Source: Methylobacterium haplocladii (lineage in GTDB: Bacteria > Pseudomonadota > Alphaproteobacteria > Rhizobiales > Beijerinckiaceae). From it: DNA of 64,000 bases. Position numbers and translations under genes: made by a program. Position 1 is the stretch's first letter; every line of letters starts with the position of its first letter. The notes under the pieces were generated by a model, which was given only the letters and a program-made list of their open reading frames with translations, did no database searches and was not told where the DNA came from. The DNA lies in contig NZ_BJZT01000002.1 in NCBI RefSeq assembly GCF_007992175.1, positions 62,001-126,000 on the forward strand, given 5' to 3'. Of the stretch, positions 1 through 64,000 are shown piece by piece.

Positions 1-2
1 AT

Positions 3-518
3 GCGGGCCTGTATCGTGCTCCCAAGGGCCGGAAGCACGAGGGGGAGTATCACCGCTTCTGTATCGACCACGTGCGGGCCTACAACGCCTCCTACAACTA
101 CTTCGACGGCATGAATGACGATGCCGTCCAGGCCTTCCAGAAGGACGCGGTGATCGGCCATCGTCCGACTTGGGCGATGGGCGCCGGCGGTCGTCCCACC
201 GACGGCAAGAAGCCCGAGACCGAGCGCGACTGGGCCTATGCCGATCCCCTCGGGGTGCTGCGCGCGGCCGGCGTCGCCGGCAAGGAGCGCCATGCGCCGC
301 CCGAGCCGATGCGGCCGCGCCTCTCGCCCGCCGCCCGCAAGGCGCTCGACGTGCTCGGCCTCGACGAGACCGCGGATACCGCAGCGATCAAGACGCAGTA
401 CAAGACCCTGGTGAAACGCTTCCACCCCGACGCCAACGGCGGCGACCGCTCCTTCGAGGACCGCCTGCGCGACATCATCCGCGCGCACGACGTGCTGCGC
501 GCCGCCAACCTCTGCTGA
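3..518 (+). CDS. J-domain (DnaJ-like) protein, 5' end outside window
   Basis: The frame is open to the left edge, so the start lies upstream of the window. The C-terminal part is a J domain: an LDVLGL opening, a helix II KTQYKTLVKRF and the diagnostic HPD (in FHPDANGG), then a closing helix ending in VLRAANLC. The preceding ~100 residues have no motif I can name. J proteins stimulate the ATPase of an Hsp70 (DnaK). The J domain sits at the C-terminus, unlike canonical DnaJ, and no zinc-finger or client-binding domain follows, so this is a specialised co-chaperone type. The gene lies 240 bp upstream of cobS on the same strand, an order common in alphaproteobacteria (family knowledge). No function beyond co-chaperone can be given. 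Confidence 0.85.
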   Translation, partial: AGLYRAPKGRKHEGEYHRFCIDHVRAYNASYNYFDGMNDDAVQAFQKDAVIGHRPTWAMGAGGRPTDGKKPETERDWAYADPLGVLRAAGVAGKERHAPPEPMRPRLSPAARKALDVLGLDETADTAAIKTQYKTLVKRFHPDANGGDRSFEDRLRDIIRAHDVLRAANLC

Positions 519-759
519 GTTGCGCAAAACCTACGCGTTGACGGCATGAAGGATGCGACCGCACAGGGGCGGCAATCGGCCGGCGGGGAACTATATCCTG
601 CTCGACCCCTTGGCGTTCGCCGGACGCGGCGACTAAGGATGACGCCTGCAGCCCGTCCATCCAGCGGCTCCTTCCAGAGCCGAGCGGATGCCAACGAACA
701 CATGCGAATGCGTGCACCGTCGAGATCTCGCCGGCGCCCGCGTTCCGAAGAGGCCCTTC

Positions 760-1743
760 ATGCTTTCTGACGACACCTATGCCTCGCTTCCCGACCGGGA
801 AGTCTCCGTCCGCGAGGCCTTCGGCATCGACCTCGACCTGAAGGTGCCGGCCTTCGCCGAGGCCGAGGAGCATGTGCCGGACCGCGACGAGGATTACATC
901 TTCGACCGCGAAACCACGCTCTCGATCCTGGCCGGCTTCGCGCGCAACCGCCGCGTCATGGTCACCGGCTATCACGGCACCGGCAAGTCGACGCATATCG
1001 AGCAGGTCGCCTCGCGCCTGAACTGGCCCTGCGTGCGGGTGAACCTCGACAGCCACATCTCGCGCATCGACCTCGTCGGCAAGGACGCCATCGTCCTGCA
1101 GGACGGCAAGCAGGTCACCGCCTTCCAGGACGGCATCCTGCCCTGGGCGCTGCAGAACAACGTCGCCCTCGTGTTCGACGAGTACGATGCCGGGCGACCC
1201 GACGTGATGTTCGTGATCCAGCGCGTGCTCGAAGTCTCGGGCCGGCTGACGCTCCTCGACCAGAAGCGCGTGATCCGCCCGCACCCGGCCTTCCGCCTGT
1301 TCGCCACGGCCAACACGGTCGGCCTCGGCGATACTTCCGGCCTCTATCACGGCACCCAGCAGATCAATCAGGGCCAGATGGACCGCTGGTCGATCGTGAC
1401 GACGCTGAACTACCTGCCGCACGACCGCGAGGTCGACATCGTGCTTTCGAAGGCGGTCCATTACCGCAACGAGCAGGGCAAGGATCTCGTCAACCGGATG
1501 GTGCGCGTGGCCGACCTGACCCGCAACGCCTTCGTCAACGGCGATCTCTCGACGGTGATGAGCCCGCGTACGGTGATCACCTGGGCCGAGAACGCCGACA
1601 TCTTCAAGGATATCGGCTTCGCCTTCCGCGTCACGTTCCTGAACAAGTGCGACGAGCTGGAGCGTCCGCTGGTCGCCGAATTCTACCAGCGCGCGTTCGG
1701 CAAGGAGTTGCCGGAGAGCGCGGTGAACGTGGCGCTGAGCTGA
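760..1743 (+). CDS. cobS: Aerobic cobaltochelatase subunit CobS
   Basis: CobS is the AAA+ ATPase subunit of the aerobic cobaltochelatase (CobN-CobS-CobT), which inserts Co2+ into hydrogenobyrinic acid a,c-diamide in cytoplasmic B12 synthesis. The 327-residue product shows a Walker A motif GYHGTGKS at about residues 70-77, a Walker [10 protein letters not shown] at about 135-143 and a sensor stretch RLFATANT. The length matches the family (about 330). The ATG at 760 is chosen because GAAGAGG precedes it and the product then begins like other CobS proteins (MLSDD...). In-frame codons upstream to 688 are judged non-coding. A DUF29 gene and cobT follow on the same strand. cobN is not in the window. 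Confidence 0.95.
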
Positions 1744-1761
1744 GGAGACACGGAGGCGGCC

Positions 1762-2259
1762 ATGGCCGAACCGGCTCGCAGGGACGAGGGACAGGGTGTG
1801 GCGGCGACGGGACACAACCGTACCGCCTATGACGCCGACCTCTACACGTGGGTGCAGGAGCAGGTTGCTCTTCTGCAAGCCGGTAACGTCGGGGCGCTCG
1901 ACCTGCACAACATCGCGGAGGAGCTCAGCGACGTGGGCCGGGCCCAGTACAATCAGCTCGAAAGCGCACTGCGCGTCCTCTTGATGCACATGCTAAAATG
2001 GGACCGGCAGCCCGAGCATCGCACGCCGAGCTGGATCTACGCGATCCGGGAACAGCGCCGACGCTACGAGCGTATCCTTGCGCTCAATCCGGGCCTCAAG
2101 TCGCGTTTGAGCGAGGCGCGCGACGCGGCCTATCCCAACGCCCGCGACTGGGCTTCCGATGAGACCCATCTGACGCCCGACGAGTTTCCGCCGACTTGCC
2201 CCTATGATTGGGACGACATCCTCGGGCGGCCCTTCGACCTCGACTCGGTGAAACGCTAA
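1762..2259 (+). CDS. DUF29 family protein between cobS and cobT
   Basis: This is a 165-residue soluble protein. It contains the DUF29 pattern: YDADLYTWVQEQ near residues 28-39, a following LDLHNIAEEL, and the basic middle segment with WDRQPEHRTPSW and IREQRRR. DUF29 proteins have no established biochemical role and occur in many copies in cyanobacteria and some proteobacteria (family knowledge). The ATG at 1762 is 18 bp after the cobS stop and follows a GGAGG-like site. cobT starts 6 bp after its stop, so all three genes are probably co-transcribed. Its place inside a cobaltochelatase operon is the only functional clue. It may be a passenger or an accessory factor. Confidence 0.8.
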   Translation: MAEPARRDEGQGVAATGHNRTAYDADLYTWVQEQVALLQAGNVGALDLHNIAEELSDVGRAQYNQLESALRVLLMHMLKWDRQPEHRTPSWIYAIREQRRRYERILALNPGLKSRLSEARDAAYPNARDWASDETHLTPDEFPPTCPYDWDDILGRPFDLDSVKR

Positions 2260-2265
2260 CAACCC

Positions 2266-4179
2266 ATGGCCATTCCCAACCGCGGCAAGGCCGCCGACCG
2301 TCGCGAGCCCGTCGCGGAGCCGCTGAAGCGCTCCGTGGCCGGATGCCTGCGGGCGATCGCGCGGCGTTCCGAGATCGAGGTCACCTACGCCAGCGACCGT
2401 CCGGCGCTCCTCGGCGACAAGGCCCGCCTACCGGAGCCGGCCCGCAAGCTGTCGGCCGAAGACGTGGCGATCCTGCGTGGCCATTCGGATTCGATGGCGC
2501 TCCGGCTCGGCTGCCACGATGTCGGCGTCCACCGCCGTCTGGCGCCCGAGAACGCCTCCGCCCGCGCTGTCTTCGATGCCGTCGAGCAGGCTCGAGTCGA
2601 GGCGATCGGCTCGCGCCGCATGGCCGGCGTCGCCTCGAACATCACGGCGATGCTGGAGGACCGCTACCACCGCGGCGGCAAGTACGAGGACATCACCGAC
2701 CGGGCCGACGCACCGATGGAGGATGCCGTCGCGCTGATGGTGCGTGAGCGCCTGACAGGCCAGCGCCCCCCGGTCGCGGCTCGCAAGATCGTCGACCTCT
2801 GGCGGGAGCACATCGAGGAGCGAGCCGGCAAGGATCTCGACGGGTTGATGGGTTCGCTGGAGAACCAGCGCGCCTTCGCCCGCTCCGTGCGCGACCTGCT
2901 CACCTCCCTCGACATGGCGGACGAGACGCCGTTCGATCCCGAGGATGACGACAACGAGGATGAATCCGAAGCTCAGGACGACGAGCAGCAGCCGAGCGAG
3001 GGCGAGGCCGAGGAGCAGTCGCAGGGCGACCGCGCCGAAATCGAGATCACCGACGACTCCTCCGACGACATGGAGGACGGCGCCACCGAGGACGCCGACG
3101 CGCCCTCGGGCGAGCTGCCGGACGAGGCCGAGGATTCCGAATCGGAGCAGGCCTCCGAATCCATGCGTCCGCCGAGCCCGCGCGCCAGCGAGCCGCGCGG
3201 TCCCGAGTACAAGGTCTACAATCCGCGTTTCGACGAGGAGATCGACGCCGAGGACCTCTGCGACGCCGACGAGCTTTCGCGCCTGCGCACCTATCTCGAC
3301 AAGCAGCTCGCCCATCTCCAGGGCGTCGTAGGGCGGCTCGCCAACCGTCTGCAGCGCCGTCTGCTCGCCCAGCAGAACCGCGCCTGGGACTTCGATCTCG
3401 AAGAGGGCCAGCTCGACCCGGCCCGGCTCGTTCGCGTGGTGATCGACCCGTTTCAGCCTCTCTCCTTCAAGCAGGAGAAGGACACGAATTTTCGCGATAC
3501 GGTGGTGACGCTGCTCCTCGACAATTCGGGTTCGATGCGAGGCCGGCCGATCACGGTGGCCGCGACCTGCGCCGACATCCTCGCCCGCACGCTGGAGCGC
3601 TGCGGCGTCAAGGTCGAGATTCTAGGCTTCACCACGCGTGCCTGGAAGGGCGGGCAATCGCGCGAGGCCTGGCTCGCCGGTGGCAAGCCACCCTCCCCCG
3701 GCCGGCTGAACGACCTGCGCCACATCATCTACAAATCCGCAGATGCTCCCTGGCGCCGCGCCCGCAAGAATCTCGGGCTGATGATGCGCGAGGGGCTGCT
3801 GAAGGAGAATATCGACGGCGAGGCCCTCGACTGGGCGCACCGCCGCCTGCTCGGACGCCCCGAGCAGCGCAAGATCCTGATGGTGATCTCGGACGGTGCC
3901 CCGGTCGACGATTCGACGCTGTCGGTGAACCCCGGCAACTATCTGGAGCGCCACCTGCGCTGGATGATCGAGGAGATCGAGACACGCTCACCGGTCGAGT
4001 TGCTGGCAATCGGTATCGGCCACGACGTGACGCGGTATTATCGCCGCGCTGTGACGATCATCGACGCGGAAGAGCTCGGTGGGGCGATGACGGAGAAGCT
4101 CGCGGAGCTGTTCGAAGAGGATGCCGTAGGGGCACCGTCGCCGCGGCGGCCTGCGAGGGTTGCCGGAGGGCGGCGTTAG
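2266..4179 (+). CDS. cobT: Aerobic cobaltochelatase subunit CobT
   Basis: CobT pairs with CobS as the ATP-driven motor module of aerobic cobaltochelatase. The 637-residue product has an N-terminal CobT domain. A strongly acidic, low-complexity linker lies at roughly 220-300, with runs of Asp, Glu and Ser. The C-terminal von Willebrand A domain carries the metal-ion site DNSGSMRG (DxSxS), a downstream [10 protein letters not shown], and a final helix. The length agrees with the family (about 600-640). The ATG at 2266 follows the DUF29 stop by 6 bp, with only a weak ribosome site, so translational coupling is likely. The stop at 4179 is 3 bp from the convergent transporter gene, leaving no room for a separate terminator. 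Confidence 0.95.
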
Positions 4180-4182
4180 GCG

Positions 4183-5112
4183 TCAGCCTTTCCCGAGCAC
4201 CATCAGCCACCCGATCGTCGTTCCGGCCGCCGCCAGCGTCGAGACGAGCACCGAGGCCGCCACGAGCCCCTGCTCGGTCCGGTAGCGGGCCGCGAGCAGA
4301 TACGCGTTGATCCCGACGGGCATCGCCGCGAACAGCACCGCGACGCCGGCATAAGCCGGCGGCATCGAGAAGACGTGGAAGGCCAATAGCCAAACCGCGA
4401 GCGGGTGCAGTCCGAGCTTCAATGCAGCGACGATACTCGCGCCGGGGAGATCATGAAGCACGCGGTAGCGGGTCAGGCCGGCGCCGAGGGCGATGAGGGC
4501 ACAGGTCGAGGCGGTGCTGCCGAGGTCGTCGATCAGCGTCTTGGCCATGCCGGTGGGAGCGAGGCCGAACACCTTCAGGGCCATGCCGGCGGCCAGCGCC
4601 AGAAAGATCGGGTTCTTCACGAGCACGAGGCCGAGGCCCTTGAGCCGGGTCCCGAGTGAGCGTTCGCCGTCCGACTCGATCAGGAAGGTCGCTGCACCCA
4701 TCATCAGCGGCAGGTGGACGGCGAGCAGCATGAAGAGGGGGAAGGCGCCGGCCTCGCCATAGGCCTGCAGGATCATCGGCACGCCGACGAAGATCGTGTT
4801 CGATTGGCTGGCCGCGAAGCCGTGCAGGATCGCCCCCCTCCGCTCGACACCCTCGCGCCGGATGCCGATGAGCGAACCGGCCGCCCAGGCGATGGCCGCG
4901 CCGCCGAAATAGCTGAACCAGTAGCCCCAGGCGATCTCGCCGTTCATCCCTGGCCGGGTCAACGTCGCGACGATCAGCGCCGGCACCGCGATGGCGAAGA
5001 CGTACTCCGAGAGGCCCTCGCTGACACGCTCGGAGAGCAGTCCGGTGATCGCAGCGAGCCAGCCGATCACCACGAGGCCGAAGATCGGAATGACGAGCGT
5101 GAGCGCGGTCAT
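4183..5112 (-). CDS. AEC-family (auxin efflux carrier type) transporter
   Basis: This is a 309-residue integral membrane protein with about ten hydrophobic segments in two halves. It contains the AEC features of a Gly-rich first segment (IPIFGLVVIGWLA) and an FAIAVPALIV region. Bacterial AEC proteins include malonate and other carboxylate permeases, and the substrate cannot be read from sequence. The gene is convergent with cobT (stops 3 bp apart) and stands alone. The ATG at 5112 gives the usual family N-terminus. Confidence 0.85.
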   Translation of the reverse strand: MTALTLVIPIFGLVVIGWLAAITGLLSERVSEGLSEYVFAIAVPALIVATLTRPGMNGEIAWGYWFSYFGGAAIAWAAGSLIGIRREGVERRGAILHGFAASQSNTIFVGVPMILQAYGEAGAFPLFMLLAVHLPLMMGAATFLIESDGERSLGTRLKGLGLVLVKNPIFLALAAGMALKVFGLAPTGMAKTLIDDLGSTASTCALIALGAGLTRYRVLHDLPGASIVAALKLGLHPLAVWLLAFHVFSMPPAYAGVAVLFAAMPVGINAYLLAARYRTEQGLVAASVLVSTLAAAGTTIGWLMVLGKG

Positions 5113-5237
5113 GGCCGGGCGTCATTCCGCGAAGTCCGGCGCGGCTCGCGGCAAAAGCGATGCGGCATAGGGAAGACATGACGAAACCGCCGATGCGCGG
5201 GGTGCCCGGCGGCTGTCGAGGTCGGGACGAAGCAGGA

Positions 5238-5261
5238 GTGCCGGCGGCGTAGCCGCGGCAC
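5238..5261 (-). terminator. Hairpin downstream of rpmB
   Basis: GTGCC-G-GCGGC-GTA-GCCGC-GGCAC forms a 10-bp GC-rich stem with one bulge and a 3-nt loop, starting 8 bp beyond the rpmB stop. There is no T tract on the rpmB strand, so it may be a weak or factor-assisted terminator. Confidence 0.4.
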
Positions 5262-5268
5262 GGTGCGG

Positions 5269-5580
5269 TCAGGCCGCGGCGGGCTCTGCGGCAGCGGTCT
5301 CGCCGAGCTTCTTCTGGATCTCGCGCTTGAGGAGCTTCGCGGTCTGCGACAGCTCGATCTCGCGGGCCTTCACGAGAAAGGCGTCCAGGCCGCCGCGGTG
5401 CTCGACCGAGCGGAGCGCGTGGGCGGTGACGCGCAGGCGGACGCGGCGGTTGAGAGCGTCCGACGTGAGCGTGACGTTGCACAGGTTCGGCAGGAACCGG
5501 CACTTGGTCTTGTGATTCGAGTGGCTGACGAGGTGGCCGACCTGCACGGCTTTGCCCGTGAGTTCGCAGCGGCGCGACAT
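5269..5580 (-). CDS. rpmB: 50S ribosomal protein L28
   Basis: L28 is a component of the large ribosomal subunit. The product begins [13 protein letters not shown], followed by [19 protein letters not shown], the conserved L28 core. It ends in an Ala/Glu-rich tail, giving 103 residues, normal for alphaproteobacteria. An upstream in-frame ATG at 5610 would add ten residues ([10 protein letters not shown]) unlike any L28 start, so 5580 is chosen. The gene is monocistronic, as usual for rpmB in this group, and is followed by a GC-rich hairpin. Confidence 0.97.
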
Positions 5581-5768
5581 GACGTGTATCCCGTATCGTT
5601 CCGCGAACATGAAAAGCGCCGGCTCGTTTCACGGAACGATCGGCGTGAGCCGACCATCCGAAAAACCCGCGCGTGAATTCGATGAAGTCCAGCGGAGTCC
5701 AGTTGAAGGCGCGAGGCTATAGGGGACCGGCCCCCGCTCCGTCAAGGTGAACCGCGGCTTCGGCGGGC

Positions 5769-6428
5769 CTAATCCGCGTGATCCGGGACGCCGCCCGGAA
5801 ACAGATGGCGGTAGGGCCGCGCCCCGTCCACAGTCCGCTTAACGGAAGGCCGCGCGCGCAGACGGGCGAGATACGCCACGAGATGCGGATGGTCCGTGTC
5901 GATCGGGCGGACCCAGTCGGCGTAGAACAGGAAGGGTCCGGCTCCGCAATCGGCCAGGCTGAAGGCGTCGCCCGACGCCCATTCGCGCTGCGCCATCCGC
6001 GCGTCGAGCCAGCGATAGGCGGTGCCGAGCAGCTCATGGGCATCGGCGACCCCTCTCGGGTCCCGCTCGCCCTCGGGACGCATGCGATCCGCCACGATCT
6101 TCTGCTGCGGCGTCGAGACGTAGTTGTCGAAGAAGCGATCGAGGAGGCGCACGTCGAGCCGGGCATCCGGATCGTCCGGCAGCATCCTCGCCCGACCGGG
6201 GTAATGCCGGTCGAGATACTCGATGATGATGCTGGCCTCCGGAATGGTCGCACCACGCGCCGCATCGACGAGCACCGGAAATTTTCCGAGCGGCCAGATC
6301 GCCTTCAGGGCGCCGAAGGTGGACTGGTCGAGCAGCACCGTCTCGAACGGCGTCCCGGCTTCGTAGAGGGCGATCATCGCCTTCCAGCAATAGGACGAGA
6401 ACGGGTGTGCGTGGAGGGTCAGCGTCAT
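5769..6428 (-). CDS. Glutathione S-transferase family protein
   Basis: This is a 219-residue cytosolic GST. The N-terminal thioredoxin fold carries HPFSSYCWK near residue 10 (the Ser/Cys of the catalytic loop), the cis-Pro segment GKFPVL, and the glutathione-binding PEASIIIEYLD (the Glu-Ser/Ala pair at about residue 65). The C-terminal helical domain contains SLADCGAGPFLF, matching the N-capping box. GSTs conjugate or reduce substrates with glutathione, and the class cannot be fixed here. The ATG at 6428 is preferred over 6494 because MTLTLHAHPF is the proper start of the fold. Confidence 0.9.
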   Translation of the reverse strand: MTLTLHAHPFSSYCWKAMIALYEAGTPFETVLLDQSTFGALKAIWPLGKFPVLVDAARGATIPEASIIIEYLDRHYPGRARMLPDDPDARLDVRLLDRFFDNYVSTPQQKIVADRMRPEGERDPRGVADAHELLGTAYRWLDARMAQREWASGDAFSLADCGAGPFLFYADWVRPIDTDHPHLVAYLARLRARPSVKRTVDGARPYRHLFPGGVPDHAD

Positions 6429-6460
6429 GGCGGGCTCCAGTCTCCGGCGGCCTTGTATGA

Positions 6461-8033
<1,573 letters not shown>

Positions 8034-8106
8034 GCAACGAAGGCCCTTGGCGCCATCGGCACTGCACACCATTTCCAATGGGCAGTTTGATCCCGGAGCC
8101 AAGGCC

Positions 8107-8595
8107 ATGTCGAACCCCCAGCCCGGTTACGCGGAACGCTACGACAACACGGGCTATCCCGGCGCGCTGCCGCCCGTTCCCTATGTGCGGGCGAGCCTCG
8201 GCGGGCGCTGCGTCGCCTATCTGTTCGACATCGCCTTCATCTTCCTGTTCACGGCGATCCTCGCCACGGTCATCGCGGTGATCGGCGTCCTGACCTTCGG
8301 CTTCGGCTGGACGCTGTTCGCGGTGCTGCCGGCCAGCGGCATCCTCTACAGCGCGATCACCGTCGGCGGATCGCGGCAGAGCACCTGGGGCATGCGGATG
8401 CTCGGCCTGCGGGTGGTGGCGCCGGAGAGCGGGACGCGGGTGGACATGCTGACGGCGGCGATCCACGCGCTCCTGTTCTACGTGGCGATCTCGACCTTCC
8501 TGCTCTGGTGCGTCGACGTCGTGTTCGGCCTGCTGCGGCCGGACCGCCGCCTCGGCCACGACGTGATCCTCGGGCTCGCGGTGGTGCGGGCCTGA
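8107..8595 (+). CDS. RDD family membrane protein
   Basis: This 162-residue protein matches the RDD domain. It has a Pro/Tyr-rich cytoplasmic N-terminus, then ASLGGRCVAYLFDIAFIF with the Arg...Asp signature. Three hydrophobic segments follow, with STWGMRMLGLRVV between the second and third, and it ends RPDRRLGHDVILG. RDD proteins are small membrane proteins, some linked to ion transport, and most have no assigned role. The ATG at 8107 follows GGAG. The gene is on the same strand as hemB and the lipoprotein but 73 bp away. Confidence 0.88.
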   Translation: MSNPQPGYAERYDNTGYPGALPPVPYVRASLGGRCVAYLFDIAFIFLFTAILATVIAVIGVLTFGFGWTLFAVLPASGILYSAITVGGSRQSTWGMRMLGLRVVAPESGTRVDMLTAAIHALLFYVAISTFLLWCVDVVFGLLRPDRRLGHDVILGLAVVRA

Positions 8596-8728
8596 AGGAT
8601 AGCCAGCGATTTGTGCATTCAAAACGCAGGGCGCGTCACGAAGCCCATTGAGCGGCGCGGGGATGCCGTTACACTCCGCCGAGAGCGCTAGAAGGCCCCG
8701 CTCCGGCTGACCCCAGGCAACGATCGGC

Positions 8729-9475
8729 GTGACGAGTCATCCGCGCGACACACCGCAATTCTACCTCACGGCCCCCTCCCCCTGCCCCTATCTCGAGGGC
8801 CAGGAGGAGCGGAAGGTGTTCACGCATCTCGTCGGGCGGCGGGCACGGGACCTGAACGAGATTTTGACCCAGGGCGGCTTTCGCCGCTCGCAGACCATCG
8901 CCTACCGCCCGGCCTGCGAGACCTGCCGCGCCTGCATCTCGGTGCGTGTGATCGTCGACGCCTTCCAGCCGACCGGCAGCCAGAAGCGGATCCTGCAGCG
9001 CAACGCCGATCTCATCGGCACGCCGGAATCGAACCGGCCGGCGTCCGAGCAATACGCCCTGTTTCGCCGCTACCTCGACGCCCGCCATGGCGACGGCGGC
9101 ATGGTCGACATGACCGTGCTCGATTACGCCATGATGATCGAGGACAGCCACGTCGACACGCATCTCGTGGTCTACAAGCGCCGCGGTCCGGATAGCGCCA
9201 TCCACGGCCGTGGACGCGGCGCGCCGGTCGCGGTCTGCCTGACCGACGTGCTCGCCGACGGCCTGTCGATGGTCTACTCGTTCTACGAGCCGGACGAAGC
9301 CGCGCGCTCCCTCGGTACCTTCATGATCCTCGACCACATCCGCCGCGCGCAGGAGATGGGGCTGCCATACCTCTACCTCGGCTACTGGGTCGAGGGCTCG
9401 CGGAAGATGGACTACAAGGCCCGGTTCAGGCCGCAGGAGCGGCTGATGCCGCAGGGGTGGGCGCGTGTGGAGTAG
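8729..9475 (+). CDS. bpt: Aspartate/glutamate leucyltransferase (arginyltransferase family)
   Basis: Bpt transfers leucine from Leu-tRNA to N-terminal Asp/Glu of proteins and so marks them for ClpS-ClpAP degradation (bacterial N-degron pathway). The 248-residue product has the ATE N domain with [13 protein letters not shown] and the Cys-rich [16 protein letters not shown]. The ATE C domain contains [22 protein letters not shown] and [20 protein letters not shown]. Those blocks are strongly conserved in alphaproteobacterial Bpt. A GTG start at 8729 gives the expected N-terminus. No ClpS gene is near. Confidence 0.95.
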
Positions 9476-9711
9476 CTTGCGGCAGCTCTGGCGTTTGTGC
9501 TCACCGTGATCGTCAAGATCGGTATCCCGATCACACTGAGGTACCTCCCTTCGCACGAACTTGCCCGGCCTTTCGGCGGTGACGGTCGGTAAGTCCGCCA
9601 CAGGCCCGCGCCTGAGCCCCCGCTTTCGGAAGGGTCTGACTTAGCCCGTGCCATATGGGGACGTCGGCGAACTGCAGACAAGCTTCATGGCTCGAGCTCC
9701 GGGGCCGAGTT

Positions 9712-10623
9712 TCACCCCCGCGCCGCCCGGAACGTATCGCAGCTCTTCGTCTGTCCGCTCTTGTAGCCGGTCATGAACCAGCGCATGCGCTGCTCCGACG
9801 AGCCGTGGGTGAAGCTGTCGGGCACGGCGTAGCCCTGGGCCTGCTCCTGCAGCTTGTCGTCGCCGATGGCGCTGGCGGCGTTCATGGCTTCCTGGATGTC
9901 GCCCGGTTCGAGAGCATTCCACTTGTCGTTCGAGTTCTTGGCCCAGACGCCGGCGAGGCAATCGGCCATCAGCTCGACGCGCACAGACAGCTTGTTGGCC
10001 TCCGGCGTGTTACCGCCCGCGGCCTGCTGGCGGCCCTGAACCTTGCCGAGGATGCCGAGCACGTCCTGGACGTGATGTCCAACCTCGTGGGCGATGACGT
10101 AGGCGTAGGCGAAGTCGCCCTTCACCTTGAACTTCTGCTCCATCTCCTTGAAGAAGCCCGTGTCGAGATAGACCTTCTTGTCGATCGGGCAGTAGAACGG
10201 CCCCATGGCCGCGCGCGCATCGCCGCAGCCCGAGCGGGTGCCGCCCTGGTACAGCACCATCGTCGTGGTGGTGTACTGCTTGCCGGTCTGGTTCGGCAGA
10301 ATCTCCTTCCAGACGTCCTCGGTGTTGCCGAGGATCGCGGCGGCGAACTTGCCAGATTGATCGGTCGGGGCCTGACGGCGCTTCGCCTGCGTGTCCGGGT
10401 CTGCCCGCTCTTCGCGCTGGCTGCCGCCGCCACCGGTGACCTGCGAGTAGCCGCCGATCAGGACGGCCGGGTTGATGCCCGTGACCCAGCCGATGATGCA
10501 CAGAATCACGATGGTGCCGATGCCGAGGCCGCCGGCCCCGCCGCCTGGAAAGCCCATGCCGCCACCGCCTTCGCCGCGACGGTCCTCGACGTTGTCCGAG
10601 CTCCGAAAGTCTTCCCAACGCAT
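9712..10623 (-). CDS. Neutral zinc metallopeptidase, YpfJ family
   Basis: This 303-residue protein starts MRWEDFRSSDNVEDRR, typical of the YpfJ/neutral zinc metallopeptidase family. A Gly-rich segment and one membrane helix (IGTIVILCIIGWVTG, about 35-50) follow. The periplasmic domain carries the zinc motif HEVGHH inside VIAHEVGHHVQDVLG, and a downstream RVELMADCLAGVWA that supplies the third ligand region. Substrates are unknown. It is monocistronic and convergent with bpt. Confidence 0.92.
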   Translation of the reverse strand: MRWEDFRSSDNVEDRRGEGGGGMGFPGGGAGGLGIGTIVILCIIGWVTGINPAVLIGGYSQVTGGGGSQREERADPDTQAKRRQAPTDQSGKFAAAILGNTEDVWKEILPNQTGKQYTTTTMVLYQGGTRSGCGDARAAMGPFYCPIDKKVYLDTGFFKEMEQKFKVKGDFAYAYVIAHEVGHHVQDVLGILGKVQGRQQAAGGNTPEANKLSVRVELMADCLAGVWAKNSNDKWNALEPGDIQEAMNAASAIGDDKLQEQAQGYAVPDSFTHGSSEQRMRWFMTGYKSGQTKSCDTFRAARG

Positions 10624-10723
10624 CGCGGTCTCGTCCCGTGCCTGTGCGCCGGGGCGAGGCCGGCGTCTGCCCTACAGAATGATCGGCGGAAAAATACGGT
10701 TCCGCTTCAATACCGGCAGCGTA

Positions 10724-11611
10724 TCATTTCACCCCGTCGAGCGCCGTCTTCAGCGCCCGGAAATCGCGCCAGGCAAGCCGCTTCTGCACCGGCTGCCGCA
10801 GTAGATAGGCCGGGTGCAACGTCGCGAGAGCCCTGATCTCGCGGCCGTCCGGCAAGCGATAGGGATAGAAGCGACCGCGCGCTTTCAGAATGCCGTCCTT
10901 CGTACCCGTCAGCGTTTGCGTCGAGGGCGCGCCGAGACACACGAGGATCTCCGGATCGACCAACGCGATCTGGCGTTCGACGAACGGCCGACAGATCGCC
11001 ACTTCCTGCGGGGTCGGGTTGCGGTTTCCCGGCGGCCGCCAGGGCACGATGTTGGCGATGTAGGCGCTCGACCGGTCGAGCCCGATCGCCGCCATCATCC
11101 GGTCGAGCAACTGGCCGGAGCGGCCCATGAACGGCTTGCCGATGCGGTCCTCGTCGGCGCCCGGAGCCTCGCCCACGAACATCACCCGCGCCTGCGGATT
11201 GCCGTCGGCGAAGACGAGATTCTTCGCGGTGAAGCGCAGGCCGCAGCCCTCGAAATCGCGCAGCAGCGCTTCGAGCTCGTCGAGCGAGGCCGTCTCCGCC
11301 GCCTTGGCGCGCGCATCACCCGCAGCTTCTCCGGGCTTGGCGGAGGCCGAGCCGCCGAAGGTGCGCGGTGCCGCCGACCTCGGCTCCGGCGGCGGCTCCC
11401 GTCCGCGCAACGGCTCGCGCCGAGGCTCGGACCTGTCGTCGGCAGGAGCCGCCCGCCTCGGTTCGATCGGCATCTCGCGGGCCGGCGGCGGCGCGTCGAT
11501 CTCCGAAAAACGGTCATGCGGCGCTTCGTCCAGCGCGATGTCGACGCCCGACTCCACATGGAAGTCGAGCAACGCGATCAGATCGTCTTGGCCGGTGGCG
11601 GGAAACGTCAT
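10724..11611 (-). CDS. Uracil-DNA glycosylase, family 4
   Basis: This enzyme would remove uracil from DNA in base excision repair. The C-terminal ~190 residues show the family 4 motif [10 protein letters not shown], the [17 protein letters not shown] block and motif B LHPAYLL. The first ~100 residues are a low-complexity, Pro/Arg/Ala-rich extension. Family 4 enzymes normally bind a 4Fe-4S cluster through four cysteines. Here the first CxxC is reduced to FEGCGL, with Phe where the first Cys would be, leaving three candidates (FEGC, AICRPF, LVCLG). The cluster may be altered or absent. The ATG at 11611 is the only good start. Confidence 0.9.
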
Positions 11612-11836
11612 TCCGGTGATGTGGCGCGATCGAGGGCTGTGGACAACGGTGACTGATCCATCGCCTACCGAGACCTTTTGCCGTGCACCGTCCCGGCCAC
11701 GGAGATGCCTCTTCTACCAGAGCCGACTTGCGTTCCTAGTTTGGAATGGGTTGAGAGACATCTTGAGCATATGCGCCCGCCCCCGGCTTTGCCGCCAGGG
11801 TCCGTGGGCGCTCAACGAGGCCTTGGAGGAAACAGG

Positions 11837-13510
11837 ATGGCGTTGCCGGAACGCGAGGGCATGGACTTCGACGTCGTGGTCGTCGGCGCGGGGCCGGCCG
11901 GCCTCGCCACCGCGATCCGCCTGAAGCAGATCTCCGCCGAGAAGGGCGAAGAGATCAACGTCGTCGTCGTGGAGAAGGGCTCCGAGGTCGGCGCGCATAT
12001 CCTGTCCGGAGCCGTGATCGACCCGACCGGTCTCGATCAACTGCTGCCCGAGTGGCGCGACGACCCCGAGCGGCCGCTGAAGACCGCGGTCCAGCGCGAC
12101 GAGTTCATGTTCCTGACGGCCCATAGCGGCCTCAAGATGCCGAACGCCTTCTTCCCGAAGATGATGTCGAACCACGGCAACTTCGTCGGCTCGCTCTCGA
12201 ACCTCACGAAGTATCTGGGCGTCCAGGCCGAGGCGCTGGGCGTCGAGATCTATCCGGGCTTCCCGGCCTCGGAGGTACTCTACGACGACAGGGGCGCGGT
12301 CACCGGCGTCGCCACGGGCGATCTCGGCATTGCCCGCAGCGGCGAGCCGCGCGACGACTTCACCCGCGGCATGGAGCTGGCGGGCAAATACGTCGTGTTC
12401 GGCGAGGGCGCGCGGGGTTCGCTCACCAAGACGCTGATCGACCGGTTCAAGCTGAACGCGGACAGCGACCACCAGAAGTACGGATTGGGGGTCAAAGAGC
12501 TCTGGCAGCTCAAACCCGAAAAATTCGAGCCGGGCCTGGTGCAGCACACCATGGGCTGGCCGCTGCCGAACAAGGCCGGCGGCGGCTCCTGGCTCTATCA
12601 TTTCGACGACAACCTGCTCTCGGTCGGCTTCGTCACGCATCTGAACTACGAGAACCCCACGCTCTCGCCGTTCGAGGAATTCCAGCGCTTCAAGACGCAC
12701 CCGATGATCCGCGACGTGTTCGAGGGCGCCAAGCGCATCGGCTACGGCGCCCGCGCGATCATGGAAGGCGGCTGGCAGTCGGTGCCGAAGCTCGTTTTTC
12801 CCGGCGGCTGCCTCGTCGGCGATTCCGCCGGCTTCGTGAACGTGCCGCGCATCAAGGGCTCGCACAACGCGATCCATTCCGGCATCCAGGCGGCGGAGGC
12901 CATCGCCGCCGCGCTCCAGGCCGGTCGCCAGGGCGACGAACTCACGGTCTACGACCAGGGCTGGCGCGACAGCGAGATCGGGCGCGATCTCAAGCCGGTG
13001 CGCAACATGAAGCCCCTCTGGTCGCGCTACGGGACCATGATCGGGGTCGGCCTCGGCGGTCTCGACCTCTGGACGAACTCACTGCTGAACGCCTCGGTCT
13101 TCGGCACGCTGAAGCACGGCAAGCCGGATCATGCCTGCCTCAAGCCGATCTCCGAGGTCGAGCCGATCAAGTACCCGAAGCCCGACGGCAAGATCACCTT
13201 CGATCGGCTCTCGTCGGTGTACCTGTCCAACACGAACCACGAGGAGGATCAGCCGGTCCATCTCAAGGTCAAGGACATGACGCTTCAGAAGACGTCCGAG
13301 CACGACGTGTACGGTGGGCCTTCGGGCTGTTACTGCCCGGCCGGCGTCTACGAGTGGGTGCAGGACGCCTCAGCCAGCGACGGCGTGCGCTTCCAGATCA
13401 ACGCCCAGAACTGCGTCCACTGCAAGACCTGCGACATCAAGGACCCGAACCAGAACATCAACTGGGAGACCCCGGAGGGGCCGGGCGGGCCGAACTACAC
13501 GAACCTCTGA
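11837..13510 (+). CDS. Electron transfer flavoprotein-ubiquinone oxidoreductase (ETF-QO)
   Basis: ETF-QO passes electrons from electron-transfer flavoprotein, reduced by acyl-CoA and other dehydrogenases, to membrane ubiquinone. The 557-residue product has an N-terminal FAD motif [14 protein letters not shown]. The C-terminal cluster domain is complete: YCPAGVYEW, then [16 protein letters not shown], giving the four Cys ligands for 4Fe-4S, then the closing GGPNY. The ATG at 11837 lies 6 bp after a strong GGAGGA and is chosen over in-frame codons from 11678. It could serve the acyl-CoA-dehydrogenase-like enzyme at 34.8 kb, but this is not shown. Confidence 0.97.
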
Positions 13511-13655
13511 GAAGGAGCGCGGGCGGGATCGGCGCGGGGGCTCCCGCGCCATCCTTTCGCCGCTCGCGCATGGCTTGCGGTGACGGCGGAAGGGATTAGT
13601 GTCCCCCGCCACATCGGCGCCGGCCGCTCGGCCGGGCGCGAAGGAGCCGTGACTG

Positions 13656-15554
13656 GTGACCATGAACGGAAACGCCGCCCACCGCCGGACCCGTCCGGCG
13701 CTCGCCCTCCTCCTCGTCTCCTCGGCAACGCTCGGCATGCCGGCGATGGCGGCGCAGCCGCGCGAATCCGCGCCACTCTCCGAGTACGAGCCGGCCGAGT
13801 CCCTGGAAGGCAACTTCCTCTCGGCCTACATCGCCGGCGCTTCCAAGGACACGACGGCCGCCGCGAGCTATTACCGCGAGGCGGTGAAGGGTGATCCGCG
13901 CAACGCCGAGCTGCTCGAACGCGCCTTCGTGTCGCTGCTCGCCGACGGCTCGATGACCGATGCGTTCCGGGCTGCCGAGCGGCTTTCGACCCGCGATGGG
14001 GCGAGCGGGCTCGCGCAGCTTTCGCTCGGTGTGCGCCAGCTCAAGGCCGGACAATACGCCGCCGCGCGCCAGAGCTTCGGCCGCAGCGGCAAGGGCGCCG
14101 CCGCCGACCTGACCGCGACGTTGCTCACTGCCTGGGCCTATGCCGGCGCCAACGACGGCAAGCGGGCGCTCGACACCGTGAACAAGCTGCGCGGCGAGCG
14201 CTACTTCAACGTTTTCCGCGACTACCATGCCGGGCTGATCGCCAACCTCGTCGGGGACAAGGCCGAGGCCGAGCGTCGCCTCAAGGCCGCTTACGATGCC
14301 GACCACAACACGCTCCGCATCGTCGACGGCTATGCCCGTTTCGAGGCCGCCGCCGGACGCACCGATCTCGCCATCCAGGCCTATTCCGACTTCGAGAAGG
14401 TGCTGCCGCGCCACCCGATCGTGACCGACGCCCTCGACAAGCTGAAGGCGGGCAAGCCCCTCGGCCAACTCATCGTCACCGCCCAGGAAGGTGCTTCGGA
14501 GGTCCTCTACGGGCTCGGCTCCGCCGGCTCGACGCAAGGCGACGAACTGCCGGCCGTGGTCTACCTGCGGCTCGCCCTCTACCTGAATCCCGAGCACGGC
14601 GTCGCCCGCCTGACATTGGCCGACACCCTCGACCGGATGAAGCAGGCCGAGCGTTCGAACGAGGCTTACGCGCAGATTCCGGCCACGTCCCCGCTCAAGC
14701 TCAACGCCGACATCCAGATCGGGTTGAACCTCGAGCAGATGGGCAAGGGCGAGGAGGCGATCCAGCATCTCGACGCCGTCCAGAAGGCTCATCCCGACAA
14801 CGTCGACGTGATCTCGGCGCTTGGCAACGTGCAGCGCTCGCGAAAGAAGTTCGCGGAAGCCGCCGAAACCTACAGCCGCGCGATCAAGCTGATCGGCCCC
14901 GAGCAGGAGGGCAGCTACTGGACGCTGTTCTACTTCCGCGGCACCGCCTACGAGCGCGCCGGCGAGTGGCAGAAGGCCGAGGCGGACCTCCAGAAGGCGC
15001 TGTCGCTGCTGCCGCCGACGCAGCCGAACGCCCGCGCTCAGGTGCTGAACTACCTCGCCTATTCCTGGGTCGACCGGAACATGAACATCGACGACAGCTT
15101 CAAGATGCTGAAGCAGGCCGTCGACCTGTCGCCCCGCGATGGCATGATCATCGACAGCCTCGGCTGGGCCTATTTCCGCCTCGGCCGTTGGGACGACGCG
15201 GTGCGCGAGTTGGAGAAAGCCGTCGAGCTGAAGCCCGGCGATCCGACCATCAACGACCATCTCGGCGACGCCTATTGGCGTACCGGCCGCCGCCTCGAAG
15301 GCAAGTTCCAATGGCAGCACGCCAAGGACCTGAACCCCGAGCCGGACGACCTCGCCAAGATCAACGTCAAGCTCAAGGACGGACTGCCCGAACCGGAGAA
15401 GCCGGCGGTCACCGCCGAAAACCCGCCCAACCCGGCCGAGCAGACCCCGGCCCCGGTTGCCGCTCCGCACAATGCGGAGAACCCGGAACTGCCGAAGGGC
15501 GCACCGGCCCCGAGCGAGCCTCCGGGTTCGGCGGATAAGAAGCCGGGCGGCTAG
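13656..15554 (+). CDS. Secreted tetratricopeptide-repeat protein
   Basis: This 632-residue protein has a signal peptide of about 30 residues (Arg-rich start, LALLLVSSATLG, cleavage near MAAQ). Many TPR-like helices span the rest, clearest between about 330 and 560 (EEAIQHLDAVQKAHPDN, KFAEAAETYSRAIKL, WDDAVRELEKAVELKPGD). It ends in a Pro/Ala/Glu-rich tail. Such proteins act as periplasmic scaffolds, and the partner cannot be read. GTG at 13656 is spaced 9 bp from AAGGAG. An ATG two codons on is equivalent. ispE starts 82 bp downstream. Confidence 0.9.
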   Translation: MTMNGNAAHRRTRPALALLLVSSATLGMPAMAAQPRESAPLSEYEPAESLEGNFLSAYIAGASKDTTAAASYYREAVKGDPRNAELLERAFVSLLADGSMTDAFRAAERLSTRDGASGLAQLSLGVRQLKAGQYAAARQSFGRSGKGAAADLTATLLTAWAYAGANDGKRALDTVNKLRGERYFNVFRDYHAGLIANLVGDKAEAERRLKAAYDADHNTLRIVDGYARFEAAAGRTDLAIQAYSDFEKVLPRHPIVTDALDKLKAGKPLGQLIVTAQEGASEVLYGLGSAGSTQGDELPAVVYLRLALYLNPEHGVARLTLADTLDRMKQAERSNEAYAQIPATSPLKLNADIQIGLNLEQMGKGEEAIQHLDAVQKAHPDNVDVISALGNVQRSRKKFAEAAETYSRAIKLIGPEQEGSYWTLFYFRGTAYERAGEWQKAEADLQKALSLLPPTQPNARAQVLNYLAYSWVDRNMNIDDSFKMLKQAVDLSPRDGMIIDSLGWAYFRLGRWDDAVRELEKAVELKPGDPTINDHLGDAYWRTGRRLEGKFQWQHAKDLNPEPDDLAKINVKLKDGLPEPEKPAVTAENPPNPAEQTPAPVAAPHNAENPELPKGAPAPSEPPGSADKKPGG

Positions 15555-15635
15555 TCGCGCGCTGCCGTTCGCTTGCAGCCTCCAGCGCAGTCGCCTATGG
15601 CCGCGCTTCGTATCGAGACGCTGCAGTAGCAATCC

Positions 15636-16511
15636 GTGACCGCCCTCACCACCCTCGCCCCGGCCAAGATCAACCTGACGCTCCATGTCCTCGGTCGACG
15701 TGCGGGTGACGGTTATCACGCGCTCGAAAGCCTCGTGGCATTCGCCGGCGTCGGGGACACGCTGGTGCTGGAGCCGGCCGAGCGTCTGACCCTGGACGTC
15801 TCCGGTCCGACGGCCGGCACGGCCGGCCCCACCGACGACAATCTCGTGCTGCGCGCCGCCCGGCACCTGGCTGCGGGCGTGCCGTCGCTGCGGGTCGGTG
15901 CTTTCAGCCTCGACAAGCGCCTGCCGGTGGCCGCAGGCATCGGCGGGGGCTCGTCGGATGCGGCGGCGGCCCTGCGCCTGCTCGCGGAGCTCAACGATCT
16001 GCCCCTCGATCATCCGGCGATCGTCGCGGCTTCACGCTCGGCCGGCGCCGACGTACCGGTCTGTCTCGATCCGCGGGCGCGGATGATGCGGGGTGCCGGC
16101 GAGGAGATCGGGACGGCGCTTGGTCTCGCCCCGCTGCCGGCCCTGCTGATCAATCCCGGTGTCGCCGTGGCGACGCCGCCGGTCTTCAAGGCGCTCGGGC
16201 TGGCAGTCGGCGAAACGCTGCCGGGTGCCAAGCATCCGGTGATCGCGCGCGGCCTCGACGCCGAGGGAGTCCTCGCCGCGATCACGCCGGCCCGCAACGA
16301 TCTTGAGGCTCCTGCCCTTACCGTCGCGCCGATGATCGGCGATGCGCTCGCCGCGTTGCGCGATCAGCCGGGCTGCCGGCTCGCGCGGATGTCGGGCTCG
16401 GGCGCGACGGTGTTCGCGATCTTTTCGGATGAGGCGGCGGCGACTCGGGCGGCAGACAAGGTCCGCTCGGCCCGGCCAAGCTGGTGGGTCGAGCCGACGA
16501 CGTTAAGCTGA
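15636..16511 (+). CDS. ispE: 4-diphosphocytidyl-2-C-methyl-D-erythritol kinase
   Basis: IspE phosphorylates CDP-methylerythritol in the non-mevalonate isoprenoid pathway. The 291-residue GHMP kinase shows the N-terminal [21 protein letters not shown], the ATP loop [17 protein letters not shown] near residue 95, and a C-terminal [22 protein letters not shown] at 15636 is the start. It ends 9 bp from the convergent polyprenyl diphosphate synthase, so two isoprenoid genes are neighbours. Confidence 0.97.
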
Positions 16512-16520
16512 TCCCGCCCG

Positions 16521-17564
16521 TCAGTGCGCGCGCGCGATGCAGAAATCGACGACCTGCAGCAGCGCCGACTTCACCGGACCATTCGGAAACAGCGCCAAGG
16601 CATCGCGCGCCATGGCCCCGTAATGGCGGGCGCGCTCGGTGGTATCTTCCAACGCGCGGTGGCGGCGCAGAATGGCGAGGGCCGTTTCGAGGTCGCCCTC
16701 GTTGACGTCGCCGTCCTGCAGCGTGCGGCGCCAGAACACACGCTCCTCGTCGGATCCGCGCCGGAAGGCGAGCACGATCGGAAGGGTGATCTTGCCCTCG
16801 CGAAAATCGTCGCCGACGTTCTTGCCGAGGCTGGCGCTGGTACCGCCGTAATCGAGTACGTCGTCGACGAGCTGGAAGGCGATGCCGAGGTTCATGCCGT
16901 AGGAGCGGCAGGCGGCCTGCTCGGCACGCGGGCGATCGGCCAGAACCGGGCCGACTTCGCAGGCGGCGGCGAAGAGCTCGGCGGTCTTGGCACGGATCAC
17001 CGCAAGATACTCGTCCTCGCTCGTCTCGGTGTTCTTGGCGGCGGTGAGCTGCATCACCTCGCCTTCGGCGATCACCGTGGCGGCACATGACAGGATGTCG
17101 AGGGCACGGAGCGAGCCGACCTCCACCATCATCCGGAAGGCCTGCCCCAGCAGGAAATCGCCGACGAGGACGCTGGCCTCGTTGCCCCACTTGATGCGGG
17201 CGGCGACCCGGCCGCGGCGCATGTCGCTCTCGTCGACGACGTCGTCGTGCAGCAATGTCGCCGTGTGCATGAACTCGACGCTGGCCGCGAGCTTCACGGC
17301 ACCGTCGCCGCCTGCATAGCCGCAGAGATCGGCGCTCGCCAGCGTCAGGATCGGCCGCAAGCGCTTGCCGCCCGAGGCGATCAGGTGCTGCGCGACTTCC
17401 GGGATCATCGTGACGGCCGATCCCGTCCGCGACAAGATCTGGGTGTTGACCCGCTCCATGCCGCCCGCGACGAGGGCGACGAGATCGTTCAGTGCGCTTT
17501 CCGGATCGGAGCGACTCTCATCGAGGGAAACGACGACGCCCAATGCGCACCTGCCTGCCAGCAT
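16521..17564 (-). CDS. Polyprenyl diphosphate synthase (octaprenyl/decaprenyl type)
   Basis: This long-chain trans-prenyltransferase adds isopentenyl units to make the ubiquinone side chain (chain length not predictable here). It shows the first Asp-rich motif LLHDDVVDESDMRRG, the GGKRLRP IPP-binding segment, and the second Asp motif LVDDVLDYGG. From the ATG at 17564 it is 347 residues. A TTG at 17543, just after an AGGCAGG, would give MGVVVSLDE and may be the true start. Upstream in-frame codons to 17912 lie over the divergent DUF2007 gene and are not coding. Confidence 0.95.
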   Translation of the reverse strand: MLAGRCALGVVVSLDESRSDPESALNDLVALVAGGMERVNTQILSRTGSAVTMIPEVAQHLIASGGKRLRPILTLASADLCGYAGGDGAVKLAASVEFMHTATLLHDDVVDESDMRRGRVAARIKWGNEASVLVGDFLLGQAFRMMVEVGSLRALDILSCAATVIAEGEVMQLTAAKNTETSEDEYLAVIRAKTAELFAAACEVGPVLADRPRAEQAACRSYGMNLGIAFQLVDDVLDYGGTSASLGKNVGDDFREGKITLPIVLAFRRGSDEERVFWRRTLQDGDVNEGDLETALAILRRHRALEDTTERARHYGAMARDALALFPNGPVKSALLQVVDFCIARAH

Positions 17565-17724
17565 GTCCGCGCGGTGCGAGCCCGCGCACGGATGGATGCG
17601 ACCCCTTCGCACGCGACGTGCGGCCTCGCAACACGCGCGCCGTCGCATGGCGGGCGGCCTGACCGTGCACGGTTGCGCGCGGAGTGATAGAGCGAGCGAG
17701 AACCTCAGGGATGGCCGCACACCT

Positions 17725-17958
17725 GTGATCGAGCTGATCCGCACAAACGAAATCGTCCTGATCGGCTTCGCGCGCTCGGTGCTGGAAGGGGCCGACATTC
17801 CGGTTCTGGTCGCCGACGAGCATATGAGCCTGATGGAGGGGTCTATCGGCGCGTTCGGGCGCCGGCTGCTCGTCCCGGACGACCTCGGGCGGCAGGCGCG
17901 CCGCATCCTCACCGACGCCGGCCTCGCCGCGGAACTCCGCGATGACGGAGGTCGCTGA
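17725..17958 (+). CDS. DUF2007 (putative signal-transducing) small protein
   Basis: This 77-residue protein begins with a GTG giving MIELIRTNEIVLIGFARSVL, followed by EGADIPVLVADEH and LLVPDDLGRQARRIL. That pattern fits DUF2007, a ferredoxin-like small domain resembling the C-terminus of PII-related proteins. The biochemical role is unknown. It overlaps the start of the methyltransferase gene by 17 nt, a coupling commonly seen in alphaproteobacteria. It is divergent from the polyprenyl synthase gene. Confidence 0.85.
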   Translation: MIELIRTNEIVLIGFARSVLEGADIPVLVADEHMSLMEGSIGAFGRRLLVPDDLGRQARRILTDAGLAAELRDDGGR

Positions 17959-18697
17959 ACCCGACCTGTGGCTTGGGGGCCGCCTGAGGCTGCGGCAGCC
18001 GCCGCGGGGCGCGCACCGGGCCGGCACCGACGCCGTGCTGCTCGCTCGGCTGTTCGAGCCGGAGCCGGACGCCGTCGTCTGCGACCTTGGAGCCGGGACC
18101 GGTGCTATCGGTCTCGCCTATGCGAGCCTGCATCCGAGCTGCCGCGCCGTTCTGGTCGAACGCGATGAAGCGCTGGCGCAACTGGCTCGCCGGAACGCCC
18201 AGGCCAACAGTTTCGAGGAGCGCGTCACCGTCGTCGAAGCCGATGTGCTGGCGCCGGAGGCACACAGGCGCGCGGCCGGTCTTCCTGCGAACTTCGCCGA
18301 CATTCTGGTGACGAACCCGCCCTTCTTCGACGGGACCCGCCACCGCCCCTCCCCGAACGCGTCGAAAGCCGCCGCACATACCTTCGCCGGCGACGGACTG
18401 GATGCCTGGCTGCGCACTTCAGCCGGTCTGCTCCGTTCTGGTGGCCGCCTAGGCCTGATCCACCGGGCCGACACGCTGCCCGACTGTCTCGCGGCCATGG
18501 GCAACCGGTTCGGCAACATCACGGTCCGCCCCGTTCAGGCCATGGCCGAGCGCCCTGCGATCCGTGTGCTGGTCAGCGCGGTGAAGGGCAGCCGGGCTCC
18601 ATTCTCGCTGCTGGCGCCCCTGGTTCTGCAAGATGCCGCCGGCCGGTTCACGGCTGAGGTCGAGGCGATGCATCGGGGCGAGGCCTTCCGGCCATGA
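17942..18697 (+). CDS. TrmN6-type N6-adenine methyltransferase
   Basis: This is a 251-residue class I SAM-dependent methyltransferase. The SAM site is CDLGAGTGAIGLAYA (about residues 42-56), the acidic strand LVERDE follows, and the catalytic motif is VTNPPFF (NPPF, near residue 124), diagnostic of N6-adenine transfer. The family includes TrmN6, which methylates A37 of tRNA1Val, and the substrate here is inferred. The start overlaps the DUF2007 gene. A perfect palindromic terminator begins 2 bp after the stop. Confidence 0.88.
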   Translation: MTEVAEPDLWLGGRLRLRQPPRGAHRAGTDAVLLARLFEPEPDAVVCDLGAGTGAIGLAYASLHPSCRAVLVERDEALAQLARRNAQANSFEERVTVVEADVLAPEAHRRAAGLPANFADILVTNPPFFDGTRHRPSPNASKAAAHTFAGDGLDAWLRTSAGLLRSGGRLGLIHRADTLPDCLAAMGNRFGNITVRPVQAMAERPAIRVLVSAVKGSRAPFSLLAPLVLQDAAGRFTAEVEAMHRGEAFRP

Positions 18698-18698
18698 A

Positions 18699-18722
18699 AG
18701 AGGGCGCCCGCGGGCGCCCTCT
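18699..18722. terminator. Perfect 24-bp palindrome between convergent genes
   Basis: AGAGGGCGCCCG directly followed by its exact complement CGGGCGCCCTCT. It lies 2 bp after the methyltransferase stop and 17 bp before the stop of the opposite Tyr/Arg-repeat gene. It could serve both strands as a hairpin terminator. Confidence 0.75.
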
Positions 18723-18739
18723 CGTTATCCGATCCGCTT

Positions 18740-19027
18740 TCAGAAGAAGAATCGCCGGCGATAGTAACGCGGACGGTAATAGTGGCGCCGATAATAACGG
18801 GGGCGATAATAGTAGCGCGGGCGGTAGTAACGCGGGCGATAATAGTAGCGCGGACGATAGTAGCGACGGCGGACGAAGTAGTAGTAGGCCTTGGCAACGA
18901 GCGGGGCCTGGCTCGTCTCGGCGACGATTCCAGAGACCGGCATCGGCGCCGCGTTGGCGGTCGCACCGAGGCCGATGGTGCCTCCGAGCATCCCGATGAT
19001 CAGAATCATCAAACGTAAGACACGCAT
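18740..19027 (-). CDS. Secreted Tyr/Arg-repeat protein, copy 1
   Basis: This is a 95-residue protein. Residues 1-30 form a signal peptide (MRVLRLMILIIGML...ATANAAPMP). A short middle piece ends VAKAYYYFVRR. The C-terminal 45 residues are almost only Tyr, Arg and Pro in units such as YYRPRYY, ending RRRFFF. The extreme charge and aromatic content suggests binding to acidic polymers or the envelope (inference). The ATG at 19027 is preceded by GGAGG. A paralogue lies 376 bp upstream on the same strand. Confidence 0.75.
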   Translation of the reverse strand: MRVLRLMILIIGMLGGTIGLGATANAAPMPVSGIVAETSQAPLVAKAYYYFVRRRYYRPRYYYRPRYYRPRYYYRPRYYRRHYYRPRYYRRRFFF

Positions 19028-19336
19028 GACGCCTCGTTTCCTCCGTTGGTTCTTGCCGTCCGGGTGAACGGTCGCAGCGCGTGGACGGATCGCGACTCGA
19101 CACTCGCGTATGATCCACAAACAACGATCAAGGGAAATCGGCGATTTGTATGAACTTTTGTTTTAATCGTGGTTGAAGCACGTAGTCGCCGTTTTCGAGC
19201 CTCTGACGTCGGACGGCGTGCGCTTGGTGAAGCAGCTGTTCCAAAGGTGATCGGGTTTAGAGTAGCGTAAAGTGGCTCCGATCTAACCTTCTGCCACGTC
19301 GTCCAAAAATGGTCTCGCGGCGGAAGCCACAAAAAT
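19028..19336. other. Intergenic stretch between the two Tyr/Arg-repeat genes
   Basis: No convincing gene is present. The part near 19140-19165 is AT-rich for this genome and probably holds the promoter of copy 1. The terminator of copy 2 follows at 19337. Confidence 0.4.
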
Positions 19337-19362
19337 GGAGGGCGCCAATAGCGGCGCCCTCC
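19337..19362 (-). terminator. Intrinsic terminator of Tyr/Arg-repeat copy 2
   Basis: GGAGGGCGCC, loop, GGCGCCCTCC: a perfect 10-bp stem with a 6-nt loop, followed on the minus strand by A and then TTTTT. It lies 41 bp beyond the stop of the gene at 19404, a classic Rho-independent layout. Confidence 0.8.
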
Positions 19363-19403
19363 AAATCCTGTCTGCTAAGGCTAAGGCCGATCGAGGCGAT
19401 CGC

Positions 19404-19697
19404 TCAGTAGAAGAACCGACGGCCGTAATAGGGACGGCGGTAGCCGTAGAACGGCCTACGGTAGTACGGCCGACGATACCCGTAGAACGGGCGGCGATAG
19501 ACAGGGCGCCCGTAGCCGAAGCGCGGCCCGTAGAACCCCCGCCGTCCGTAGTAGTAAGCCTTCGACACCGTCGCGCCATCGACGCTGCCGCCAACGATCT
19601 CCGTCGCTGGCAACGGTGCCGCGTTGGCGGCGGTCGACATTCCGACCGCTCCGCCGATCATCGCAAACGCGACGATCATCCATCGAAACATGCGCAT
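19404..19697 (-). CDS. Secreted Tyr/Arg-repeat protein, copy 2
   Basis: This is a 97-residue paralogue of copy 1. It has a signal peptide ending TAANAAPLP, then SKAYYYGRRGFYGPRFGYG, and repeats of the type RRPFYGYRRPYY, ending GRRFFY. Glycine is mixed into the repeat, unlike copy 1. The two share the ANAAP cleavage site and the KAYYY junction, so a tandem duplication with diverged repeats is likely. The ATG at 19697 is chosen over weaker TTG/GTG codons just upstream. Function unknown. Confidence 0.75.
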   Translation of the reverse strand: MRMFRWMIVAFAMIGGAVGMSTAANAAPLPATEIVGGSVDGATVSKAYYYGRRGFYGPRFGYGRPVYRRPFYGYRRPYYRRPFYGYRRPYYGRRFFY

Positions 19698-19886
19698 TCG
19701 CACCAACTCCTGCCGCTGCTGTCCGCCTACACCACACCTGCCCGGCCGCGATGACGGAACGCGGGTCCGGGGCGGAGAAACGGCGACGAAGCCGAAACGG
19801 TTCGGCGACGATGGTTCGCAATGGCGTGATCGCGTCGTGCCCTTTAGGCAGGATGCTTCCAGCCCGCTTCCCGGACGCCAGCGACG

Positions 19887-20753
19887 ATGCCAAGCACAAC
19901 TGCGATCACCGATAGCTTGCGCCGGTTTCTGCCTGCGTCCTGGCGCGACACGCCCCCGCGCGTGGCCGTGCTGCGCCTCAACGGGGCGATCGGGGCGGTC
20001 TCACCGATCCGGCCGGGGCTCTCGATCGGCTCGCTCGCAGCGAGTCTGGAGCGGGCCTTCACCATGAAGCGGATCAGTGCGGTGGCGCTGATCGTCAACT
20101 CGCCGGGCGGTTCGGCGGCGCAATCGCACCTGATCTACCGGCGCATCCGGGCGCTGGCCGCAGAGAAAAAGCTTCCGGTCTTCGCCTTCGTCGAGGATGC
20201 AGCGGCCAGCGGCGGCTACATGATCGCCTGCGCGGCCGATGAAATCATCGCCGACCCGGCTTCTCTCGTCGGCTCGATCGGGGTGGTCTCGGCCGGCTTC
20301 GGTTTCGACAAGCTGATCGAGCGGATCGGCGTCGAGCGGCGCGTCCATACGCAGGGCGAGGCCAAGGCGATGCTCGACCCGTTCCGGCCGGAGGATCCGG
20401 CCGATGTCGAGCGGCTCAAGGCGATCCAAGCCGACATCCAGAATTTGTTCACGACCCTCGTCACCGAGCGCCGCCCGAAGCTCGGGGCCGGCCAGAATCT
20501 GTTCACGGGTGCGGTCTGGAGCGGCCGTCAGGCCCTGGCGCTGGGGCTCGTCGATGCCGTCGGCGACCTTCGAACTACGATGCGGGCGCGCTTCGGCGAC
20601 AAGGTCGAACTCAAACTCGTCGCCGAGGCCAAGGGCTCGCTCGTCGCCCGGCTTCTGCGCCGGGCCGGCCCCGGCAGCACCGCGGGCGGGGTCCCCGACG
20701 CCTGGATCGCGGCGGTCGAGGAGCGCGCCGCCTGGGCGCGCTTCGGTCTGTAG
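19887..20753 (+). CDS. S49-family peptidase (SppA/SohB type)
   Basis: This 288-residue serine protease is of signal-peptide-peptidase type. It shows the oxyanion segment LIVNSPGGSAAQ, the nucleophile in EDAAASGGYMIACAADEI, SLVGSIGVVSAGFG, and the likely catalytic Lys in GEAKAMLDPFRP. The short single-domain length matches the half-size family members. No clear N-terminal membrane anchor is seen, so it may be peripheral or cytoplasmic. S49 enzymes digest cleaved signal peptides or membrane proteins. The ATG at 19887 is the first good start. Confidence 0.93.
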   Translation: MPSTTAITDSLRRFLPASWRDTPPRVAVLRLNGAIGAVSPIRPGLSIGSLAASLERAFTMKRISAVALIVNSPGGSAAQSHLIYRRIRALAAEKKLPVFAFVEDAAASGGYMIACAADEIIADPASLVGSIGVVSAGFGFDKLIERIGVERRVHTQGEAKAMLDPFRPEDPADVERLKAIQADIQNLFTTLVTERRPKLGAGQNLFTGAVWSGRQALALGLVDAVGDLRTTMRARFGDKVELKLVAEAKGSLVARLLRRAGPGSTAGGVPDAWIAAVEERAAWARFGL

Positions 20754-20755
20754 AG

Positions 20756-20782
20756 CCGACGAACCGCCATCTTCTTCGTTGG
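20756..20782. terminator. Stem-loop between convergent genes
   Basis: CCGACGAA and TTCGTTGG form an 8-bp stem (one G-T pair) around an 11-nt loop, between the S49 peptidase stop and the stop of the opposing small gene. There is no T tract. Confidence 0.35.
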
Positions 20783-20795
20783 CGTGCGCTGCGGA

Positions 20796-21050
20796 TCAGC
20801 GCGCAGCGGCGAGACAGCCAGCCGGCGGGGCCGCATAGCCGCTATAGACCACCCGCACCTTCTTCGCGCAGGTCTCCGGGGCGGCGGCAGTTGCCACCAG
20901 AGCGACCTGGACCGGCGTCACGGCGACGGTCTGGCTGACGGCCTCGGCCGGTTCGGCCGTGGCGAAGGCCTGGGTCGCGCCGATGGCCATCGGCGTGGCG
21001 ACGAGGGCGGTGGCGACGAGGGCGGCGAAGATAGTGAAACCGTTGCGCAT
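20796..21050 (-). CDS. Small secreted protein, function unknown
   Basis: This 84-residue protein has a signal peptide (MRNGFTIFAALVATALVATPMAIGATQAFA, cleavage near ATAEP). The Val/Ala/Thr-rich mature part ends with two cysteines (ETCAKKVRVVYSGYA...AGCLAAAR) that could pair. The ATG at 21048-21050 is internal to a longer open frame whose upstream part overlaps a repeat and is judged non-coding. I recognise no family. Confidence 0.6.
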   Translation of the reverse strand: MRNGFTIFAALVATALVATPMAIGATQAFATAEPAEAVSQTVAVTPVQVALVATAAAPETCAKKVRVVYSGYAAPPAGCLAAAR

Positions 21051-21308
21051 GACGCGGTTGCCTGAGTGTTCGTCCACCCTCGGGTGGAGCTTGACCGTTC
21101 GATTGCTGCTTAAACTTGGCAGCTTGCGTCCGGTTCCGGCTCGATCGGATTCGTCGTTACGGAGATGCAGGACTGCACGGAGGTGCCGGGGAGCGCCGCA
21201 TTCACCTGATCGTTGGGCGGGAAAAACCCGGCTGCATTTGGTGCCAGCGCCGCCCGCACGTTGTATCTTGCCCTGAGAGAGAAGAGACGCGTCCGACTCC
21301 GCTCCCCT

Positions 21309-21393
21309 CATTGCGAGCGCAGCGAAGCAATCCAGGGCCACACGCTCGAACGTCAGCGGGTTGGCCCTGGATTGCTTAGCTGCGCTCGCAATG
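21309..21393. repeat. 85-bp palindromic dispersed repeat, copy 1
   Basis: Two 32-nt arms (CATTGCGAGCGCAGCGAAGC... and its complement) with one mismatch flank a 21-nt loop. A degenerate second copy lies at 54668-54758. The surrounding 380 bp between the small secreted gene and the DeoR-type regulator holds no gene. Confidence 0.85.
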
Positions 21394-21430
21394 ACGGGAT
21401 GGGGCACAACCGTCCGGAGATCCGAATACG

Positions 21431-22240
21431 GTGTCACGCCCCACCGAACGAAACGACGCACGGCAGGAGAGCTCCGCGGTCGAGGCACGTCGCGCGGCCA
21501 TCGTTGCGGCCGTGCGGCAGCGCGGCTTCGTGACGATCGAGGCGCTGGCGGCGAGCCACGGCGTCACCGTCCAGACGATCCGGCGCGATCTCAACGAACT
21601 CTCGGCCGAGGGTCGGCTCGAACGCTACCGGGGCGGCGGCGGCCTGCCCTCCTCCGTCGAGAATGTCGACTACGCCGACCGCCGGGTCACGCTCTCGGCC
21701 GAGAAGACGCGGATCGGGCGCCTGGCTGCGAGCCGCATCCCCTCGCATTGCTCGGTCTTCATCAATATCGGCACGACCACCGAGGCGGTGGCCCGCGAAC
21801 TGGCCCGGCACGACGATCTCTCGATCATCACCAACAACCTGCACGTCGCCCTCTCGCTGGCGGAGGCGACGGCGTTCCGCATCGTTGTCGCCGGCGGCAC
21901 CGTACGTCGCGACGGCGCGGTGCTCGGCCAGCTCACCCTCGACACACTGAGCCAGTTCCGCGTCGACTACGCCGTCATCGGCTGCAGCGGCATCGACGAG
22001 GACGGGACGCTGCTCGATTTCGATTACGAAGAGGTGCGGGCCACGCAGGCGATCCTGGCGCATGCCAAGACGACGTTCCTCGTCGCCGACCACAGCAAGT
22101 TTTCGCGCCGGCCGATGGTGCGGGTCGGGAGCCTGGAACAGGTCGACACGCTGTTCACCGACCGGCCGCCGCCTGCCGGGATCGGGGGGCTGATCGAGCG
22201 GATTGGCGTGACGGTCGCGGTGGCGTCAGACGATGACTGA
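21431..22240 (+). CDS. glpR: DeoR/GlpR-family transcriptional regulator
   Basis: This 269-residue regulator has an N-terminal DeoR winged helix (RRAAIVAAVRQRGFVTIEALA, then the recognition helix VTVQTIRRDLNEL) and a C-terminal sugar-phosphate-sensing DeoRC domain (INIGTTTEAVA, VVAGGTVRRDGAVLG, VADHSKFSRRPMVRVG). GlpR represses glycerol genes and is released by glycerol-3-phosphate. The location directly upstream of glpD, glpK and glpF supports that assignment. A GTG at 21431 starts the product. Confidence 0.9.
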   Translation: MSRPTERNDARQESSAVEARRAAIVAAVRQRGFVTIEALAASHGVTVQTIRRDLNELSAEGRLERYRGGGGLPSSVENVDYADRRVTLSAEKTRIGRLAASRIPSHCSVFINIGTTTEAVARELARHDDLSIITNNLHVALSLAEATAFRIVVAGGTVRRDGAVLGQLTLDTLSQFRVDYAVIGCSGIDEDGTLLDFDYEEVRATQAILAHAKTTFLVADHSKFSRRPMVRVGSLEQVDTLFTDRPPPAGIGGLIERIGVTVAVASDDD

Positions 22241-22333
22241 TCGCTAGCGAACCCTGAAATTTTCGCTTGCGAACATCGAGCGGTGGCGCAATATGTTGCC
22301 GGATCGGCGTCGCGGCCGATCACGGAGGAAGCC

Positions 22334-23842
22334 TTGCAGCCTGTCTACGATCTGCTCGTCATCGGCGGCGGCATCAACGGTGCCGGTATCGCGCGCGACG
22401 CGGCCGGGCGCGGGCTGAAGGTGCTGCTTTGCGAGCGCGGTGACTTGGCCGAGTTCACGTCTTCGTCGAGCACGAAGCTCATTCACGGCGGCCTTCGCTA
22501 CCTCGAATATTACGAGTTCCGGCTCGTGCGGGAGGCGCTGGCCGAGCGCGAGCGGCTCCTCAAACTCGCCCCGCACATCATCTGGCCGCTACGCTTCGTG
22601 CTGCCGCACGACGAGGGGCTGCGGCCGGCCTGGATGCTGCGGATCGGCCTGTTCCTCTACGATCATCTGGCGCGGCTGCGGACGCTGCCGGGCTCGGAGT
22701 CGGTTCGCTTGCGAACATCGCCGATGGGCGAGCCGCTGCAGGAGCGGCTGACCAGGGGCTTCGTCTATTCCGACTGCTGGGTCGAGGACAGCCGGCTCGT
22801 GGTGCTCAACGCCATGGATGCGCAGGCGCGTGGCGCCGAGATCCGCACCCGCACCGGCGTCGCCTCGGCCCGGCGCGAGAGCGAGGCCTGGGTCGCGACG
22901 CTCCACGACGGGCGTACGGGCAAGGCCGAGACGGTGCGGGCCAAGGCCATCGTCAACGCGGCCGGCCCCTGGGTGAGCGAGACGCTCGGCGAGACGCTCG
23001 GCATCAACAGCCGCTCGGCGGTGCGCCTGATCAAGGGCAGCCACATCGTCGTGAAGCGGCTGTTCGATGGCGATCAGGCCTACATCCTGCAGCAGCCCGA
23101 CCAGCGCATCGTCTTCGCGATTCCCTACGAGCGCGATTTCACGCTCATCGGCACCACCGACGTGCCCTACGAGAACGAGCCCGGCGCGGTGACGATCTCG
23201 CCTGAAGAGACGCGCTACCTCTGCGACTGCATCAACCGTTCGTTCGCGAAGAACATCGGCCCGACGGACGTGGTCTGGAGCTATTCGGGCGTGCGCCCGC
23301 TCTACGACGATGCCGCCGCCAACGCCTCCGCCGTCACCCGCGACTACGTGCTCGACGTCTCCGACCAGGGCGGCACGCTGCCGGTGCTCTCGGTGTTCGG
23401 CGGCAAGATCACGACCTATCGGCGGCTGGCCGAGCACGCGATCGAAAAGCTCGAGCCGTTCTTTCCGGAGCTGAAGCCGGCCTGGACCGCCGATGCGATC
23501 CTGCCGGGCGGCGACATGGCCGACGCTGATTTCGATTCCTTCCTGGCCGCCCTCCGAGCCGAGAAGCCGTTCCTGTCGGCGGAGACTGCGCGGCGTCTTG
23601 CGCGGGCCTACGGCACCCGGGCGCGCGACATCCTGAAGGATGCCCGTTCACTCGCCGATCTCGGTGAGGGCTTCGACGGCGGCCTGACGGCTCGGGAGGT
23701 CGATTACCTGCGCGACCGGGAATGGGTCGTCACCGCCCACGACATCCTCTGGCGGCGCTCGAAGCTGGGACTGCGCACCAGCGCCAAGAGCGAAGCCCGC
23801 CTGCAGGCCTACCTCGACGGCAAGAGAGAACAAGCCGCATGA
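22334..23842 (+). CDS. glpD: Aerobic glycerol-3-phosphate dehydrogenase
   Basis: GlpD is a membrane-associated FAD enzyme oxidising sn-glycerol-3-phosphate to dihydroxyacetone phosphate with ubiquinone as acceptor. The product shows the FAD fold YDLLVIGGGINGAGIARDAAG, SSTKLIHGGLRYLEYYEF, and GGKITTYRRLAEHA, all standard GlpD blocks. The TTG at 22334 lies 5 bp after GGAGGA and gives the family N-terminus (MQPVYDLL). A GTG at 22283 would add 17 residues. It lies 93 bp from glpR and precedes glpK. Confidence 0.96.
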   Translation: MQPVYDLLVIGGGINGAGIARDAAGRGLKVLLCERGDLAEFTSSSSTKLIHGGLRYLEYYEFRLVREALAERERLLKLAPHIIWPLRFVLPHDEGLRPAWMLRIGLFLYDHLARLRTLPGSESVRLRTSPMGEPLQERLTRGFVYSDCWVEDSRLVVLNAMDAQARGAEIRTRTGVASARRESEAWVATLHDGRTGKAETVRAKAIVNAAGPWVSETLGETLGINSRSAVRLIKGSHIVVKRLFDGDQAYILQQPDQRIVFAIPYERDFTLIGTTDVPYENEPGAVTISPEETRYLCDCINRSFAKNIGPTDVVWSYSGVRPLYDDAAANASAVTRDYVLDVSDQGGTLPVLSVFGGKITTYRRLAEHAIEKLEPFFPELKPAWTADAILPGGDMADADFDSFLAALRAEKPFLSAETARRLARAYGTRARDILKDARSLADLGEGFDGGLTAREVDYLRDREWVVTAHDILWRRSKLGLRTSAKSEARLQAYLDGKREQAA

Positions 23843-23919
23843 TCTGATTCCCGGGGCGCCGGCCGGCACAAGATCGGCAACGCCAAAACTCGCAAAAGAA
23901 TCCCAGGGAGGGATGAGCC

Positions 23920-25425
23920 ATGAGCCGTTACGTCGGTGCCATCGACCAGGGCACCACTTCGAGCCGCTTCATCGTGTTCGACCGCAAGGGCCATGTCGTG
24001 TCGGTGGCGCAGGAGGAGCACGAGCAGATCTTTCCGCGCCCGGGCCAGGTCGAGCACGACCCGAAGGAGATCTGGAAGAAGACCCGCAAGGTCATGAAGA
24101 AAGCGCTCGAGAAAGCCGATCTCAAGCCCAAGGACCTCGTCGCGATCGGCATCACCAACCAGCGCGAGACGACGCTGATCTGGGACAGGACCACCGGCGA
24201 GCCGCTGCACAACGCGCTCGTCTGGCAGGACACCCGCAACGACCGGCTCGTCGCCGAGTACGCCAAGGACGGCGGCACCAACCGGTTCCGCGACGTCACC
24301 GGCCTGCCGCTGGCGAGCTACTTCTCGGGTCTGAAGCTGCGCTGGCTGCTCGACAACGTGAAGGGCGCTCGCAAGAAGGCCGACGCCGGCGAGGTGCTGT
24401 TCGGCAACATCGACACCTGGCTCGTCTGGAACCTCACCGGCGGCGTCGACGGCGGCCTTCATATCACCGACGTCACCAATGCCAGCCGCACGCAGCTGAT
24501 GTCTCTGGAGACCCTCGACTGGGACGAGGGCATGCTGAAAGCCTTCGAGATCCCGCGGGCTATGCTCCCGAAGATCGTCTCGTCGAGCGAGGTCTATGGG
24601 GAGACCAAGGCGCCGTTCGAGGGCGTACCGATCGCCGGCATTTTGGGCGACCAGCAAGCCGCGCTCTTCGGGCAGACCTGCTTCACGCCGGGTGAGGCCA
24701 AGAACACCTACGGCACCGGCTGCTTCGCGCTGATGAACACCGGCGAGAAGCCGGTCGCCTCGAAAGCCGGCCTCGTCACCACGCTCGCCTACCGGCTCGA
24801 CGGCGGCAAGCCGGTCTATGCGCTCGAAGGGTCGATCGCGGTCACCGGATCGCTGGTGCAGTGGCTGCGCGACAATCTCGGGATGATCAAGGAGAGCGCC
24901 GAGGTCGAGACATTGGCGGGCACCGTCGAGGACAATGGCGGCGTCTACTTCGTGCCGGCGTTCTCGGGCCTCTACGCGCCGCACTGGAACGACGCCGCGC
25001 GCGGCCTGATCATCGGGCTGACCCGCTACATCAACAAGGGCCACATCGCTCGCTCGGTGCTCGAAGCCACGGCCTTCCAGACCAAGGAGGTGCTGGAGGC
25101 GATGGAGAAGGATTCCGGGATTGCCGTGAAGGAGCTGCGCTCGGACGGCGGCATGGTCGCCAACGACACGCTGATGCAATTCCAGGCCGACATTCTGGAC
25201 GTGCCGGTTGTTCGCCCGAAGGTGGCCGAGACGACGGCGCTCGGCGCCGCCTACGCGGCCGGACTGGCCACCGGGTACTGGCGGGACCTCGACGATCTCA
25301 AGCAGAACTGGAGCGTCGACCACCGTTGGGAGCCGAAGATGGATGCGGCTCAGCGCAAGAAGATCTACGCGGCCTGGGGGCGGGCGGTGAAGCGCTCGTT
25401 CGACTGGAAGACCGACGCGGATTGA
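23920..25425 (+). CDS. glpK: Glycerol kinase
   Basis: GlpK phosphorylates glycerol with ATP in the cytoplasm. The 501-residue FGGY kinase starts [21 protein letters not shown]. It contains the glycerol-binding [29 protein letters not shown], and the FGGY segment [11 protein letters not shown] near the C-terminus. The ATG at 23920 follows AGGGAGGG. It lies 77 bp from glpD and 187 bp from glpF, with a palindromic repeat in the second gap. Confidence 0.98.
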
Positions 25426-25454
25426 CGGGCGCGACCGGCGCCTCCGTCCAGACC

Positions 25455-25563
25455 CCGTCATCCCGGGGCCGCGAAGCGGAACCCGGGATCCGGAAAAACA
25501 GCTCTCGCTCCAGTCTGCACCGTCGGCGGCTCCCGATCCCGGGGTCGCCTTCGGCGCCCCAGG
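25455..25563. repeat. Palindromic dispersed repeat in glpK-glpF gap
   Basis: An imperfect inverted repeat has arms around CCGGGGCCGCGAAGCGGAAC and GATCCCGGGGTCGCCTTCGG. The sequence type (CGTCATCCCGGGG...) is familiar from alphaproteobacterial genomes. It lies inside the probable glp operon and may influence expression of glpF. Confidence 0.7.
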
Positions 25564-25612
25564 CTAACGCTGATGGGCTGGTCCAAGCTCTCGAAAAGCA
25601 GGAGGACACACG

Positions 25613-26344
25613 ATGACCTCGCCGTTCCTGGGCGAACTCTTGGGCACGATGACCCTGATCATCTTCGGCAATGGCGTCGTGGCCGGCGCGTTGCTGGCGA
25701 AGTCGAAGGGCGAGGCCATGGGGTGGGTCGGGATCACCGCGAGTTGGTGCTTCGGCACCATCGCCGGGATCTTCGTCGCCACGGCGACCGGCAGTCCGGA
25801 CGGACACATCAACCCGTCGGTGACGGTGGCCGCCGCGATCGCGACAGGCGATCTCAGCAAGCTCGGCGTCTACATCCCCGCACAGATGATCGGTGCCTTC
25901 ATCGGGGCGGCGATCGTCTGGCTGCATTACCTGCCGCACTGGGCAGCGACGGAGGATAAGAGCCTAAAGCTCGCCTGCTTCTGCACCGGCCCGGCGATCC
26001 GGGACAACAAGGCGAACCTGCTCTCGGAGATCATCGCGACCTTCGTGCTCATCCTGGTGATCGACGCGATCGTCTCGAAGGCCGTCGGTGCGGCAGGTCC
26101 GTTCCCGACCGGCATCGCCCCCTACATCATCGGCGTGATCGTCTGGGGCATCGGCCTCTCCCTCGGCGGCCCGACCGGCTACGCCATCAACCCGGCCCGC
26201 GATCTCGGCCCGCGTATCGCCCATGCGGTGTTGCCGATCGCCGGCAAGGGCGGCTCGGATTGGGATTATGCCTGGATTCCGGTGGTCGGGCCGGTGATCG
26301 GTGCGGCCATCGCCGCCGTGTTCGTCGGCATGGTGGGGATCTGA
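25613..26344 (+). CDS. glpF: Aquaglyceroporin (glycerol facilitator)
   Basis: This 243-residue MIP channel has six membrane helices. The two pore loops carry GHINPSVTVA (NPS in place of the first NPA) and GYAINPARDLGPR (second NPA with the Arg of the selectivity filter and the Asp after it typical of glycerol channels). The context with glpK, glpD and glpR indicates passive glycerol uptake. The ATG at 25613 follows AGGAGGA with 6 bp spacing. Confidence 0.95.
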   Translation: MTSPFLGELLGTMTLIIFGNGVVAGALLAKSKGEAMGWVGITASWCFGTIAGIFVATATGSPDGHINPSVTVAAAIATGDLSKLGVYIPAQMIGAFIGAAIVWLHYLPHWAATEDKSLKLACFCTGPAIRDNKANLLSEIIATFVLILVIDAIVSKAVGAAGPFPTGIAPYIIGVIVWGIGLSLGGPTGYAINPARDLGPRIAHAVLPIAGKGGSDWDYAWIPVVGPVIGAAIAAVFVGMVGI

Positions 26345-26366
26345 CGACGGTTTCGGTGCCGGGTCA

Positions 26367-27299
26367 TCAGTCGCGCAGTCCCATCACCGAAAATCCGGTC
26401 TTCAGCTCCTCGGACATCGGGATGTCGAGGCGTTCGCCGTTCGGCAACCGCTTGAGGAACCACTTCTCGTAGGTCCAGCGCAACTCCCGCGATTCCGCGA
26501 GCCGCTGGAAGGTGCCGGTCACGAGCGCGGCCAAGGCCGGGTCGTCCTTGCGGAAGCCGATCGCGTAGGGCTCGAAGGACAGCTTTTCGGGCAGGACCGT
26601 ATATTTCGCGCCGTCGGATCCGTCGGCGGCCTTGAGGCCGTAGAGCAGCACATCGTCGGTGGCGAAGGCGTCGGCGCGGCCGTCCTTGACCATGGCGAAA
26701 GATTCCGCGTGATCCCTGGCCGTCAGGATCTCCGCCTGGATCTTCGAGCGTGCGAGCATCTCGCGGACGGCGCCCTCGTTGGTCGTGCCGGCCGTCACCA
26801 CGACCTTCTTGCCGCCGAGGTCGCGATAGGAGGCGATGCCGGCATCGCGCTTCACCAGCAGCTTCGTCGCGCTGATGAAGGTGACGGGCGAGAAGCCGAC
26901 GATCTTGCGGCGCTCGGCATTGGTGGTGGTCGAACCGCATTCGAGGTCGACCTTGCCGGAGGCTACGGCAGGAAAACGGGACTCGGAGGTGACCGGCTCG
27001 TAGCGGATCTTGAGGCCCTCGCGGCCGCTCGCCCTGCCGATGTCGTCGACGATCTCCTGGCAGATGTCGATGGCGTAGCCGACGGGGCGCTCTGTCTGGC
27101 CGACCTTCTCGATGAAGGAGAACGGCACCGAGCTCTGGCGAAAGCCGACGACGACTTCGCCCGATTCCGCCGCCTTCTTGATCGTACCGGTGAGGAGCTC
27201 GATCGCCGCCGCCGGCGTCGCCGCGCCCGCAAGCAGGGCTGCGACGGACAGGGCGAAGGCTCGCAGGCCTGCGATCGACATGACGTGGCTCTCGGACAT
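26367..27299 (-). CDS. Amino-acid-type periplasmic binding protein
   Basis: This 310-residue family 3 solute-binding protein has a signal peptide to about residue 33. It contains GFRQSSVPFSF, CQEIVDDI, the ligand-binding KVDLECGSTTTNAERR, AGTTNEGAVREM and ADAFATDDVLLYGL. It is a clear paralogue of the protein at 30893, which belongs to a full ABC importer. Here no permease or ATPase follows. Instead it starts 5 bp after the stop of a sodium/proton dicarboxylate symporter gene. It could supply the downstream ABC importer or the symporter. The ATG at 27299 is chosen; longer frames run into the symporter gene. Confidence 0.9.
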   Translation of the reverse strand: MSESHVMSIAGLRAFALSVAALLAGAATPAAAIELLTGTIKKAAESGEVVVGFRQSSVPFSFIEKVGQTERPVGYAIDICQEIVDDIGRASGREGLKIRYEPVTSESRFPAVASGKVDLECGSTTTNAERRKIVGFSPVTFISATKLLVKRDAGIASYRDLGGKKVVVTAGTTNEGAVREMLARSKIQAEILTARDHAESFAMVKDGRADAFATDDVLLYGLKAADGSDGAKYTVLPEKLSFEPYAIGFRKDDPALAALVTGTFQRLAESRELRWTYEKWFLKRLPNGERLDIPMSEELKTGFSVMGLRD

Positions 27300-27304
27300 T
27301 CCGG

Positions 27305-28585
27305 CTACTCGGCCGGCGACGGCAGGGGGGCGGCGCCTTCGAGCCCCTGCTCGGTCGTCGAGAGCTGTCCCTCCCACTTGGCGACGGCGACGGTGGCGAT
27401 GCTGTTGCCGAGCACGTTGGTGGCCGAGCGGCCCATGTCGAGGAACTGGTCGATGCCGATGATCAGCAGCAGGCCGGCCTCGGGGATGTTGAACTGCGAC
27501 AGCGTCGCCGAGATCACCACCAGCGATGCGCGCGGCACGCCCGCCATGCCCTTCGAGGTCACCATCAACAGGAACAGCATGGTGAGCTGCTGACCCCAGG
27601 TCAGGGGGATGTTGTAGGCCTGAGCGATGAACATCACCGCGAAGGTGCAATACATCATCGAACCGTCGAGGTTGAACGAGTAGCCCATCGGCAGCACGAA
27701 GGACGTGATCCGGTTCGGCACGCCGAACTTCTCGAGGTTCGACAGGGTCTTCGGATAGGCCGCCTCGCTCGACGCGGTCGAGAAGGCGAGCACGAACGGC
27801 TCCTTGATCAGGTTCAGGAGGCGCATGAGGCTGGGGCCGCCGAGCAGCAGGAAGCCTGCGAGGGCCAGCGCGCACCACAGGACGCCGAGGCTGAGGTAGA
27901 ACTCGACCAGGAATTTGCCGTAGGTCGCGAGGACGCCGATGCCCTGCGTGGTGATCGTCGCCGCGATCGCCGCGAAGACGGCGACGGGGGCGAACATCAT
28001 CACGTAGCCGGTGACCTTCAGCATCACCTCGGCGAGTTGCTCGATGCCCTGCGCCAGGGCGTGACCCTTCTCGCCGATCGCGGCGAGGCCAACGCCGAAG
28101 AAGATCGAGAACACGACAATCTGCAGGATCTCGTTGTTCGCCATCGCCTCGACCGCGCTCTTCGGTACGAGGTGTGTGACGAACTCTTTCAGGGAGAGCG
28201 AGGCCGCCTTGAGGCCCGTGCCAGCACCGACATCGGGCAGCGGCAGGTTCAGGTTGTGGCCGGGCTGGAGCAGGTTGACGAGGATCAGCCCCAGCATCAG
28301 CGAGCAGAACGAAGCGCCGACGAACCAGAGCAGAGCCTTGCCGCCGACCCGGCCGACGGAAGCCGTGTCGCCCATATGCGCGATGCCGACGACGAGGGTC
28401 GAGAACACCAGCGGCGCGATGATCATCTTGATCAATCGCAGGAAGACATCGCTGATCAGAGCGATGTAGCCCGAGATTTCCTTGGCGGTCTGCGGATCCG
28501 GCCAAGTGATGCTGCACAGGTACCCAACGAGGATACCGAGCACCATGCCGATGAAGATCATCGTCGTCAGCCGATTGCCGCTCAT
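27305..28585 (-). CDS. Dicarboxylate/glutamate:cation symporter (DAACS family)
   Basis: This 426-residue inner-membrane transporter is of the DctA/GltP fold. It shows RLIKMIIAPLVFSTLVVGIA, the hairpin-1 Ser-rich AFSTASSEAAYPKTL, and SFVLPMGYSFNLDGSMMYCTFAVMF. It also has the GVPRASLVVI hairpin 2 and a C-terminal MGRSATNVLGNSIATVAVAKWEG. It would import C4-dicarboxylates or acidic amino acids with Na+ or H+. The ATG at 28585 follows GAGGA. It forms a two-gene unit with the binding protein downstream. Confidence 0.95.
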   Translation of the reverse strand: MSGNRLTTMIFIGMVLGILVGYLCSITWPDPQTAKEISGYIALISDVFLRLIKMIIAPLVFSTLVVGIAHMGDTASVGRVGGKALLWFVGASFCSLMLGLILVNLLQPGHNLNLPLPDVGAGTGLKAASLSLKEFVTHLVPKSAVEAMANNEILQIVVFSIFFGVGLAAIGEKGHALAQGIEQLAEVMLKVTGYVMMFAPVAVFAAIAATITTQGIGVLATYGKFLVEFYLSLGVLWCALALAGFLLLGGPSLMRLLNLIKEPFVLAFSTASSEAAYPKTLSNLEKFGVPNRITSFVLPMGYSFNLDGSMMYCTFAVMFIAQAYNIPLTWGQQLTMLFLLMVTSKGMAGVPRASLVVISATLSQFNIPEAGLLLIIGIDQFLDMGRSATNVLGNSIATVAVAKWEGQLSTTEQGLEGAAPLPSPAE

Positions 28586-29113
28586 GATGGATCCTCGACC
28601 CGTGGCGTTGTTCTTGATTGCCCCGAGATTTGAAGCACGAAGCACGCCATGCGCAAGTGGCAAGTCGCGCCGTGCCCGGAAATCGCCGAAGTCCAACTTT
28701 CCGAGCGTGCCGACAGGCCGGATCAACGGTGGGCGTGCTCGGCACGATCTCCCCGGCAACGTCGGCGTCCCGAAGCCCATCTGTGTACAAAAGGACACAC
28801 ACGCCGAGCCCCCGCCCTTAATCCCTCCCGTGAGGCCGAAATGGCCTTGTGCCGGAGTGAATACATCTATGGAATTCATCACAGGTCGGGCGAACAGCCG
28901 CTGCTCGGGAAAAGAACATCGCAGCGCAAGAACTGTGCATTGACTTCGAAAGTGCGTCGGCCGGGAGACCGTATGCCGCATCGGGAACACCAGACACGCG
29001 GATGACGCGCCCGATCGGGTTCGAACTCCCGCACATCCAAGACGAAGAACAAGAGATCCTGCGCGATGTCGAACAATCGATGGGCGCCGGGAATCGGGCC
29101 GGGGGCTGGCAAG
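28586..29113. other. Divergent intergenic region, no gene seen
   Basis: A stretch of 528 bp lies between the symporter (minus) and porin (plus) starts. The open frames in it are shadows or extensions without ribosome sites. It must contain the promoters of both genes. I see no clear operator or RNA element. Confidence 0.4.
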
Positions 29114-30760
29114 ATGAATGGAATGAGGTCGGTACTACTTTGCAGTACGGCAGCGCTCGCTGGAATGTCGACGGCCGAGGCCGCGGACCTGCCGCTCCAG
29201 AAGGCCGCGCCGATCGAGTATGTCCGCGTCTGCGGCGCCTACGGCGCCGGCTTCTTCTACATCCCCGGCACCGACACCTGTCTGCGCATCTCGGGCCGCG
29301 CCCGCTTCGAGGCCGGCACCATCCCCGATCCGAATCGCAACCAGAGCCAGGGTGACGCGCTGCAGATGCGCGGCCTGATGCGCCTCAGCGTCGATGCACG
29401 CACGCAGACGGATTACGGCACCCTCCGCGCCTTCGTGCGCGGCGAATATGCCAGCCGCACCGGCACGCTGCTCTCCTCCGCCACGCAGCTGCGCATCGCC
29501 AACGCCTTCCCGGCGACGGGCCAGGACACCTTCTCGCGCGTCCAGAACTTCGCGATCGTCGAGAAGGCCTTCGTTCAGTTCGCGGGGCTCACCGCCGGCC
29601 GCGCCTCGTCGTTCTTCGACTTCTACGCGCATGATTACGAGCTGATCGGCTCGACCGGCGGCTCCGACATCTCGGCCACCAACCTGATGGCCTACACCAA
29701 GGTCTTCGACGGCGGCCTGTCGGCGACCCTGTCGATGGAAGACCCGGCTTATCGCCGCCAGCCCGTCTATTCCGCAGCCTTCGCGAGCACGACGAATCCC
29801 GGCGGCGTGCCTTCGCTGTTCGGCGTGCCGACGACGGCGCCCACAGCCCTGATCCTGACCACCGATGGCGGCTTCAACGCCACCAGTGCCGCCTTCCTCG
29901 ACGCCGTGCAGCGCCAGCGTACGCCCGATTTCGTGGGCGCGCTGCGCTACGACCAGCCATGGGGCTCGGCGCAGCTCTCCGGCGCTTTCCATGAGACCAA
30001 TGTCGGCGGCTTCATCGCCGGCTCGACCGTCAGTTCGGCCGGGACGCCGCTGCCCTCCGCCAACACCGCCGCGGCCCTGCTCGCAGCCCGCGGCATCGAA
30101 TCCGGCTCGCAGAGTGCCTATGGCTGGGCCGTCCAGGGCGGCGTGAAGATCAACCTGCCGATGATCGCGCCCGGCGACGGCTTCTACCTGCAGGGCTCCT
30201 ACGCCGAAGGCGCGATGCTCTATACCGGCTACACCTATCTGACCGGCAGCTACGCCAGCAACATCACCCCCGTTCAGGGCGGCGCCTTCCAGCAGTTCCT
30301 CTCCGACGGGGTCATCAACCCGCTCACCGGCAAACTCGACCTGTCCACGAGCTTCACGATCGTCGGCTCGTTCCTGCATTACTGGGCGCCCGAATGGCGC
30401 TCGGCCTTCTTCGGCAGCTACGGCGAGGTCGCCTTCAAGCGGGGCACGCGCGAGGCGTTCAGCCTCCTGAACAATCTCGTCGGCGGCGCGGTGCCGCCGA
30501 ACGCCTACACCAACCCAGCCGGCTTCGCCGTGAGCCCGGTGCTGCGCGACAACGGCCAGATCATCGCCGGCGCCAGCCTGATCTGGTCGCCGGTCAAGGA
30601 TCTCGATATCGGAATCGAGGGCACGTATATCGGCACGAGCGTGCTCGACGGCCGCGTCGCCGACATCACCCGGCCGGTCACGGTCGGCGGCCTGCCGCTC
30701 TACACGACGAAACGCTACGACGCGACGCAGATCCGGATGCGCGTCCAACGCGACTTCTGA
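29114..30760 (+). CDS. Outer-membrane porin (Porin_2 type)
   Basis: This 548-residue protein has a signal peptide ending STAEAAD, followed by LPLQKAAPIEYVRVC and GAGFFYIPGTDTCLRISGRARF. This is the N-terminal pattern of Rhizobiales porins, including the conserved pair of cysteines. The rest is alternating beta-strand-like sequence with long loops, and it ends MRVQRDF with the terminal Phe needed for outer-membrane insertion. It is longer than rhizobial porins (about 350 residues). The start could be 29114 or 29123. It sits between two amino-acid uptake units and may admit their substrates. Confidence 0.92.
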   Translation: MNGMRSVLLCSTAALAGMSTAEAADLPLQKAAPIEYVRVCGAYGAGFFYIPGTDTCLRISGRARFEAGTIPDPNRNQSQGDALQMRGLMRLSVDARTQTDYGTLRAFVRGEYASRTGTLLSSATQLRIANAFPATGQDTFSRVQNFAIVEKAFVQFAGLTAGRASSFFDFYAHDYELIGSTGGSDISATNLMAYTKVFDGGLSATLSMEDPAYRRQPVYSAAFASTTNPGGVPSLFGVPTTAPTALILTTDGGFNATSAAFLDAVQRQRTPDFVGALRYDQPWGSAQLSGAFHETNVGGFIAGSTVSSAGTPLPSANTAAALLAARGIESGSQSAYGWAVQGGVKINLPMIAPGDGFYLQGSYAEGAMLYTGYTYLTGSYASNITPVQGGAFQQFLSDGVINPLTGKLDLSTSFTIVGSFLHYWAPEWRSAFFGSYGEVAFKRGTREAFSLLNNLVGGAVPPNAYTNPAGFAVSPVLRDNGQIIAGASLIWSPVKDLDIGIEGTYIGTSVLDGRVADITRPVTVGGLPLYTTKRYDATQIRMRVQRDF

Positions 30761-30803
30761 CGCGGCATGCCACTTGCCCCCTCGGCCGGATGACAAGTTC
30801 GTG

Positions 30804-30846
30804 CGCCGGCCGCACTATGGTGCCGAATCCGGCGATCTCATTTTTT
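30804..30846 (+). terminator. Possible terminator after porin
   Basis: CGCCGG and CCGGCG form a 6-bp stem around a 19-nt loop (an inner CGGC/GCCG pairing is an alternative). They are followed by ATCTCA and a run of six T. It lies 44 bp after the porin stop and before the binding-protein gene. Confidence 0.4.
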
Positions 30847-30892
30847 GCCTGGCCGAACCTCGACGCCGGCACTCACGCAGGAAAGACGCCGC

Positions 30893-31804
30893 ATGCGCCT
30901 CTCACACGCGCTTCTCCTGGCCGGCCTCACGGCGACGACGGGGAGTGTTGCCGCTCAGGCGGACGATCTGACCGGCACGCTTAAGAAGGTGAAGGAGTCC
31001 GGCGCCATCACCATCGGCTACCGCGATTCGTCGGTGCCGTTCTCCTATCTCGACGGCGACCAGAAGCCGGTCGGCTACGCCTACGAGATCTGCCGCAAGG
31101 TCGCCGCCGCGGTGAAGGCGCATCTCAAGCTCGACAAGCTGGAGGTGAAGCTCAACCCGGTCACCTCGGCGACCCGCATCCCGCTCATCGCCAACGGCAC
31201 GATCGACCTCGAATGCGGCTCGACCACCAACAACGCCGACCGCCAGAAGCAGGCGAGCTTCACCAACACCCACTTTCTCACCGCGACGCGCTACGTCGCG
31301 AAGAAGGACAAGAAGCTCGACAGAATCGACGACCTGAAGGGCCGCACGGTCGTCTCGACCTCCGGCACCACCAACATCCGCCAGATCAACGAGGCCAACA
31401 CCGCCCGATCGATGGGCCTGACAATCCTTCCGGCCAAGGACCATGCCGAGGCCTTCCTGATGGTCGAGACCGGCCGGGCCGACGCTTTCGTGATGGACGA
31501 CGTGCTGCTCGCCTCCCTGGTGGCCGGCTCGAAGACGCCCGACGCCTACGTGATCTCGGGCGAGGCGTTGTCGAAACCCGAGCCCTACGGCATCATGCTG
31601 CGCAAGGACGACGCCCCGTTCAAGGCGGTTGTCGATGCCGCCACCAGCGCCCTCTACAAGAGCCCCGAAGGCAAGGCGCTCTATGAGAAGTGGTTCACGC
31701 AGGCGATTCCGCCGCGCGGCATCAACTTGAAGCTGCCGATGAGCGAGTCGATGCAGAAGGCGTTCGCCTCGCCGAGCGACAGCGCCGATCCGGCCGCGTA
31801 CTGA
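30893..31804 (+). CDS. gltI: Glutamate/aspartate-type ABC transporter binding protein
   Basis: This 303-residue family 3 periplasmic binding protein has a signal peptide to about residue 24. Next come GYRDSSVPFSYLDG, EICRKVAAAVKAHL, TIDLECGSTTNNADRQ, STSGTTNIRQINEAN and ADAFVMDDVLLASL, which resemble E. coli GltI. It delivers acidic amino acids to the membrane complex. The ATG at 30893 follows CAGGAAAG. Two permeases and an ATPase follow within 10 bp of each other, so this is one operon. Confidence 0.93.
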   Translation: MRLSHALLLAGLTATTGSVAAQADDLTGTLKKVKESGAITIGYRDSSVPFSYLDGDQKPVGYAYEICRKVAAAVKAHLKLDKLEVKLNPVTSATRIPLIANGTIDLECGSTTNNADRQKQASFTNTHFLTATRYVAKKDKKLDRIDDLKGRTVVSTSGTTNIRQINEANTARSMGLTILPAKDHAEAFLMVETGRADAFVMDDVLLASLVAGSKTPDAYVISGEALSKPEPYGIMLRKDDAPFKAVVDAATSALYKSPEGKALYEKWFTQAIPPRGINLKLPMSESMQKAFASPSDSADPAAY

Positions 31805-31814
31805 CCGCGCGGCA

Positions 31815-32537
31815 ATGAACTACAACTGGAACTGGGGCATCTACTTCGAGCCGTCGCCCGAGGGCGTCGGCACCTACGCGGACATGCTGCTCTCCGGGCT
31901 GCAATGGACCGTAGCGACCGCCCTCTCCTCCTGGGTGATCGCTTTCTTTCTCGGCTCGCTGATCGGCGTGATGCGGACCCTGCCCTCGAAGGCCGCGCAG
32001 GCATTCGGTACGGCCTATGTCGAGCTGTTCCGCAACATCCCGCTCCTGGTGCAGATGTTCCTCTGGTACTTCGTAGTGCCGGAATTGTTGCCGGAATCGC
32101 TCGGCACGCGGCTCAAGCAACTGCCGAATGCGCCTTTCGTGACGGCGGTGGTGTGCCTCGGCCTGTTCACCGCCTCCCGCGTCGCAGAGCAGGTCCGCGC
32201 CGGCATCCAGGCCCTGCCGCGCGGCCAGGGCATGGCCGGCACCGCCCTCGGGCTGACCGTCGCCCAGACCTACCGCCACGTGCTGCTGCCGAACGCCTAT
32301 CGCATCATCCTGCCACCGCTGACATCGGAGTTCCTGAACAACCTCAAGAACACGTCGGTCGCGCTCACCATCGGCCTGCTCGAGCTCACGGCCCGCGCCC
32401 GCGCCATGCAGGAATTCTCGTTCCAGGTCTTCGAGGCGTTCACCGCCGCCACGATCCTCTACGTGCTGATCAATGTCGTCGTGATCGTGCTGGCGACGTG
32501 GCTCGAACGCACCGTCGCCGTGCCGGGGACACGCTGA
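31815..32537 (+). CDS. gltJ: Amino-acid ABC transporter permease 1
   Basis: This 240-residue HisM/GltJ-type permease starts MNYNWNWGIYFEPSPEG, the GltJ-like N-terminus. It has TAVVCLGLFTASRVAEQVRAG, and the EAA loop AGTALGLTVAQTYRHVLLPNAYRIILPP, where the ATPase docks. About five membrane helices are visible. It starts 10 bp after the binding protein and shares one base with the next gene (TGATG). Confidence 0.94.
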   Translation: MNYNWNWGIYFEPSPEGVGTYADMLLSGLQWTVATALSSWVIAFFLGSLIGVMRTLPSKAAQAFGTAYVELFRNIPLLVQMFLWYFVVPELLPESLGTRLKQLPNAPFVTAVVCLGLFTASRVAEQVRAGIQALPRGQGMAGTALGLTVAQTYRHVLLPNAYRIILPPLTSEFLNNLKNTSVALTIGLLELTARARAMQEFSFQVFEAFTAATILYVLINVVVIVLATWLERTVAVPGTR

Positions 32538-33229
32538 TGTTTGCGAACTTCGATTTCGGGGTCATCGCCTCGTCCCTGCCCTACCTTTTCGGGCAGGGCA
32601 TGGTCTTCACCGTGACCTTGACCGCACTCGCCGCCGGCATGGGCGTGGTGCTCGGGACCCTGATCGCGCTCATGCGACTCTCCGGGATCCCCGGCGTGAC
32701 GCATCTCGCCAAGGGCTATGTCGAGCTGATGCGCTCGCTGCCGCTCGTGCTGGTGATCTTCTGGTTCTACTTCCTGGTGCCGTATATCGGCGCCTGGGCC
32801 ACGCGCTCCTCGACGCCGATGCAGGTCGGCGCGTTTCCGTCGGCACTGATCACCTTCACGCTGTTCGAGGCGGCCTTCTTCGCCGAGATCATGCGGGCCG
32901 GCATCCAGTCCATCGCGAAGGGACAGACGGCGGCGGCGCAGGCGCTCGGGCTGACCTACTGGCAGACCATGGGCAGCATCGTCCTGCCCCAGGCGTTCCG
33001 CAACATGCTGCCGCTGCTGCTGACCCAGACGATCGTTCTCTTCCAGGACACATCTCTGGTCTACGTGCTCTCGCTCACCGACTTCCTCGGCGCCGCGTCG
33101 AAGGTGGCGCAACGCGACGGGCGGCTCGTCGAGATGTATCTCTTCGCAGCCGTCGTCTACTTCGCGGTGTGCTTCGCGGCCTCGTTCCTGGTGCGGCGCC
33201 TGCACAGCCGCGTGGCGATCATCCGATGA
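32537..33229 (+). CDS. gltK: Amino-acid ABC transporter permease 2
   Basis: This 230-residue partner permease begins [18 protein letters not shown]. It has [22 protein letters not shown], and the EAA loop [22 protein letters not shown]. It ends with a basic tail [12 protein letters not shown]. The ATG overlaps the stop of the first permease by one base, indicating translational coupling. The two permeases form the heterodimeric channel. Confidence 0.94.
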
Positions 33230-33236
33230 GGGCGAC

Positions 33237-34097
33237 ATGACCTCCACGCCGATGCCGGCTCCAGGAGCCGCAAAGCCTGTCGCTACGGCCGTCCAGGCTC
33301 CCGAGGATGAGGGCTTGCAGACGGGGCCGCTGGTCACGCCGCCGCCGGCGACGGCAGCGGGCGTTCCGATGATCGCGATTGATGCGATCAGCAAATGGTA
33401 CGGCAGCTTCCAGGTCCTGACCGATTGCACGACGCAAATCGCCAAGGGCGAGGTCGTGGTGGTCTGCGGCCCCTCGGGCTCGGGCAAGTCAACGCTGATC
33501 AAATGTGTGAATGCGCTCGAGCCGTTTCAATCCGGCCAGATCACGGTCGACGGCACCCGGGTGAAGGACAAGGCCACGAACCTGCCGAAGCTCCGCTCGC
33601 GCGTCGGCATGGTGTTTCAGCACTTCGAGCTGTTTCCGCACCTGTCGATCATCGAGAATCTGACGCTCGCCCAGCGCAAGGTGCTCGGCCGCTCGTCGGA
33701 CGACGCCAAGACGCGCGGCCGCGACCTCCTCGCGCGGGTTGGCCTCTCCGCCCATTCCGAAAAGTATCCGGGGCAGCTCTCGGGCGGCCAGCAACAGCGC
33801 GTGGCGATCGCCCGGGCGCTCGCCATGAACCCGGTGGTGATGCTGTTCGACGAGCCAACCTCGGCCCTCGACCCGGAGATGGTCGGCGAGGTGCTCGACG
33901 TGATGGTCGAACTCGCCCGCGACGGCATGACCATGATGGTCGTCACCCACGAGATGGGGTTCGCCCGCAAGGTCGCCGACCGGGTGATCTTCATGGACAA
34001 GGGCGAGATCGTCGAGGACGCGAAGAAGGACGACTTCTTCGGCAAGCCGCGAAGCGAGCGCGCCCAGCACTTCCTCTCGAAGATCCTGCAGCACTGA
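33237..34097 (+). CDS. gltL: Amino-acid ABC transporter ATPase
   Basis: This ATP-binding subunit shows Walker [11 protein letters not shown], signature [15 protein letters not shown], Walker [17 protein letters not shown] and the switch His in VVTHEMGFA. The first ~45 residues form a Pro/Ala-rich extension absent from typical 240-245-residue members. The classical start would be the in-frame ATG giving [12 protein letters not shown] at 33369. The 33237 ATG lies 7 bp after the permease stop behind GAGGG and is kept. It completes a four-gene importer. Confidence 0.95.
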
Positions 34098-34098
34098 A

Positions 34099-34116
34099 GC
34101 GTTTCGGCCGAAGCGC
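34099..34116. terminator. Short palindrome after gltL
   Basis: GCGTTTCGG abuts CCGAAGCGC, a 9-bp near-perfect dyad with one G-T pair, starting 2 bp after the gltL stop and before the opposing carrier-protein gene. There is no T tract, so it is a weak candidate. Confidence 0.4.
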
Positions 34117-34169
34117 GGGCACGCTTGCATCGTTGCGAGAGCAGCGATTTGGCGCCGATGCCGCCTCGA

Positions 34170-34493
34170 TCAGGCGGCGACCGGGCCTACCGCAGCATGT
34201 CCCTGCAGCGATCCCGCGAGATGATCCGCCGGCGAGCTGACTGCGCGAACCATCCGGGCGATCGAGCCGATCGAGTAAAAGTTCTTCGGGTTCAGCTGCG
34301 CGGCCGGGATCATGATGTCGAACTCGGCTTCCACAGCCACCATAAGATTCACGAGATCGAGGGACGACAGGCCGACATCGACCAGGGCGTCCTCCGCCGC
34401 GAAGTCCCGAACCTGCCCCTCCTGCGCAAGGATTGCCTTGGCGAGACTCATGGTCCGGTCGGTGTAGTTGGCGAGGGCCGTCTCGGTGCTCAT
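34170..34493 (-). CDS. Stand-alone acyl/aminoacyl carrier protein 1
   Basis: This 107-residue protein has a carrier-protein fold. Helix I is MSLAKAILAQEG, and VDVGLSSLDLVNLMVAVEAEF surrounds the attachment site. The phosphopantetheine Ser is probably Ser44. The usual Asp before it (DSL) is Ser (SSL). A C-terminal tail of about 25 residues rich in Ala/Gly extends past the domain. It is divergent from an acyl-CoA-dehydrogenase-like gene and an amino acid:carrier protein ligase, so it may be a partner of that ligase (inference). No phosphopantetheinyl transferase is in the window. Confidence 0.88.
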   Translation of the reverse strand: MSTETALANYTDRTMSLAKAILAQEGQVRDFAAEDALVDVGLSSLDLVNLMVAVEAEFDIMIPAAQLNPKNFYSIGSIARMVRAVSSPADHLAGSLQGHAAVGPVAA

Positions 34494-34650
34494 GTCACGT
34501 CATCCAGCTCGGCACGCCGCTATGAACGCGGGCACCATTTTGCGGAAAATTGTTCGGTTTTCATTGCGATGCCGCACCGTCGATGGTCAATGAAGTCGAC
34601 GGCTATGCCTGTATACATCGTTAATTTTAAGCATACTGACTGTGCGTATT

Positions 34651-34668
34651 TTTCGCGAATGAGCGAAA
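34651..34668. promoter_or_regulatory. Inverted repeat TTTCGC(6)GCGAAA
   Basis: A perfect 6-bp dyad with a 6-nt spacer in the divergent region. It has operator-like geometry and an unknown regulator. Confidence 0.4.
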
Positions 34669-34681
34669 TCCAGTTTTAAGC

Positions 34682-34696
34682 CCTATAGCCTATAGG
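34682..34696. promoter_or_regulatory. Inverted repeat CCTATAG-C-CTATAGG
   Basis: Perfect 7-bp arms flank a single central base. The outer TTTAAGC and TCTAAA extend the symmetry roughly. It is 71 bp upstream of the dehydrogenase start, a position suited to an operator. Confidence 0.45.
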
Positions 34697-34767
34697 TCTA
34701 AATCAGAGCCGATCTGAACGTCCAGGCTCGATGGCCGGGTCTTGACCGTGCCGAGGCGCTTTCGAGG

Positions 34768-35976
34768 ATGACCATGACGATCCAGCAAGGGGCGACGACG
34801 ATCGGGCCGGTGACCACGGCCGCCGACCTGCAGATGCGGGCGCAGGCCGTGGCCGCCATCGCCGCTGCCCATGCCGATTCGGTCGACAGCGAAGGGCGCT
34901 TCCCGTCCGAGGCGCGCGAGGCGATGCGCACGCACCGTCTCCTCGGCGCGGCCATCCCGATCGAACTCGGCGGTGAAGGCGCCTCGATCCGGGCGCTCGC
35001 CGACGTCTGCTACACGCTGGGCCGGGCCTGCGCCTCGACCGCGATGATCTTCGCGATGCACCAGACCAAGGTCGCCTGCCTCGTGCGCCACGGCCGCGGC
35101 GAGCCCTGGCAGGATGGCGTCATGCGCCGCATCGCCCACGACCAACTGCTGATGGCCTCCTCCACGACGGAGGGCAACAACGGCGGTAACGTTCGCGCGT
35201 CGGTAGCGGCCGTCGAGGTGGATGACGCGGGCGTGCGGCTCGACCGCGCCGCCACGGTGATCTCCTACGGCGCCGAAGCCGACGGCGTCGTCACGGTCGC
35301 ACGCCGGGCCGTCGACGCGGCTTCGTCCGACCAGGTGCTCTGCGTGTTCCTCAAGGAAGACTACACCCTGGAGCGTCTGAGCGGCTGGGAGACGCTCGGC
35401 ATGCGCGGCACCTGCAGCAGCGGCTTCCGCCTCCTCGCCCATGGCGGCGGCGAGCAGGTGTTGAAGGCCCGCTACGCCGAGATCCACGGCCAGACCATGA
35501 CGCCGGTCTCGCACATCCTGTGGTCGAGCGCCTGGACCGGTATCGCCGCGGCGGCGGTGGAAAAGGCCCAGGCCTTCACCCGCACCGCCATGCGCGGGGC
35601 AGGCGGCGTCGCCCCACCCGGCGCCGTTCATTACGGCCGGGCCGTTTCCGGCCTGAAGCAGGCACGCGCGCTGATCGGCCAGAGCCTCGACCGGTACGAG
35701 GCCGCCTCCGGCGATCCCGCCGCCCTGTCGGCGATGGATTTTCAGACGGCCATCACGATGCTCAAGGTCGAGGTTTCGGAACTCGCCGTCACCACGGTGA
35801 TGAGCGCGATGCGCGCCAACGGCCTCGCCGGCTACCGGCAGGACGGCGCCTTCACCGTCGGCCGCCACCTGCGCGACGTCCTCTCCGCGCCGATCATGAT
35901 CCACAACGACCGGATCGTCGCCAACCTCGTCACCGCAACCCTCATGGCCCCCGTCGCCGCATCGCTGCGCGACTAA
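34768..35976 (+). CDS. Acyl-CoA-dehydrogenase-like flavoprotein
   Basis: This 402-residue protein has the ACAD fold: an N-terminal helical domain (IPIELGGEGASIRALADVCYTLGRACASTAM), a middle beta domain (LMASSTTEGNNGG, then GWETLGMRGTCSSGF) and a C-terminal four-helix part with GRHLRDVLSAPIMIHNDRI. Aligning that end with medium-chain ACAD places Ile where the catalytic Glu (in YEGT) should be. It may therefore not be an ordinary acyl-CoA dehydrogenase. The neighbouring genes suggest a carrier-bound substrate. ATG at 34768 or 34774. The aa:CP ligase follows 25 bp later. Confidence 0.88.
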   Translation: MTMTIQQGATTIGPVTTAADLQMRAQAVAAIAAAHADSVDSEGRFPSEAREAMRTHRLLGAAIPIELGGEGASIRALADVCYTLGRACASTAMIFAMHQTKVACLVRHGRGEPWQDGVMRRIAHDQLLMASSTTEGNNGGNVRASVAAVEVDDAGVRLDRAATVISYGAEADGVVTVARRAVDAASSDQVLCVFLKEDYTLERLSGWETLGMRGTCSSGFRLLAHGGGEQVLKARYAEIHGQTMTPVSHILWSSAWTGIAAAAVEKAQAFTRTAMRGAGGVAPPGAVHYGRAVSGLKQARALIGQSLDRYEAASGDPAALSAMDFQTAITMLKVEVSELAVTTVMSAMRANGLAGYRQDGAFTVGRHLRDVLSAPIMIHNDRIVANLVTATLMAPVAASLRD

Positions 35977-36001
35977 CCCCCTCACGCAAGGATCGACGAC
36001 G

Positions 36002-36934
36002 ATGAACATGAACGTCAAAATCGCTCCGGCGGCCCCCACCGCGACGGACCCGCTCGACGCGCTCTTCGACACGATGTTCCGCCCGATGGATGCGCAGGGC
36101 GTCTACGCGCGGACCGGCGCCTACGAGTCGGTGGTGGAGGCACTTGTCGCGCTGATCACCTCGAAGCGCGAGGCGGATACCGAGGTGTTCCGCTTCCCGC
36201 CGGTGATGAGCCGGGCGCATCTCGAACGGCACGGCTATCTCAAGAGCTTCCCGAACCTGCTCGGCTGCGTCTCCTGCCTCGAAGGCAGCGAACAGGAGAT
36301 CCTGGCCCAGGCCGGTCTCCACGAGAAGGGCGGCGACTGGACGAGCGGCCTGGAGACCGCCGACCTCGTGCTGACGCCCGCCGCCTGCTACCCGGTCTAT
36401 CCGATCGCAGCCGCGCGCGGCCCCGTCCCCGCGGCCGGCTATCGCTTCGACGTCGCCTGCGACTGTTTCCGCCGCGAGCCGTCGCCGCATCTCGATCGCC
36501 TGCAATCCTTCCGGATGCGCGAATACGTCACGATCGGCACGCCCGAGCAGGTCGCCGAGTTCCGCGAGCGCTGGATCGTTCGTGCCACGGCGCTCGCCGA
36601 CGAACTCGGCCTCCCCTACACCGTCGAGCAGGCCAGCGACCCATTCTTCGGCCGGCTCGGCCAGATCAAGGCCTTCAGCCAGCTCGAGGCCGCGCTGAAG
36701 TTCGAGCTGCTGATCCCCCTGCGGGGCGAGGCGGCCGGCACGGCCTGCATGAGCTTCAACTACCACCGCGAGCATTTCGGCACGACCTGGGATCTGCGCC
36801 ACGCCGACGGCGAGCCGGCCCATACCGGCTGTGTCGCCTTCGGCATGGACCGCCTCGCGGTGGCGATGTTCGCTACCCACGGCGCCAGCGTCGCCGACTG
36901 GCCGCAGGGCGTCCGCACCGCGCTGTCGCTCTAA
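36002..36934 (+). CDS. Amino acid:[carrier protein] ligase (SerRS-like)
   Basis: This 310-residue protein is related to the catalytic domain of atypical archaeal-type seryl-tRNA synthetase but lacks a tRNA-binding domain. Characterised relatives (Bradyrhizobium Bll0957) activate glycine or alanine and load it on the phosphopantetheine of a small carrier protein (established). The zinc triad is present: Cys129 (LTPAACYPVYP), Glu174 (FRMREYV) and Cys277 (AHTGCVAFGMDR). Each is two positions before the Cys131/Glu176/Cys279 I recall for Bll0957. Motif 2 (CFRREPSPH) and motif 3 (GMDRLAVAMF) are visible. The ATG at 36002 follows AGGATCGACG. It is the key enzyme of this cluster. Confidence 0.93.
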   Translation: MNMNVKIAPAAPTATDPLDALFDTMFRPMDAQGVYARTGAYESVVEALVALITSKREADTEVFRFPPVMSRAHLERHGYLKSFPNLLGCVSCLEGSEQEILAQAGLHEKGGDWTSGLETADLVLTPAACYPVYPIAAARGPVPAAGYRFDVACDCFRREPSPHLDRLQSFRMREYVTIGTPEQVAEFRERWIVRATALADELGLPYTVEQASDPFFGRLGQIKAFSQLEAALKFELLIPLRGEAAGTACMSFNYHREHFGTTWDLRHADGEPAHTGCVAFGMDRLAVAMFATHGASVADWPQGVRTALSL

Positions 36935-36971
36935 CACGACGCGACAAGGCCGCTCGATCGCAGGATCCGTG

Positions 36972-37946
36972 ATGTCCCTCGACCCGTATGTCAGGCGGTT
37001 TCTGGACACGCTCGCCATGGGCGGAGCCGGCGCGCCGAGCGTCGCCGGACGCCGCCAGGGCCAGCGGGTGCTGGCCCGGCTCGCCGGCGTCGAGTCGGCC
37101 CCGATCTCCGTGCGGGAGCTGACGCTGCCGCTCTGGTCCGGCCCGTGCGCGGCACGGCTCTACACGCCGCCGGATGCGGCTGAGCCGGGTCCCGGACTCG
37201 TCTTCTTCCACGGCGGCGGGCTCATCGCCGGCGACCTTGATACGCACGACACCCTCTGCCGCCGCCTGGCGGTCGCGGTGGGGTGCCGGCTCGTATCCGT
37301 CGCCTACCGGCTCGCGCCCGAGCACCCTTACCCGGCGGCGATCGAGGATGCGGTCGCGGCCTTCGTCCACGTCGCGGGCGACGCCGCCGCGTTCGGCATC
37401 GATCCCAGCCGTCTCGCCATCGGCGGCGATTCGGCCGGCGCTGGCCTTGCGGCCCGAGTCTGCCAGGAGTTGCGCGGAAACGGCCTGGCCATCGCGGCGC
37501 AGCTGCTGCTCTGCCCGGTGCTCGACCTCCGCTGCGGGAGCGCCGCGCAGGACGCGTTCGCGACGGGTTACTTCCTCGACGGGCAGACCATGCGCCACGA
37601 CATCGCCGCGAACGGCGTAGCGCACATGGTCGACGAGCCGAGGGTCTCCCCACTCCTCGAACCGGATCTTGCCGGCTTGCCCCCAGCCCAGATCCACACC
37701 GCCGCCTTCGACATCGTCCGGGATGACGGCGCGGCCTATGCCGAACGCCTCCGGCAAGCCGGCATACCGGTCGCGTACACGTGCCATGCCGGCATGATCC
37801 ACTTTTTTTACGGGCTCGGCCGCCTGATCCCGGCAGCGCAGCCGATCCTCACCGAGATCGGCGCCGCGTTCGGCGCCCTCCTGCGCGGCGCACCTGCCGA
37901 GCAGCCCGACATCGTCCACCCCGAACCGTTGCGGAGAGCATCATGA
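36972..37946 (+). CDS. HSL-type alpha/beta hydrolase
   Basis: This 324-residue esterase/thioesterase-like protein has the oxyanion motif HGGG (residues 80-83), the nucleophile Ser154 in GGDSAGAG, a likely acid Asp247 (AAFDIVRDDG) and His277 (GMIHFF). It also has YRLAPEHPYPAAIED, typical of the hormone-sensitive-lipase family. It may release or transfer a thioester-bound product (inference). The ATG at 36972 is one codon after an in-frame GTG. Its stop overlaps the start of carrier protein 2 (ATGA), so the two are translationally coupled. Confidence 0.9.
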   Translation: MSLDPYVRRFLDTLAMGGAGAPSVAGRRQGQRVLARLAGVESAPISVRELTLPLWSGPCAARLYTPPDAAEPGPGLVFFHGGGLIAGDLDTHDTLCRRLAVAVGCRLVSVAYRLAPEHPYPAAIEDAVAAFVHVAGDAAAFGIDPSRLAIGGDSAGAGLAARVCQELRGNGLAIAAQLLLCPVLDLRCGSAAQDAFATGYFLDGQTMRHDIAANGVAHMVDEPRVSPLLEPDLAGLPPAQIHTAAFDIVRDDGAAYAERLRQAGIPVAYTCHAGMIHFFYGLGRLIPAAQPILTEIGAAFGALLRGAPAEQPDIVHPEPLRRAS

Positions 37947-38200
37947 CCCTGCGTTCGACCGTCATCGCCGAGATCAAGGCCATTACCCGCGATCACGACA
38001 AGACCATGCCGCCGCTCACCGACGACATGGTGCTGATGGACACCGAGTTCGATTCGCTGTGCTTCGCCCTGTTCGTCGCCCGCATGGAGGATCACCTCGG
38101 CGTGGATCCGTTCGGCACCATGGAGGTCGCCGACCTGCCGGTGACGCTCGGTGACCTCGTCGCGCTCTACGACCGCGCCGCCGTGACGGAAGCGGCCTGA
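37943..38200 (+). CDS. Stand-alone carrier protein 2
   Basis: This 85-residue carrier-protein domain has an N-terminal helix (MTLRSTVIAEIKAIT), VLMDTEFDSLCFALFVARMEDHLGVDP with attachment Ser38 in FDSL, and a final helix TLGDLVALYDRAA. It is distinct from carrier protein 1: shorter, with a canonical DSL, and Cys right after Leu. It overlaps the hydrolase stop by 4 nt and is 4 bp from the AMP-forming ligase, which may be its loading enzyme. Two carriers and two adenylating enzymes suggest two different tethered building blocks (inference). Confidence 0.88.
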   Translation: MTLRSTVIAEIKAITRDHDKTMPPLTDDMVLMDTEFDSLCFALFVARMEDHLGVDPFGTMEVADLPVTLGDLVALYDRAAVTEAA

Positions 38201-38204
38201 GCCG

Positions 38205-39575
38205 ATGAACCTCCGCGACCGCCTGAGCCGCGCGGGCACGCCCCAAAATCTGTTCCTCGCGGACAGGTCCAGCCGCCGGGCTCTACGCGACAGCCTCGAT
38301 GCGGCGGCCCGCGTCGATGTCGCCGAGCGGCTCGCCGGGCGTTCGGTTCTGGTCGCCACGGGCGGCCAGATGGCCGCCGCGCTCGCAATGATCGCCCTCG
38401 ACGGGCTGGTCCGCCGGATGGTGCTCGCGCCACCCGGCATGACCGCCGAGCAGGTGCCGGGCGTCCTGGCTGATGCCGAGATCGACCTCTGCGTGACCGA
38501 TGCCGGTTGCCCGTTCCGGGCCGCGCTCGACGGCCTGCCCTGCATCGAGGCCGCCGACGCTGCCCTGGCCGCCGCGCCGGATGTGCAGCAGCCGACAGAG
38601 TGGGTGCTGACCACCTCGGGCACCACCGGCGCGCCGAAACTCGTCGCGCATACCCTCGAAGGCCTCGCGGGTGGGATCAACACGGCGGCGGCGCCCGATC
38701 CCGGCACGGTCTGGAGCACGTTCTACGACATCCGCCGCTATGGCGGCCTGCAGGTTTTCCTGAGGGCGATCCTCGGCCCGTCGCCGCTGGTGCTGTCCGA
38801 TCCCGACGAACCAGTGCGCGAGTACATCCTGCGGGCGGCGGAGGCCGGCGTCACCCATATCCTCGGAACGCCCTCGCATTGGCGGCTGGCGCTGATGAGC
38901 ACCGCGCTTCCGCACTTGAAAGCCCGCTACCTGCGGCTTTCGGGAGAAATCGCCGACCAGGCGATTCTCGACCTGCTCCGCGGCGCCTTCCCCGAAGCGC
39001 GGATCGCCCATGCCTATGCCTCCACCGAGGGCGGCGTCGGCTTCACCGTCGAGGACGGACGTGAGGGCTTTCCCGCGGGTCTCGTCGGCGCGCGCACCGG
39101 CATCGAGATCGTGGTGCGCGACGACACGCTCCACATCCGCTCGAACCGCACCGGGCGGCGGTATCTCGGCGAGGGCGCCGCGGCGCTGGCCGATGAGGAG
39201 GCGTTCGTCGATACCGGCGATCTCGTCGAGCGGCGCAGCGACCGCTTCTTCTTCCTCGGACGCCGCAGCGGCATGATCAATGTCGGCGGCGCCAAGGTGC
39301 AGCCCGAAGAGGTCGAGACCGTCATCAACGGCCATCCGCGCGTGTCGATGTCCCGCGTCCGCGCCCGGCCGAACCCGATTCTCGGTGCCGTCGTCGAGGC
39401 GGAGATCGTCCTGCGGAGCGATGCCGCCGAGGAGGCCGACCCGGCTGCGCTCAAGACGGCGATCATCGCCCACTGCCGCCCGCACCTCGCCAAGCACAAG
39501 GTCCCCGTGAGCGTGAAGTTCGTTCCCGACCTGCCGCTCACCGCCGGCGGCAAGCTTCTGCGGAGGGCGCCATGA
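38205..39575 (+). CDS. AMP-forming acyl/aryl ligase
   Basis: This 456-residue member of the ANL superfamily has the P-loop LTTSGTTGAPKLVAHT (about residues 135-150), the HAYASTEGGVGF motif and the VDTGDLVERRSDRFFFLGRR hinge region. GGAKVQPEEVETVI follows, and the catalytic Lys lies in TAGGKLLRR near residue 451. It adenylates a carboxylic acid and transfers it to CoA or a carrier. The N-terminal subdomain is short compared with the usual 500-550 residues. It starts 4 bp after carrier protein 2 and overlaps the SDR gene by 4 nt (ATGA), so it belongs to the same operon. The substrate is unknown. Confidence 0.9.
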   Translation: MNLRDRLSRAGTPQNLFLADRSSRRALRDSLDAAARVDVAERLAGRSVLVATGGQMAAALAMIALDGLVRRMVLAPPGMTAEQVPGVLADAEIDLCVTDAGCPFRAALDGLPCIEAADAALAAAPDVQQPTEWVLTTSGTTGAPKLVAHTLEGLAGGINTAAAPDPGTVWSTFYDIRRYGGLQVFLRAILGPSPLVLSDPDEPVREYILRAAEAGVTHILGTPSHWRLALMSTALPHLKARYLRLSGEIADQAILDLLRGAFPEARIAHAYASTEGGVGFTVEDGREGFPAGLVGARTGIEIVVRDDTLHIRSNRTGRRYLGEGAAALADEEAFVDTGDLVERRSDRFFFLGRRSGMINVGGAKVQPEEVETVINGHPRVSMSRVRARPNPILGAVVEAEIVLRSDAAEEADPAALKTAIIAHCRPHLAKHKVPVSVKFVPDLPLTAGGKLLRRAP

Positions 39576-40306
39576 CCGCACTACGCACCGTCATCGTGAC
39601 AGGGGCGAGCCGCGGCATCGGGCTCGCCATAGCGAGCACGCTCGCGGCCGAAGGCTTTCGCGTGGTTGCCGTAGCGCGGCGTTCCTCGGAGGCGTTCGAG
39701 GCGGCGGCGGCGGCGGCTCCCGACGGATCGATGCATTTCACGGCCTGCGACCTTGGAAAGACCGAGGCGCTGCAGCCGCTGGTGCGGGGCATCCGGGCCG
39801 AGCACGGCCCGATCTACGGTCTGGTGAACAATGCAGCGATCGGCACGCCGGGACTCCTCGCGACGATGCCCGACCACGCGGTGGCGGACCTCGTGCACCT
39901 CAACACCCTCGCGCCGATGCTGCTGACCAAATACGTCGTGCGCGGCATGATGGCCTCGGGCAGCGGGCGCATCGTGAGCGTGAGCTCGATCATCGCCTTC
40001 ACCGGCTACAACGCGCTCTCGGTCTATGCTGCGACGAAGGCCTCGATGATCGGCTTCACGCGTTCGCTCTCGCGTGAGGTCGGCCGTCTCGGGGTGACGG
40101 TCAACGCGGTGGCGCCGGGCTTCATCGAGACCGCGCTGACCGAGGGCATGGACGAGGCCGAACGCGAGCGTATCGCGAAGCGCAGCGCGCTCCGCCGCCT
40201 CGCGGATCCGGACGACGTGGCCAACGCCGTCGCCTATCTGTTCTCGGACAAGGCCCGCAACGTCACAGGTACCGTCCTGACCGTGGATGCCGGCAGCACG
40301 GCCTGA
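39572..40306 (+). CDS. FabG-like short-chain dehydrogenase/reductase
   Basis: This 244-residue SDR contains the NAD(P) motif TGASRGIG, the NNAAIG strand, SVSSIIAFTGY with the catalytic Ser, YAATK (Tyr and Lys) and the PG motif in NAVAPGFIETAL. It would reduce a keto thioester or oxidise a hydroxy group. Its close coupling to the ligase and carrier protein suggests a carrier-bound substrate. It is the last gene of the plus-strand unit and ends 3 bp before the opposing GINT1-like gene. Confidence 0.93.
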   Translation: MTALRTVIVTGASRGIGLAIASTLAAEGFRVVAVARRSSEAFEAAAAAAPDGSMHFTACDLGKTEALQPLVRGIRAEHGPIYGLVNNAAIGTPGLLATMPDHAVADLVHLNTLAPMLLTKYVVRGMMASGSGRIVSVSSIIAFTGYNALSVYAATKASMIGFTRSLSREVGRLGVTVNAVAPGFIETALTEGMDEAERERIAKRSALRRLADPDDVANAVAYLFSDKARNVTGTVLTVDAGSTA

Positions 40307-40309
40307 CCG

Positions 40310-41836
40310 TTAGGTCCTGCGCGGCGGAAACCCCAGGGCCGGGAACCGCGGCACGCGGGCGGACCCGTCGATGAATTCGAACCCACCGGCCGTGTTCAGC
40401 GAGTGAAGCCGGGAGCCGGGCCAGAGCGGGCCGGCCTCGATCCGCGCAAGGAGGCTCTGCGTAAAGCCGGCATCATCGAGACGGTCGACGATCATCAACC
40501 CGAGCGCCGCACCGTAGCCACGGCTGCAATCCTGGACCGGACGGATGATCCTGCCGTCGCGAACCATCACGCGGCCGGCCGGCCGGGCCGTGGCGATGTC
40601 GATCAGGACCGGATTGGCCCTGTGCGGCGTCCAGGGCCCGCGAAAATCCGGTGCGCTCCACAGGTAGAGTGCGTCAGAGTAGGAGCCATGGCCGAGCGGA
40701 GCCGTCGTCGGGGCTCCGCGCACGGTGGCGAAGAGCCACCAGCGGCCCTCGTGCTCGAACAGCGTCGGATCGCTTGCCGCGATCCCGAAGACGAGGGTCG
40801 CGTGCTTGACCCAGCCGCCGGGGAAGTCCGTGGCTCGGTAGAGGTCGATCGTTCCGGCGGCGCAGGACTCGGGTACCATCCAGACCGCGCCGTCCCGCGC
40901 GAACACGAACGGGTAGGACAGGTGATGGGGCGTCTCCAGCACCGGCACCGGGATGCCGACCGGCCCGGTGTCATCGAACGCGACCGCCGAGATCACCCCC
41001 TTGGCCGTCGCGTGTGGAAACTCCTCGACGAAGAGCCAGCAGCGTCCCTCGTGCACGATCGGAAACGGGTCGGCGTAGAACCGCCGCCCATCGTCGGGCA
41101 GTTCGTGCCATCCGGACTCGGGGTGCCGCCCCAGCGCCACGAGATCCGGCCCGTCGAGCCGGCGCCACCCCGTGCGCCAGTGCGGTGAGCGGTAGCCGAT
41201 GCGGTAGATGTGCTGCAGCGTGGTGCGGGCCGCGATCCGGACGGCGCGCCGGGCGAAATCGGACATCGTCATTTCCGCAGCGGGGGCAGGCTCCTTCGGC
41301 GGAGGGACAAAAGCGGGAGCTCCGCCGTCGAAGGCGGCTGCGATCAGCATCGCCGTGCGAGCGAGACCGTCCTCGAACATGGTCTGCACGACACCGCGCA
41401 CCTCGGTTCCGAGGCGGCCTTCGCTGACCACCCGACCGTCCTCGACGAGGCTCGCAACCGGCAGCCGGCCGGCGAGCAGGGTCGCGAGCAGGGCCGCTTC
41501 GCCGGGGCGTCCGTCATAACCGAGCCGCCAGACCCGAACGCCGTCGGCCGGGTCCGCATCGCCGTACAGGTCGATCACGAGATCGGGGGTCTCGCCCCTC
41601 GGCCGCGTCCAGCCCGCGACCACGGCGGCGGCCGGCGACGCGGCCGGCCCGTTATGCGGCAAGCCATGGAACAGGGCTTCGATCCGAAGCAGCATGTCCG
41701 CGTTGCGCGGCCATACGGCGGAGCCCGCACGATCGTCGACCTCGACCCGACAGTCCCGGCGTTCACCGAGGCGCTCGATCAGCGCCGCGTGCCAGCGCCT
41801 GGGGCGGCGACCGTCGAGGCGAAGTCTTACGAGCAC
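40310..41836 (-). CDS. GINT1-like sugar transferase (GH43-type propeller fold)
   Basis: This protein of about 508 residues has a C-terminal five-bladed-propeller-like region. Its repeats are RFYADPFPIVHEGRCWLFVEEF, LSYPFVFARDGAVWMVPES and ASDPTLFEHEGRWWLFATV, ending LWPGSRLHSLNTAGGFEF. It resembles the N-terminal domain of glucosamine inositolphosphorylceramide transferase 1 and related proteins of bacterial polysaccharide loci. The first ~200 residues resemble the formyltransferase-like part seen upstream of such domains only weakly. Start: GTG at 41836 behind GGAAG. An ATG at 41887 would add 17 residues. The substrate is unknown. Confidence 0.75.
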   Translation of the reverse strand: MLVRLRLDGRRPRRWHAALIERLGERRDCRVEVDDRAGSAVWPRNADMLLRIEALFHGLPHNGPAASPAAAVVAGWTRPRGETPDLVIDLYGDADPADGVRVWRLGYDGRPGEAALLATLLAGRLPVASLVEDGRVVSEGRLGTEVRGVVQTMFEDGLARTAMLIAAAFDGGAPAFVPPPKEPAPAAEMTMSDFARRAVRIAARTTLQHIYRIGYRSPHWRTGWRRLDGPDLVALGRHPESGWHELPDDGRRFYADPFPIVHEGRCWLFVEEFPHATAKGVISAVAFDDTGPVGIPVPVLETPHHLSYPFVFARDGAVWMVPESCAAGTIDLYRATDFPGGWVKHATLVFGIAASDPTLFEHEGRWWLFATVRGAPTTAPLGHGSYSDALYLWSAPDFRGPWTPHRANPVLIDIATARPAGRVMVRDGRIIRPVQDCSRGYGAALGLMIVDRLDDAGFTQSLLARIEAGPLWPGSRLHSLNTAGGFEFIDGSARVPRFPALGFPPRRT

Positions 41837-42224
41837 CGGGCTTCCTGCATGGCTGTCGGGTTCCGCGTCATCGGTCGTGCCCCACATCTGCAGGGCACTT
41901 GTCCCTACGCCTCGACAGGTCTGACAAGTTGATCCTGCAAGGAAGGCTTAACCACGCCGGAAGATTTCCCGGATCGGGCGACCCGCGCATCTCCATCTGC
42001 GTGATCGTATACTAAGTTTTTTCAGTAAAATATTTCTTGATGCCACAGACCTGGAGGCACAGCCTCGGAAAAACACGAGAATGAGCAGATGGGCGCTACG
42101 GTCGATTAGGTATTGATCACTTAACGTTTCGACCGGACCGGCCCCGGGCCGAGCCTTCGGACGCGGCCGAGCCGTCGCGCAGATTTTGCAGACCGGACCG
42201 CGGACGAGAGGACGGAGCTCCGCC
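41837..42224. other. Divergent intergenic region before polysaccharide genes
   Basis: No gene is seen. A distinctly AT-rich patch lies at 42007-42041 (TTTTTTCAGTAAAATATTTC). It may be the promoter of the plus-strand polysaccharide operon. Confidence 0.45.
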
Positions 42225-44360
42225 TTGAACCAACAATGGCCAAGCGTGAGACAGGGCGAACGTGTTTCGGCGCAGCCGAACATGCTGCTGCCCTATGTCC
42301 CGATCCGGCCGAACCATGCGGCAAAGGACACGGCGGCCGATGTCGGCGACCTGTGGCGCATCATCGTGCGCCGCCGCGGGACCGTGCTGTTCACGACTGC
42401 GATCTTTCTCCTCGGCGCGCTGCTCTACAGCCTCCTCGCCGCTCCCCTGTTTTCCGCTACGTCGCAGCTCCTGATCGACCCGCGCAACCGCCAGGTCGTG
42501 AGCCGCGACCTCAACGATAGCGCCGTCGCGCCGGATGGCGGGGTCACCGTCGTCGAGAGCCAGGTCAAGGTCATCGAGTCGGACTCGGTCCTCCTGCGGG
42601 CCATTGCCGAGACCGGACTGGAAGACGATCCCGAATTCGGTGCTCCGACCCGGGGCCTCGTCCAGGAGACCGTGCAGGGTCTCCAAACGGCGCTGTTCGG
42701 CAGCCGCGAGGTCGAGCGGAACCGAAGGACGCTGGCGCTGCTGAAGCTGCGGCGGAAGCTCGCCGTCAAGCGGGCCGACAAGGTCTTCGTGGTGGACGTG
42801 ATCGTGACGGTGTCCGATCCCGACAAGGCCGCCCGCATCGTCAACGCCATCGCCAAGGCCTATCTCGCCGATCAGGCCGAGGCTCGGTCGAACGCCGCGA
42901 ACCGCGCCTCCGGGGAGCTGCGCGGTCGTCTCGACAGCCTGCGCACGGACGTCAATGCGGCGGAGACGCGGCTCGAAGCCTTCAAGGCGGCGAACGGGTT
43001 GATCGCGTCGAGCGGCCGCCTCGTCAGCGAGCAGCAACTGACCGACAGCAACGCCCGCCTGATCGCGGCCCGCAACCGCATCGCCGAGACGAAGAGCAAG
43101 CTCCAGGATCTCCAGGGCGTCCGCGGCGCCGCCTTCGACACGAGCGCGCTGCCGGAGGCGATCCAATCGCCGACGATCGAGCGTCTGCGCTCGCAATATT
43201 CGGAGCTTGCCAGCAAGGAAGGCGACCTGCGCACCCAGATGGGCGCCCGCCATCCCTACATGGCCGCCATCCGCACGCAGATGTCGGACGTGAAGCGCCT
43301 GATCGACACCGAGCTCGTGCGCATCACCAAGGCGGCAGAGATCGAGCTTCAGCGCGCGCAGGCCGCCGAGAAGCTGCTCAAGGCGAACCTCACCGAACTG
43401 CGCACCGAGTCGGTGCAGACGAGCAAGGCCACCGTCCAGCTGCGCGAGCTCGAGAGCAGCGTCCAGGCGAGCCGTTCCATCTACGACACCTATCTCGTGC
43501 GCTCGCGGGAAATCGCCGAGCAGGCCAATATCGACACGGCCAACACCCGGGTGATCACCTGGGCGCAGCCGCCCGAGGAACGCAGCTGGCCGCTGCGCGG
43601 GCTGATCCTGTCCGCCGGCCTCATGGCGGGCCTCGGCATCGGCGTCGGGCTCGCGATGGTGCGCGAATACGCGCGGCCAGCTTTGCTCTCCCGCCGGCAA
43701 TGCGAGCGGCTGCTCGGGGCGCCGGTCCTGGCGACCTTGCCTCGCTCCTTGAACCCTCATGATCCCGCCTGTCAGAAGGAGGCGATCGTCGCCCTCGACA
43801 CCCTGCGCAGCCAGTTCAGGCCGCCGAACGGGGTCGAGCGAGCCCTCGTCGTCGTGGTCGTGGCCTCGATCGGCGATGCCGGCGAGCAGCGATCGGTCAT
43901 CGACGTCCTGTCCGGCACCGCTGCGGCGCGGGGCGACAGGGTCCTCGTCGTCGAAGCCGACCTCAACGCCGACGATCTCGGAAAGGGTGGGCTGCTCGAA
44001 GTCCTGCGCGGCGAGATGAGCCTCTACGCGGCCATCACGACGAACCCGGCCACTGGCGCCCGCTGGCTCGGGATCGGCAACGGCGACAAGCCGGTAAGCG
44101 GCGCCTTCGACCGGGCCAATGTCGAACAGTTTTTCGACCATGTCGGCGGCCGGTTCGATCTTGTCCTGGTCAATGGCGGGATCCTGCCGGCGAACACACG
44201 GATCGCCTCCGTGGTCGGTTCAGCCGACCGCCTGCTCGTCGTGGCGCGGGCCGGCCGGACCCTGCAGGCCGATCTCACCGATCTCGACCGCGTCGCCTCG
44301 GCGATGGGACGGGCGGCGTTCGGCGCCGTGCTCGTGGACGATCGGGTCAGGACGCGATGA
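42225..44360 (+). CDS. Wzc/GumC-like polysaccharide co-polymerase with degenerate kinase domain
   Basis: This protein of about 711 residues starts at a TTG after GGAGCTCCGCC (TTG 42186 is an alternative). The N-terminal Wzz domain has a first membrane helix (TVLFTTAIFLLGALLYSLL), long coiled coils (residues 220-440) and a second helix (GLILSAGLMAGLGIGVGLAM). It would control polymer length in the inner membrane. The C-terminal domain keeps the kinase-like fold, but in place of the Walker A Lys motif is VVVVVASIGDAGEQRSVID, and no Tyr-rich tail is seen. Catalysis is therefore unlikely. The next gene overlaps by 4 nt. Confidence 0.88.
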   Translation: MNQQWPSVRQGERVSAQPNMLLPYVPIRPNHAAKDTAADVGDLWRIIVRRRGTVLFTTAIFLLGALLYSLLAAPLFSATSQLLIDPRNRQVVSRDLNDSAVAPDGGVTVVESQVKVIESDSVLLRAIAETGLEDDPEFGAPTRGLVQETVQGLQTALFGSREVERNRRTLALLKLRRKLAVKRADKVFVVDVIVTVSDPDKAARIVNAIAKAYLADQAEARSNAANRASGELRGRLDSLRTDVNAAETRLEAFKAANGLIASSGRLVSEQQLTDSNARLIAARNRIAETKSKLQDLQGVRGAAFDTSALPEAIQSPTIERLRSQYSELASKEGDLRTQMGARHPYMAAIRTQMSDVKRLIDTELVRITKAAEIELQRAQAAEKLLKANLTELRTESVQTSKATVQLRELESSVQASRSIYDTYLVRSREIAEQANIDTANTRVITWAQPPEERSWPLRGLILSAGLMAGLGIGVGLAMVREYARPALLSRRQCERLLGAPVLATLPRSLNPHDPACQKEAIVALDTLRSQFRPPNGVERALVVVVVASIGDAGEQRSVIDVLSGTAAARGDRVLVVEADLNADDLGKGGLLEVLRGEMSLYAAITTNPATGARWLGIGNGDKPVSGAFDRANVEQFFDHVGGRFDLVLVNGGILPANTRIASVVGSADRLLVVARAGRTLQADLTDLDRVASAMGRAAFGAVLVDDRVRTR

Positions 44361-45640
44361 TCCAGGCCGAGGCGCGTCTCTGGGCGCCGGAGCGGGCGAG
44401 CCTGACGCCACCACCGGATCTCGCGCTCATCGTGCTGACGGTCCTCGTCTTCGGCGTGTCGGGCGGCATGCTCTGGCTCGTCGGCATCAACTACGACGGG
44501 CTGACCGGTTCGGCGGCCCAGAAGATCCACCCCGCCACCTACCTGTCCATCGTGCTCCTTGCCTGGACGATGGCCCGCGTCGGCAATCCCGTGGCCAACG
44601 CGGTCACGGCGCTCGAACGCCGGCCCGCCGGCCTCCTGCTCGGTGTGATGGGGATCGGCCTCGCCGTCCAGATCGTCGTGCGCGGCGGCGCAGGCATCGC
44701 GGGCGCGATCGATACGTTCCTGCTGCCCGCCATCGTCGCCATCCTCTTCATCGGCTGCGACGGGCGAACGATGAAGCGGATCGAGACCACGATCCATGTC
44801 GTCATGGCCGTGAACGCGGCCCTGGGCCTCCTCGAATTCGTCTCGGGCCAGCGCTTCTTCCCCTACCGGCTCGACGGCGCGCTGCTCGAATACGACACGC
44901 GCTCGGTCGCCCTGCAGGGTCATCCGCTCACGAATGCGACCCTGACGGCCTGTTACGTCGTCGCCCTCGCGGCGGGCGGCGGATCGCTCGGCGCAATGCG
45001 GCGGCTCGTCGTCATCGGATTGCAGATCGCCGCCCTCGTCGCCTTCGGCGGCCGTTCGGGAATCGTCGTCACCCTCGTCCTCGGCGGCGGCCTCGGACTC
45101 ATCGGAATGGTCCGGGCCGTCATGCGGGGGCAGATCCCGCTGCTCGCGGTGGCGGGCGCCGCCTTCGCCCTGCCCCTGCTCGGGCTGACGCTTGCCGGGC
45201 TCGCCGGCTTCGGCTTCTTCGACGCCCTGCTCGGCCGCTTCGTCGACGATGGCGGCAGCGCCAATGCGCGAGTCGTGGTGCTGGACCTGTTCGGCCGGCT
45301 GTCGCTGCGCGAACTCGTCATCGGCCCGGACCCGACCGTCATCGACAGCATGCGCCGCATCAACGGTTTGGCGATGGGTCTGGAGAACCCGATCGTCCGG
45401 CTCCTGCTCTACCAGGGCGCCGCGATGACGGCCCTGCTCACCGTCGCCCTGGCGTTGTTCCTGTACGAGATCGGACAGCGCTGCCGCCCCGGCATCGCCA
45501 TGCCGATGATCACCTTCGCCGTCCTCGCCAACACCTACGAGAGCGTCGGCAGCAAAACGACGCTGGTGGCGAAGTTCGTGATCCTGCTTCTGGCGCTGTA
45601 CCGGGCTCCCGCACCGGAGGAAGAGACGGACATGGCCTGA
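44357..45640 (+). CDS. VpsF-like membrane polymerase (O-antigen ligase fold)
   Basis: This 427-residue protein has about ten membrane helices and a long periplasmic loop between them. It resembles VpsF/O-antigen polymerase-like proteins: TRSVALQGHPLTNATLTACYVV, LVAFGGRSGIVVTLVLGGG and RFVDDGGSANARVVVLDLF are the recognisable blocks. It probably joins repeat units made by the neighbouring glycosyltransferases. It overlaps the co-polymerase gene by 4 nt (ATGA) and ends head-to-head with the glycanase gene, the stops directly adjacent. Confidence 0.82.
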   Translation: MIQAEARLWAPERASLTPPPDLALIVLTVLVFGVSGGMLWLVGINYDGLTGSAAQKIHPATYLSIVLLAWTMARVGNPVANAVTALERRPAGLLLGVMGIGLAVQIVVRGGAGIAGAIDTFLLPAIVAILFIGCDGRTMKRIETTIHVVMAVNAALGLLEFVSGQRFFPYRLDGALLEYDTRSVALQGHPLTNATLTACYVVALAAGGGSLGAMRRLVVIGLQIAALVAFGGRSGIVVTLVLGGGLGLIGMVRAVMRGQIPLLAVAGAAFALPLLGLTLAGLAGFGFFDALLGRFVDDGGSANARVVVLDLFGRLSLRELVIGPDPTVIDSMRRINGLAMGLENPIVRLLLYQGAAMTALLTVALALFLYEIGQRCRPGIAMPMITFAVLANTYESVGSKTTLVAKFVILLLALYRAPAPEEETDMA

Positions 45641-46915
45641 TCAGGGCCGTAGACCGAGGGTGGGCAGGCGCAGGCCGAGGGCGCCGAGCATGTCCGTATC
45701 GAGCTCGCGGGCAGTGTCGTCCATGATTCCCATGCCGTCGAACAGGTTCCAGAACGCCCAGGGGAAGCCGTAGGTCTCCGCGCTGCGGCGCACGTCGGCG
45801 ACGTAGCGGGCGCGGTCGGCTGCACCCGAGGCGACGTAGCGATGGTCGCTGCGCAAGGCGCCGAACTCGCCCATCAGGATCTGCCCGGTCGGGATCGCGT
45901 TGCGCACCGACCAGTCGCGGACCTGCCCGAGATAGCGGTCGACGAAGCCGCGGTCCGGACGCGCGGCGAAGTACTCCGCGAGCTTCGCTTCGGTCAGCCG
46001 GTAGGCGTCCGCCTTGTCCGCCTCCGGCCTCTCATCGTCCTGCGCCATCCGGGCACGGACGGCTGCGAGCGTCGCGTCGAGGCGCCCGGTGGAGGCCGGC
46101 CACGGCACCGCGTTCAGCGAGCGATAGACGGGCTCCCGCATCCAGGGCGCGCCCTGATGGGTGAACAGGTACGGCTCGTAGAAGTGGAAGGTGTAGAGCA
46201 GCGGCCCGTAGAGCCGCAGCGGGGCCGGATCGAGCGCCGTCAGGCCGCGGATCATGCTGCCGCAGGCCCCCGTCGCAACAAGCGTCAGTCGGGGCGCGGC
46301 GACCCGTGCCGCCGCGAGCAGATCGGTTTGCACCAGCGTCCAGGAGGCGGACGCGCAATCCTGCGTCGGCTCGTTCACCGGCTCGAACGCGACCCGCTCG
46401 GGCGAGTACCGTGTCAGGTCCCGGGCCAGCTCCGCCACCAGCGCACGATAGGCCGGCAGCAGCGGGGCGCGGGGTTCGCCGTAGAGGTTGCCCGGATTGT
46501 AGTGGTGCGTCGCCGCATTGGCGTGGAGGTTGAGGACGAGGGTGAGGCCCTCGGCCAGGATCGCGGCGATCGCGGAATGCAGGTCGGCGAAAAGCGCCGC
46601 GCGCTGCGCGCCGTCGAAGGCCAGGAAGGGGCCGGGATCGACGGGAAGACGGACGAAGTCGAAGCCCACCCGGGCGAGGCGCGACAGGTCGGAGCGGGTC
46701 GGGACAGGGCGCCGCTCCTGAAAGGCCGGCCAGCCGTAATCCGTGCGCGGCGCCGGAAACTCGCGGGTGAGCGAGAACCACGGCCAGAGGTTGATCCCGC
46801 GGCGGATCGCGATCGGCTCCGGCCCGGTGCGCGCCGCCGCGGCGGTACGCGGGGCGAGCACGCTGGCGAGCCCGCCCCCGATCACACCGCGCCGCGTGGC
46901 GCCGTCGTACGCCAT
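45641..46915 (-). CDS. GH5-family glycanase with twin-arginine signal
   Basis: This 424-residue protein begins with a Tat-like signal (TRRGVIGGGLASVLAPRTAAAA). A cellulase-type (beta/alpha)8 barrel follows, with INLWPWFS, FVRLPVDPGPFLAF, the acid/base Glu in FEPVNEPT and the nucleophile Glu in ILMGEFGALR. It would cut a beta-glucan-like polymer in the periplasm, as trimming enzymes of polysaccharide loci do. The ATG shares one base with the stop of the upstream glycosyltransferase gene (TGATG). Confidence 0.9.
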   Translation of the reverse strand: MAYDGATRRGVIGGGLASVLAPRTAAAARTGPEPIAIRRGINLWPWFSLTREFPAPRTDYGWPAFQERRPVPTRSDLSRLARVGFDFVRLPVDPGPFLAFDGAQRAALFADLHSAIAAILAEGLTLVLNLHANAATHHYNPGNLYGEPRAPLLPAYRALVAELARDLTRYSPERVAFEPVNEPTQDCASASWTLVQTDLLAAARVAAPRLTLVATGACGSMIRGLTALDPAPLRLYGPLLYTFHFYEPYLFTHQGAPWMREPVYRSLNAVPWPASTGRLDATLAAVRARMAQDDERPEADKADAYRLTEAKLAEYFAARPDRGFVDRYLGQVRDWSVRNAIPTGQILMGEFGALRSDHRYVASGAADRARYVADVRRSAETYGFPWAFWNLFDGMGIMDDTARELDTDMLGALGLRLPTLGLRP

Positions 46916-48126
46916 CACCGGGTCGCGGTGGGTCCGTCGATGGTCAGGCCGTTCGCGGTGTCCGGCGCCGGCACGTAGCCCTGGCTTGCCTTGGCGCGGC
47001 TGTCCGCCACCGTGACGATCATCATCTCGTAGGCCTGCAGGATGTCCGTCCAGTCGAATCGCAGCGACTCGAGCCGGGCGCTCTCGCGCGCCTTTCCAAG
47101 CGCCGCATCGTCGGTGAGCAGGCGGGCGATCAGCGTCTCGCAGCTGCCAATATCGGTAAAGTAGTTCTGGTCCTCGCCGGCCGTCAGCCGGTTGTAGGGA
47201 TTGTCGTGGGCGATGACGGCACTCCCGGCCCAGAGGGCTTCGACCAGCGACGGGTTGGTCCCGCCCACGGTGTGGCCGTGCAGGTAGGCCCTGGCGTGGA
47301 AACGCAGCGCACCGACGGTCGCCGCATCGTAGATGGCGCCGGGAAAGATCACCTCGTCGCTCGCCGCCGCGCGGACACGCCGATGGTAGTCGTTCCCCTC
47401 GCGCAGCTCGCCGAGCACCACCAGCTTCGCTCCGCGCTTCATCCGCGAAAAAGCCTCGACGATGGTGAGGATATTGTTGTCCGGCTCGATCCGGCAGATC
47501 GAGACCATGTAGCGTCCGGGCTCCAGGCCGAGGGGCACGAGCGGCTCGCTCGGCGCCGTCAGAACCGGGTCTCCGCCATAGGGGATCATGCTGATGGCCC
47601 GGCGCGGCCGGCGCGTGGCGACGTGATCGGCGATGGCCGGATGATCGGCGACGAGGTGGTGCGACGACCACGCCGCGATCCATTCGTTGACCCAGAACCA
47701 CGCCCGCACGGGCATCGACCATTTCGGCCGGCGCCACTCGATGCCGTCCATGTTCGTCACGATCTTGCGGCCGGCGAGGCGCAGCAGCGGCAGGAATACC
47801 GCGCCGTTATAGCCGAGGACGAGGCTCACCGCCTCGCGTTGTGCGGCGTGCCGCACGCAGTGATAGTCGAATTCAAGGGTCGCCCGCGGGCCGCGGGACG
47901 ACACCTGCACGTGGATGAGCTCGATCCCGCGCCACGTCTCGGAGCGGAACCGGGTGTCGACCCGCCCGACCTCGTCCTGGCAATAGACGCCGACGGACCA
48001 GCCGCGCTCCACCAGGAAAAGGGCGAGCCGCTCCGCGAAGGTCTCGAAGCCTCCGTGATCGGCGGGCAATCCGCGCGTTCCGAGAATCAGGAGTGAAGGT
48101 GTCGGCTGGGTCGTCATTCTGGCCAT
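46915..48126 (-). CDS. Glycosyltransferase with DUF1972 N-terminus
   Basis: This 403-residue GT-B enzyme has the DUF1972 opening LLILGTRGLPADHGGFETFAERLALFL, common in rhamnosyltransferases. The C-terminal half is a group 1 glycosyltransferase: RYMVSICRIEPDNNILTIVEAF, the EAL-type FHARAYLHGHTVGGTNPSLVEALW and AVIAHDNPYNR. The ATG at 48126 lies 4-5 bp after an AGGA. Another ATG at 48117 and a longer frame to 48168 exist. It is translationally coupled to the glycanase. Confidence 0.9.
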   Translation of the reverse strand: MARMTTQPTPSLLILGTRGLPADHGGFETFAERLALFLVERGWSVGVYCQDEVGRVDTRFRSETWRGIELIHVQVSSRGPRATLEFDYHCVRHAAQREAVSLVLGYNGAVFLPLLRLAGRKIVTNMDGIEWRRPKWSMPVRAWFWVNEWIAAWSSHHLVADHPAIADHVATRRPRRAISMIPYGGDPVLTAPSEPLVPLGLEPGRYMVSICRIEPDNNILTIVEAFSRMKRGAKLVVLGELREGNDYHRRVRAAASDEVIFPGAIYDAATVGALRFHARAYLHGHTVGGTNPSLVEALWAGSAVIAHDNPYNRLTAGEDQNYFTDIGSCETLIARLLTDDAALGKARESARLESLRFDWTDILQAYEMMIVTVADSRAKASQGYVPAPDTANGLTIDGPTATR

Positions 48127-48308
48127 CGATTCCTGGGATGTTGGCGGCGAGATCGCTGACCCGGCCAATCACCCGCGACGCGATCGTGCTGCGCCAATAT
48201 TTAAGGATCGACCTATAGACCGTGACCTCTGTTCGACAGTCTCTACAGACAATGCCAAGCGGTGAATTTGCTATTAAAGTTAATTCACCCGCAAGATGTA
48301 GGTAGAAT

Positions 48309-49484
48309 ATGCGTATCACATGCGTTCATCAGGGCTACGAACTGTACGGGTCCGATAGAAGCTTCATCGAAACCGTTCGCGTGATCCGCGAGACGTGGCC
48401 TGAAGCGTCGATCGATGTGATTCTCCCGCGCCATGGCCCGATCGTCGCGCCACTGGAGCTGCTGGCCACCCGCATCCTCGTCGAGCCGCTGTGGATCCTG
48501 CGCCGCCGCGACCTGCCGCGGCTTGCGACCTTGGGGCTGCTGACCCTGCCGGTCGCCGTCGGACGGGCGGTCGTGCGGATGGCGCGCAGCGATCTCGTCT
48601 ACGTGAACACTTCGGTGGTGGCCGACTATCTCGTGGCCGCGCGATTCTTCCGCCGCCGCTGCGTGGTGCATATCCACGAGATCCCCGAAGGCTTCGTCAG
48701 GACCGTGCTGCGGGCGCTGACGCGCTGGAGCGGCTGCGGCATCATCTTCAACTCGCGGGCGACGCAGCGGGCCTTCGCGCCGAACCCCGCAAGGGCCGGA
48801 CGGGTCGTCTATAACGGCATCGCCGATCCGGGCCGGCCGAAGGGGATGGCGTATCGCGGCGACCGGCCTCTGCGACTGCTGATGCTGGGCCGGATCAGCC
48901 GCATCAAGGGCCAGGACGCAATGGTCGAGGCGATGGGCAGCCTGCCCGCCGCGATCCGTGACCGGATCGCCCTGCGGATCGTCGGCAGCGCCTTCGAGGA
49001 TGCGGAGCGCGAGCGGGCGTTGGCAGACGCCATCACCGAGGCCGAACTGGACCGGTCGATCGAACGGCTGCCGTTTACGCCGGACCCGTCCGAGCATTTC
49101 CGCTGGGCGGACATCGCGGTGGTGCCCTCCCGGCTACCCGAATCCCTCGGTCGCGTCGCGATCGAGGCGATGGCCTACGGCATTCCGCCCGTCGTCTCGG
49201 AGATTGGCGGCCTGCCAGAGGTGGTGGAAGATGGCGTCACCGGCTGGCTGGTCCCGCCCGGCGATTCCGCGGCGCTGGCACAGCGGCTGACGGCGCTGGT
49301 GACGGACCCGGCGCGTTGGGCCGGATTTCCCGCTGCGGCCCGGCAACGCTATTGCGCGATCTTCGCCGAGGAGGCCTCGGCCGCCGGCATGGTGGCCTGC
49401 TTCCGCGAGGTCCTGGACGGACGGCGAGTTGGCGCTCCGAAGGATCAGGCCAGCGGCACGCTTCCGAAGCAGCCGAGCCGGTAG
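48309..49484 (+). CDS. GT4-family glycosyltransferase
   Basis: This 391-residue group 1 glycosyltransferase has an N-terminal acceptor domain (ITCVHQGYELYGSDRSFIETVRVI). Its donor domain has RLLMLGRISRIKGQDAMVEAM, then the E-x7-E region PSRLPESLGRVAIEAMAYGIPPVVSEIGGLPEVV. It is cytosolic or membrane-peripheral and adds one sugar to the repeat unit. The 182-bp gap upstream is AT-rich near 48245-48300 and should carry its promoter. Its 3' end overlaps the opposite flavin-reductase gene by 40 nt. Confidence 0.92.
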   Translation: MRITCVHQGYELYGSDRSFIETVRVIRETWPEASIDVILPRHGPIVAPLELLATRILVEPLWILRRRDLPRLATLGLLTLPVAVGRAVVRMARSDLVYVNTSVVADYLVAARFFRRRCVVHIHEIPEGFVRTVLRALTRWSGCGIIFNSRATQRAFAPNPARAGRVVYNGIADPGRPKGMAYRGDRPLRLLMLGRISRIKGQDAMVEAMGSLPAAIRDRIALRIVGSAFEDAERERALADAITEAELDRSIERLPFTPDPSEHFRWADIAVVPSRLPESLGRVAIEAMAYGIPPVVSEIGGLPEVVEDGVTGWLVPPGDSAALAQRLTALVTDPARWAGFPAAARQRYCAIFAEEASAAGMVACFREVLDGRRVGAPKDQASGTLPKQPSR

Positions 49485-49969
49485 ACGAGGGAGCCCGATT
49501 CCTGGTGAGCTACCCGGACCTCGCGGACCGCGCCGAGCAGGATCGCGTGGCTGTGGCGCTCGATGACCTCGTCGATCTCGCAATCGACGATGGCCTGCGC
49601 CCCGGCGAGCCCGGAGGCGCCGGATCTCATGACGATCCAGTCTGCGCCCTGGTAGCGCTCGGCCCCACGCAGAGATCCGATGCCGGCGAAGCGCTCGGCC
49701 ACGGCCTGATGCTCCGCGCCGAGGATGCTCACGCAGAAGTGCCGCCGCCGGGCGATCACCGGCCAGGTCGACGAGGCGCGGTTCACGCAGACGAGCATGG
49801 TCGGCGGATCGACGGAGAGCGAGACCGCCGAGGTCGCCGTGAGGCCGACGCGTTCGTCTCCCGAGCCGGCTGTGACGACGACGACTCCCCCGGTGAGCCG
49901 GCGCATGGCCATCTTCAGCAGGGCGGCGCTCGTAGGCGGAGGGGGGATGTCTCGGACCGAAATGTTCAT
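49445..49969 (-). CDS. Flavin reductase-domain protein
   Basis: This 174-residue flavin-reductase-like protein (HpaC type) has MAMRRLTGGVVVVTAG, the FMN-binding GLTATSAVSLSVDPPTMLVCVN, RRHFCVSILGAEHQAVAERFAG and the His of IERHSHAILLGAV. Such proteins supply reduced FMN/FAD to a separate monooxygenase. None is obvious in the window, but the ACAD-like protein at 34.8 kb is a speculative partner. The ATG at 49969 follows AGGAGAGGG. It overlaps the convergent glycosyltransferase. Confidence 0.88.
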   Translation of the reverse strand: MNISVRDIPPPPTSAALLKMAMRRLTGGVVVVTAGSGDERVGLTATSAVSLSVDPPTMLVCVNRASSTWPVIARRRHFCVSILGAEHQAVAERFAGIGSLRGAERYQGADWIVMRSGASGLAGAQAIVDCEIDEVIERHSHAILLGAVREVRVAHQESGSLVYRLGCFGSVPLA

Positions 49970-50130
49970 CGCCCTCTCCTGCTCCGCGACCAACCCTGCC
50001 GACGGTCCGACCGGAGGGAACGCGCGTTCGCCCCGATCGGCCCCCAGACCCTTTGCCACGCTGCCCGCGCCCGGAAACGCCATGGTCCGCCGCCTGTTCG
50101 CGACGGCCGCCGTCTGTGCGCCGGCGGCTT

Positions 50131-51573
50131 TCATTCCGCAGGCGCCGAATAGGCCGGCGCGTAGGTAGCGCGTATCGGCACCGCGGTCTCCCTGCGCCCG
50201 GTCGGGACGTCCTCGTGCGGTGCCGCGGCCTCCGCGACGGCCGCGGCCGCTTCCAGGACCCGTTTGTCCGCCCGGCGCGCAAACTTGCGGAAGGCGATGG
50301 CCGACCCGAGGACGACGGCGAGCTCGGAGGCCGCCAACCCGGCCAGCGCGTAGTGCGGCGGCAGGGTCAGCAGCATCGGGATCATGATCGTGAAACCGAT
50401 GCAGGCGGCGGCGATCGCGCCCCAGGCGATGGTGCGGAACGCCGCCGACGCTTCGAGATAGGCGCGGGGGATGGCGTAGAGCAGCGAGATCGCGACCACG
50501 CCCCACACGGCGAAGCCGATCAGGTTCATCGGCTCGTGGCTGAACCGCCCCTTGAAGAGATAATGCTCGATGATCGGCAGCGCGCCCCACATCGCCAATC
50601 CGTAGATCAGGCTCGCGATGGCGATCACCGCTGTGGACCGCACCACGATCCGGTAGGCCGCGCTGGTGCGGCCCTGCGCCAGCAGCCCGGTCACCTCGGC
50701 GAGCGCCATGTTGGTGAGCGCGTTGGTCGGGATGCGCAGCGGCGCGAAGAGCACGAGCGTGGCGGCGATCGGCGCATAGGCCGCCGGGCCGACGATGGCT
50801 GCGAAGGCCAGCGTGAGCCCCTGGCCCTGGACGGTGATGCTGGTCACCCCAGTCAGCGACCAGAGCAGCGTGCGCCAGAGCGAGAGGTAACGGCGCCAGA
50901 GCGATCGGCGCAGGGTGATGCGGAGCGGCTGGCGCAGGGCGAAGTACGACACGGCGATGCCGCAGGCATGGGCGAACGCGAGCGACAGGAAGGCGTGGTC
51001 GAGGACGGCGGTGTCGCTGCCATGCAGGGTGAGCAGCGCGAACAGCAGTCCGACGCCCGCATAGACGGCATCGCTCATCCCCGCGATCCGCGCGGATTTC
51101 CGCGCCAGCAGGACGATCCGCAGATAACTCCGGAAGGCATAGAGGGCGATGAAGGCTCCCGCGGCGAGCGCTCCGTAGGCGCCGATCACCGCACCGAGGA
51201 TGGCCGTCGCGAGAAGGCCCATGCCCAGCGCGACGACGAGCGCGCCGGAGCCGAACACGATGTCGTAGCCGCGCTCCGCCGGGCGGCCGAGGCTGCGCGA
51301 CAGGAAGAGTGTCGCCGGCACCGCGACCAGCGCCCGGATATAGGCGATGCCAACCGCACCGCTCGTGAACACGATCGCGAACAGCCCGTAATCGTGCTGG
51401 CTCAGTGTCCGCACGAGCACGACGTTCAGCACGAAGTGGAACAGGCTCTGGATCAATTCGCCGGACAGGATCACGGCGAACCGGCTGCCGAACCCGCCGC
51501 GGGGCGCTGCGCCGACCGTCGCAGGGGCCCGCGACAGACGTCCGAGCACCGAAGACTTCAAGGCCTGGATCAT
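50131..51573 (-). CDS. Polysaccharide flippase (Wzx/MATE-like)
   Basis: This 480-residue membrane protein has about 12 helices: FAVILSGELIQSLFHFVLNVVLVRTLSQHDYGLFAIVF at the start, and FRSYLRIVLLARKSARIAG and GQGLTLAFAAIVGPAAYAPIAATLVLFAPLRIP as later blocks. The pattern fits polysaccharide exporters that flip lipid-linked repeat units. A charged tail of about 50 residues with RRADKRVLEAAAAVAEAAA follows. The start at 51573 is chosen on family length; its ribosome site is weak. Confidence 0.88.
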   Translation of the reverse strand: MIQALKSSVLGRLSRAPATVGAAPRGGFGSRFAVILSGELIQSLFHFVLNVVLVRTLSQHDYGLFAIVFTSGAVGIAYIRALVAVPATLFLSRSLGRPAERGYDIVFGSGALVVALGMGLLATAILGAVIGAYGALAAGAFIALYAFRSYLRIVLLARKSARIAGMSDAVYAGVGLLFALLTLHGSDTAVLDHAFLSLAFAHACGIAVSYFALRQPLRITLRRSLWRRYLSLWRTLLWSLTGVTSITVQGQGLTLAFAAIVGPAAYAPIAATLVLFAPLRIPTNALTNMALAEVTGLLAQGRTSAAYRIVVRSTAVIAIASLIYGLAMWGALPIIEHYLFKGRFSHEPMNLIGFAVWGVVAISLLYAIPRAYLEASAAFRTIAWGAIAAACIGFTIMIPMLLTLPPHYALAGLAASELAVVLGSAIAFRKFARRADKRVLEAAAAVAEAAAPHEDVPTGRRETAVPIRATYAPAYSAPAE

Positions 51574-51838
51574 GTTGCAGGAAACCGCATTGCAAGGGTT
51601 CGCATGACGTCGTTCACCCCTCCCGAAAACATTTAACGTCGCCTCACTAGAGTGAGGCCCTATTCGAGTGGCGATCCGAACTCGTCGAACCCGTGCAGAA
51701 ATGGCAAACGAGCGTATTCGAAGCCTGCGGTTGCAAGATCGAGACCCGGGGCGCGGCGGAGCGGCCGTTCGGATCCGGCACGCTTTTCGGTAAAGGCGTC
51801 CGGCCGGCGTGTCGTTCGGAGACAAGCGAAGGCGAGCG

Positions 51839-52747
51839 ATGACGACGATCCGAGACGCTTCATCGGCCCCAGCCGCAGCCGCAGCCGCGTCCGCGACGAC
51901 CGAACCGCGCCCGGGCGTGCGTTGCCGTCGTGTCGGGCCGGCCGACATCGATGCTCTGGGGCTGCTTCTGACGCAGGGCTTTCCGGCCCGCAGCCTCGTG
52001 GACTGGCGCAGATCCCTGACGCAGCTCCGTGCCTGGACGGAGGCGGAGCGTTTGCCCGGTCTCGGTTTCGTGCTGGCGGACGGAGACGCCCTCGTCGGTT
52101 GCCTTCTGACGCTCTACGGAGCCGGGGGTACACGCTGCAACATGTCGAGCTGGTACGTCGAGGAGGGCTACCGCCGCTTCGGCACCATGCTGGTCAGCGC
52201 CGCCCTGCGCGACCGATCGATCACCTACGTCAACATCTCCTCGGAGCGTCACACCCGGCCGATCATCGAGGCGCAAGGGTTCCGCCGCTATACCGAGGGC
52301 GTGATGCTCGCGGCACCCTTGGCGTCGCTGGCAGGGCTCGGACGCGCGACGATATCCGCGGGGCGTCCGGGTGCCGACGTGACCGTCGATCCCGCCGAAG
52401 CCGCGCTGATGGAGCATCACGCGGCACTCGGCTGCATCACCTTCTGGTGCGTCGCCGACGGGCGAGCCTATCCGTTCGTGGTGGCGCGCCGGCTGATCAA
52501 GGGGCGCCTGCCGATCGCGCAGATCGTCTATTGCGCGGAAGCCTTGGACTGGCGCCGGCTGTCGCATGCAGTCGGACGCGCCCTCGCCCGGCACGGCCTG
52601 TTCCTGCTCCTGCTCGACGCGCAGGGCGCGGTGCCCGGCCTGCCCGGTCGCTTCCTGGCCGGGCGCATGCCGAAATACGCGCGCGGACCCGTCACCCCAC
52701 GCTGCGGCGACCTTGCCTATACCGAGGCCGCGGTCATCGGGACTTGA
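51839..52747 (+). CDS. GNAT-like protein of polysaccharide locus, paralogue A
   Basis: This 302-residue protein is of unknown exact function. The N-terminal ~150 residues look like a GNAT acyltransferase domain: RRVGPADIDALGLLLTQGFPARS, then RCNMSSWYVEEGYRRFG, SITYVNISSERHTRPIIEAQGFRRYTEG. The C-terminal part, RHGLFLLLLDAQGAVPGLPGRF and the ending GDLAYTE, is shared with the protein at 54990. The pair brackets a thiamine-diphosphate enzyme. It may acylate a sugar or an intermediate (inference). The ATG at 51839 is chosen; a GTG at 51809 is possible. Confidence 0.7.
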   Translation: MTTIRDASSAPAAAAAASATTEPRPGVRCRRVGPADIDALGLLLTQGFPARSLVDWRRSLTQLRAWTEAERLPGLGFVLADGDALVGCLLTLYGAGGTRCNMSSWYVEEGYRRFGTMLVSAALRDRSITYVNISSERHTRPIIEAQGFRRYTEGVMLAAPLASLAGLGRATISAGRPGADVTVDPAEAALMEHHAALGCITFWCVADGRAYPFVVARRLIKGRLPIAQIVYCAEALDWRRLSHAVGRALARHGLFLLLLDAQGAVPGLPGRFLAGRMPKYARGPVTPRCGDLAYTEAAVIGT

Positions 52748-52908
52748 GATCACCGGCAGGCCGACGCGTTCTCCAAATCTTCACGGCCTGAGCGCTACGC
52801 CTGTACGGCGCGGCACCGACGGGCGAAGTGTTCCGGCGCAGGATACGGGACAATCCACATGGTCCCGGCATCCGTAAGAGGCTCGCCCGCGACGGTCCGG
52901 ATCGCACC

Positions 52909-54606
52909 ATGCTCGACCAAGACGTCTCCAACGGTCCCATCGCGAGCCGCAGCGCGGCCCAGGCGCTGGTGGATCAGCTTGCCGCGAACGGCGTCGACCA
53001 CGTCTTCACGGTGCCCGGCGAGAGCTTCCTGCCGGTGCTCGACGCCCTCTACGAATCGCGCATCCAGATCACGGTCTGCCGCCAGGAAGGCGGCGTCGCG
53101 ATGATGGCGGAGGCCTACGGCAAGGCGACGGGCCGGCCCGGCATCTGCTTCGTGACCCGTGGACCCGGCGCGACCAACGCCTCGGCCGGCATCCACATCG
53201 CACAGCAGGATTCGACGCCGCTGATCATGTTCGTCGGCCAGATCGAACGCCATCTGCGCGACCGCGAGGCCTGGCAGGAGGTCGATTACCGCGCCGCCTT
53301 CGGCCCGATCGCCAAATGGGCCACCGAGATCGACGACGCGGCGCGTGTGCCGGAATACGTCTCGCGCGCATTCCATGCAGCAACCGGGGGCAGGCCGGGT
53401 CCGGTGGTGATCGCGTTGCCGAAGGACATGCTGAAGGATGCCTGTCCAGGCCCGCTCGCCGCACCCTGGCGCCCGGTCGAGGCCGCCCCCGGGCACGAGG
53501 AGATCGAGCAGCTCGCGGCGTTACTCTCGGAGGCTGAACGGCCCTTCCTGCTGCTCGGCGGCAGCCGCTGGAGCGAGGCGGCCTATCGCGACATCCACGC
53601 CTTCGCCGACCGTTTCGACCTGCCGGTCGCCACGAGCTACCGCCGGCTGCCGTTGTTCGATCCTCTGCACCCGGCCTATGCCGGCGATCTCGGGTTGGCG
53701 GCCAACCCGAAGCTCGTCGCGCGAGCCAAAGCGGCCGACCTGCTGATCGTGCTGGGCGGACGCCTCGGCGAAGTCCCGAGCCAGGGCTACGAGCTCATCG
53801 ACATCCCGAACCCGCGCAGCCGGCTCGTCCACGTCCATCCGGGTTCGGAGGAACTCGGACGGGTCTACGTCCCGCATCTCGCGATCAACGCCGCGCCCAA
53901 CCGCATGGCGGCGGCTCTGGCGCGCCTCGATGCGCCTGCAACGGTGCCGTGGGCGAAACAGACCCGCGCGGCCCATGCCGACTATCTCGCCTGGAGCGAG
54001 AAGGCGACACCGCAGCCCGGCGACGTGAACCTCGGCGCGGTGATGATCCACCTGCGCGAGACGCTGCCGCCCGACGCGATCCTCTGCAACGGTGCCGGCA
54101 ACTACGCGGCCTGGATCCACCGCTACTACCGCTTCCGGCAGCGCGCCACGCATCTCGCGCCGACCTCGGGCTCGATGGGTTACGGCGTGCCGGCGGCGGT
54201 CGGGATCAAGCGGATCTATCCGGAGCGCACGGTGATCTCGCTCGCGGGCGACGGCGACTTCCTGATGAACGGGCAGGAATTCGCCACCGCCGTCCAGTAC
54301 GATCTGCCCATCGTCTGCATCATCTGCGACAATGCCAGCTACGGCACCATCCGCATGCACCAAGAGCGGGATTTTCCCGGCCGCGTCGCAGCGACCGACC
54401 TGCGCAACCCGGATTTTGCCGCCTATGCCCGCGCTTTCGGCGGCTTCGGCATCACGGTGGAGCGTACCGCGGATTTCCCGGCCGCGCTGGAGGCGGCACT
54501 CGCCTCGGGCCAGCCGTCCATCATCCATCTGAAGATGTCGACCGACGCGATCTCGCCCGGCATGAGCCTGACCGCAATCCGCGAGAAGGCGCTGGCCGGG
54601 AGGTGA
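52909..54606 (+). CDS. Thiamine-diphosphate-dependent enzyme (acetolactate synthase-like)
   Basis: This 565-residue protein has three ThDP-enzyme domains. They carry the catalytic Glu60 in CRQEGGVAMMAEAYG, a central FAD/nucleotide-like domain, and the C-terminal Mg-ThDP motif LAGDGDFLMNGQEFATA...CDNASYG. It resembles large subunits of acetolactate synthase, but no small subunit is near. It may be a decarboxylase, a carboligase or a benzoylformate-type enzyme. Its position between two GNAT-like paralogues in a polysaccharide locus suggests it makes an acyl or keto precursor. ATG at 52909; a longer frame from 52828 adds an improbable Arg-rich leader. Confidence 0.88.
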   Translation: MLDQDVSNGPIASRSAAQALVDQLAANGVDHVFTVPGESFLPVLDALYESRIQITVCRQEGGVAMMAEAYGKATGRPGICFVTRGPGATNASAGIHIAQQDSTPLIMFVGQIERHLRDREAWQEVDYRAAFGPIAKWATEIDDAARVPEYVSRAFHAATGGRPGPVVIALPKDMLKDACPGPLAAPWRPVEAAPGHEEIEQLAALLSEAERPFLLLGGSRWSEAAYRDIHAFADRFDLPVATSYRRLPLFDPLHPAYAGDLGLAANPKLVARAKAADLLIVLGGRLGEVPSQGYELIDIPNPRSRLVHVHPGSEELGRVYVPHLAINAAPNRMAAALARLDAPATVPWAKQTRAAHADYLAWSEKATPQPGDVNLGAVMIHLRETLPPDAILCNGAGNYAAWIHRYYRFRQRATHLAPTSGSMGYGVPAAVGIKRIYPERTVISLAGDGDFLMNGQEFATAVQYDLPIVCIICDNASYGTIRMHQERDFPGRVAATDLRNPDFAAYARAFGGFGITVERTADFPAALEAALASGQPSIIHLKMSTDAISPGMSLTAIREKALAGR

Positions 54607-54989
54607 ACCGGGCCGCGTACCGTCTCACGTGATACCACTTCCGGCGTATCGGATCGGAGCCTTCTTCGTCTTTGCAAGAGTAGCGAAGCAACCCAGGGCC
54701 ACACCCGCAACGTCAGTACGTTGGCGCCGGATCGCTTCGACTTTGCCTCGCAATGACGGCTGAGCCTGAAGGACACGATGTCCGAACGCATCAGCCGGCG
54801 GCGGTCCGGCAGGTCGGCAACGGGCGCAGCGAAACTCGGTAACGGACGCCTCGTCGCGCGCCTTAACCAAGAATTAGCGGGCGAAGTCTCATCTTTGCTC
54901 CGGTCATCCGCGGACCGTCCCAGCGCCAGCCACAACCCAGCAGGCCACGTACGCGCTGCGGGTACAGGTCCAGGGGTGAGTACCCTGTC
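54607..54989. other. Intergenic stretch carrying a palindromic repeat
   Basis: No gene is seen in the 383 bp between the ThDP enzyme and GNAT-like paralogue B. It contains the dispersed repeat at 54668-54758 and possible promoter sequence upstream of 54990. Confidence 0.4.
54668..54758. repeat. Palindromic dispersed repeat, copy 2 (degenerate)
   Basis: Related to copy 1 at 21309: the shared core AGCGAAGCAA...CCCAGGGCCACAC and the loop CAACGTCAG...GTTGGC. The arms GCAAGAGTAGCGAAGC and GCTTCGACTTTGCCTCGCAA are imperfectly complementary, consistent with decay. Confidence 0.7.
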
Positions 54990-55925
54990 ATGAACATGAT
55001 CGTAGCCGAACCGGCACAAAAAGCCGCCGCGATCCCGGCCAATGCCGCTGCCCTGCGCTGCCGGATGATCGAGGAGACCGACCGCGACGCGGTCGTCGCG
55101 CTGTTGTGCAAGGGCTTCTCCGGCCGATCGGAAGCGCATTGGCGCCGGGGTCTGGAGCGCCACATCGCCCGCGGCGTGCCGGACGGCGTGCCGCGCTACG
55201 GCTACCTGCTCGAACGCGACGGCGCCGTGGTCGGCGTGCTGCTCACGCTCTACACGCGGATCGAGGACGGTGCCGGCTCGCACCTGCGCTGCAACCTGTC
55301 GAGCTGGTACGTGGAGCCGGCCGTCCGGGCCGCGGCCACGCTCCTCGACGGGCGCGCCATGCGCGACAAGTCCGTAACCTATCTCAACATCTCACCGACC
55401 GTTCACACCAGGGCGATGCATCGGGCTCGCGGTTTTCGGGCCTACGCCGACGGGCAATTGCTTGCGGCCCCGGCTCTGAGCCGGATCCGGCGCGGGCAGC
55501 GAGTCGAGACTCTCGCAGACGCGAACCTCGCGCTGCTGCCCCCGCGGGAACAGGCGATCGCCCGTGACCACGCGGGCTACGGCTGCCTCGTGCTGGTCTG
55601 CCGCGAAGGCAATGCGGCCCAGGCCGTCGTCCTGCAGCCGCATCGCATCAAGGCCCTTCCGCGCTGGTCGGCGAGCCCCACCCTCCCCTGCTATCAACTC
55701 GTCTATGGCCCGGCGGGCGAAACCCTCGGACGCTGGCTCGGAGCGCTCGGCCGCCACCTGCTGTTCCGGCACGGCATCCCGCTTCTGTTCCTCGATGCGA
55801 ACGGCCCGATGCCAGGCGTGGTCGGCCGCTACATCCACGACCGCGCTCCGCGCTACGCGAAGGGACCGCACCCCGTCCCGGTCGGGGACCTCAGCTACAC
55901 GGAGCAGGTTCTGTTCGGCGAGTGA
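54990..55925 (+). CDS. GNAT-like protein of polysaccharide locus, paralogue B
   Basis: This 311-residue paralogue of the 51839 product matches it along its length: CRMIEETDRDAVVALLCKGFSGRS, RCNLSSWYVEPAVRAAA, VTYLNISPTVHTRAMHRARGFRAYADG, RHGIPLLFLDANGPMPGVVGRY, and the end GDLSYTEQVLFGE. A GNAT-type acyl transfer is plausible from the N-terminal half. The C-terminal half I cannot name. The ATG at 54990 is chosen. It ends 33 bp from the opposing aminotransferase gene. Confidence 0.7.
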   Translation: MNMIVAEPAQKAAAIPANAAALRCRMIEETDRDAVVALLCKGFSGRSEAHWRRGLERHIARGVPDGVPRYGYLLERDGAVVGVLLTLYTRIEDGAGSHLRCNLSSWYVEPAVRAAATLLDGRAMRDKSVTYLNISPTVHTRAMHRARGFRAYADGQLLAAPALSRIRRGQRVETLADANLALLPPREQAIARDHAGYGCLVLVCREGNAAQAVVLQPHRIKALPRWSASPTLPCYQLVYGPAGETLGRWLGALGRHLLFRHGIPLLFLDANGPMPGVVGRYIHDRAPRYAKGPHPVPVGDLSYTEQVLFGE

Positions 55926-55957
55926 GCGGGCGGCGCCCGTCGCCGACGGCACCATCG

Positions 55958-56815
55958 CTAGCGGTGTGCGAACTCCCAGTAGAGCTTGCGCGCGAGACGG
56001 AAGATCGGACCCGGCTCGAAGCGGGCGTCGTCGAGCCCGATGACCGGGGCCACCTTCGCGAAGTTGCCCGCGGTGAAGACCTCGTCCGCCTGCAGGAAGT
56101 CGTCGTAGAGCAGCGTCTTCTCGACGACGGCGACCCCCTCCGCGCGCAACAGCGCGATTACGCGGGCGCGAGTGATGCCCGCGAGGAAGGTACCGTTCGG
56201 CACCGGCGTGTAGACGATGCCGTCGCGGGCGAAGAAGGCGTTGGCGTTGGCGAATTCCGCGATGTTGCCGAGACCGTCGCACATCAGGCAGTTGCCGAAG
56301 CCGCGCGAGAGCGCTTCCGTCAGCGCTCTCGCGCCGTTCGGGTAGAGGCAGCCGGCCTTGGCGTCCACGGGCGCCATCTCGATCGATGGACGCCGGAACG
56401 GCGAGAGGGTCGCCCGCACGCCGGTCGGCAGCGGCATCGGGGCGACGTAGATGGACAGGCACCAGTTGGTGGTCTCGGGGTCGAACCGCACGCCGCCCGC
56501 GAAGCCGGATTCCGCCCAGTACATCGGGCGGATGTAGAGCTCGGCATCGTGCGGGAATCGGGCGAGCCCATCTCGGACCAGCCCGTCCCATTGCTCGACG
56601 CTCACCTTCGGCTTGAGACCCAAAGCCTCCGCCGAACGGTTCACCCGCGCCAGGTGCAGCTCAAGATCGGGCGTAACACCTTCGAAGGCGCGGGCTCCGT
56701 CGAAGACGGTCGAGCCGAGCCACGCGCCATGCGTGCGCGGCCCCATCAGGCGGACGTTGCCGGAGTGCCAATCGCCCTCGAAGAACGTCCAAGTGTCCGT
56801 GTCCGGTGTCGACAT
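55958..56815 (-). CDS. Class IV PLP aminotransferase (branched-chain type)
   Basis: This 285-residue aminotransferase is of the BCAT/D-alanine aminotransferase fold. It has GSTVFDGARAFEG, the PLP Lys153 in PVDAKAGCLYPN, LCDGLGNIAEFANANAFF and the late FTAGNFAKVAPV. It moves amino groups between branched-chain or related keto acids and glutamate. The exact substrate is not readable, and aminodeoxychorismate-type relatives are possible. It is a single gene on the minus strand, with the cupin gene 111 bp upstream on the same strand. Confidence 0.9.
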   Translation of the reverse strand: MSTPDTDTWTFFEGDWHSGNVRLMGPRTHGAWLGSTVFDGARAFEGVTPDLELHLARVNRSAEALGLKPKVSVEQWDGLVRDGLARFPHDAELYIRPMYWAESGFAGGVRFDPETTNWCLSIYVAPMPLPTGVRATLSPFRRPSIEMAPVDAKAGCLYPNGARALTEALSRGFGNCLMCDGLGNIAEFANANAFFARDGIVYTPVPNGTFLAGITRARVIALLRAEGVAVVEKTLLYDDFLQADEVFTAGNFAKVAPVIGLDDARFEPGPIFRLARKLYWEFAHR

Positions 56816-56926
56816 CGCTCGGGTTTCGCCTCGGCTGCACCGCGTTCGGCGACCCGGTCCGTCACGGCCGGGTCGCGAGGCCGCGCCTGACGCGCGGCTG
56901 GTGGATTCGACGGGTGGCGCCGAGGT

Positions 56927-57391
56927 TCAGGCCGCGCCCAAGCCGACCTGGAAGCCGCCCGGCTTGGCGGTGTTCTTGCCCGTGAGGATACGCTTGATCT
57001 TGCCGAAGGCCCGCAGCGGGAAGGTCATCAGCCAGGGCTGCGTCTTCCGGCAGAAGGCGACCTTCCGCACGTATGTCTCGACATGCCAGTGGCAGACCGC
57101 CCCACGGGGCAGGAACAGCACGTCGCCGGGACCGAAGGTCTTGGCCGGCCCGTGGCCGTCGCTGATCGTCGCCGAGCCTTCGAGGAAGTAGATCGTCTCG
57201 TCGATGTCGTAGATCCACTCGAACTTGCCCGCGGTGCAATCCCAGATCAGCGTGCTGGCCATACCGTCGGCGCCGCTCGACAGCGTGGCGTTGCGTGCCA
57301 TCGGATTGCCCTCGCGGATCCAGCTCGGCTCGATCGGTGCCGGCGCCAGCTCGACGGTGGTCACGGACGGGATCATCGGTTTGGTCTTCAA
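56927..57391 (-). CDS. Cupin-domain protein (DUF861-like)
   Basis: This 154-residue single-domain cupin has FEWIYDIDETIYFLEGSATI (cupin motif 1 with Glu but a poor His set) and GPGDVLFLPRGAVCHWHVETYV (motif 2 with His). The metal site may be atypical. Related DUF861 proteins include ureidoglycine aminohydrolase, but no allantoin genes are near. The ATG at 57391 is preceded by GAGACCGTC. It may be co-transcribed with the aminotransferase. Confidence 0.85.
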   Translation of the reverse strand: MKTKPMIPSVTTVELAPAPIEPSWIREGNPMARNATLSSGADGMASTLIWDCTAGKFEWIYDIDETIYFLEGSATISDGHGPAKTFGPGDVLFLPRGAVCHWHVETYVRKVAFCRKTQPWLMTFPLRAFGKIKRILTGKNTAKPGGFQVGLGAA

Positions 57392-57814
57392 GACGGTCTC
57401 CCTCGTCGGCGCCAGCCTGCGGATGAGCGAAGCGCAATCTCGGCAGCAATTACGAGGATTCCGACGCCGCGCAAGAACTTCTACTGCGTATTATTAATGA
57501 CTTCGAACACGCATTTGCGCTGACGGCAGAAAGATCAATATCGCCTCAAGTCTTGAAGTCCTTCTACGGCACATCCGTTCCACGATGGGATCGACACGGA
57601 AACGTCCCGAATGATTTCCGCAATTCTGTCGAACGACCGGTCAGGCCTTATAAACCATTGTTTCAGAAGAACTTTTAACGGACGTCCGGCATGGTAGAGG
57701 TCATGCCCCGTCGTTTGGCCTGCTCGAACGGATGTCCCGTTACGATACGGACATGCCTGGTTCGACCCTTGCTCGACGGCTGGCAGATCTTGCAACTCCA
57801 GCACGGAAATCCCC
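57392..57814. other. 423-bp leader region upstream of metY with long inverted repeat
   Basis: No convincing gene is seen. The stretch is AT-richer than its neighbours. ACGGCACATCCGTTC at 57566-57580 and GAACGGATGTCCCGT at 57726-57740 are inverted copies (14 of 15 paired) 145 bp apart. A SAM-II riboswitch, expected for methionine genes in this group, was looked for and its GATTT...GCTAAA signature was not found. Confidence 0.5.
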
Positions 57815-59107
57815 ATGCGCAGCGAGACGATCGCGGTTCACGCCGGCTTCGACCACGATCCGGCGACGCATGCCGTGGCGGTTCCGATCTACCAGAGCGT
57901 CGCCTACGCCTTCGACAGCGCCGATCACGGCGCGGCCCTCTTCAACCTCGAGGAGGAAGGCTACCGCTACAGCCGGATCGCCAACCCGACGGTGGCGGTC
58001 CTGGAGAAGCGGGTCGCCGAACTCGAGGGCGGCCATGCGGCGCTCGCCGTCGCCAGCGGTCAGGCGGCCCTTCACTACGCCATCGCGACGCTCGCCGACC
58101 ACGGCGGCAACATCGTCTCGGTGCCCCAGCTCTACGGCACCACCCACACCCTGCTCGCCCATGTGCTGCCGCGTCAGGGCATCCAGTGCCGGTTCGCCGC
58201 GAGCGACGACCCGGCCGAGATCGCGAAGTTGATCGATGACGACACCCGCGCGGTCTATTGCGAGTCGATCGGCAACCCCGCTGGCAACATCTGCGACATC
58301 GAGGCGCTCGCCCGCGTCGCCCATGCCCGGGGCGTGCCGCTCGTCGTCGACAACACGGTGGCAACGCCGATCCTGCTGCGGCCGATCGATTACGGCGCGG
58401 ACATCGTCCTCGGCTCGCTGACCAAGTTCATGGGCGGCCACGGCACGACGATGGGCGGCTTCATCGTCGATTCCGGCCGGTTCGACTGGAAAGCGCAGGC
58501 CCGGCGCTTCCCGATGTTCTCGGTGCCGGACGTGTCCTATCACGGCCTCGTCTACGCCGAGCATTTCGGCAAGGGCGCCTTCGTGGCCCGCGCCCGCAGC
58601 GTCTACCAGCGCACCACCGGCGCCGTGCTGCCTGCGATGAGCGCGTTCCTGCTGCTCCAGGGCATCGAGACCGTAGCGCTCCGAGTCGAGCGGCACGTGC
58701 AGAACGGCCGCAGGGTCGCGGAATTCCTGCGCGCGCATCCCGGGATCAGTTGGGTCAACTATGCAGGCTTCCCCGAGAGCCCGCACCACGCGATGGCGCA
58801 GAAATATCTCGGCGGCGAGGGCTCCTCGCTGCTCACTTTCGGCGTGCGCGGCGGCTTCGAGGCCGGCAAGTCCTTCTACGACGCGCTCAAGCTGGTGAAG
58901 CGGCTCGTCAATATCGGCGACGCGAAATCGCTGGCCTGCCACCCCGCCTCGACCACGCACCGGCAGATGACGCCGGCCGAGCAGGCTTCCGCCGGCGTCT
59001 CCCCGGAGATGATCCGAATCAGCGTCGGCATCGAGCACATCGACGACATCACCGACGACCTCGATCAGGCGCTCGCAGCGGCCAACGTTCTCGCCCGCGC
59101 GGCGTGA
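57815..59107 (+). CDS. metY: O-acetylhomoserine sulfhydrylase (aminocarboxypropyltransferase)
   Basis: This 430-residue PLP enzyme is of the cystathionine-synthase family. It has ETIAVHAGFDHDP, YSRIANPTVAVLEKRVAELEGG, the PLP Lys204 in LGSLTKFMGGHGT, and SLACHPASTTHRQ near the C-terminus. The length and the opening are typical of MetY rather than MetZ (about 390-400). It makes homocysteine from O-acetylhomoserine and sulfide. The metA gene follows 38 bp later, so the pair gives direct sulfhydrylation. The ATG at 57815 is taken; the leader is long. Confidence 0.95.
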   Translation: MRSETIAVHAGFDHDPATHAVAVPIYQSVAYAFDSADHGAALFNLEEEGYRYSRIANPTVAVLEKRVAELEGGHAALAVASGQAALHYAIATLADHGGNIVSVPQLYGTTHTLLAHVLPRQGIQCRFAASDDPAEIAKLIDDDTRAVYCESIGNPAGNICDIEALARVAHARGVPLVVDNTVATPILLRPIDYGADIVLGSLTKFMGGHGTTMGGFIVDSGRFDWKAQARRFPMFSVPDVSYHGLVYAEHFGKGAFVARARSVYQRTTGAVLPAMSAFLLLQGIETVALRVERHVQNGRRVAEFLRAHPGISWVNYAGFPESPHHAMAQKYLGGEGSSLLTFGVRGGFEAGKSFYDALKLVKRLVNIGDAKSLACHPASTTHRQMTPAEQASAGVSPEMIRISVGIEHIDDITDDLDQALAAANVLARAA

Positions 59108-59145
59108 CCGCCGTCTGCGCGGCGATTAGCCAGGAGTTCTTCGCA

Positions 59146-60147
59146 ATGCTGGATCACGGACATCCCAGCCCCGCTCCCTCCACAGGATGGGACGGCTCCG
59201 AAGCGACGCCGGTCATGCCCTCATGGCCGCGCATCGAGCGGCCGCTGCGGATCGGCCTCCTGAACAACATGCCTGACGCGGCCTTCGTCCAGACCGAGCG
59301 GCAGTTCCGGCAACTCATCGGCCAGGATGCGGTGCTCGCACCGTTCGTCTTCCGCGACCTTCCGCGCGGACCCATCGTCCGCGCCCATATCGATGCGCAT
59401 TACGCGCCGCACGAAGCACTCGCGGCGGCGCGGCTCGATGCCCTCGTCGTCACCGGATGCGAGCCGAAGGCCCAAAACCTCGACGACGAGCCGTTCTTCG
59501 CACCGCTCGGCGCGGTGGTGGATTGGGCCGCGGCCAACACCGTCTCGACCCTGTTCTCCTGTCTCGCCTCTCACGCGGCGGTCCTGCATCTCGACGGCAT
59601 CCGGCGCAGGCCGCTGCCCGCAAAGCATTCCGGCGTCTACGCCTGCGCGGCCGTTCCGCATCCGCTCCTCGCCGGCATGCCGGACACCGTCGCGGTGCCG
59701 CATTCCCGCTGGAACGACCTGGCGGAAGCCGATCTCGTCGCCCGTGGCTACACGGTGCTGCGACGCTCGGCCGAGATCGGGGTCGACCTGTTCGTGCGCG
59801 AGACCGGCAGCCTGTTCGTGTTCCTGCAGGGCCACCCGGAATACGCGCCCGACAGCCTCGCCCGCGAGTACCGCCGCGACGTCGGTCGGTTCCTGGACGG
59901 CAGCCGTGACACTCATCCGCCGCTGCCGGAGAACTATTTTTCCGCGGAGGCCGTAGCTCGCCTCAACGCCTTCGCGGCGGAAGCGCAGGCGCGGCGCGAG
60001 CCCGAGCTGTTCACCCGGTTCCCGAGCCTCGCGGCTGCCCCGCCAAGGGTGCCATCGTGGCAGGAGCCGGCGGTACAGCTCTTTCGCAACTGGATCGCGC
60101 AAGTCGCCCTGCGCCGGACTGTCGGCGCGGAGCTCTGCGCGGTTTGA
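59146..60147 (+). CDS. metA: MetA-family homoserine O-acyltransferase
   Basis: This 333-residue enzyme acylates homoserine for methionine synthesis. It has IGLLNNMPDAAF, VTGCEPKAQNL, the nucleophile Cys139 in LFSCLASHAAV and the His230/Glu232 pair in LQGHPEYAPD. The segment after VTG differs from the GAPLG/GAPVE form used to separate succinyl from acetyl transferases. Acyl-donor choice therefore cannot be read, although the metY partner suggests acetyl. The ATG at 59146 follows CAGGAG with 9 bp spacing. Confidence 0.92.
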   Translation: MLDHGHPSPAPSTGWDGSEATPVMPSWPRIERPLRIGLLNNMPDAAFVQTERQFRQLIGQDAVLAPFVFRDLPRGPIVRAHIDAHYAPHEALAAARLDALVVTGCEPKAQNLDDEPFFAPLGAVVDWAAANTVSTLFSCLASHAAVLHLDGIRRRPLPAKHSGVYACAAVPHPLLAGMPDTVAVPHSRWNDLAEADLVARGYTVLRRSAEIGVDLFVRETGSLFVFLQGHPEYAPDSLAREYRRDVGRFLDGSRDTHPPLPENYFSAEAVARLNAFAAEAQARREPELFTRFPSLAAAPPRVPSWQEPAVQLFRNWIAQVALRRTVGAELCAV

Positions 60148-60511
60148 CACGACATCCGGTTGATTGGGTCAGGTGGCGCAGTTCTTCTCCTACCCCATCG
60201 GAGCTACGGGGCCTGTACGGATTTGATTCGATATCCCACCCACGCCCTCACCCTGAGGTTCCGGAGCGTAGCGGAGGCCGCACGGGGGTCTTCCTGGTCC
60301 CGACGCGATCCCTTGGAGAACCCTTCGAGGCCCGCTGACGCGGGCACCTCGAGGTGAGGTTCCGGGTGGGAGATAAAGAGAGCCAAACGGCTTCGGAACA
60401 GCTTCATATCGGGCGCAACCATACGGGGAAGAGAGAGTCTTCGCCGATCGACTGATGCACGCGATACGGTCTGAAACCGTCCGAAGCCTGATCCTCCAAC
60501 AACGCAGATTC
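60148..60511. other. Intergenic stretch with palindromic repeat
   Basis: No gene is seen in 364 bp. The repeat at 60234-60371 fills the middle. The rest upstream of the acyl-CoA synthetase may hold its promoter. Confidence 0.4.
60234..60371. repeat. 138-bp palindromic dispersed repeat
   Basis: Imperfect arms CCCACCCACGCCCTCACC and the opposite-strand copy near 60345-60371 (GGTGAGGTTCCGGGTGGGA) enclose GC-rich secondary structure. It is a third repeat type in the window, different in sequence from those at 21.3 and 25.5 kb. Confidence 0.7.
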
Positions 60512-62299
60512 ATGGCCGCCTCCCCTCTCCCCCCACCGTCGCAGCGGCCCTCCTCGACCTCGGGCTGGATCGGCGCGCTCGAACGGACCGCGCGCATCGA
60601 TGCGCAGCCGGAACGCATTTTCCCCCGCGTCATCGACGAACTGGCCACCCGCCACGGCACCGCCCCGGCCCTCATCGGCACGGACGAGACGCTGAGCCAC
60701 CGTGATCTCGCAGCGCGCCAGAACCGCTACGCCCGCTGGGCGCTCGCCCGGGGGCTGGTCAAGGGCGAAACCGTCGCCCTGCTGATGACCAACCGGCCCG
60801 ATTTCCTGGCGATCTGGCTGGGCCTCACCCGCGTCGGCGTCCGGGTGGCGCTGCTCAACACCAACCTGCGGGATCGCAGCCTCGCCCATTGCATCGACGT
60901 CGCGGCCCCCCGGCTTCTCATCCTGGAGGCCGATCTCGCCGAGGCCGTCGCGAGCGCGCAGCCGCATCTGGCGAAGCAGCCCGACATCGTCTGGCAGGGG
61001 CCCGGTGCCGGAGGACCGTCGTTGGCCGAGGCCGCCGCCGGCTACTCCGAGGCTCCGCTGCAGGCAGGAGAGGGACCGGCCGTCACGGTGCGCGACGAAG
61101 CTCTGCTGATCTTCACCTCCGGCACCACCGGCCTGCCCAAGGCCGCGCGGGTAAGCCACCACCGCATCATGATGTGGACGCACTGGTTCGCCGGATTGAT
61201 CGATGCCGGCGCGGACGACCGGATGTACAATTGCCTGCCGCTCTACCACTCGGTCGGCGGCGTCGTGGCACCCGGCAGCGTGCTCATCGGCGGCGGCTCC
61301 GTGGTGATCCGCCCAAAATTCTCGGCGAGCGCCTTCTGGCGCGACGTCACCGAGACCGGCGCGACGGTGTTTCAGTATATCGGCGAACTCTGCCGCTACC
61401 TCACCGTGGCACCGCCGGACCCGTTCGAGCGCCGGCACGCCCTGCGGCTCTGCACCGGCAACGGAATGCGGCCCGACGTCTGGGAGCGGTTCCGCGAGCG
61501 CTTCGCGATTCCCCGCATCCTCGAATTCTATGCGGCCACCGAGGGCACGGTCTCGCTCTACAACGTCGAGGGTAGGCTCGGCGCGGTCGGACGCGTGCCG
61601 CCCTTCATGGCGCGGCGCTCACCGGCCCTGATCGTGCGGCACGACGTCGAGACCGGGCTGCCGCTGCGCGATGCCGCCGGCCGCTGCGTGCCGGCCGATC
61701 CGGACGAGCCCGGCGAGCTGCTCGGCCGGCTGTCGGCGAAGGCCGAACACAGCTTCGAGGGCTACACCAGCGCCGAGGAGACCAGCCGCAAGATCGTTCG
61801 CGACGCGCTCCAACCGGGCGATGCCTGGATGCGCACCGGCGACCTGATGCGGAAGGATGCTCAGGGCTTCTTCTATTTCGTCGATCGGATCGGCGACACC
61901 TTCCGCTGGAAGGGCGAGAACGTCGCGACCACCGAGGTCGCCGAAGTGCTCGGCCATTGCCCGGGCGTGCTGGAAGCCAGCGTCTACGGCGTCGCCGTGC
62001 CCGGTTCCGAAGGCAAGGCCGGCATGGCCGCGCTGACGACCGGCGCGAGCTTCGACATCGATGCGTTGCACGCCGCCCTGGCGGAAGGGCTACCGGCTTA
62101 CGCGCGTCCGGTCTTCCTCCGGATCGTCCAGGATTTCGCGCATACCGAGACGTTCAAGCAGAAGAAGGCCGTGCTCGCCGCCGAAGGCTTCGATCCGGAG
62201 CGCATCGGCGATGCCCTCTACATCGATCGCGATGGGCAGTACCGGCCACTCGATCCGGCGACTTATGCAGCGGTCGGCCGAGGCGACGTGCGCCTGTAG
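60512..62299 (+). CDS. FATP-like long-chain acyl-CoA synthetase
   Basis: This AMP-forming ligase of about 595 residues from the ATG at 60512 is chosen over the ATG at 60455, which would add 19 residues. It has LIFTSGTTGLPKAARVSHHR (P-loop), YNCLPLYHSVGGVVAPGS, FYAATEGTVSLYNVEGR, WMRTGDLMRKDAQGFFYFVDRIGDTFRWKGENVATTEVAEVL and a late ETFKQKKAVLAAEGFDP with the catalytic Lys region. It activates fatty acids or aromatic acids with CoA. It is membrane-associated in related proteins. Confidence 0.9.
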   Translation: MAASPLPPPSQRPSSTSGWIGALERTARIDAQPERIFPRVIDELATRHGTAPALIGTDETLSHRDLAARQNRYARWALARGLVKGETVALLMTNRPDFLAIWLGLTRVGVRVALLNTNLRDRSLAHCIDVAAPRLLILEADLAEAVASAQPHLAKQPDIVWQGPGAGGPSLAEAAAGYSEAPLQAGEGPAVTVRDEALLIFTSGTTGLPKAARVSHHRIMMWTHWFAGLIDAGADDRMYNCLPLYHSVGGVVAPGSVLIGGGSVVIRPKFSASAFWRDVTETGATVFQYIGELCRYLTVAPPDPFERRHALRLCTGNGMRPDVWERFRERFAIPRILEFYAATEGTVSLYNVEGRLGAVGRVPPFMARRSPALIVRHDVETGLPLRDAAGRCVPADPDEPGELLGRLSAKAEHSFEGYTSAEETSRKIVRDALQPGDAWMRTGDLMRKDAQGFFYFVDRIGDTFRWKGENVATTEVAEVLGHCPGVLEASVYGVAVPGSEGKAGMAALTTGASFDIDALHAALAEGLPAYARPVFLRIVQDFAHTETFKQKKAVLAAEGFDPERIGDALYIDRDGQYRPLDPATYAAVGRGDVRL

Positions 62300-62323
62300 C
62301 GGGGTCCGATCAGCGATCGCGCG

Positions 62324-63289
62324 TCACGGCCGTACCCGCGCACGGGCATCGTCGAGAATACGCGTCAGGGACTCTGCCAGTGCGATGCGCGGCTTCCAGC
62401 CCGTGGCACGGGTGAGCGCCGAGGCATCGCCGCTCGCGGTGGGAATCTCCGACGGTCGCAGCCGGTCGGCCGCGACGCGGATCTCGAACGGCACCCGAGC
62501 CTGCTCGCGCAGGCCGTTGAGCAGGTCGGAGATCGGCCGGGCGCGACCCGAGCCGACGTTGAAGACGGAGCGCGGCTCCAGGCTGTCCGATCCGCGGATC
62601 ACCGCGGCATACGCCGCGACGACATCGCCGACGTCCAGAAAATCGCGTCGCGCCGTCAAGTCGCCGACATCCAAAACCGGCTCGGAAAGCCCGGCCTCGA
62701 TCCGGGCGATCTGTCCGGCGAATGAGGGGACGACGAAGCGCTCGTCCTGCCCCGGTCCGATATGGTTGAACGGCCGCAGCGTCACCAGCCGGATCCCCGC
62801 CGCGGGCAGCACGTCGGCGAGCAGTCCCTCCGCCGCGAGCTTGGTGCGGGCATAGGTGTTGGCCGGTTGCGGAACGACCGTCTCGTCGAGCGCTTCGCCC
62901 GCGAGGAAGGCGCGGCCGTAGACCTCGCCGGAGCTCGCGAACAGGAACGTCGAGCCGGGTGCCCCGGCGACCATCGCCTCGGCGACATTGAGAACTCCCA
63001 GAAGGTTGACCCGCCAAGTCTCCGCAGGCGCGCCGCCAGCCTGCCCGACGGATGACAGGCCGGCGAGATGCAGCACGTGCGTCGGCGCGAACGCTGCGAA
63101 GAAGCGTGACAGCGTGGCGCCGTCGAGAAGATCGATCGCGGCCAGGCTCACGCCCTCGGGAGCGTTCTCCGGTACGTGGAGCCCGAGCCCGGCAATCGCA
63201 TCGCCCGGCGCGCGAGCCCCCGCCAAGGCTCGCAGGGCATGGCGGCCGACGAACCCGCCAACGCCGGTGATCAGGATCCGGGTCACCAT
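62324..63289 (-). CDS. NAD-dependent nucleotide-sugar epimerase/reductase
   Basis: This 321-residue extended SDR has LITGVGGFVGRHALRA (dinucleotide site), FLFASSGEVYGRAF, the catalytic Tyr/Lys in TYARTKLAAE, and LRPFNHIGPGQDERFVVPSFA, a signature of GDP-mannose dehydratase/GDP-4-dehydro-6-deoxymannose reductase relatives. It could make a deoxy-sugar for the polysaccharide locus, though the distance (about 7 kb) makes that only possible. Convergent with the acyl-CoA synthetase, 24 bp away. Confidence 0.9.
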   Translation of the reverse strand: MVTRILITGVGGFVGRHALRALAGARAPGDAIAGLGLHVPENAPEGVSLAAIDLLDGATLSRFFAAFAPTHVLHLAGLSSVGQAGGAPAETWRVNLLGVLNVAEAMVAGAPGSTFLFASSGEVYGRAFLAGEALDETVVPQPANTYARTKLAAEGLLADVLPAAGIRLVTLRPFNHIGPGQDERFVVPSFAGQIARIEAGLSEPVLDVGDLTARRDFLDVGDVVAAYAAVIRGSDSLEPRSVFNVGSGRARPISDLLNGLREQARVPFEIRVAADRLRPSEIPTASGDASALTRATGWKPRIALAESLTRILDDARARVRP

Positions 63290-63672
63290 TCATCCCTCGA
63301 CGCCCGAGCGCCCGGTCCGCCGAAGGCTCGGTCAGCGCCTCGGTGAAATGAATGCATCGGCTGCGCCGGGCCGATCAATGCCCCCCGCCGATTGTCCCGC
63401 CCGTTTCGGTCCGGGTCGGAGCGATTCGACGAAGCGCGCGAGCGCAAGTGATCGTCGTCGCTCGGCGTGTTGCGCGGCGCACGCGCGGCATGGCGCCCTC
63501 TCGGGCCGCACAGCTTCGGGTTCACGGCCCGGTAAGCCCGAGCCGATACCAACGCCTCTCGAGCGCACCACACCCTTCGCCGATGGCCGTCCGGACCGAC
63601 CGATCATCGACTCTCGTCCCGCCCCGGCCTAAGGCCGCCCCCATCAGACCGCAACCGCACGGAGCCCCAGTC
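63290..63672. other. Intergenic stretch, no gene seen
   Basis: 383 bp between the divergent epimerase and gapR starts. The open frames are shadows. It should contain both promoters, and no repeat was recognised. Confidence 0.4.
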
Positions 63673-63954
63673 ATGAACGCCCACGTCAGCCCCGCCGGCC
63701 AGGACGTCTCCTCCTCCGAGGGCGTTGCCGCCGACGAACTGCGCCAGTTCATCGAGCGCATCGAGCGCCTGGAAGAGGAAAAGGCTGCGATTGCCGGCGA
63801 CATCAAGGAAGTCATGGCCGAGCTGAAGGGCCGCGGCTTCGACGTGAAGGCCGTCCGCACCATCCTGCGTCTGCGCAAGAAGGATCACGCCGAGCGCCAG
63901 GAGGAAGAGGCCATTCTGGAACTCTACATGCAGGCCCTCGGAATGGTCGTCTGA
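63673..63954 (+). CDS. gapR: GapR-like DNA-binding protein (DUF2312)
   Basis: This 93-residue protein has [49 protein letters not shown] and [18 protein letters not shown], matching Caulobacter GapR closely. GapR is a small, coiled-coil nucleoid protein that encircles overtwisted DNA ahead of replication and transcription and stimulates type II topoisomerases (established). The ATG at 63673 follows GGAG with 8 bp spacing. Its gene stands alone. Confidence 0.95.
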
Positions 63955-64000
63955 CGATCGACGCCGTGTGACCGCCCCGCCTTCCTTGACGCGTCGCCGT

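Follow-up and report, generated by a model that had tools for sequence, protein, structure and literature searches.

What biological process does an amino acid:carrier-protein ligase serve? Enzymes of this kind were reportedly described in 2010. What they do in the cell is still given as unknown in PMC9437257, and our literature search on the ligase, DUF1839 and the gene set returned only a review statement and a paper on a papain-like family. The stretch of Methylobacterium haplocladii DNA analyzed here (64,000 nucleotides, hereafter the window) encodes such a ligase within a compact set of seven genes at 34170–40306. The kind of enzyme is already known. We assign a probability of roughly 0.5 to a two-module carrier system, in which an amino acid activated on one carrier would undergo oxidation by a flavoenzyme, a second acid would be activated on the other carrier, and a carrier-bound unit would be transferred by a GNAT enzyme, furnishing a small amide or a surface-polysaccharide substituent.

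Open reading frames called afresh agree with the initial annotation on the seven genes and their positions. The stand-alone carrier CP1 (34170–34493, minus strand) adjoins the ligase set and is divergent from an acyl-CoA dehydrogenase (ACAD)-like flavoenzyme (34768–35976), with which a plus strand series begins: the ligase (36002–36934), an HSL-family alpha/beta hydrolase (36972–37946), the second stand-alone carrier CP2 (37943–38200), an AMP-forming ligase that is the CP2 partner (38205–39575), and a FabG-like SDR (39572–40306). The 4-nt overlaps that had been described are present at two junctions, HSL/CP2 (ATGA) and AMP ligase/SDR; the remaining plus strand gaps are 25, 37, and 4 nt. A scan of 34.1–40.5 kb found no sigma-70-like promoter, and the four terminator-like sites therein (shuffle mean, 2.0) all lie outside the intergenic regions.

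The assignment of the SerRS-like ligase is robust. It matches the NCBIfam model PRK07080, 'amino acid--[acyl-carrier-protein] ligase', at 458.7 bits over residues 5–309 (cut-off 357), and the structurally characterized relative Bll0957 (3MEY) at 475.8 bits. At 310 residues it is devoid of the SerRS tRNA-binding domain; SerRS models match it only through their own C-terminal catalytic part, for instance positions 311–503 of 518. Cys131, Glu176, and Cys279, which we take from the 3MF1 work to be the active-site zinc ligands, are invariant among 45 homologues aligned to Bll0957. Fold, zinc ligands, size, and an adjacent PRK07081-like carrier are thus shared with Bll0957-type ligases (3MEY, 3MF1, 4H2S). 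Unlike for these, the genomic context here splits into two clades with different partners, and the window-type clade, clade A, adds a second carrier, an AMP ligase, an SDR, and a GNAT. Ligases of this type load Gly or Ala on their carrier; the window enzyme probably loads a small amino acid, with glycine the likeliest, onto CP1.

Two carriers and two adenylating enzymes had been proposed for this locus, and all four are complete with their motifs intact. CP1 matches PF00550 at 30.4 bits, with Ser44 as the phosphopantetheine serine, and PRK07081 at 4.5e-15, below the cut-off; CP2 (FDSLCFA) matches PF00550 weakly, at 16.9 bits against a cut-off of 20.8. The attachment serine is invariant across 36 aligned carriers of both types. 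The AMP ligase (PF00501 and PF13193) preserves TSGTTGxPK, YASTE, TGD, and Lys450; within the limits set, a PDB sequence search with its profile turned up no informative relative. The SDR matches PF13561, and a 3oxo_ACP_reduc match of 206.8 bits lies below that model's cut-off. A small AMP ligase paired with a stand-alone carrier is reminiscent of the DltA/DltC D-alanylation pair, although the window unit possesses an SDR, and a GNAT in place of the MBOAT transferase; no DltB-type MBOAT match was found among the window genes scanned. The hydrolase (PF07859, GDSAG motif; LipP1 below cut-off) is also found near the ligase set in other families, and that it releases the product is a guess from its position. 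As the initial annotation had it, the interval lacks a phosphopantetheinyl transferase. The genome, however, holds two candidates for one elsewhere, both ACPS-family matches, so the carriers can be activated.

Are these genes more than chance neighbors? Among the 80 nearest GTDB loci that we fetched, CP1, the flavoenzyme, and the ligase occur together in all 80. We also queried 249 Hyphomicrobiales genomes, followed by 26 more. The AMP ligase and the tandem GNAT described below are present in exactly the same 14 of the 249 genomes, and clade-A ligase is confined to 13 of those 14, a pattern that holds also for genomes in which the loci lie apart; in the further 26, AMP ligase and GNAT occur together in both positives. 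Hypergeometric tests of this co-occurrence among AMP ligase, GNAT, and clade-A ligase gave 1e-21 to 1e-23, values which treat the genomes as independent and ignore relatedness. The support rests more on the differing arrangements in several families than on these statistics. Linkage and co-occurrence together led us to reject the chance-neighbor reading, and the original proposal passes the check on neighbor conservation that could have refuted it.

The arrangements reveal two modules, CP1-ACAD-ligase (module 1) and CP2-AMP-SDR (module 2), which can come apart yet co-occur across families. Module 2 moves as a unit: it lies on the same strand in Methylobacterium and Bosea, is inverted in L003, L004, L018, L165, and L196–L198, and occupies a separate locus in Bradyrhizobium and in genomes G528, G070, and G433. 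Might the modules then constitute two separate pathways that are often merely kept close? Their lack of linkage in those four cases is in line with this idea, as is the presence of AMP ligase and GNAT in G909, where the ligase is absent, and in G551, where the ligase is of the sister clade; from these two genomes it follows that module 2 can work without a window-type ligase, a point that also counts against a two-module system. Yet every genome with a clade-A ligase also has module 2 (14/14 genomes), and at least five families keep the modules side by side, variously arranged, so that we consider separate pathways unlikely. A further point against the two-module system is that no CP1 was found near the ACAD-ligase pair in G070 and G433.

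Conserved partners at 40.3–41.9 and 51.8–62.3 kb demonstrate that 34170–40306, which had been given as the extent of the system, is too short; the cluster is part of a larger gene set inherited together across several bacterial families. Two tandem GNATs, G1 (51839–52747, plus strand; 66% identical to its Bosea ortholog) and G2 (54990–55925, plus strand), are 41% identical to each other and are the only tandem-GNAT copies in the genome. G2 has no match in the Pfam or NCBIfam sequence libraries, and a PDB sequence search with the GNAT profile, within the limits set, was likewise uninformative. Its predicted structure (pLDDT 86.5) adopts the GNAT fold, with Foldseek matches to tandem GNATs such as Eis at a best E of 1e-8 and VIA-align rows at Z 13–14. 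The acyl-CoA loop Q/RxxGxG/A is only partly kept, the corresponding loop reading R-x-x-A/G-x-L or M. The GNAT gene adjoins the ligase in Bradyrhizobium and CP2-AMP in G528, G070, G433, and G909, and thereby ties both modules together. If one enzyme family is to be singled out as the likeliest to transfer or join the units, it is the tandem GNATs.

Between the GNAT genes lies a thiamine diphosphate enzyme (PRK08199, 887.9 bits; 52909–54606, plus strand), the linked copy of a widespread family. Further recurrent neighbors are a class IV aminotransferase (PRK13356; 55958–56815) and a Cupin_3 protein (56927–57307), both on the minus strand, and, on the plus strand, a Cys/Met PLP enzyme of the O-acetylhomoserine sulfhydrylase type (57815–59107), an HTS homoserine acyltransferase (59146–60147, start approximate), and a long-chain acyl-CoA synthetase (PRK08279; 60455–62299). 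The product could be a soluble small molecule or signal, such as an N-acyl amino acid, an aminoketone, or a pyrazine-like compound; the thiamine enzyme would then form a C–C bond to a carrier-bound unit. In most linked loci the GNAT has a PRK08199 copy next to it, and G757, G836, G803, G528, G070, and G433 possess a second copy that looks dedicated; both observations would fit such a product. However, the family occurs in 186 of the 249 genomes and hence is not specific to the system, for which reason we rejected the thiamine enzyme as a defining part and regard a soluble product of this type as very doubtful.

What might happen to the CP1-bound amino acid? Classical ACADs carry their catalytic glutamate in an IYEGT motif (Glu376 in MCAD). 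In the window enzyme (PF02771), alignment and profile alignment to solved ACADs place Ile378 at this position, and 50 of 50 homologues possess Ile or Val; the structural model is of low confidence around Ile378 (overall pLDDT 76.7). The absence of the glutamate weakens a classical acyl-CoA dehydrogenase role. The model matches ACADs at Z 33–35, tied with DszC at Z 35.8, which like nitrososynthase is an ACAD-type flavin monooxygenase, so that fold ranking favors neither a dehydrogenase nor a monooxygenase role. A profile search puts dehydrogenases first. Given that the CP1-ACAD-ligase core is present in 80/80 loci and in 28/30 loci of the sister clade, the flavoenzyme most likely acts on aminoacyl-CP1. 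ACAD-like enzymes that act on carrier-tethered amino acids have precedent in CaeB1 and ColB1 of the caerulomycin and collismycin assembly lines (PMC8149447), with which the window enzyme shares the fold and, presumably, the type of substrate; its model superposes on ColB1 with Z 34.7 over 354 residues at 3.0 Å. CaeB1 employs Glu372 as the base and is recruited via an NRPS Ct domain (PMC8149447), whereas the window enzyme has Ile378 instead and no NRPS.

Taken together, a model for the two-module system emerges. In module 1, the ligase would adenylate a small amino acid (glycine being the likeliest) for transfer to CP1, where the flavoenzyme may oxidize it by N–Cα oxidation or oxygenation rather than by glutamate-based α,β-dehydrogenation. 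In module 2, the AMP ligase would charge CP2 with a second carboxylic acid, a keto group of which could be reduced by the FabG-like SDR. A tandem GNAT would then move a carrier-bound unit to an amine, either of the other carrier-bound unit or of an amino sugar. The first option, which we advance as speculative and improbable, casts the stand-alone tandem GNAT as a condensation enzyme that joins the CP2 acyl unit to an oxidized glycyl on CP1, allowing amide assembly without NRPS domains. The reported lack of NRPS condensation and thioesterase domains was borne out: no such Pfam match was detected at 34.2–41.9 kb or in the genes scanned at 42–62 kb, and an NRPS was rejected.

The second option leads to the polysaccharide genes at 42186–51570 (matches to PF02706, NF038256, and PF00534), which sit between the two halves of the system: a Wzz-like gene (42186–44360, plus strand), a VpsF-like gene (44357–45640, plus strand; 340 bits to VpsF NF038256), glycosyltransferases (46915–48168, minus strand; 48309–49484, plus strand), and a flippase-like gene (50131–51570, minus strand, start approximate) that resembles a Bosea neighbor and has no Pfam match. 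Preceding these is a GINT1_N-domain protein (PF24793; 40310–41887, minus strand), a relative of which lies beside CP1 in Bosea locus L016, with others in L198 and in Shinella locus L274, where the gene overlaps the GNAT gene by 1 nt; this protein has ties to surface polysaccharide loci as well as to the system. Wzz, VpsF, and GINT adjoin the system in several genera. The system might therefore decorate a Wzz/VpsF exopolysaccharide, with both GNATs, or DUF1839 in the sister clade, transferring an aminoacyl group from a carrier onto an amino sugar, a proposal that we regard as possible but tentative.

Precedents for such decoration exist in BtrH, acting on an aminoglycoside, and in Dlt, acting on teichoic acids, and polysaccharide genes adjoin the system in the window, in Bosea, in L198, and in 15/28 sister-clade loci. 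Shinella possesses a GNAT-GINT operon with a flippase and glycosyltransferases, and loci of this composition occur in Roseateles as well. Exopolysaccharide markers are present in only 7/20 clade-A loci, which also tells against the two-module system; their count of zero in control loci comes from a biased control, as the marker queries were drawn from clade A and its sister clade. No polysaccharide markers were found near the ligase in Bradyrhizobium, in most Methylorubrum loci, and more broadly in many Methylobacteriaceae, to the detriment of decoration and of the two-module system alike. Decoration also leaves the hydrolase, the thiamine enzyme, and the methionine genes without explanation. 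The GNAT occurs, too, in polysaccharide loci where no ligase or carrier was recognized, a further difficulty for the two-module system.

The sister clade presents a different context, CP1-ACAD-ligase-DUF1839-GH2, often near polysaccharide genes and glycosyltransferases. DUF1839 is predicted to be papain-like and glycan related, and BtrH is a related papain-like acyltransferase (PMC10318531). With DUF1839 beside a loaded carrier, the ACP:aminoglycoside acyltransferase BtrH offers an analogue for the sister clade; DUF1839 constitutes a separate Pfam family, however, and is not present in the window. These loci provide the first concrete partner set for amino acid:carrier-protein ligases and a different one for the sister clade, and with partners named for both, the role of these ligases becomes testable. 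To them are added an uncharacterized flavoenzyme and an uncharacterized tandem-GNAT family tied to carriers. A distant relative of the latter accompanies a carrier in family f255, at a locus reminiscent of the exosortase A-associated ligase/decarboxylase/ACP set; the ligase there belongs to a different subfamily, the amino acid:carrier-protein ligase is absent, and the ligase and decarboxylase resemble TIGR03098 and TIGR03099, with scores just below cut-off.

An ORF check of the window recovered all seven genes named in the initial annotation, CP1, an ACAD-like flavoenzyme, an aa:CP ligase, HSL, CP2, an AMP ligase and an SDR, at the proposed coordinates within 34170–40306, and the family assignments guessed there agree with domain and family searches. 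The ligase, encoded in a 4.63 Mb genome, has its closest match in Methylobacterium sp. Leaf112 (93%), exceeds the cut-off of the NCBIfam model amino acid--[acyl-carrier-protein] ligase, and can be aligned along its length with the solved ligase Bll0957; all three zinc ligands (C131/E176/C279) are unchanged in an alignment of 45 homologues. The phosphopantetheine serine is retained in both CP1 and CP2, the core motifs of the AMP ligase are intact, C-terminal lysine included, and the genome encodes two candidate phosphopantetheinyl transferases at other sites. The neighbours are likewise conserved: CP1, ACAD and the ligase are found together in every one of the ligase's 80 nearest GTDB loci. The conserved system around this known but unexplained ligase is real.

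A wider ligase sample comprised 55 loci from proteobacterial genomes. Clade A ligases are window-like, at 60–93% identity; those of sister clade B stand at about 43–53%, and those of a distant group C fall under the family cut-off. The CP1-ACAD-ligase core (module 1) is common to clades A and B, while no flavoenzyme was found in the group C loci read. In clade B, as on an annotated Azospirillum brasilense plasmid, the core is followed by DUF1839 and a GH2-type protein, and the loci also carry alpha/beta hydrolases and often glycosyltransferases. A third context was observed in loci L162 and L167 (ligases at 45–49% identity), with an alpha/beta hydrolase nearby and neither flavoenzyme nor DUF1839. 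In loci L166 and L187, the genes directly after ACAD and ligase encode an O-acetylhomoserine sulfhydrylase-type enzyme and a homoserine acyltransferase, and CP1 was not recognised nearby.

CP2, the AMP ligase and the SDR (module 2) travel as a single unit. In Methylobacterium, Methylorubrum and Bosea it comes after HSL and is read in the same direction; it is inverted in seven loci (L003, L004, L018, L165, L196, L197 and L198), and occupies a separate locus in Bradyrhizobium and in genomes G528, G070 and G433. The partner tying the modules is a two-GNAT-domain protein family, without a match in Pfam or NCBIfam, that lies outside the interval initially annotated. Its only two copies in the genome are both within the window, at 51.8 and 55.0 kb. 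It adjoins the ligase in Bradyrhizobium, and CP2-AMP in G528, G070, G433 and G909. The close relative G513 has the thiamine enzyme and flippase at the syntenic position but lacks the first copy (51839–52747) there, yet Bosea has an ortholog of this copy at 66%, a pattern that suggests gain or loss.

Co-occurrence was queried for all three proteins in the same 249 Hyphomicrobiales genomes. AMP ligase hits with E values no higher than 4e-168 (the next worst exceeded 1e-60) and GNAT hits no higher than 2e-81 (the next stood at 8e-47) fell in an identical set of 14 genomes, and the clade A ligase in 13 of these and nowhere else (hypergeometric p 1e-21 to 1e-23, ignoring the relatedness of the genomes). 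Two Methylobacterium genomes with clade B ligases have neither AMP ligase nor GNAT. Among 26 further genomes picked for carrying some ligase, the AMP ligase was present in only two, both with the GNAT: G140, from another order, with a clade A ligase, and G551, with a clade B ligase. A clade A ligase therefore implies module 2 (14/14 genomes); the reverse fails in G909, which lacks the ligase, and in G551. The initial annotation had envisaged an amino acid loaded on one carrier and an acyl unit on the other, to be oxidised, reduced and joined or released. Of the possible readings this two-carrier scheme is the most economical, and half of it is supported: the two modules do travel together, with a transferase that had been missed.

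The GNAT was predicted, with pLDDT 86.5, as a tandem GNAT resembling Eis, N-myristoyltransferases and glucosamine acetyltransferases (Z 13–14), a fold that is by itself silent on substrate; the CoA-binding loop is only partly kept. Records from Shinella and Roseateles place a GNAT relative against a GINT1_N gene, overlapping or abutting it, in loci that also encode glycosyltransferases and a flippase; in the window, a GINT1_N gene comes after the SDR. In locus L262 (6487–10426; family f255), a distant relative is accompanied by a carrier and by a ligase and a decarboxylase resembling TIGR03098 and TIGR03099, respectively. Based on these contexts, we favour acyl transfer from a carrier, partly towards surface glycans. 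Nine genomes, from a single genus, have the L262-type set, and all of them carry clade B ligases elsewhere in the genome.

Polysaccharide markers matched 7/20 clade A, 15/28 clade B and 0/14 group C loci, the last a biased control because the queries were drawn from clade A and B loci; no marker matched in the Bradyrhizobium loci. A surface glycan is a possible destination.

The position of the catalytic Glu of ACADs (IYEGT) is Ile or Val in 50/50 aligned flavoenzyme homologues, and aligning the profile with solved ACADs confirmed this. The predicted model, weak in its C-terminal part, has an ACAD fold, for which DszC-type monooxygenases, ColB1 and dehydrogenases ranked as tied. CaeB1 and ColB1 are precedents for the oxidation of a carrier-tethered amino acid by enzymes of this kind, the base in CaeB1 being E372 (PMC8149447). 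Invariant residues of the flavoenzyme include H98, H249, W252, W256, N380 and R382. Glycine has no beta carbon; were it the substrate, classical alpha,beta-dehydrogenation would be impossible regardless of the Glu. We therefore tentatively infer N-C-alpha oxidation or oxygenation.

Other genes turn up repeatedly near the set in several families but are less specific to it: PRK08199, a PRK13356 aminotransferase, a cupin, HSL, an O-acetylhomoserine sulfhydrylase-type enzyme and a PRK08279 acyl-CoA synthetase. The PRK08199 thiamine enzyme was ruled out as a defining part, since its family occurs in 186/249 genomes; six genomes hold a second copy, and in these one copy lies within the cluster. Just upstream of CP1, genes for a binding protein, permeases and an ATPase (30845–34097) make up an ordinary amino acid-type ABC transporter, which does not accompany the system at other loci. 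Just past CP1, Bradyrhizobium loci, among them L020 (3799–5816), carry phosphorylase (PF01048) and IF-2B-family genes resembling methylthioadenosine salvage (MtnP, MtnA). In the window, homoserine acyltransferase and O-acetylhomoserine sulfhydrylase-type genes lie at 57.8–60.1 kb. Genes related to methionine are thus repeated neighbours of the ligase, though this may be chance.
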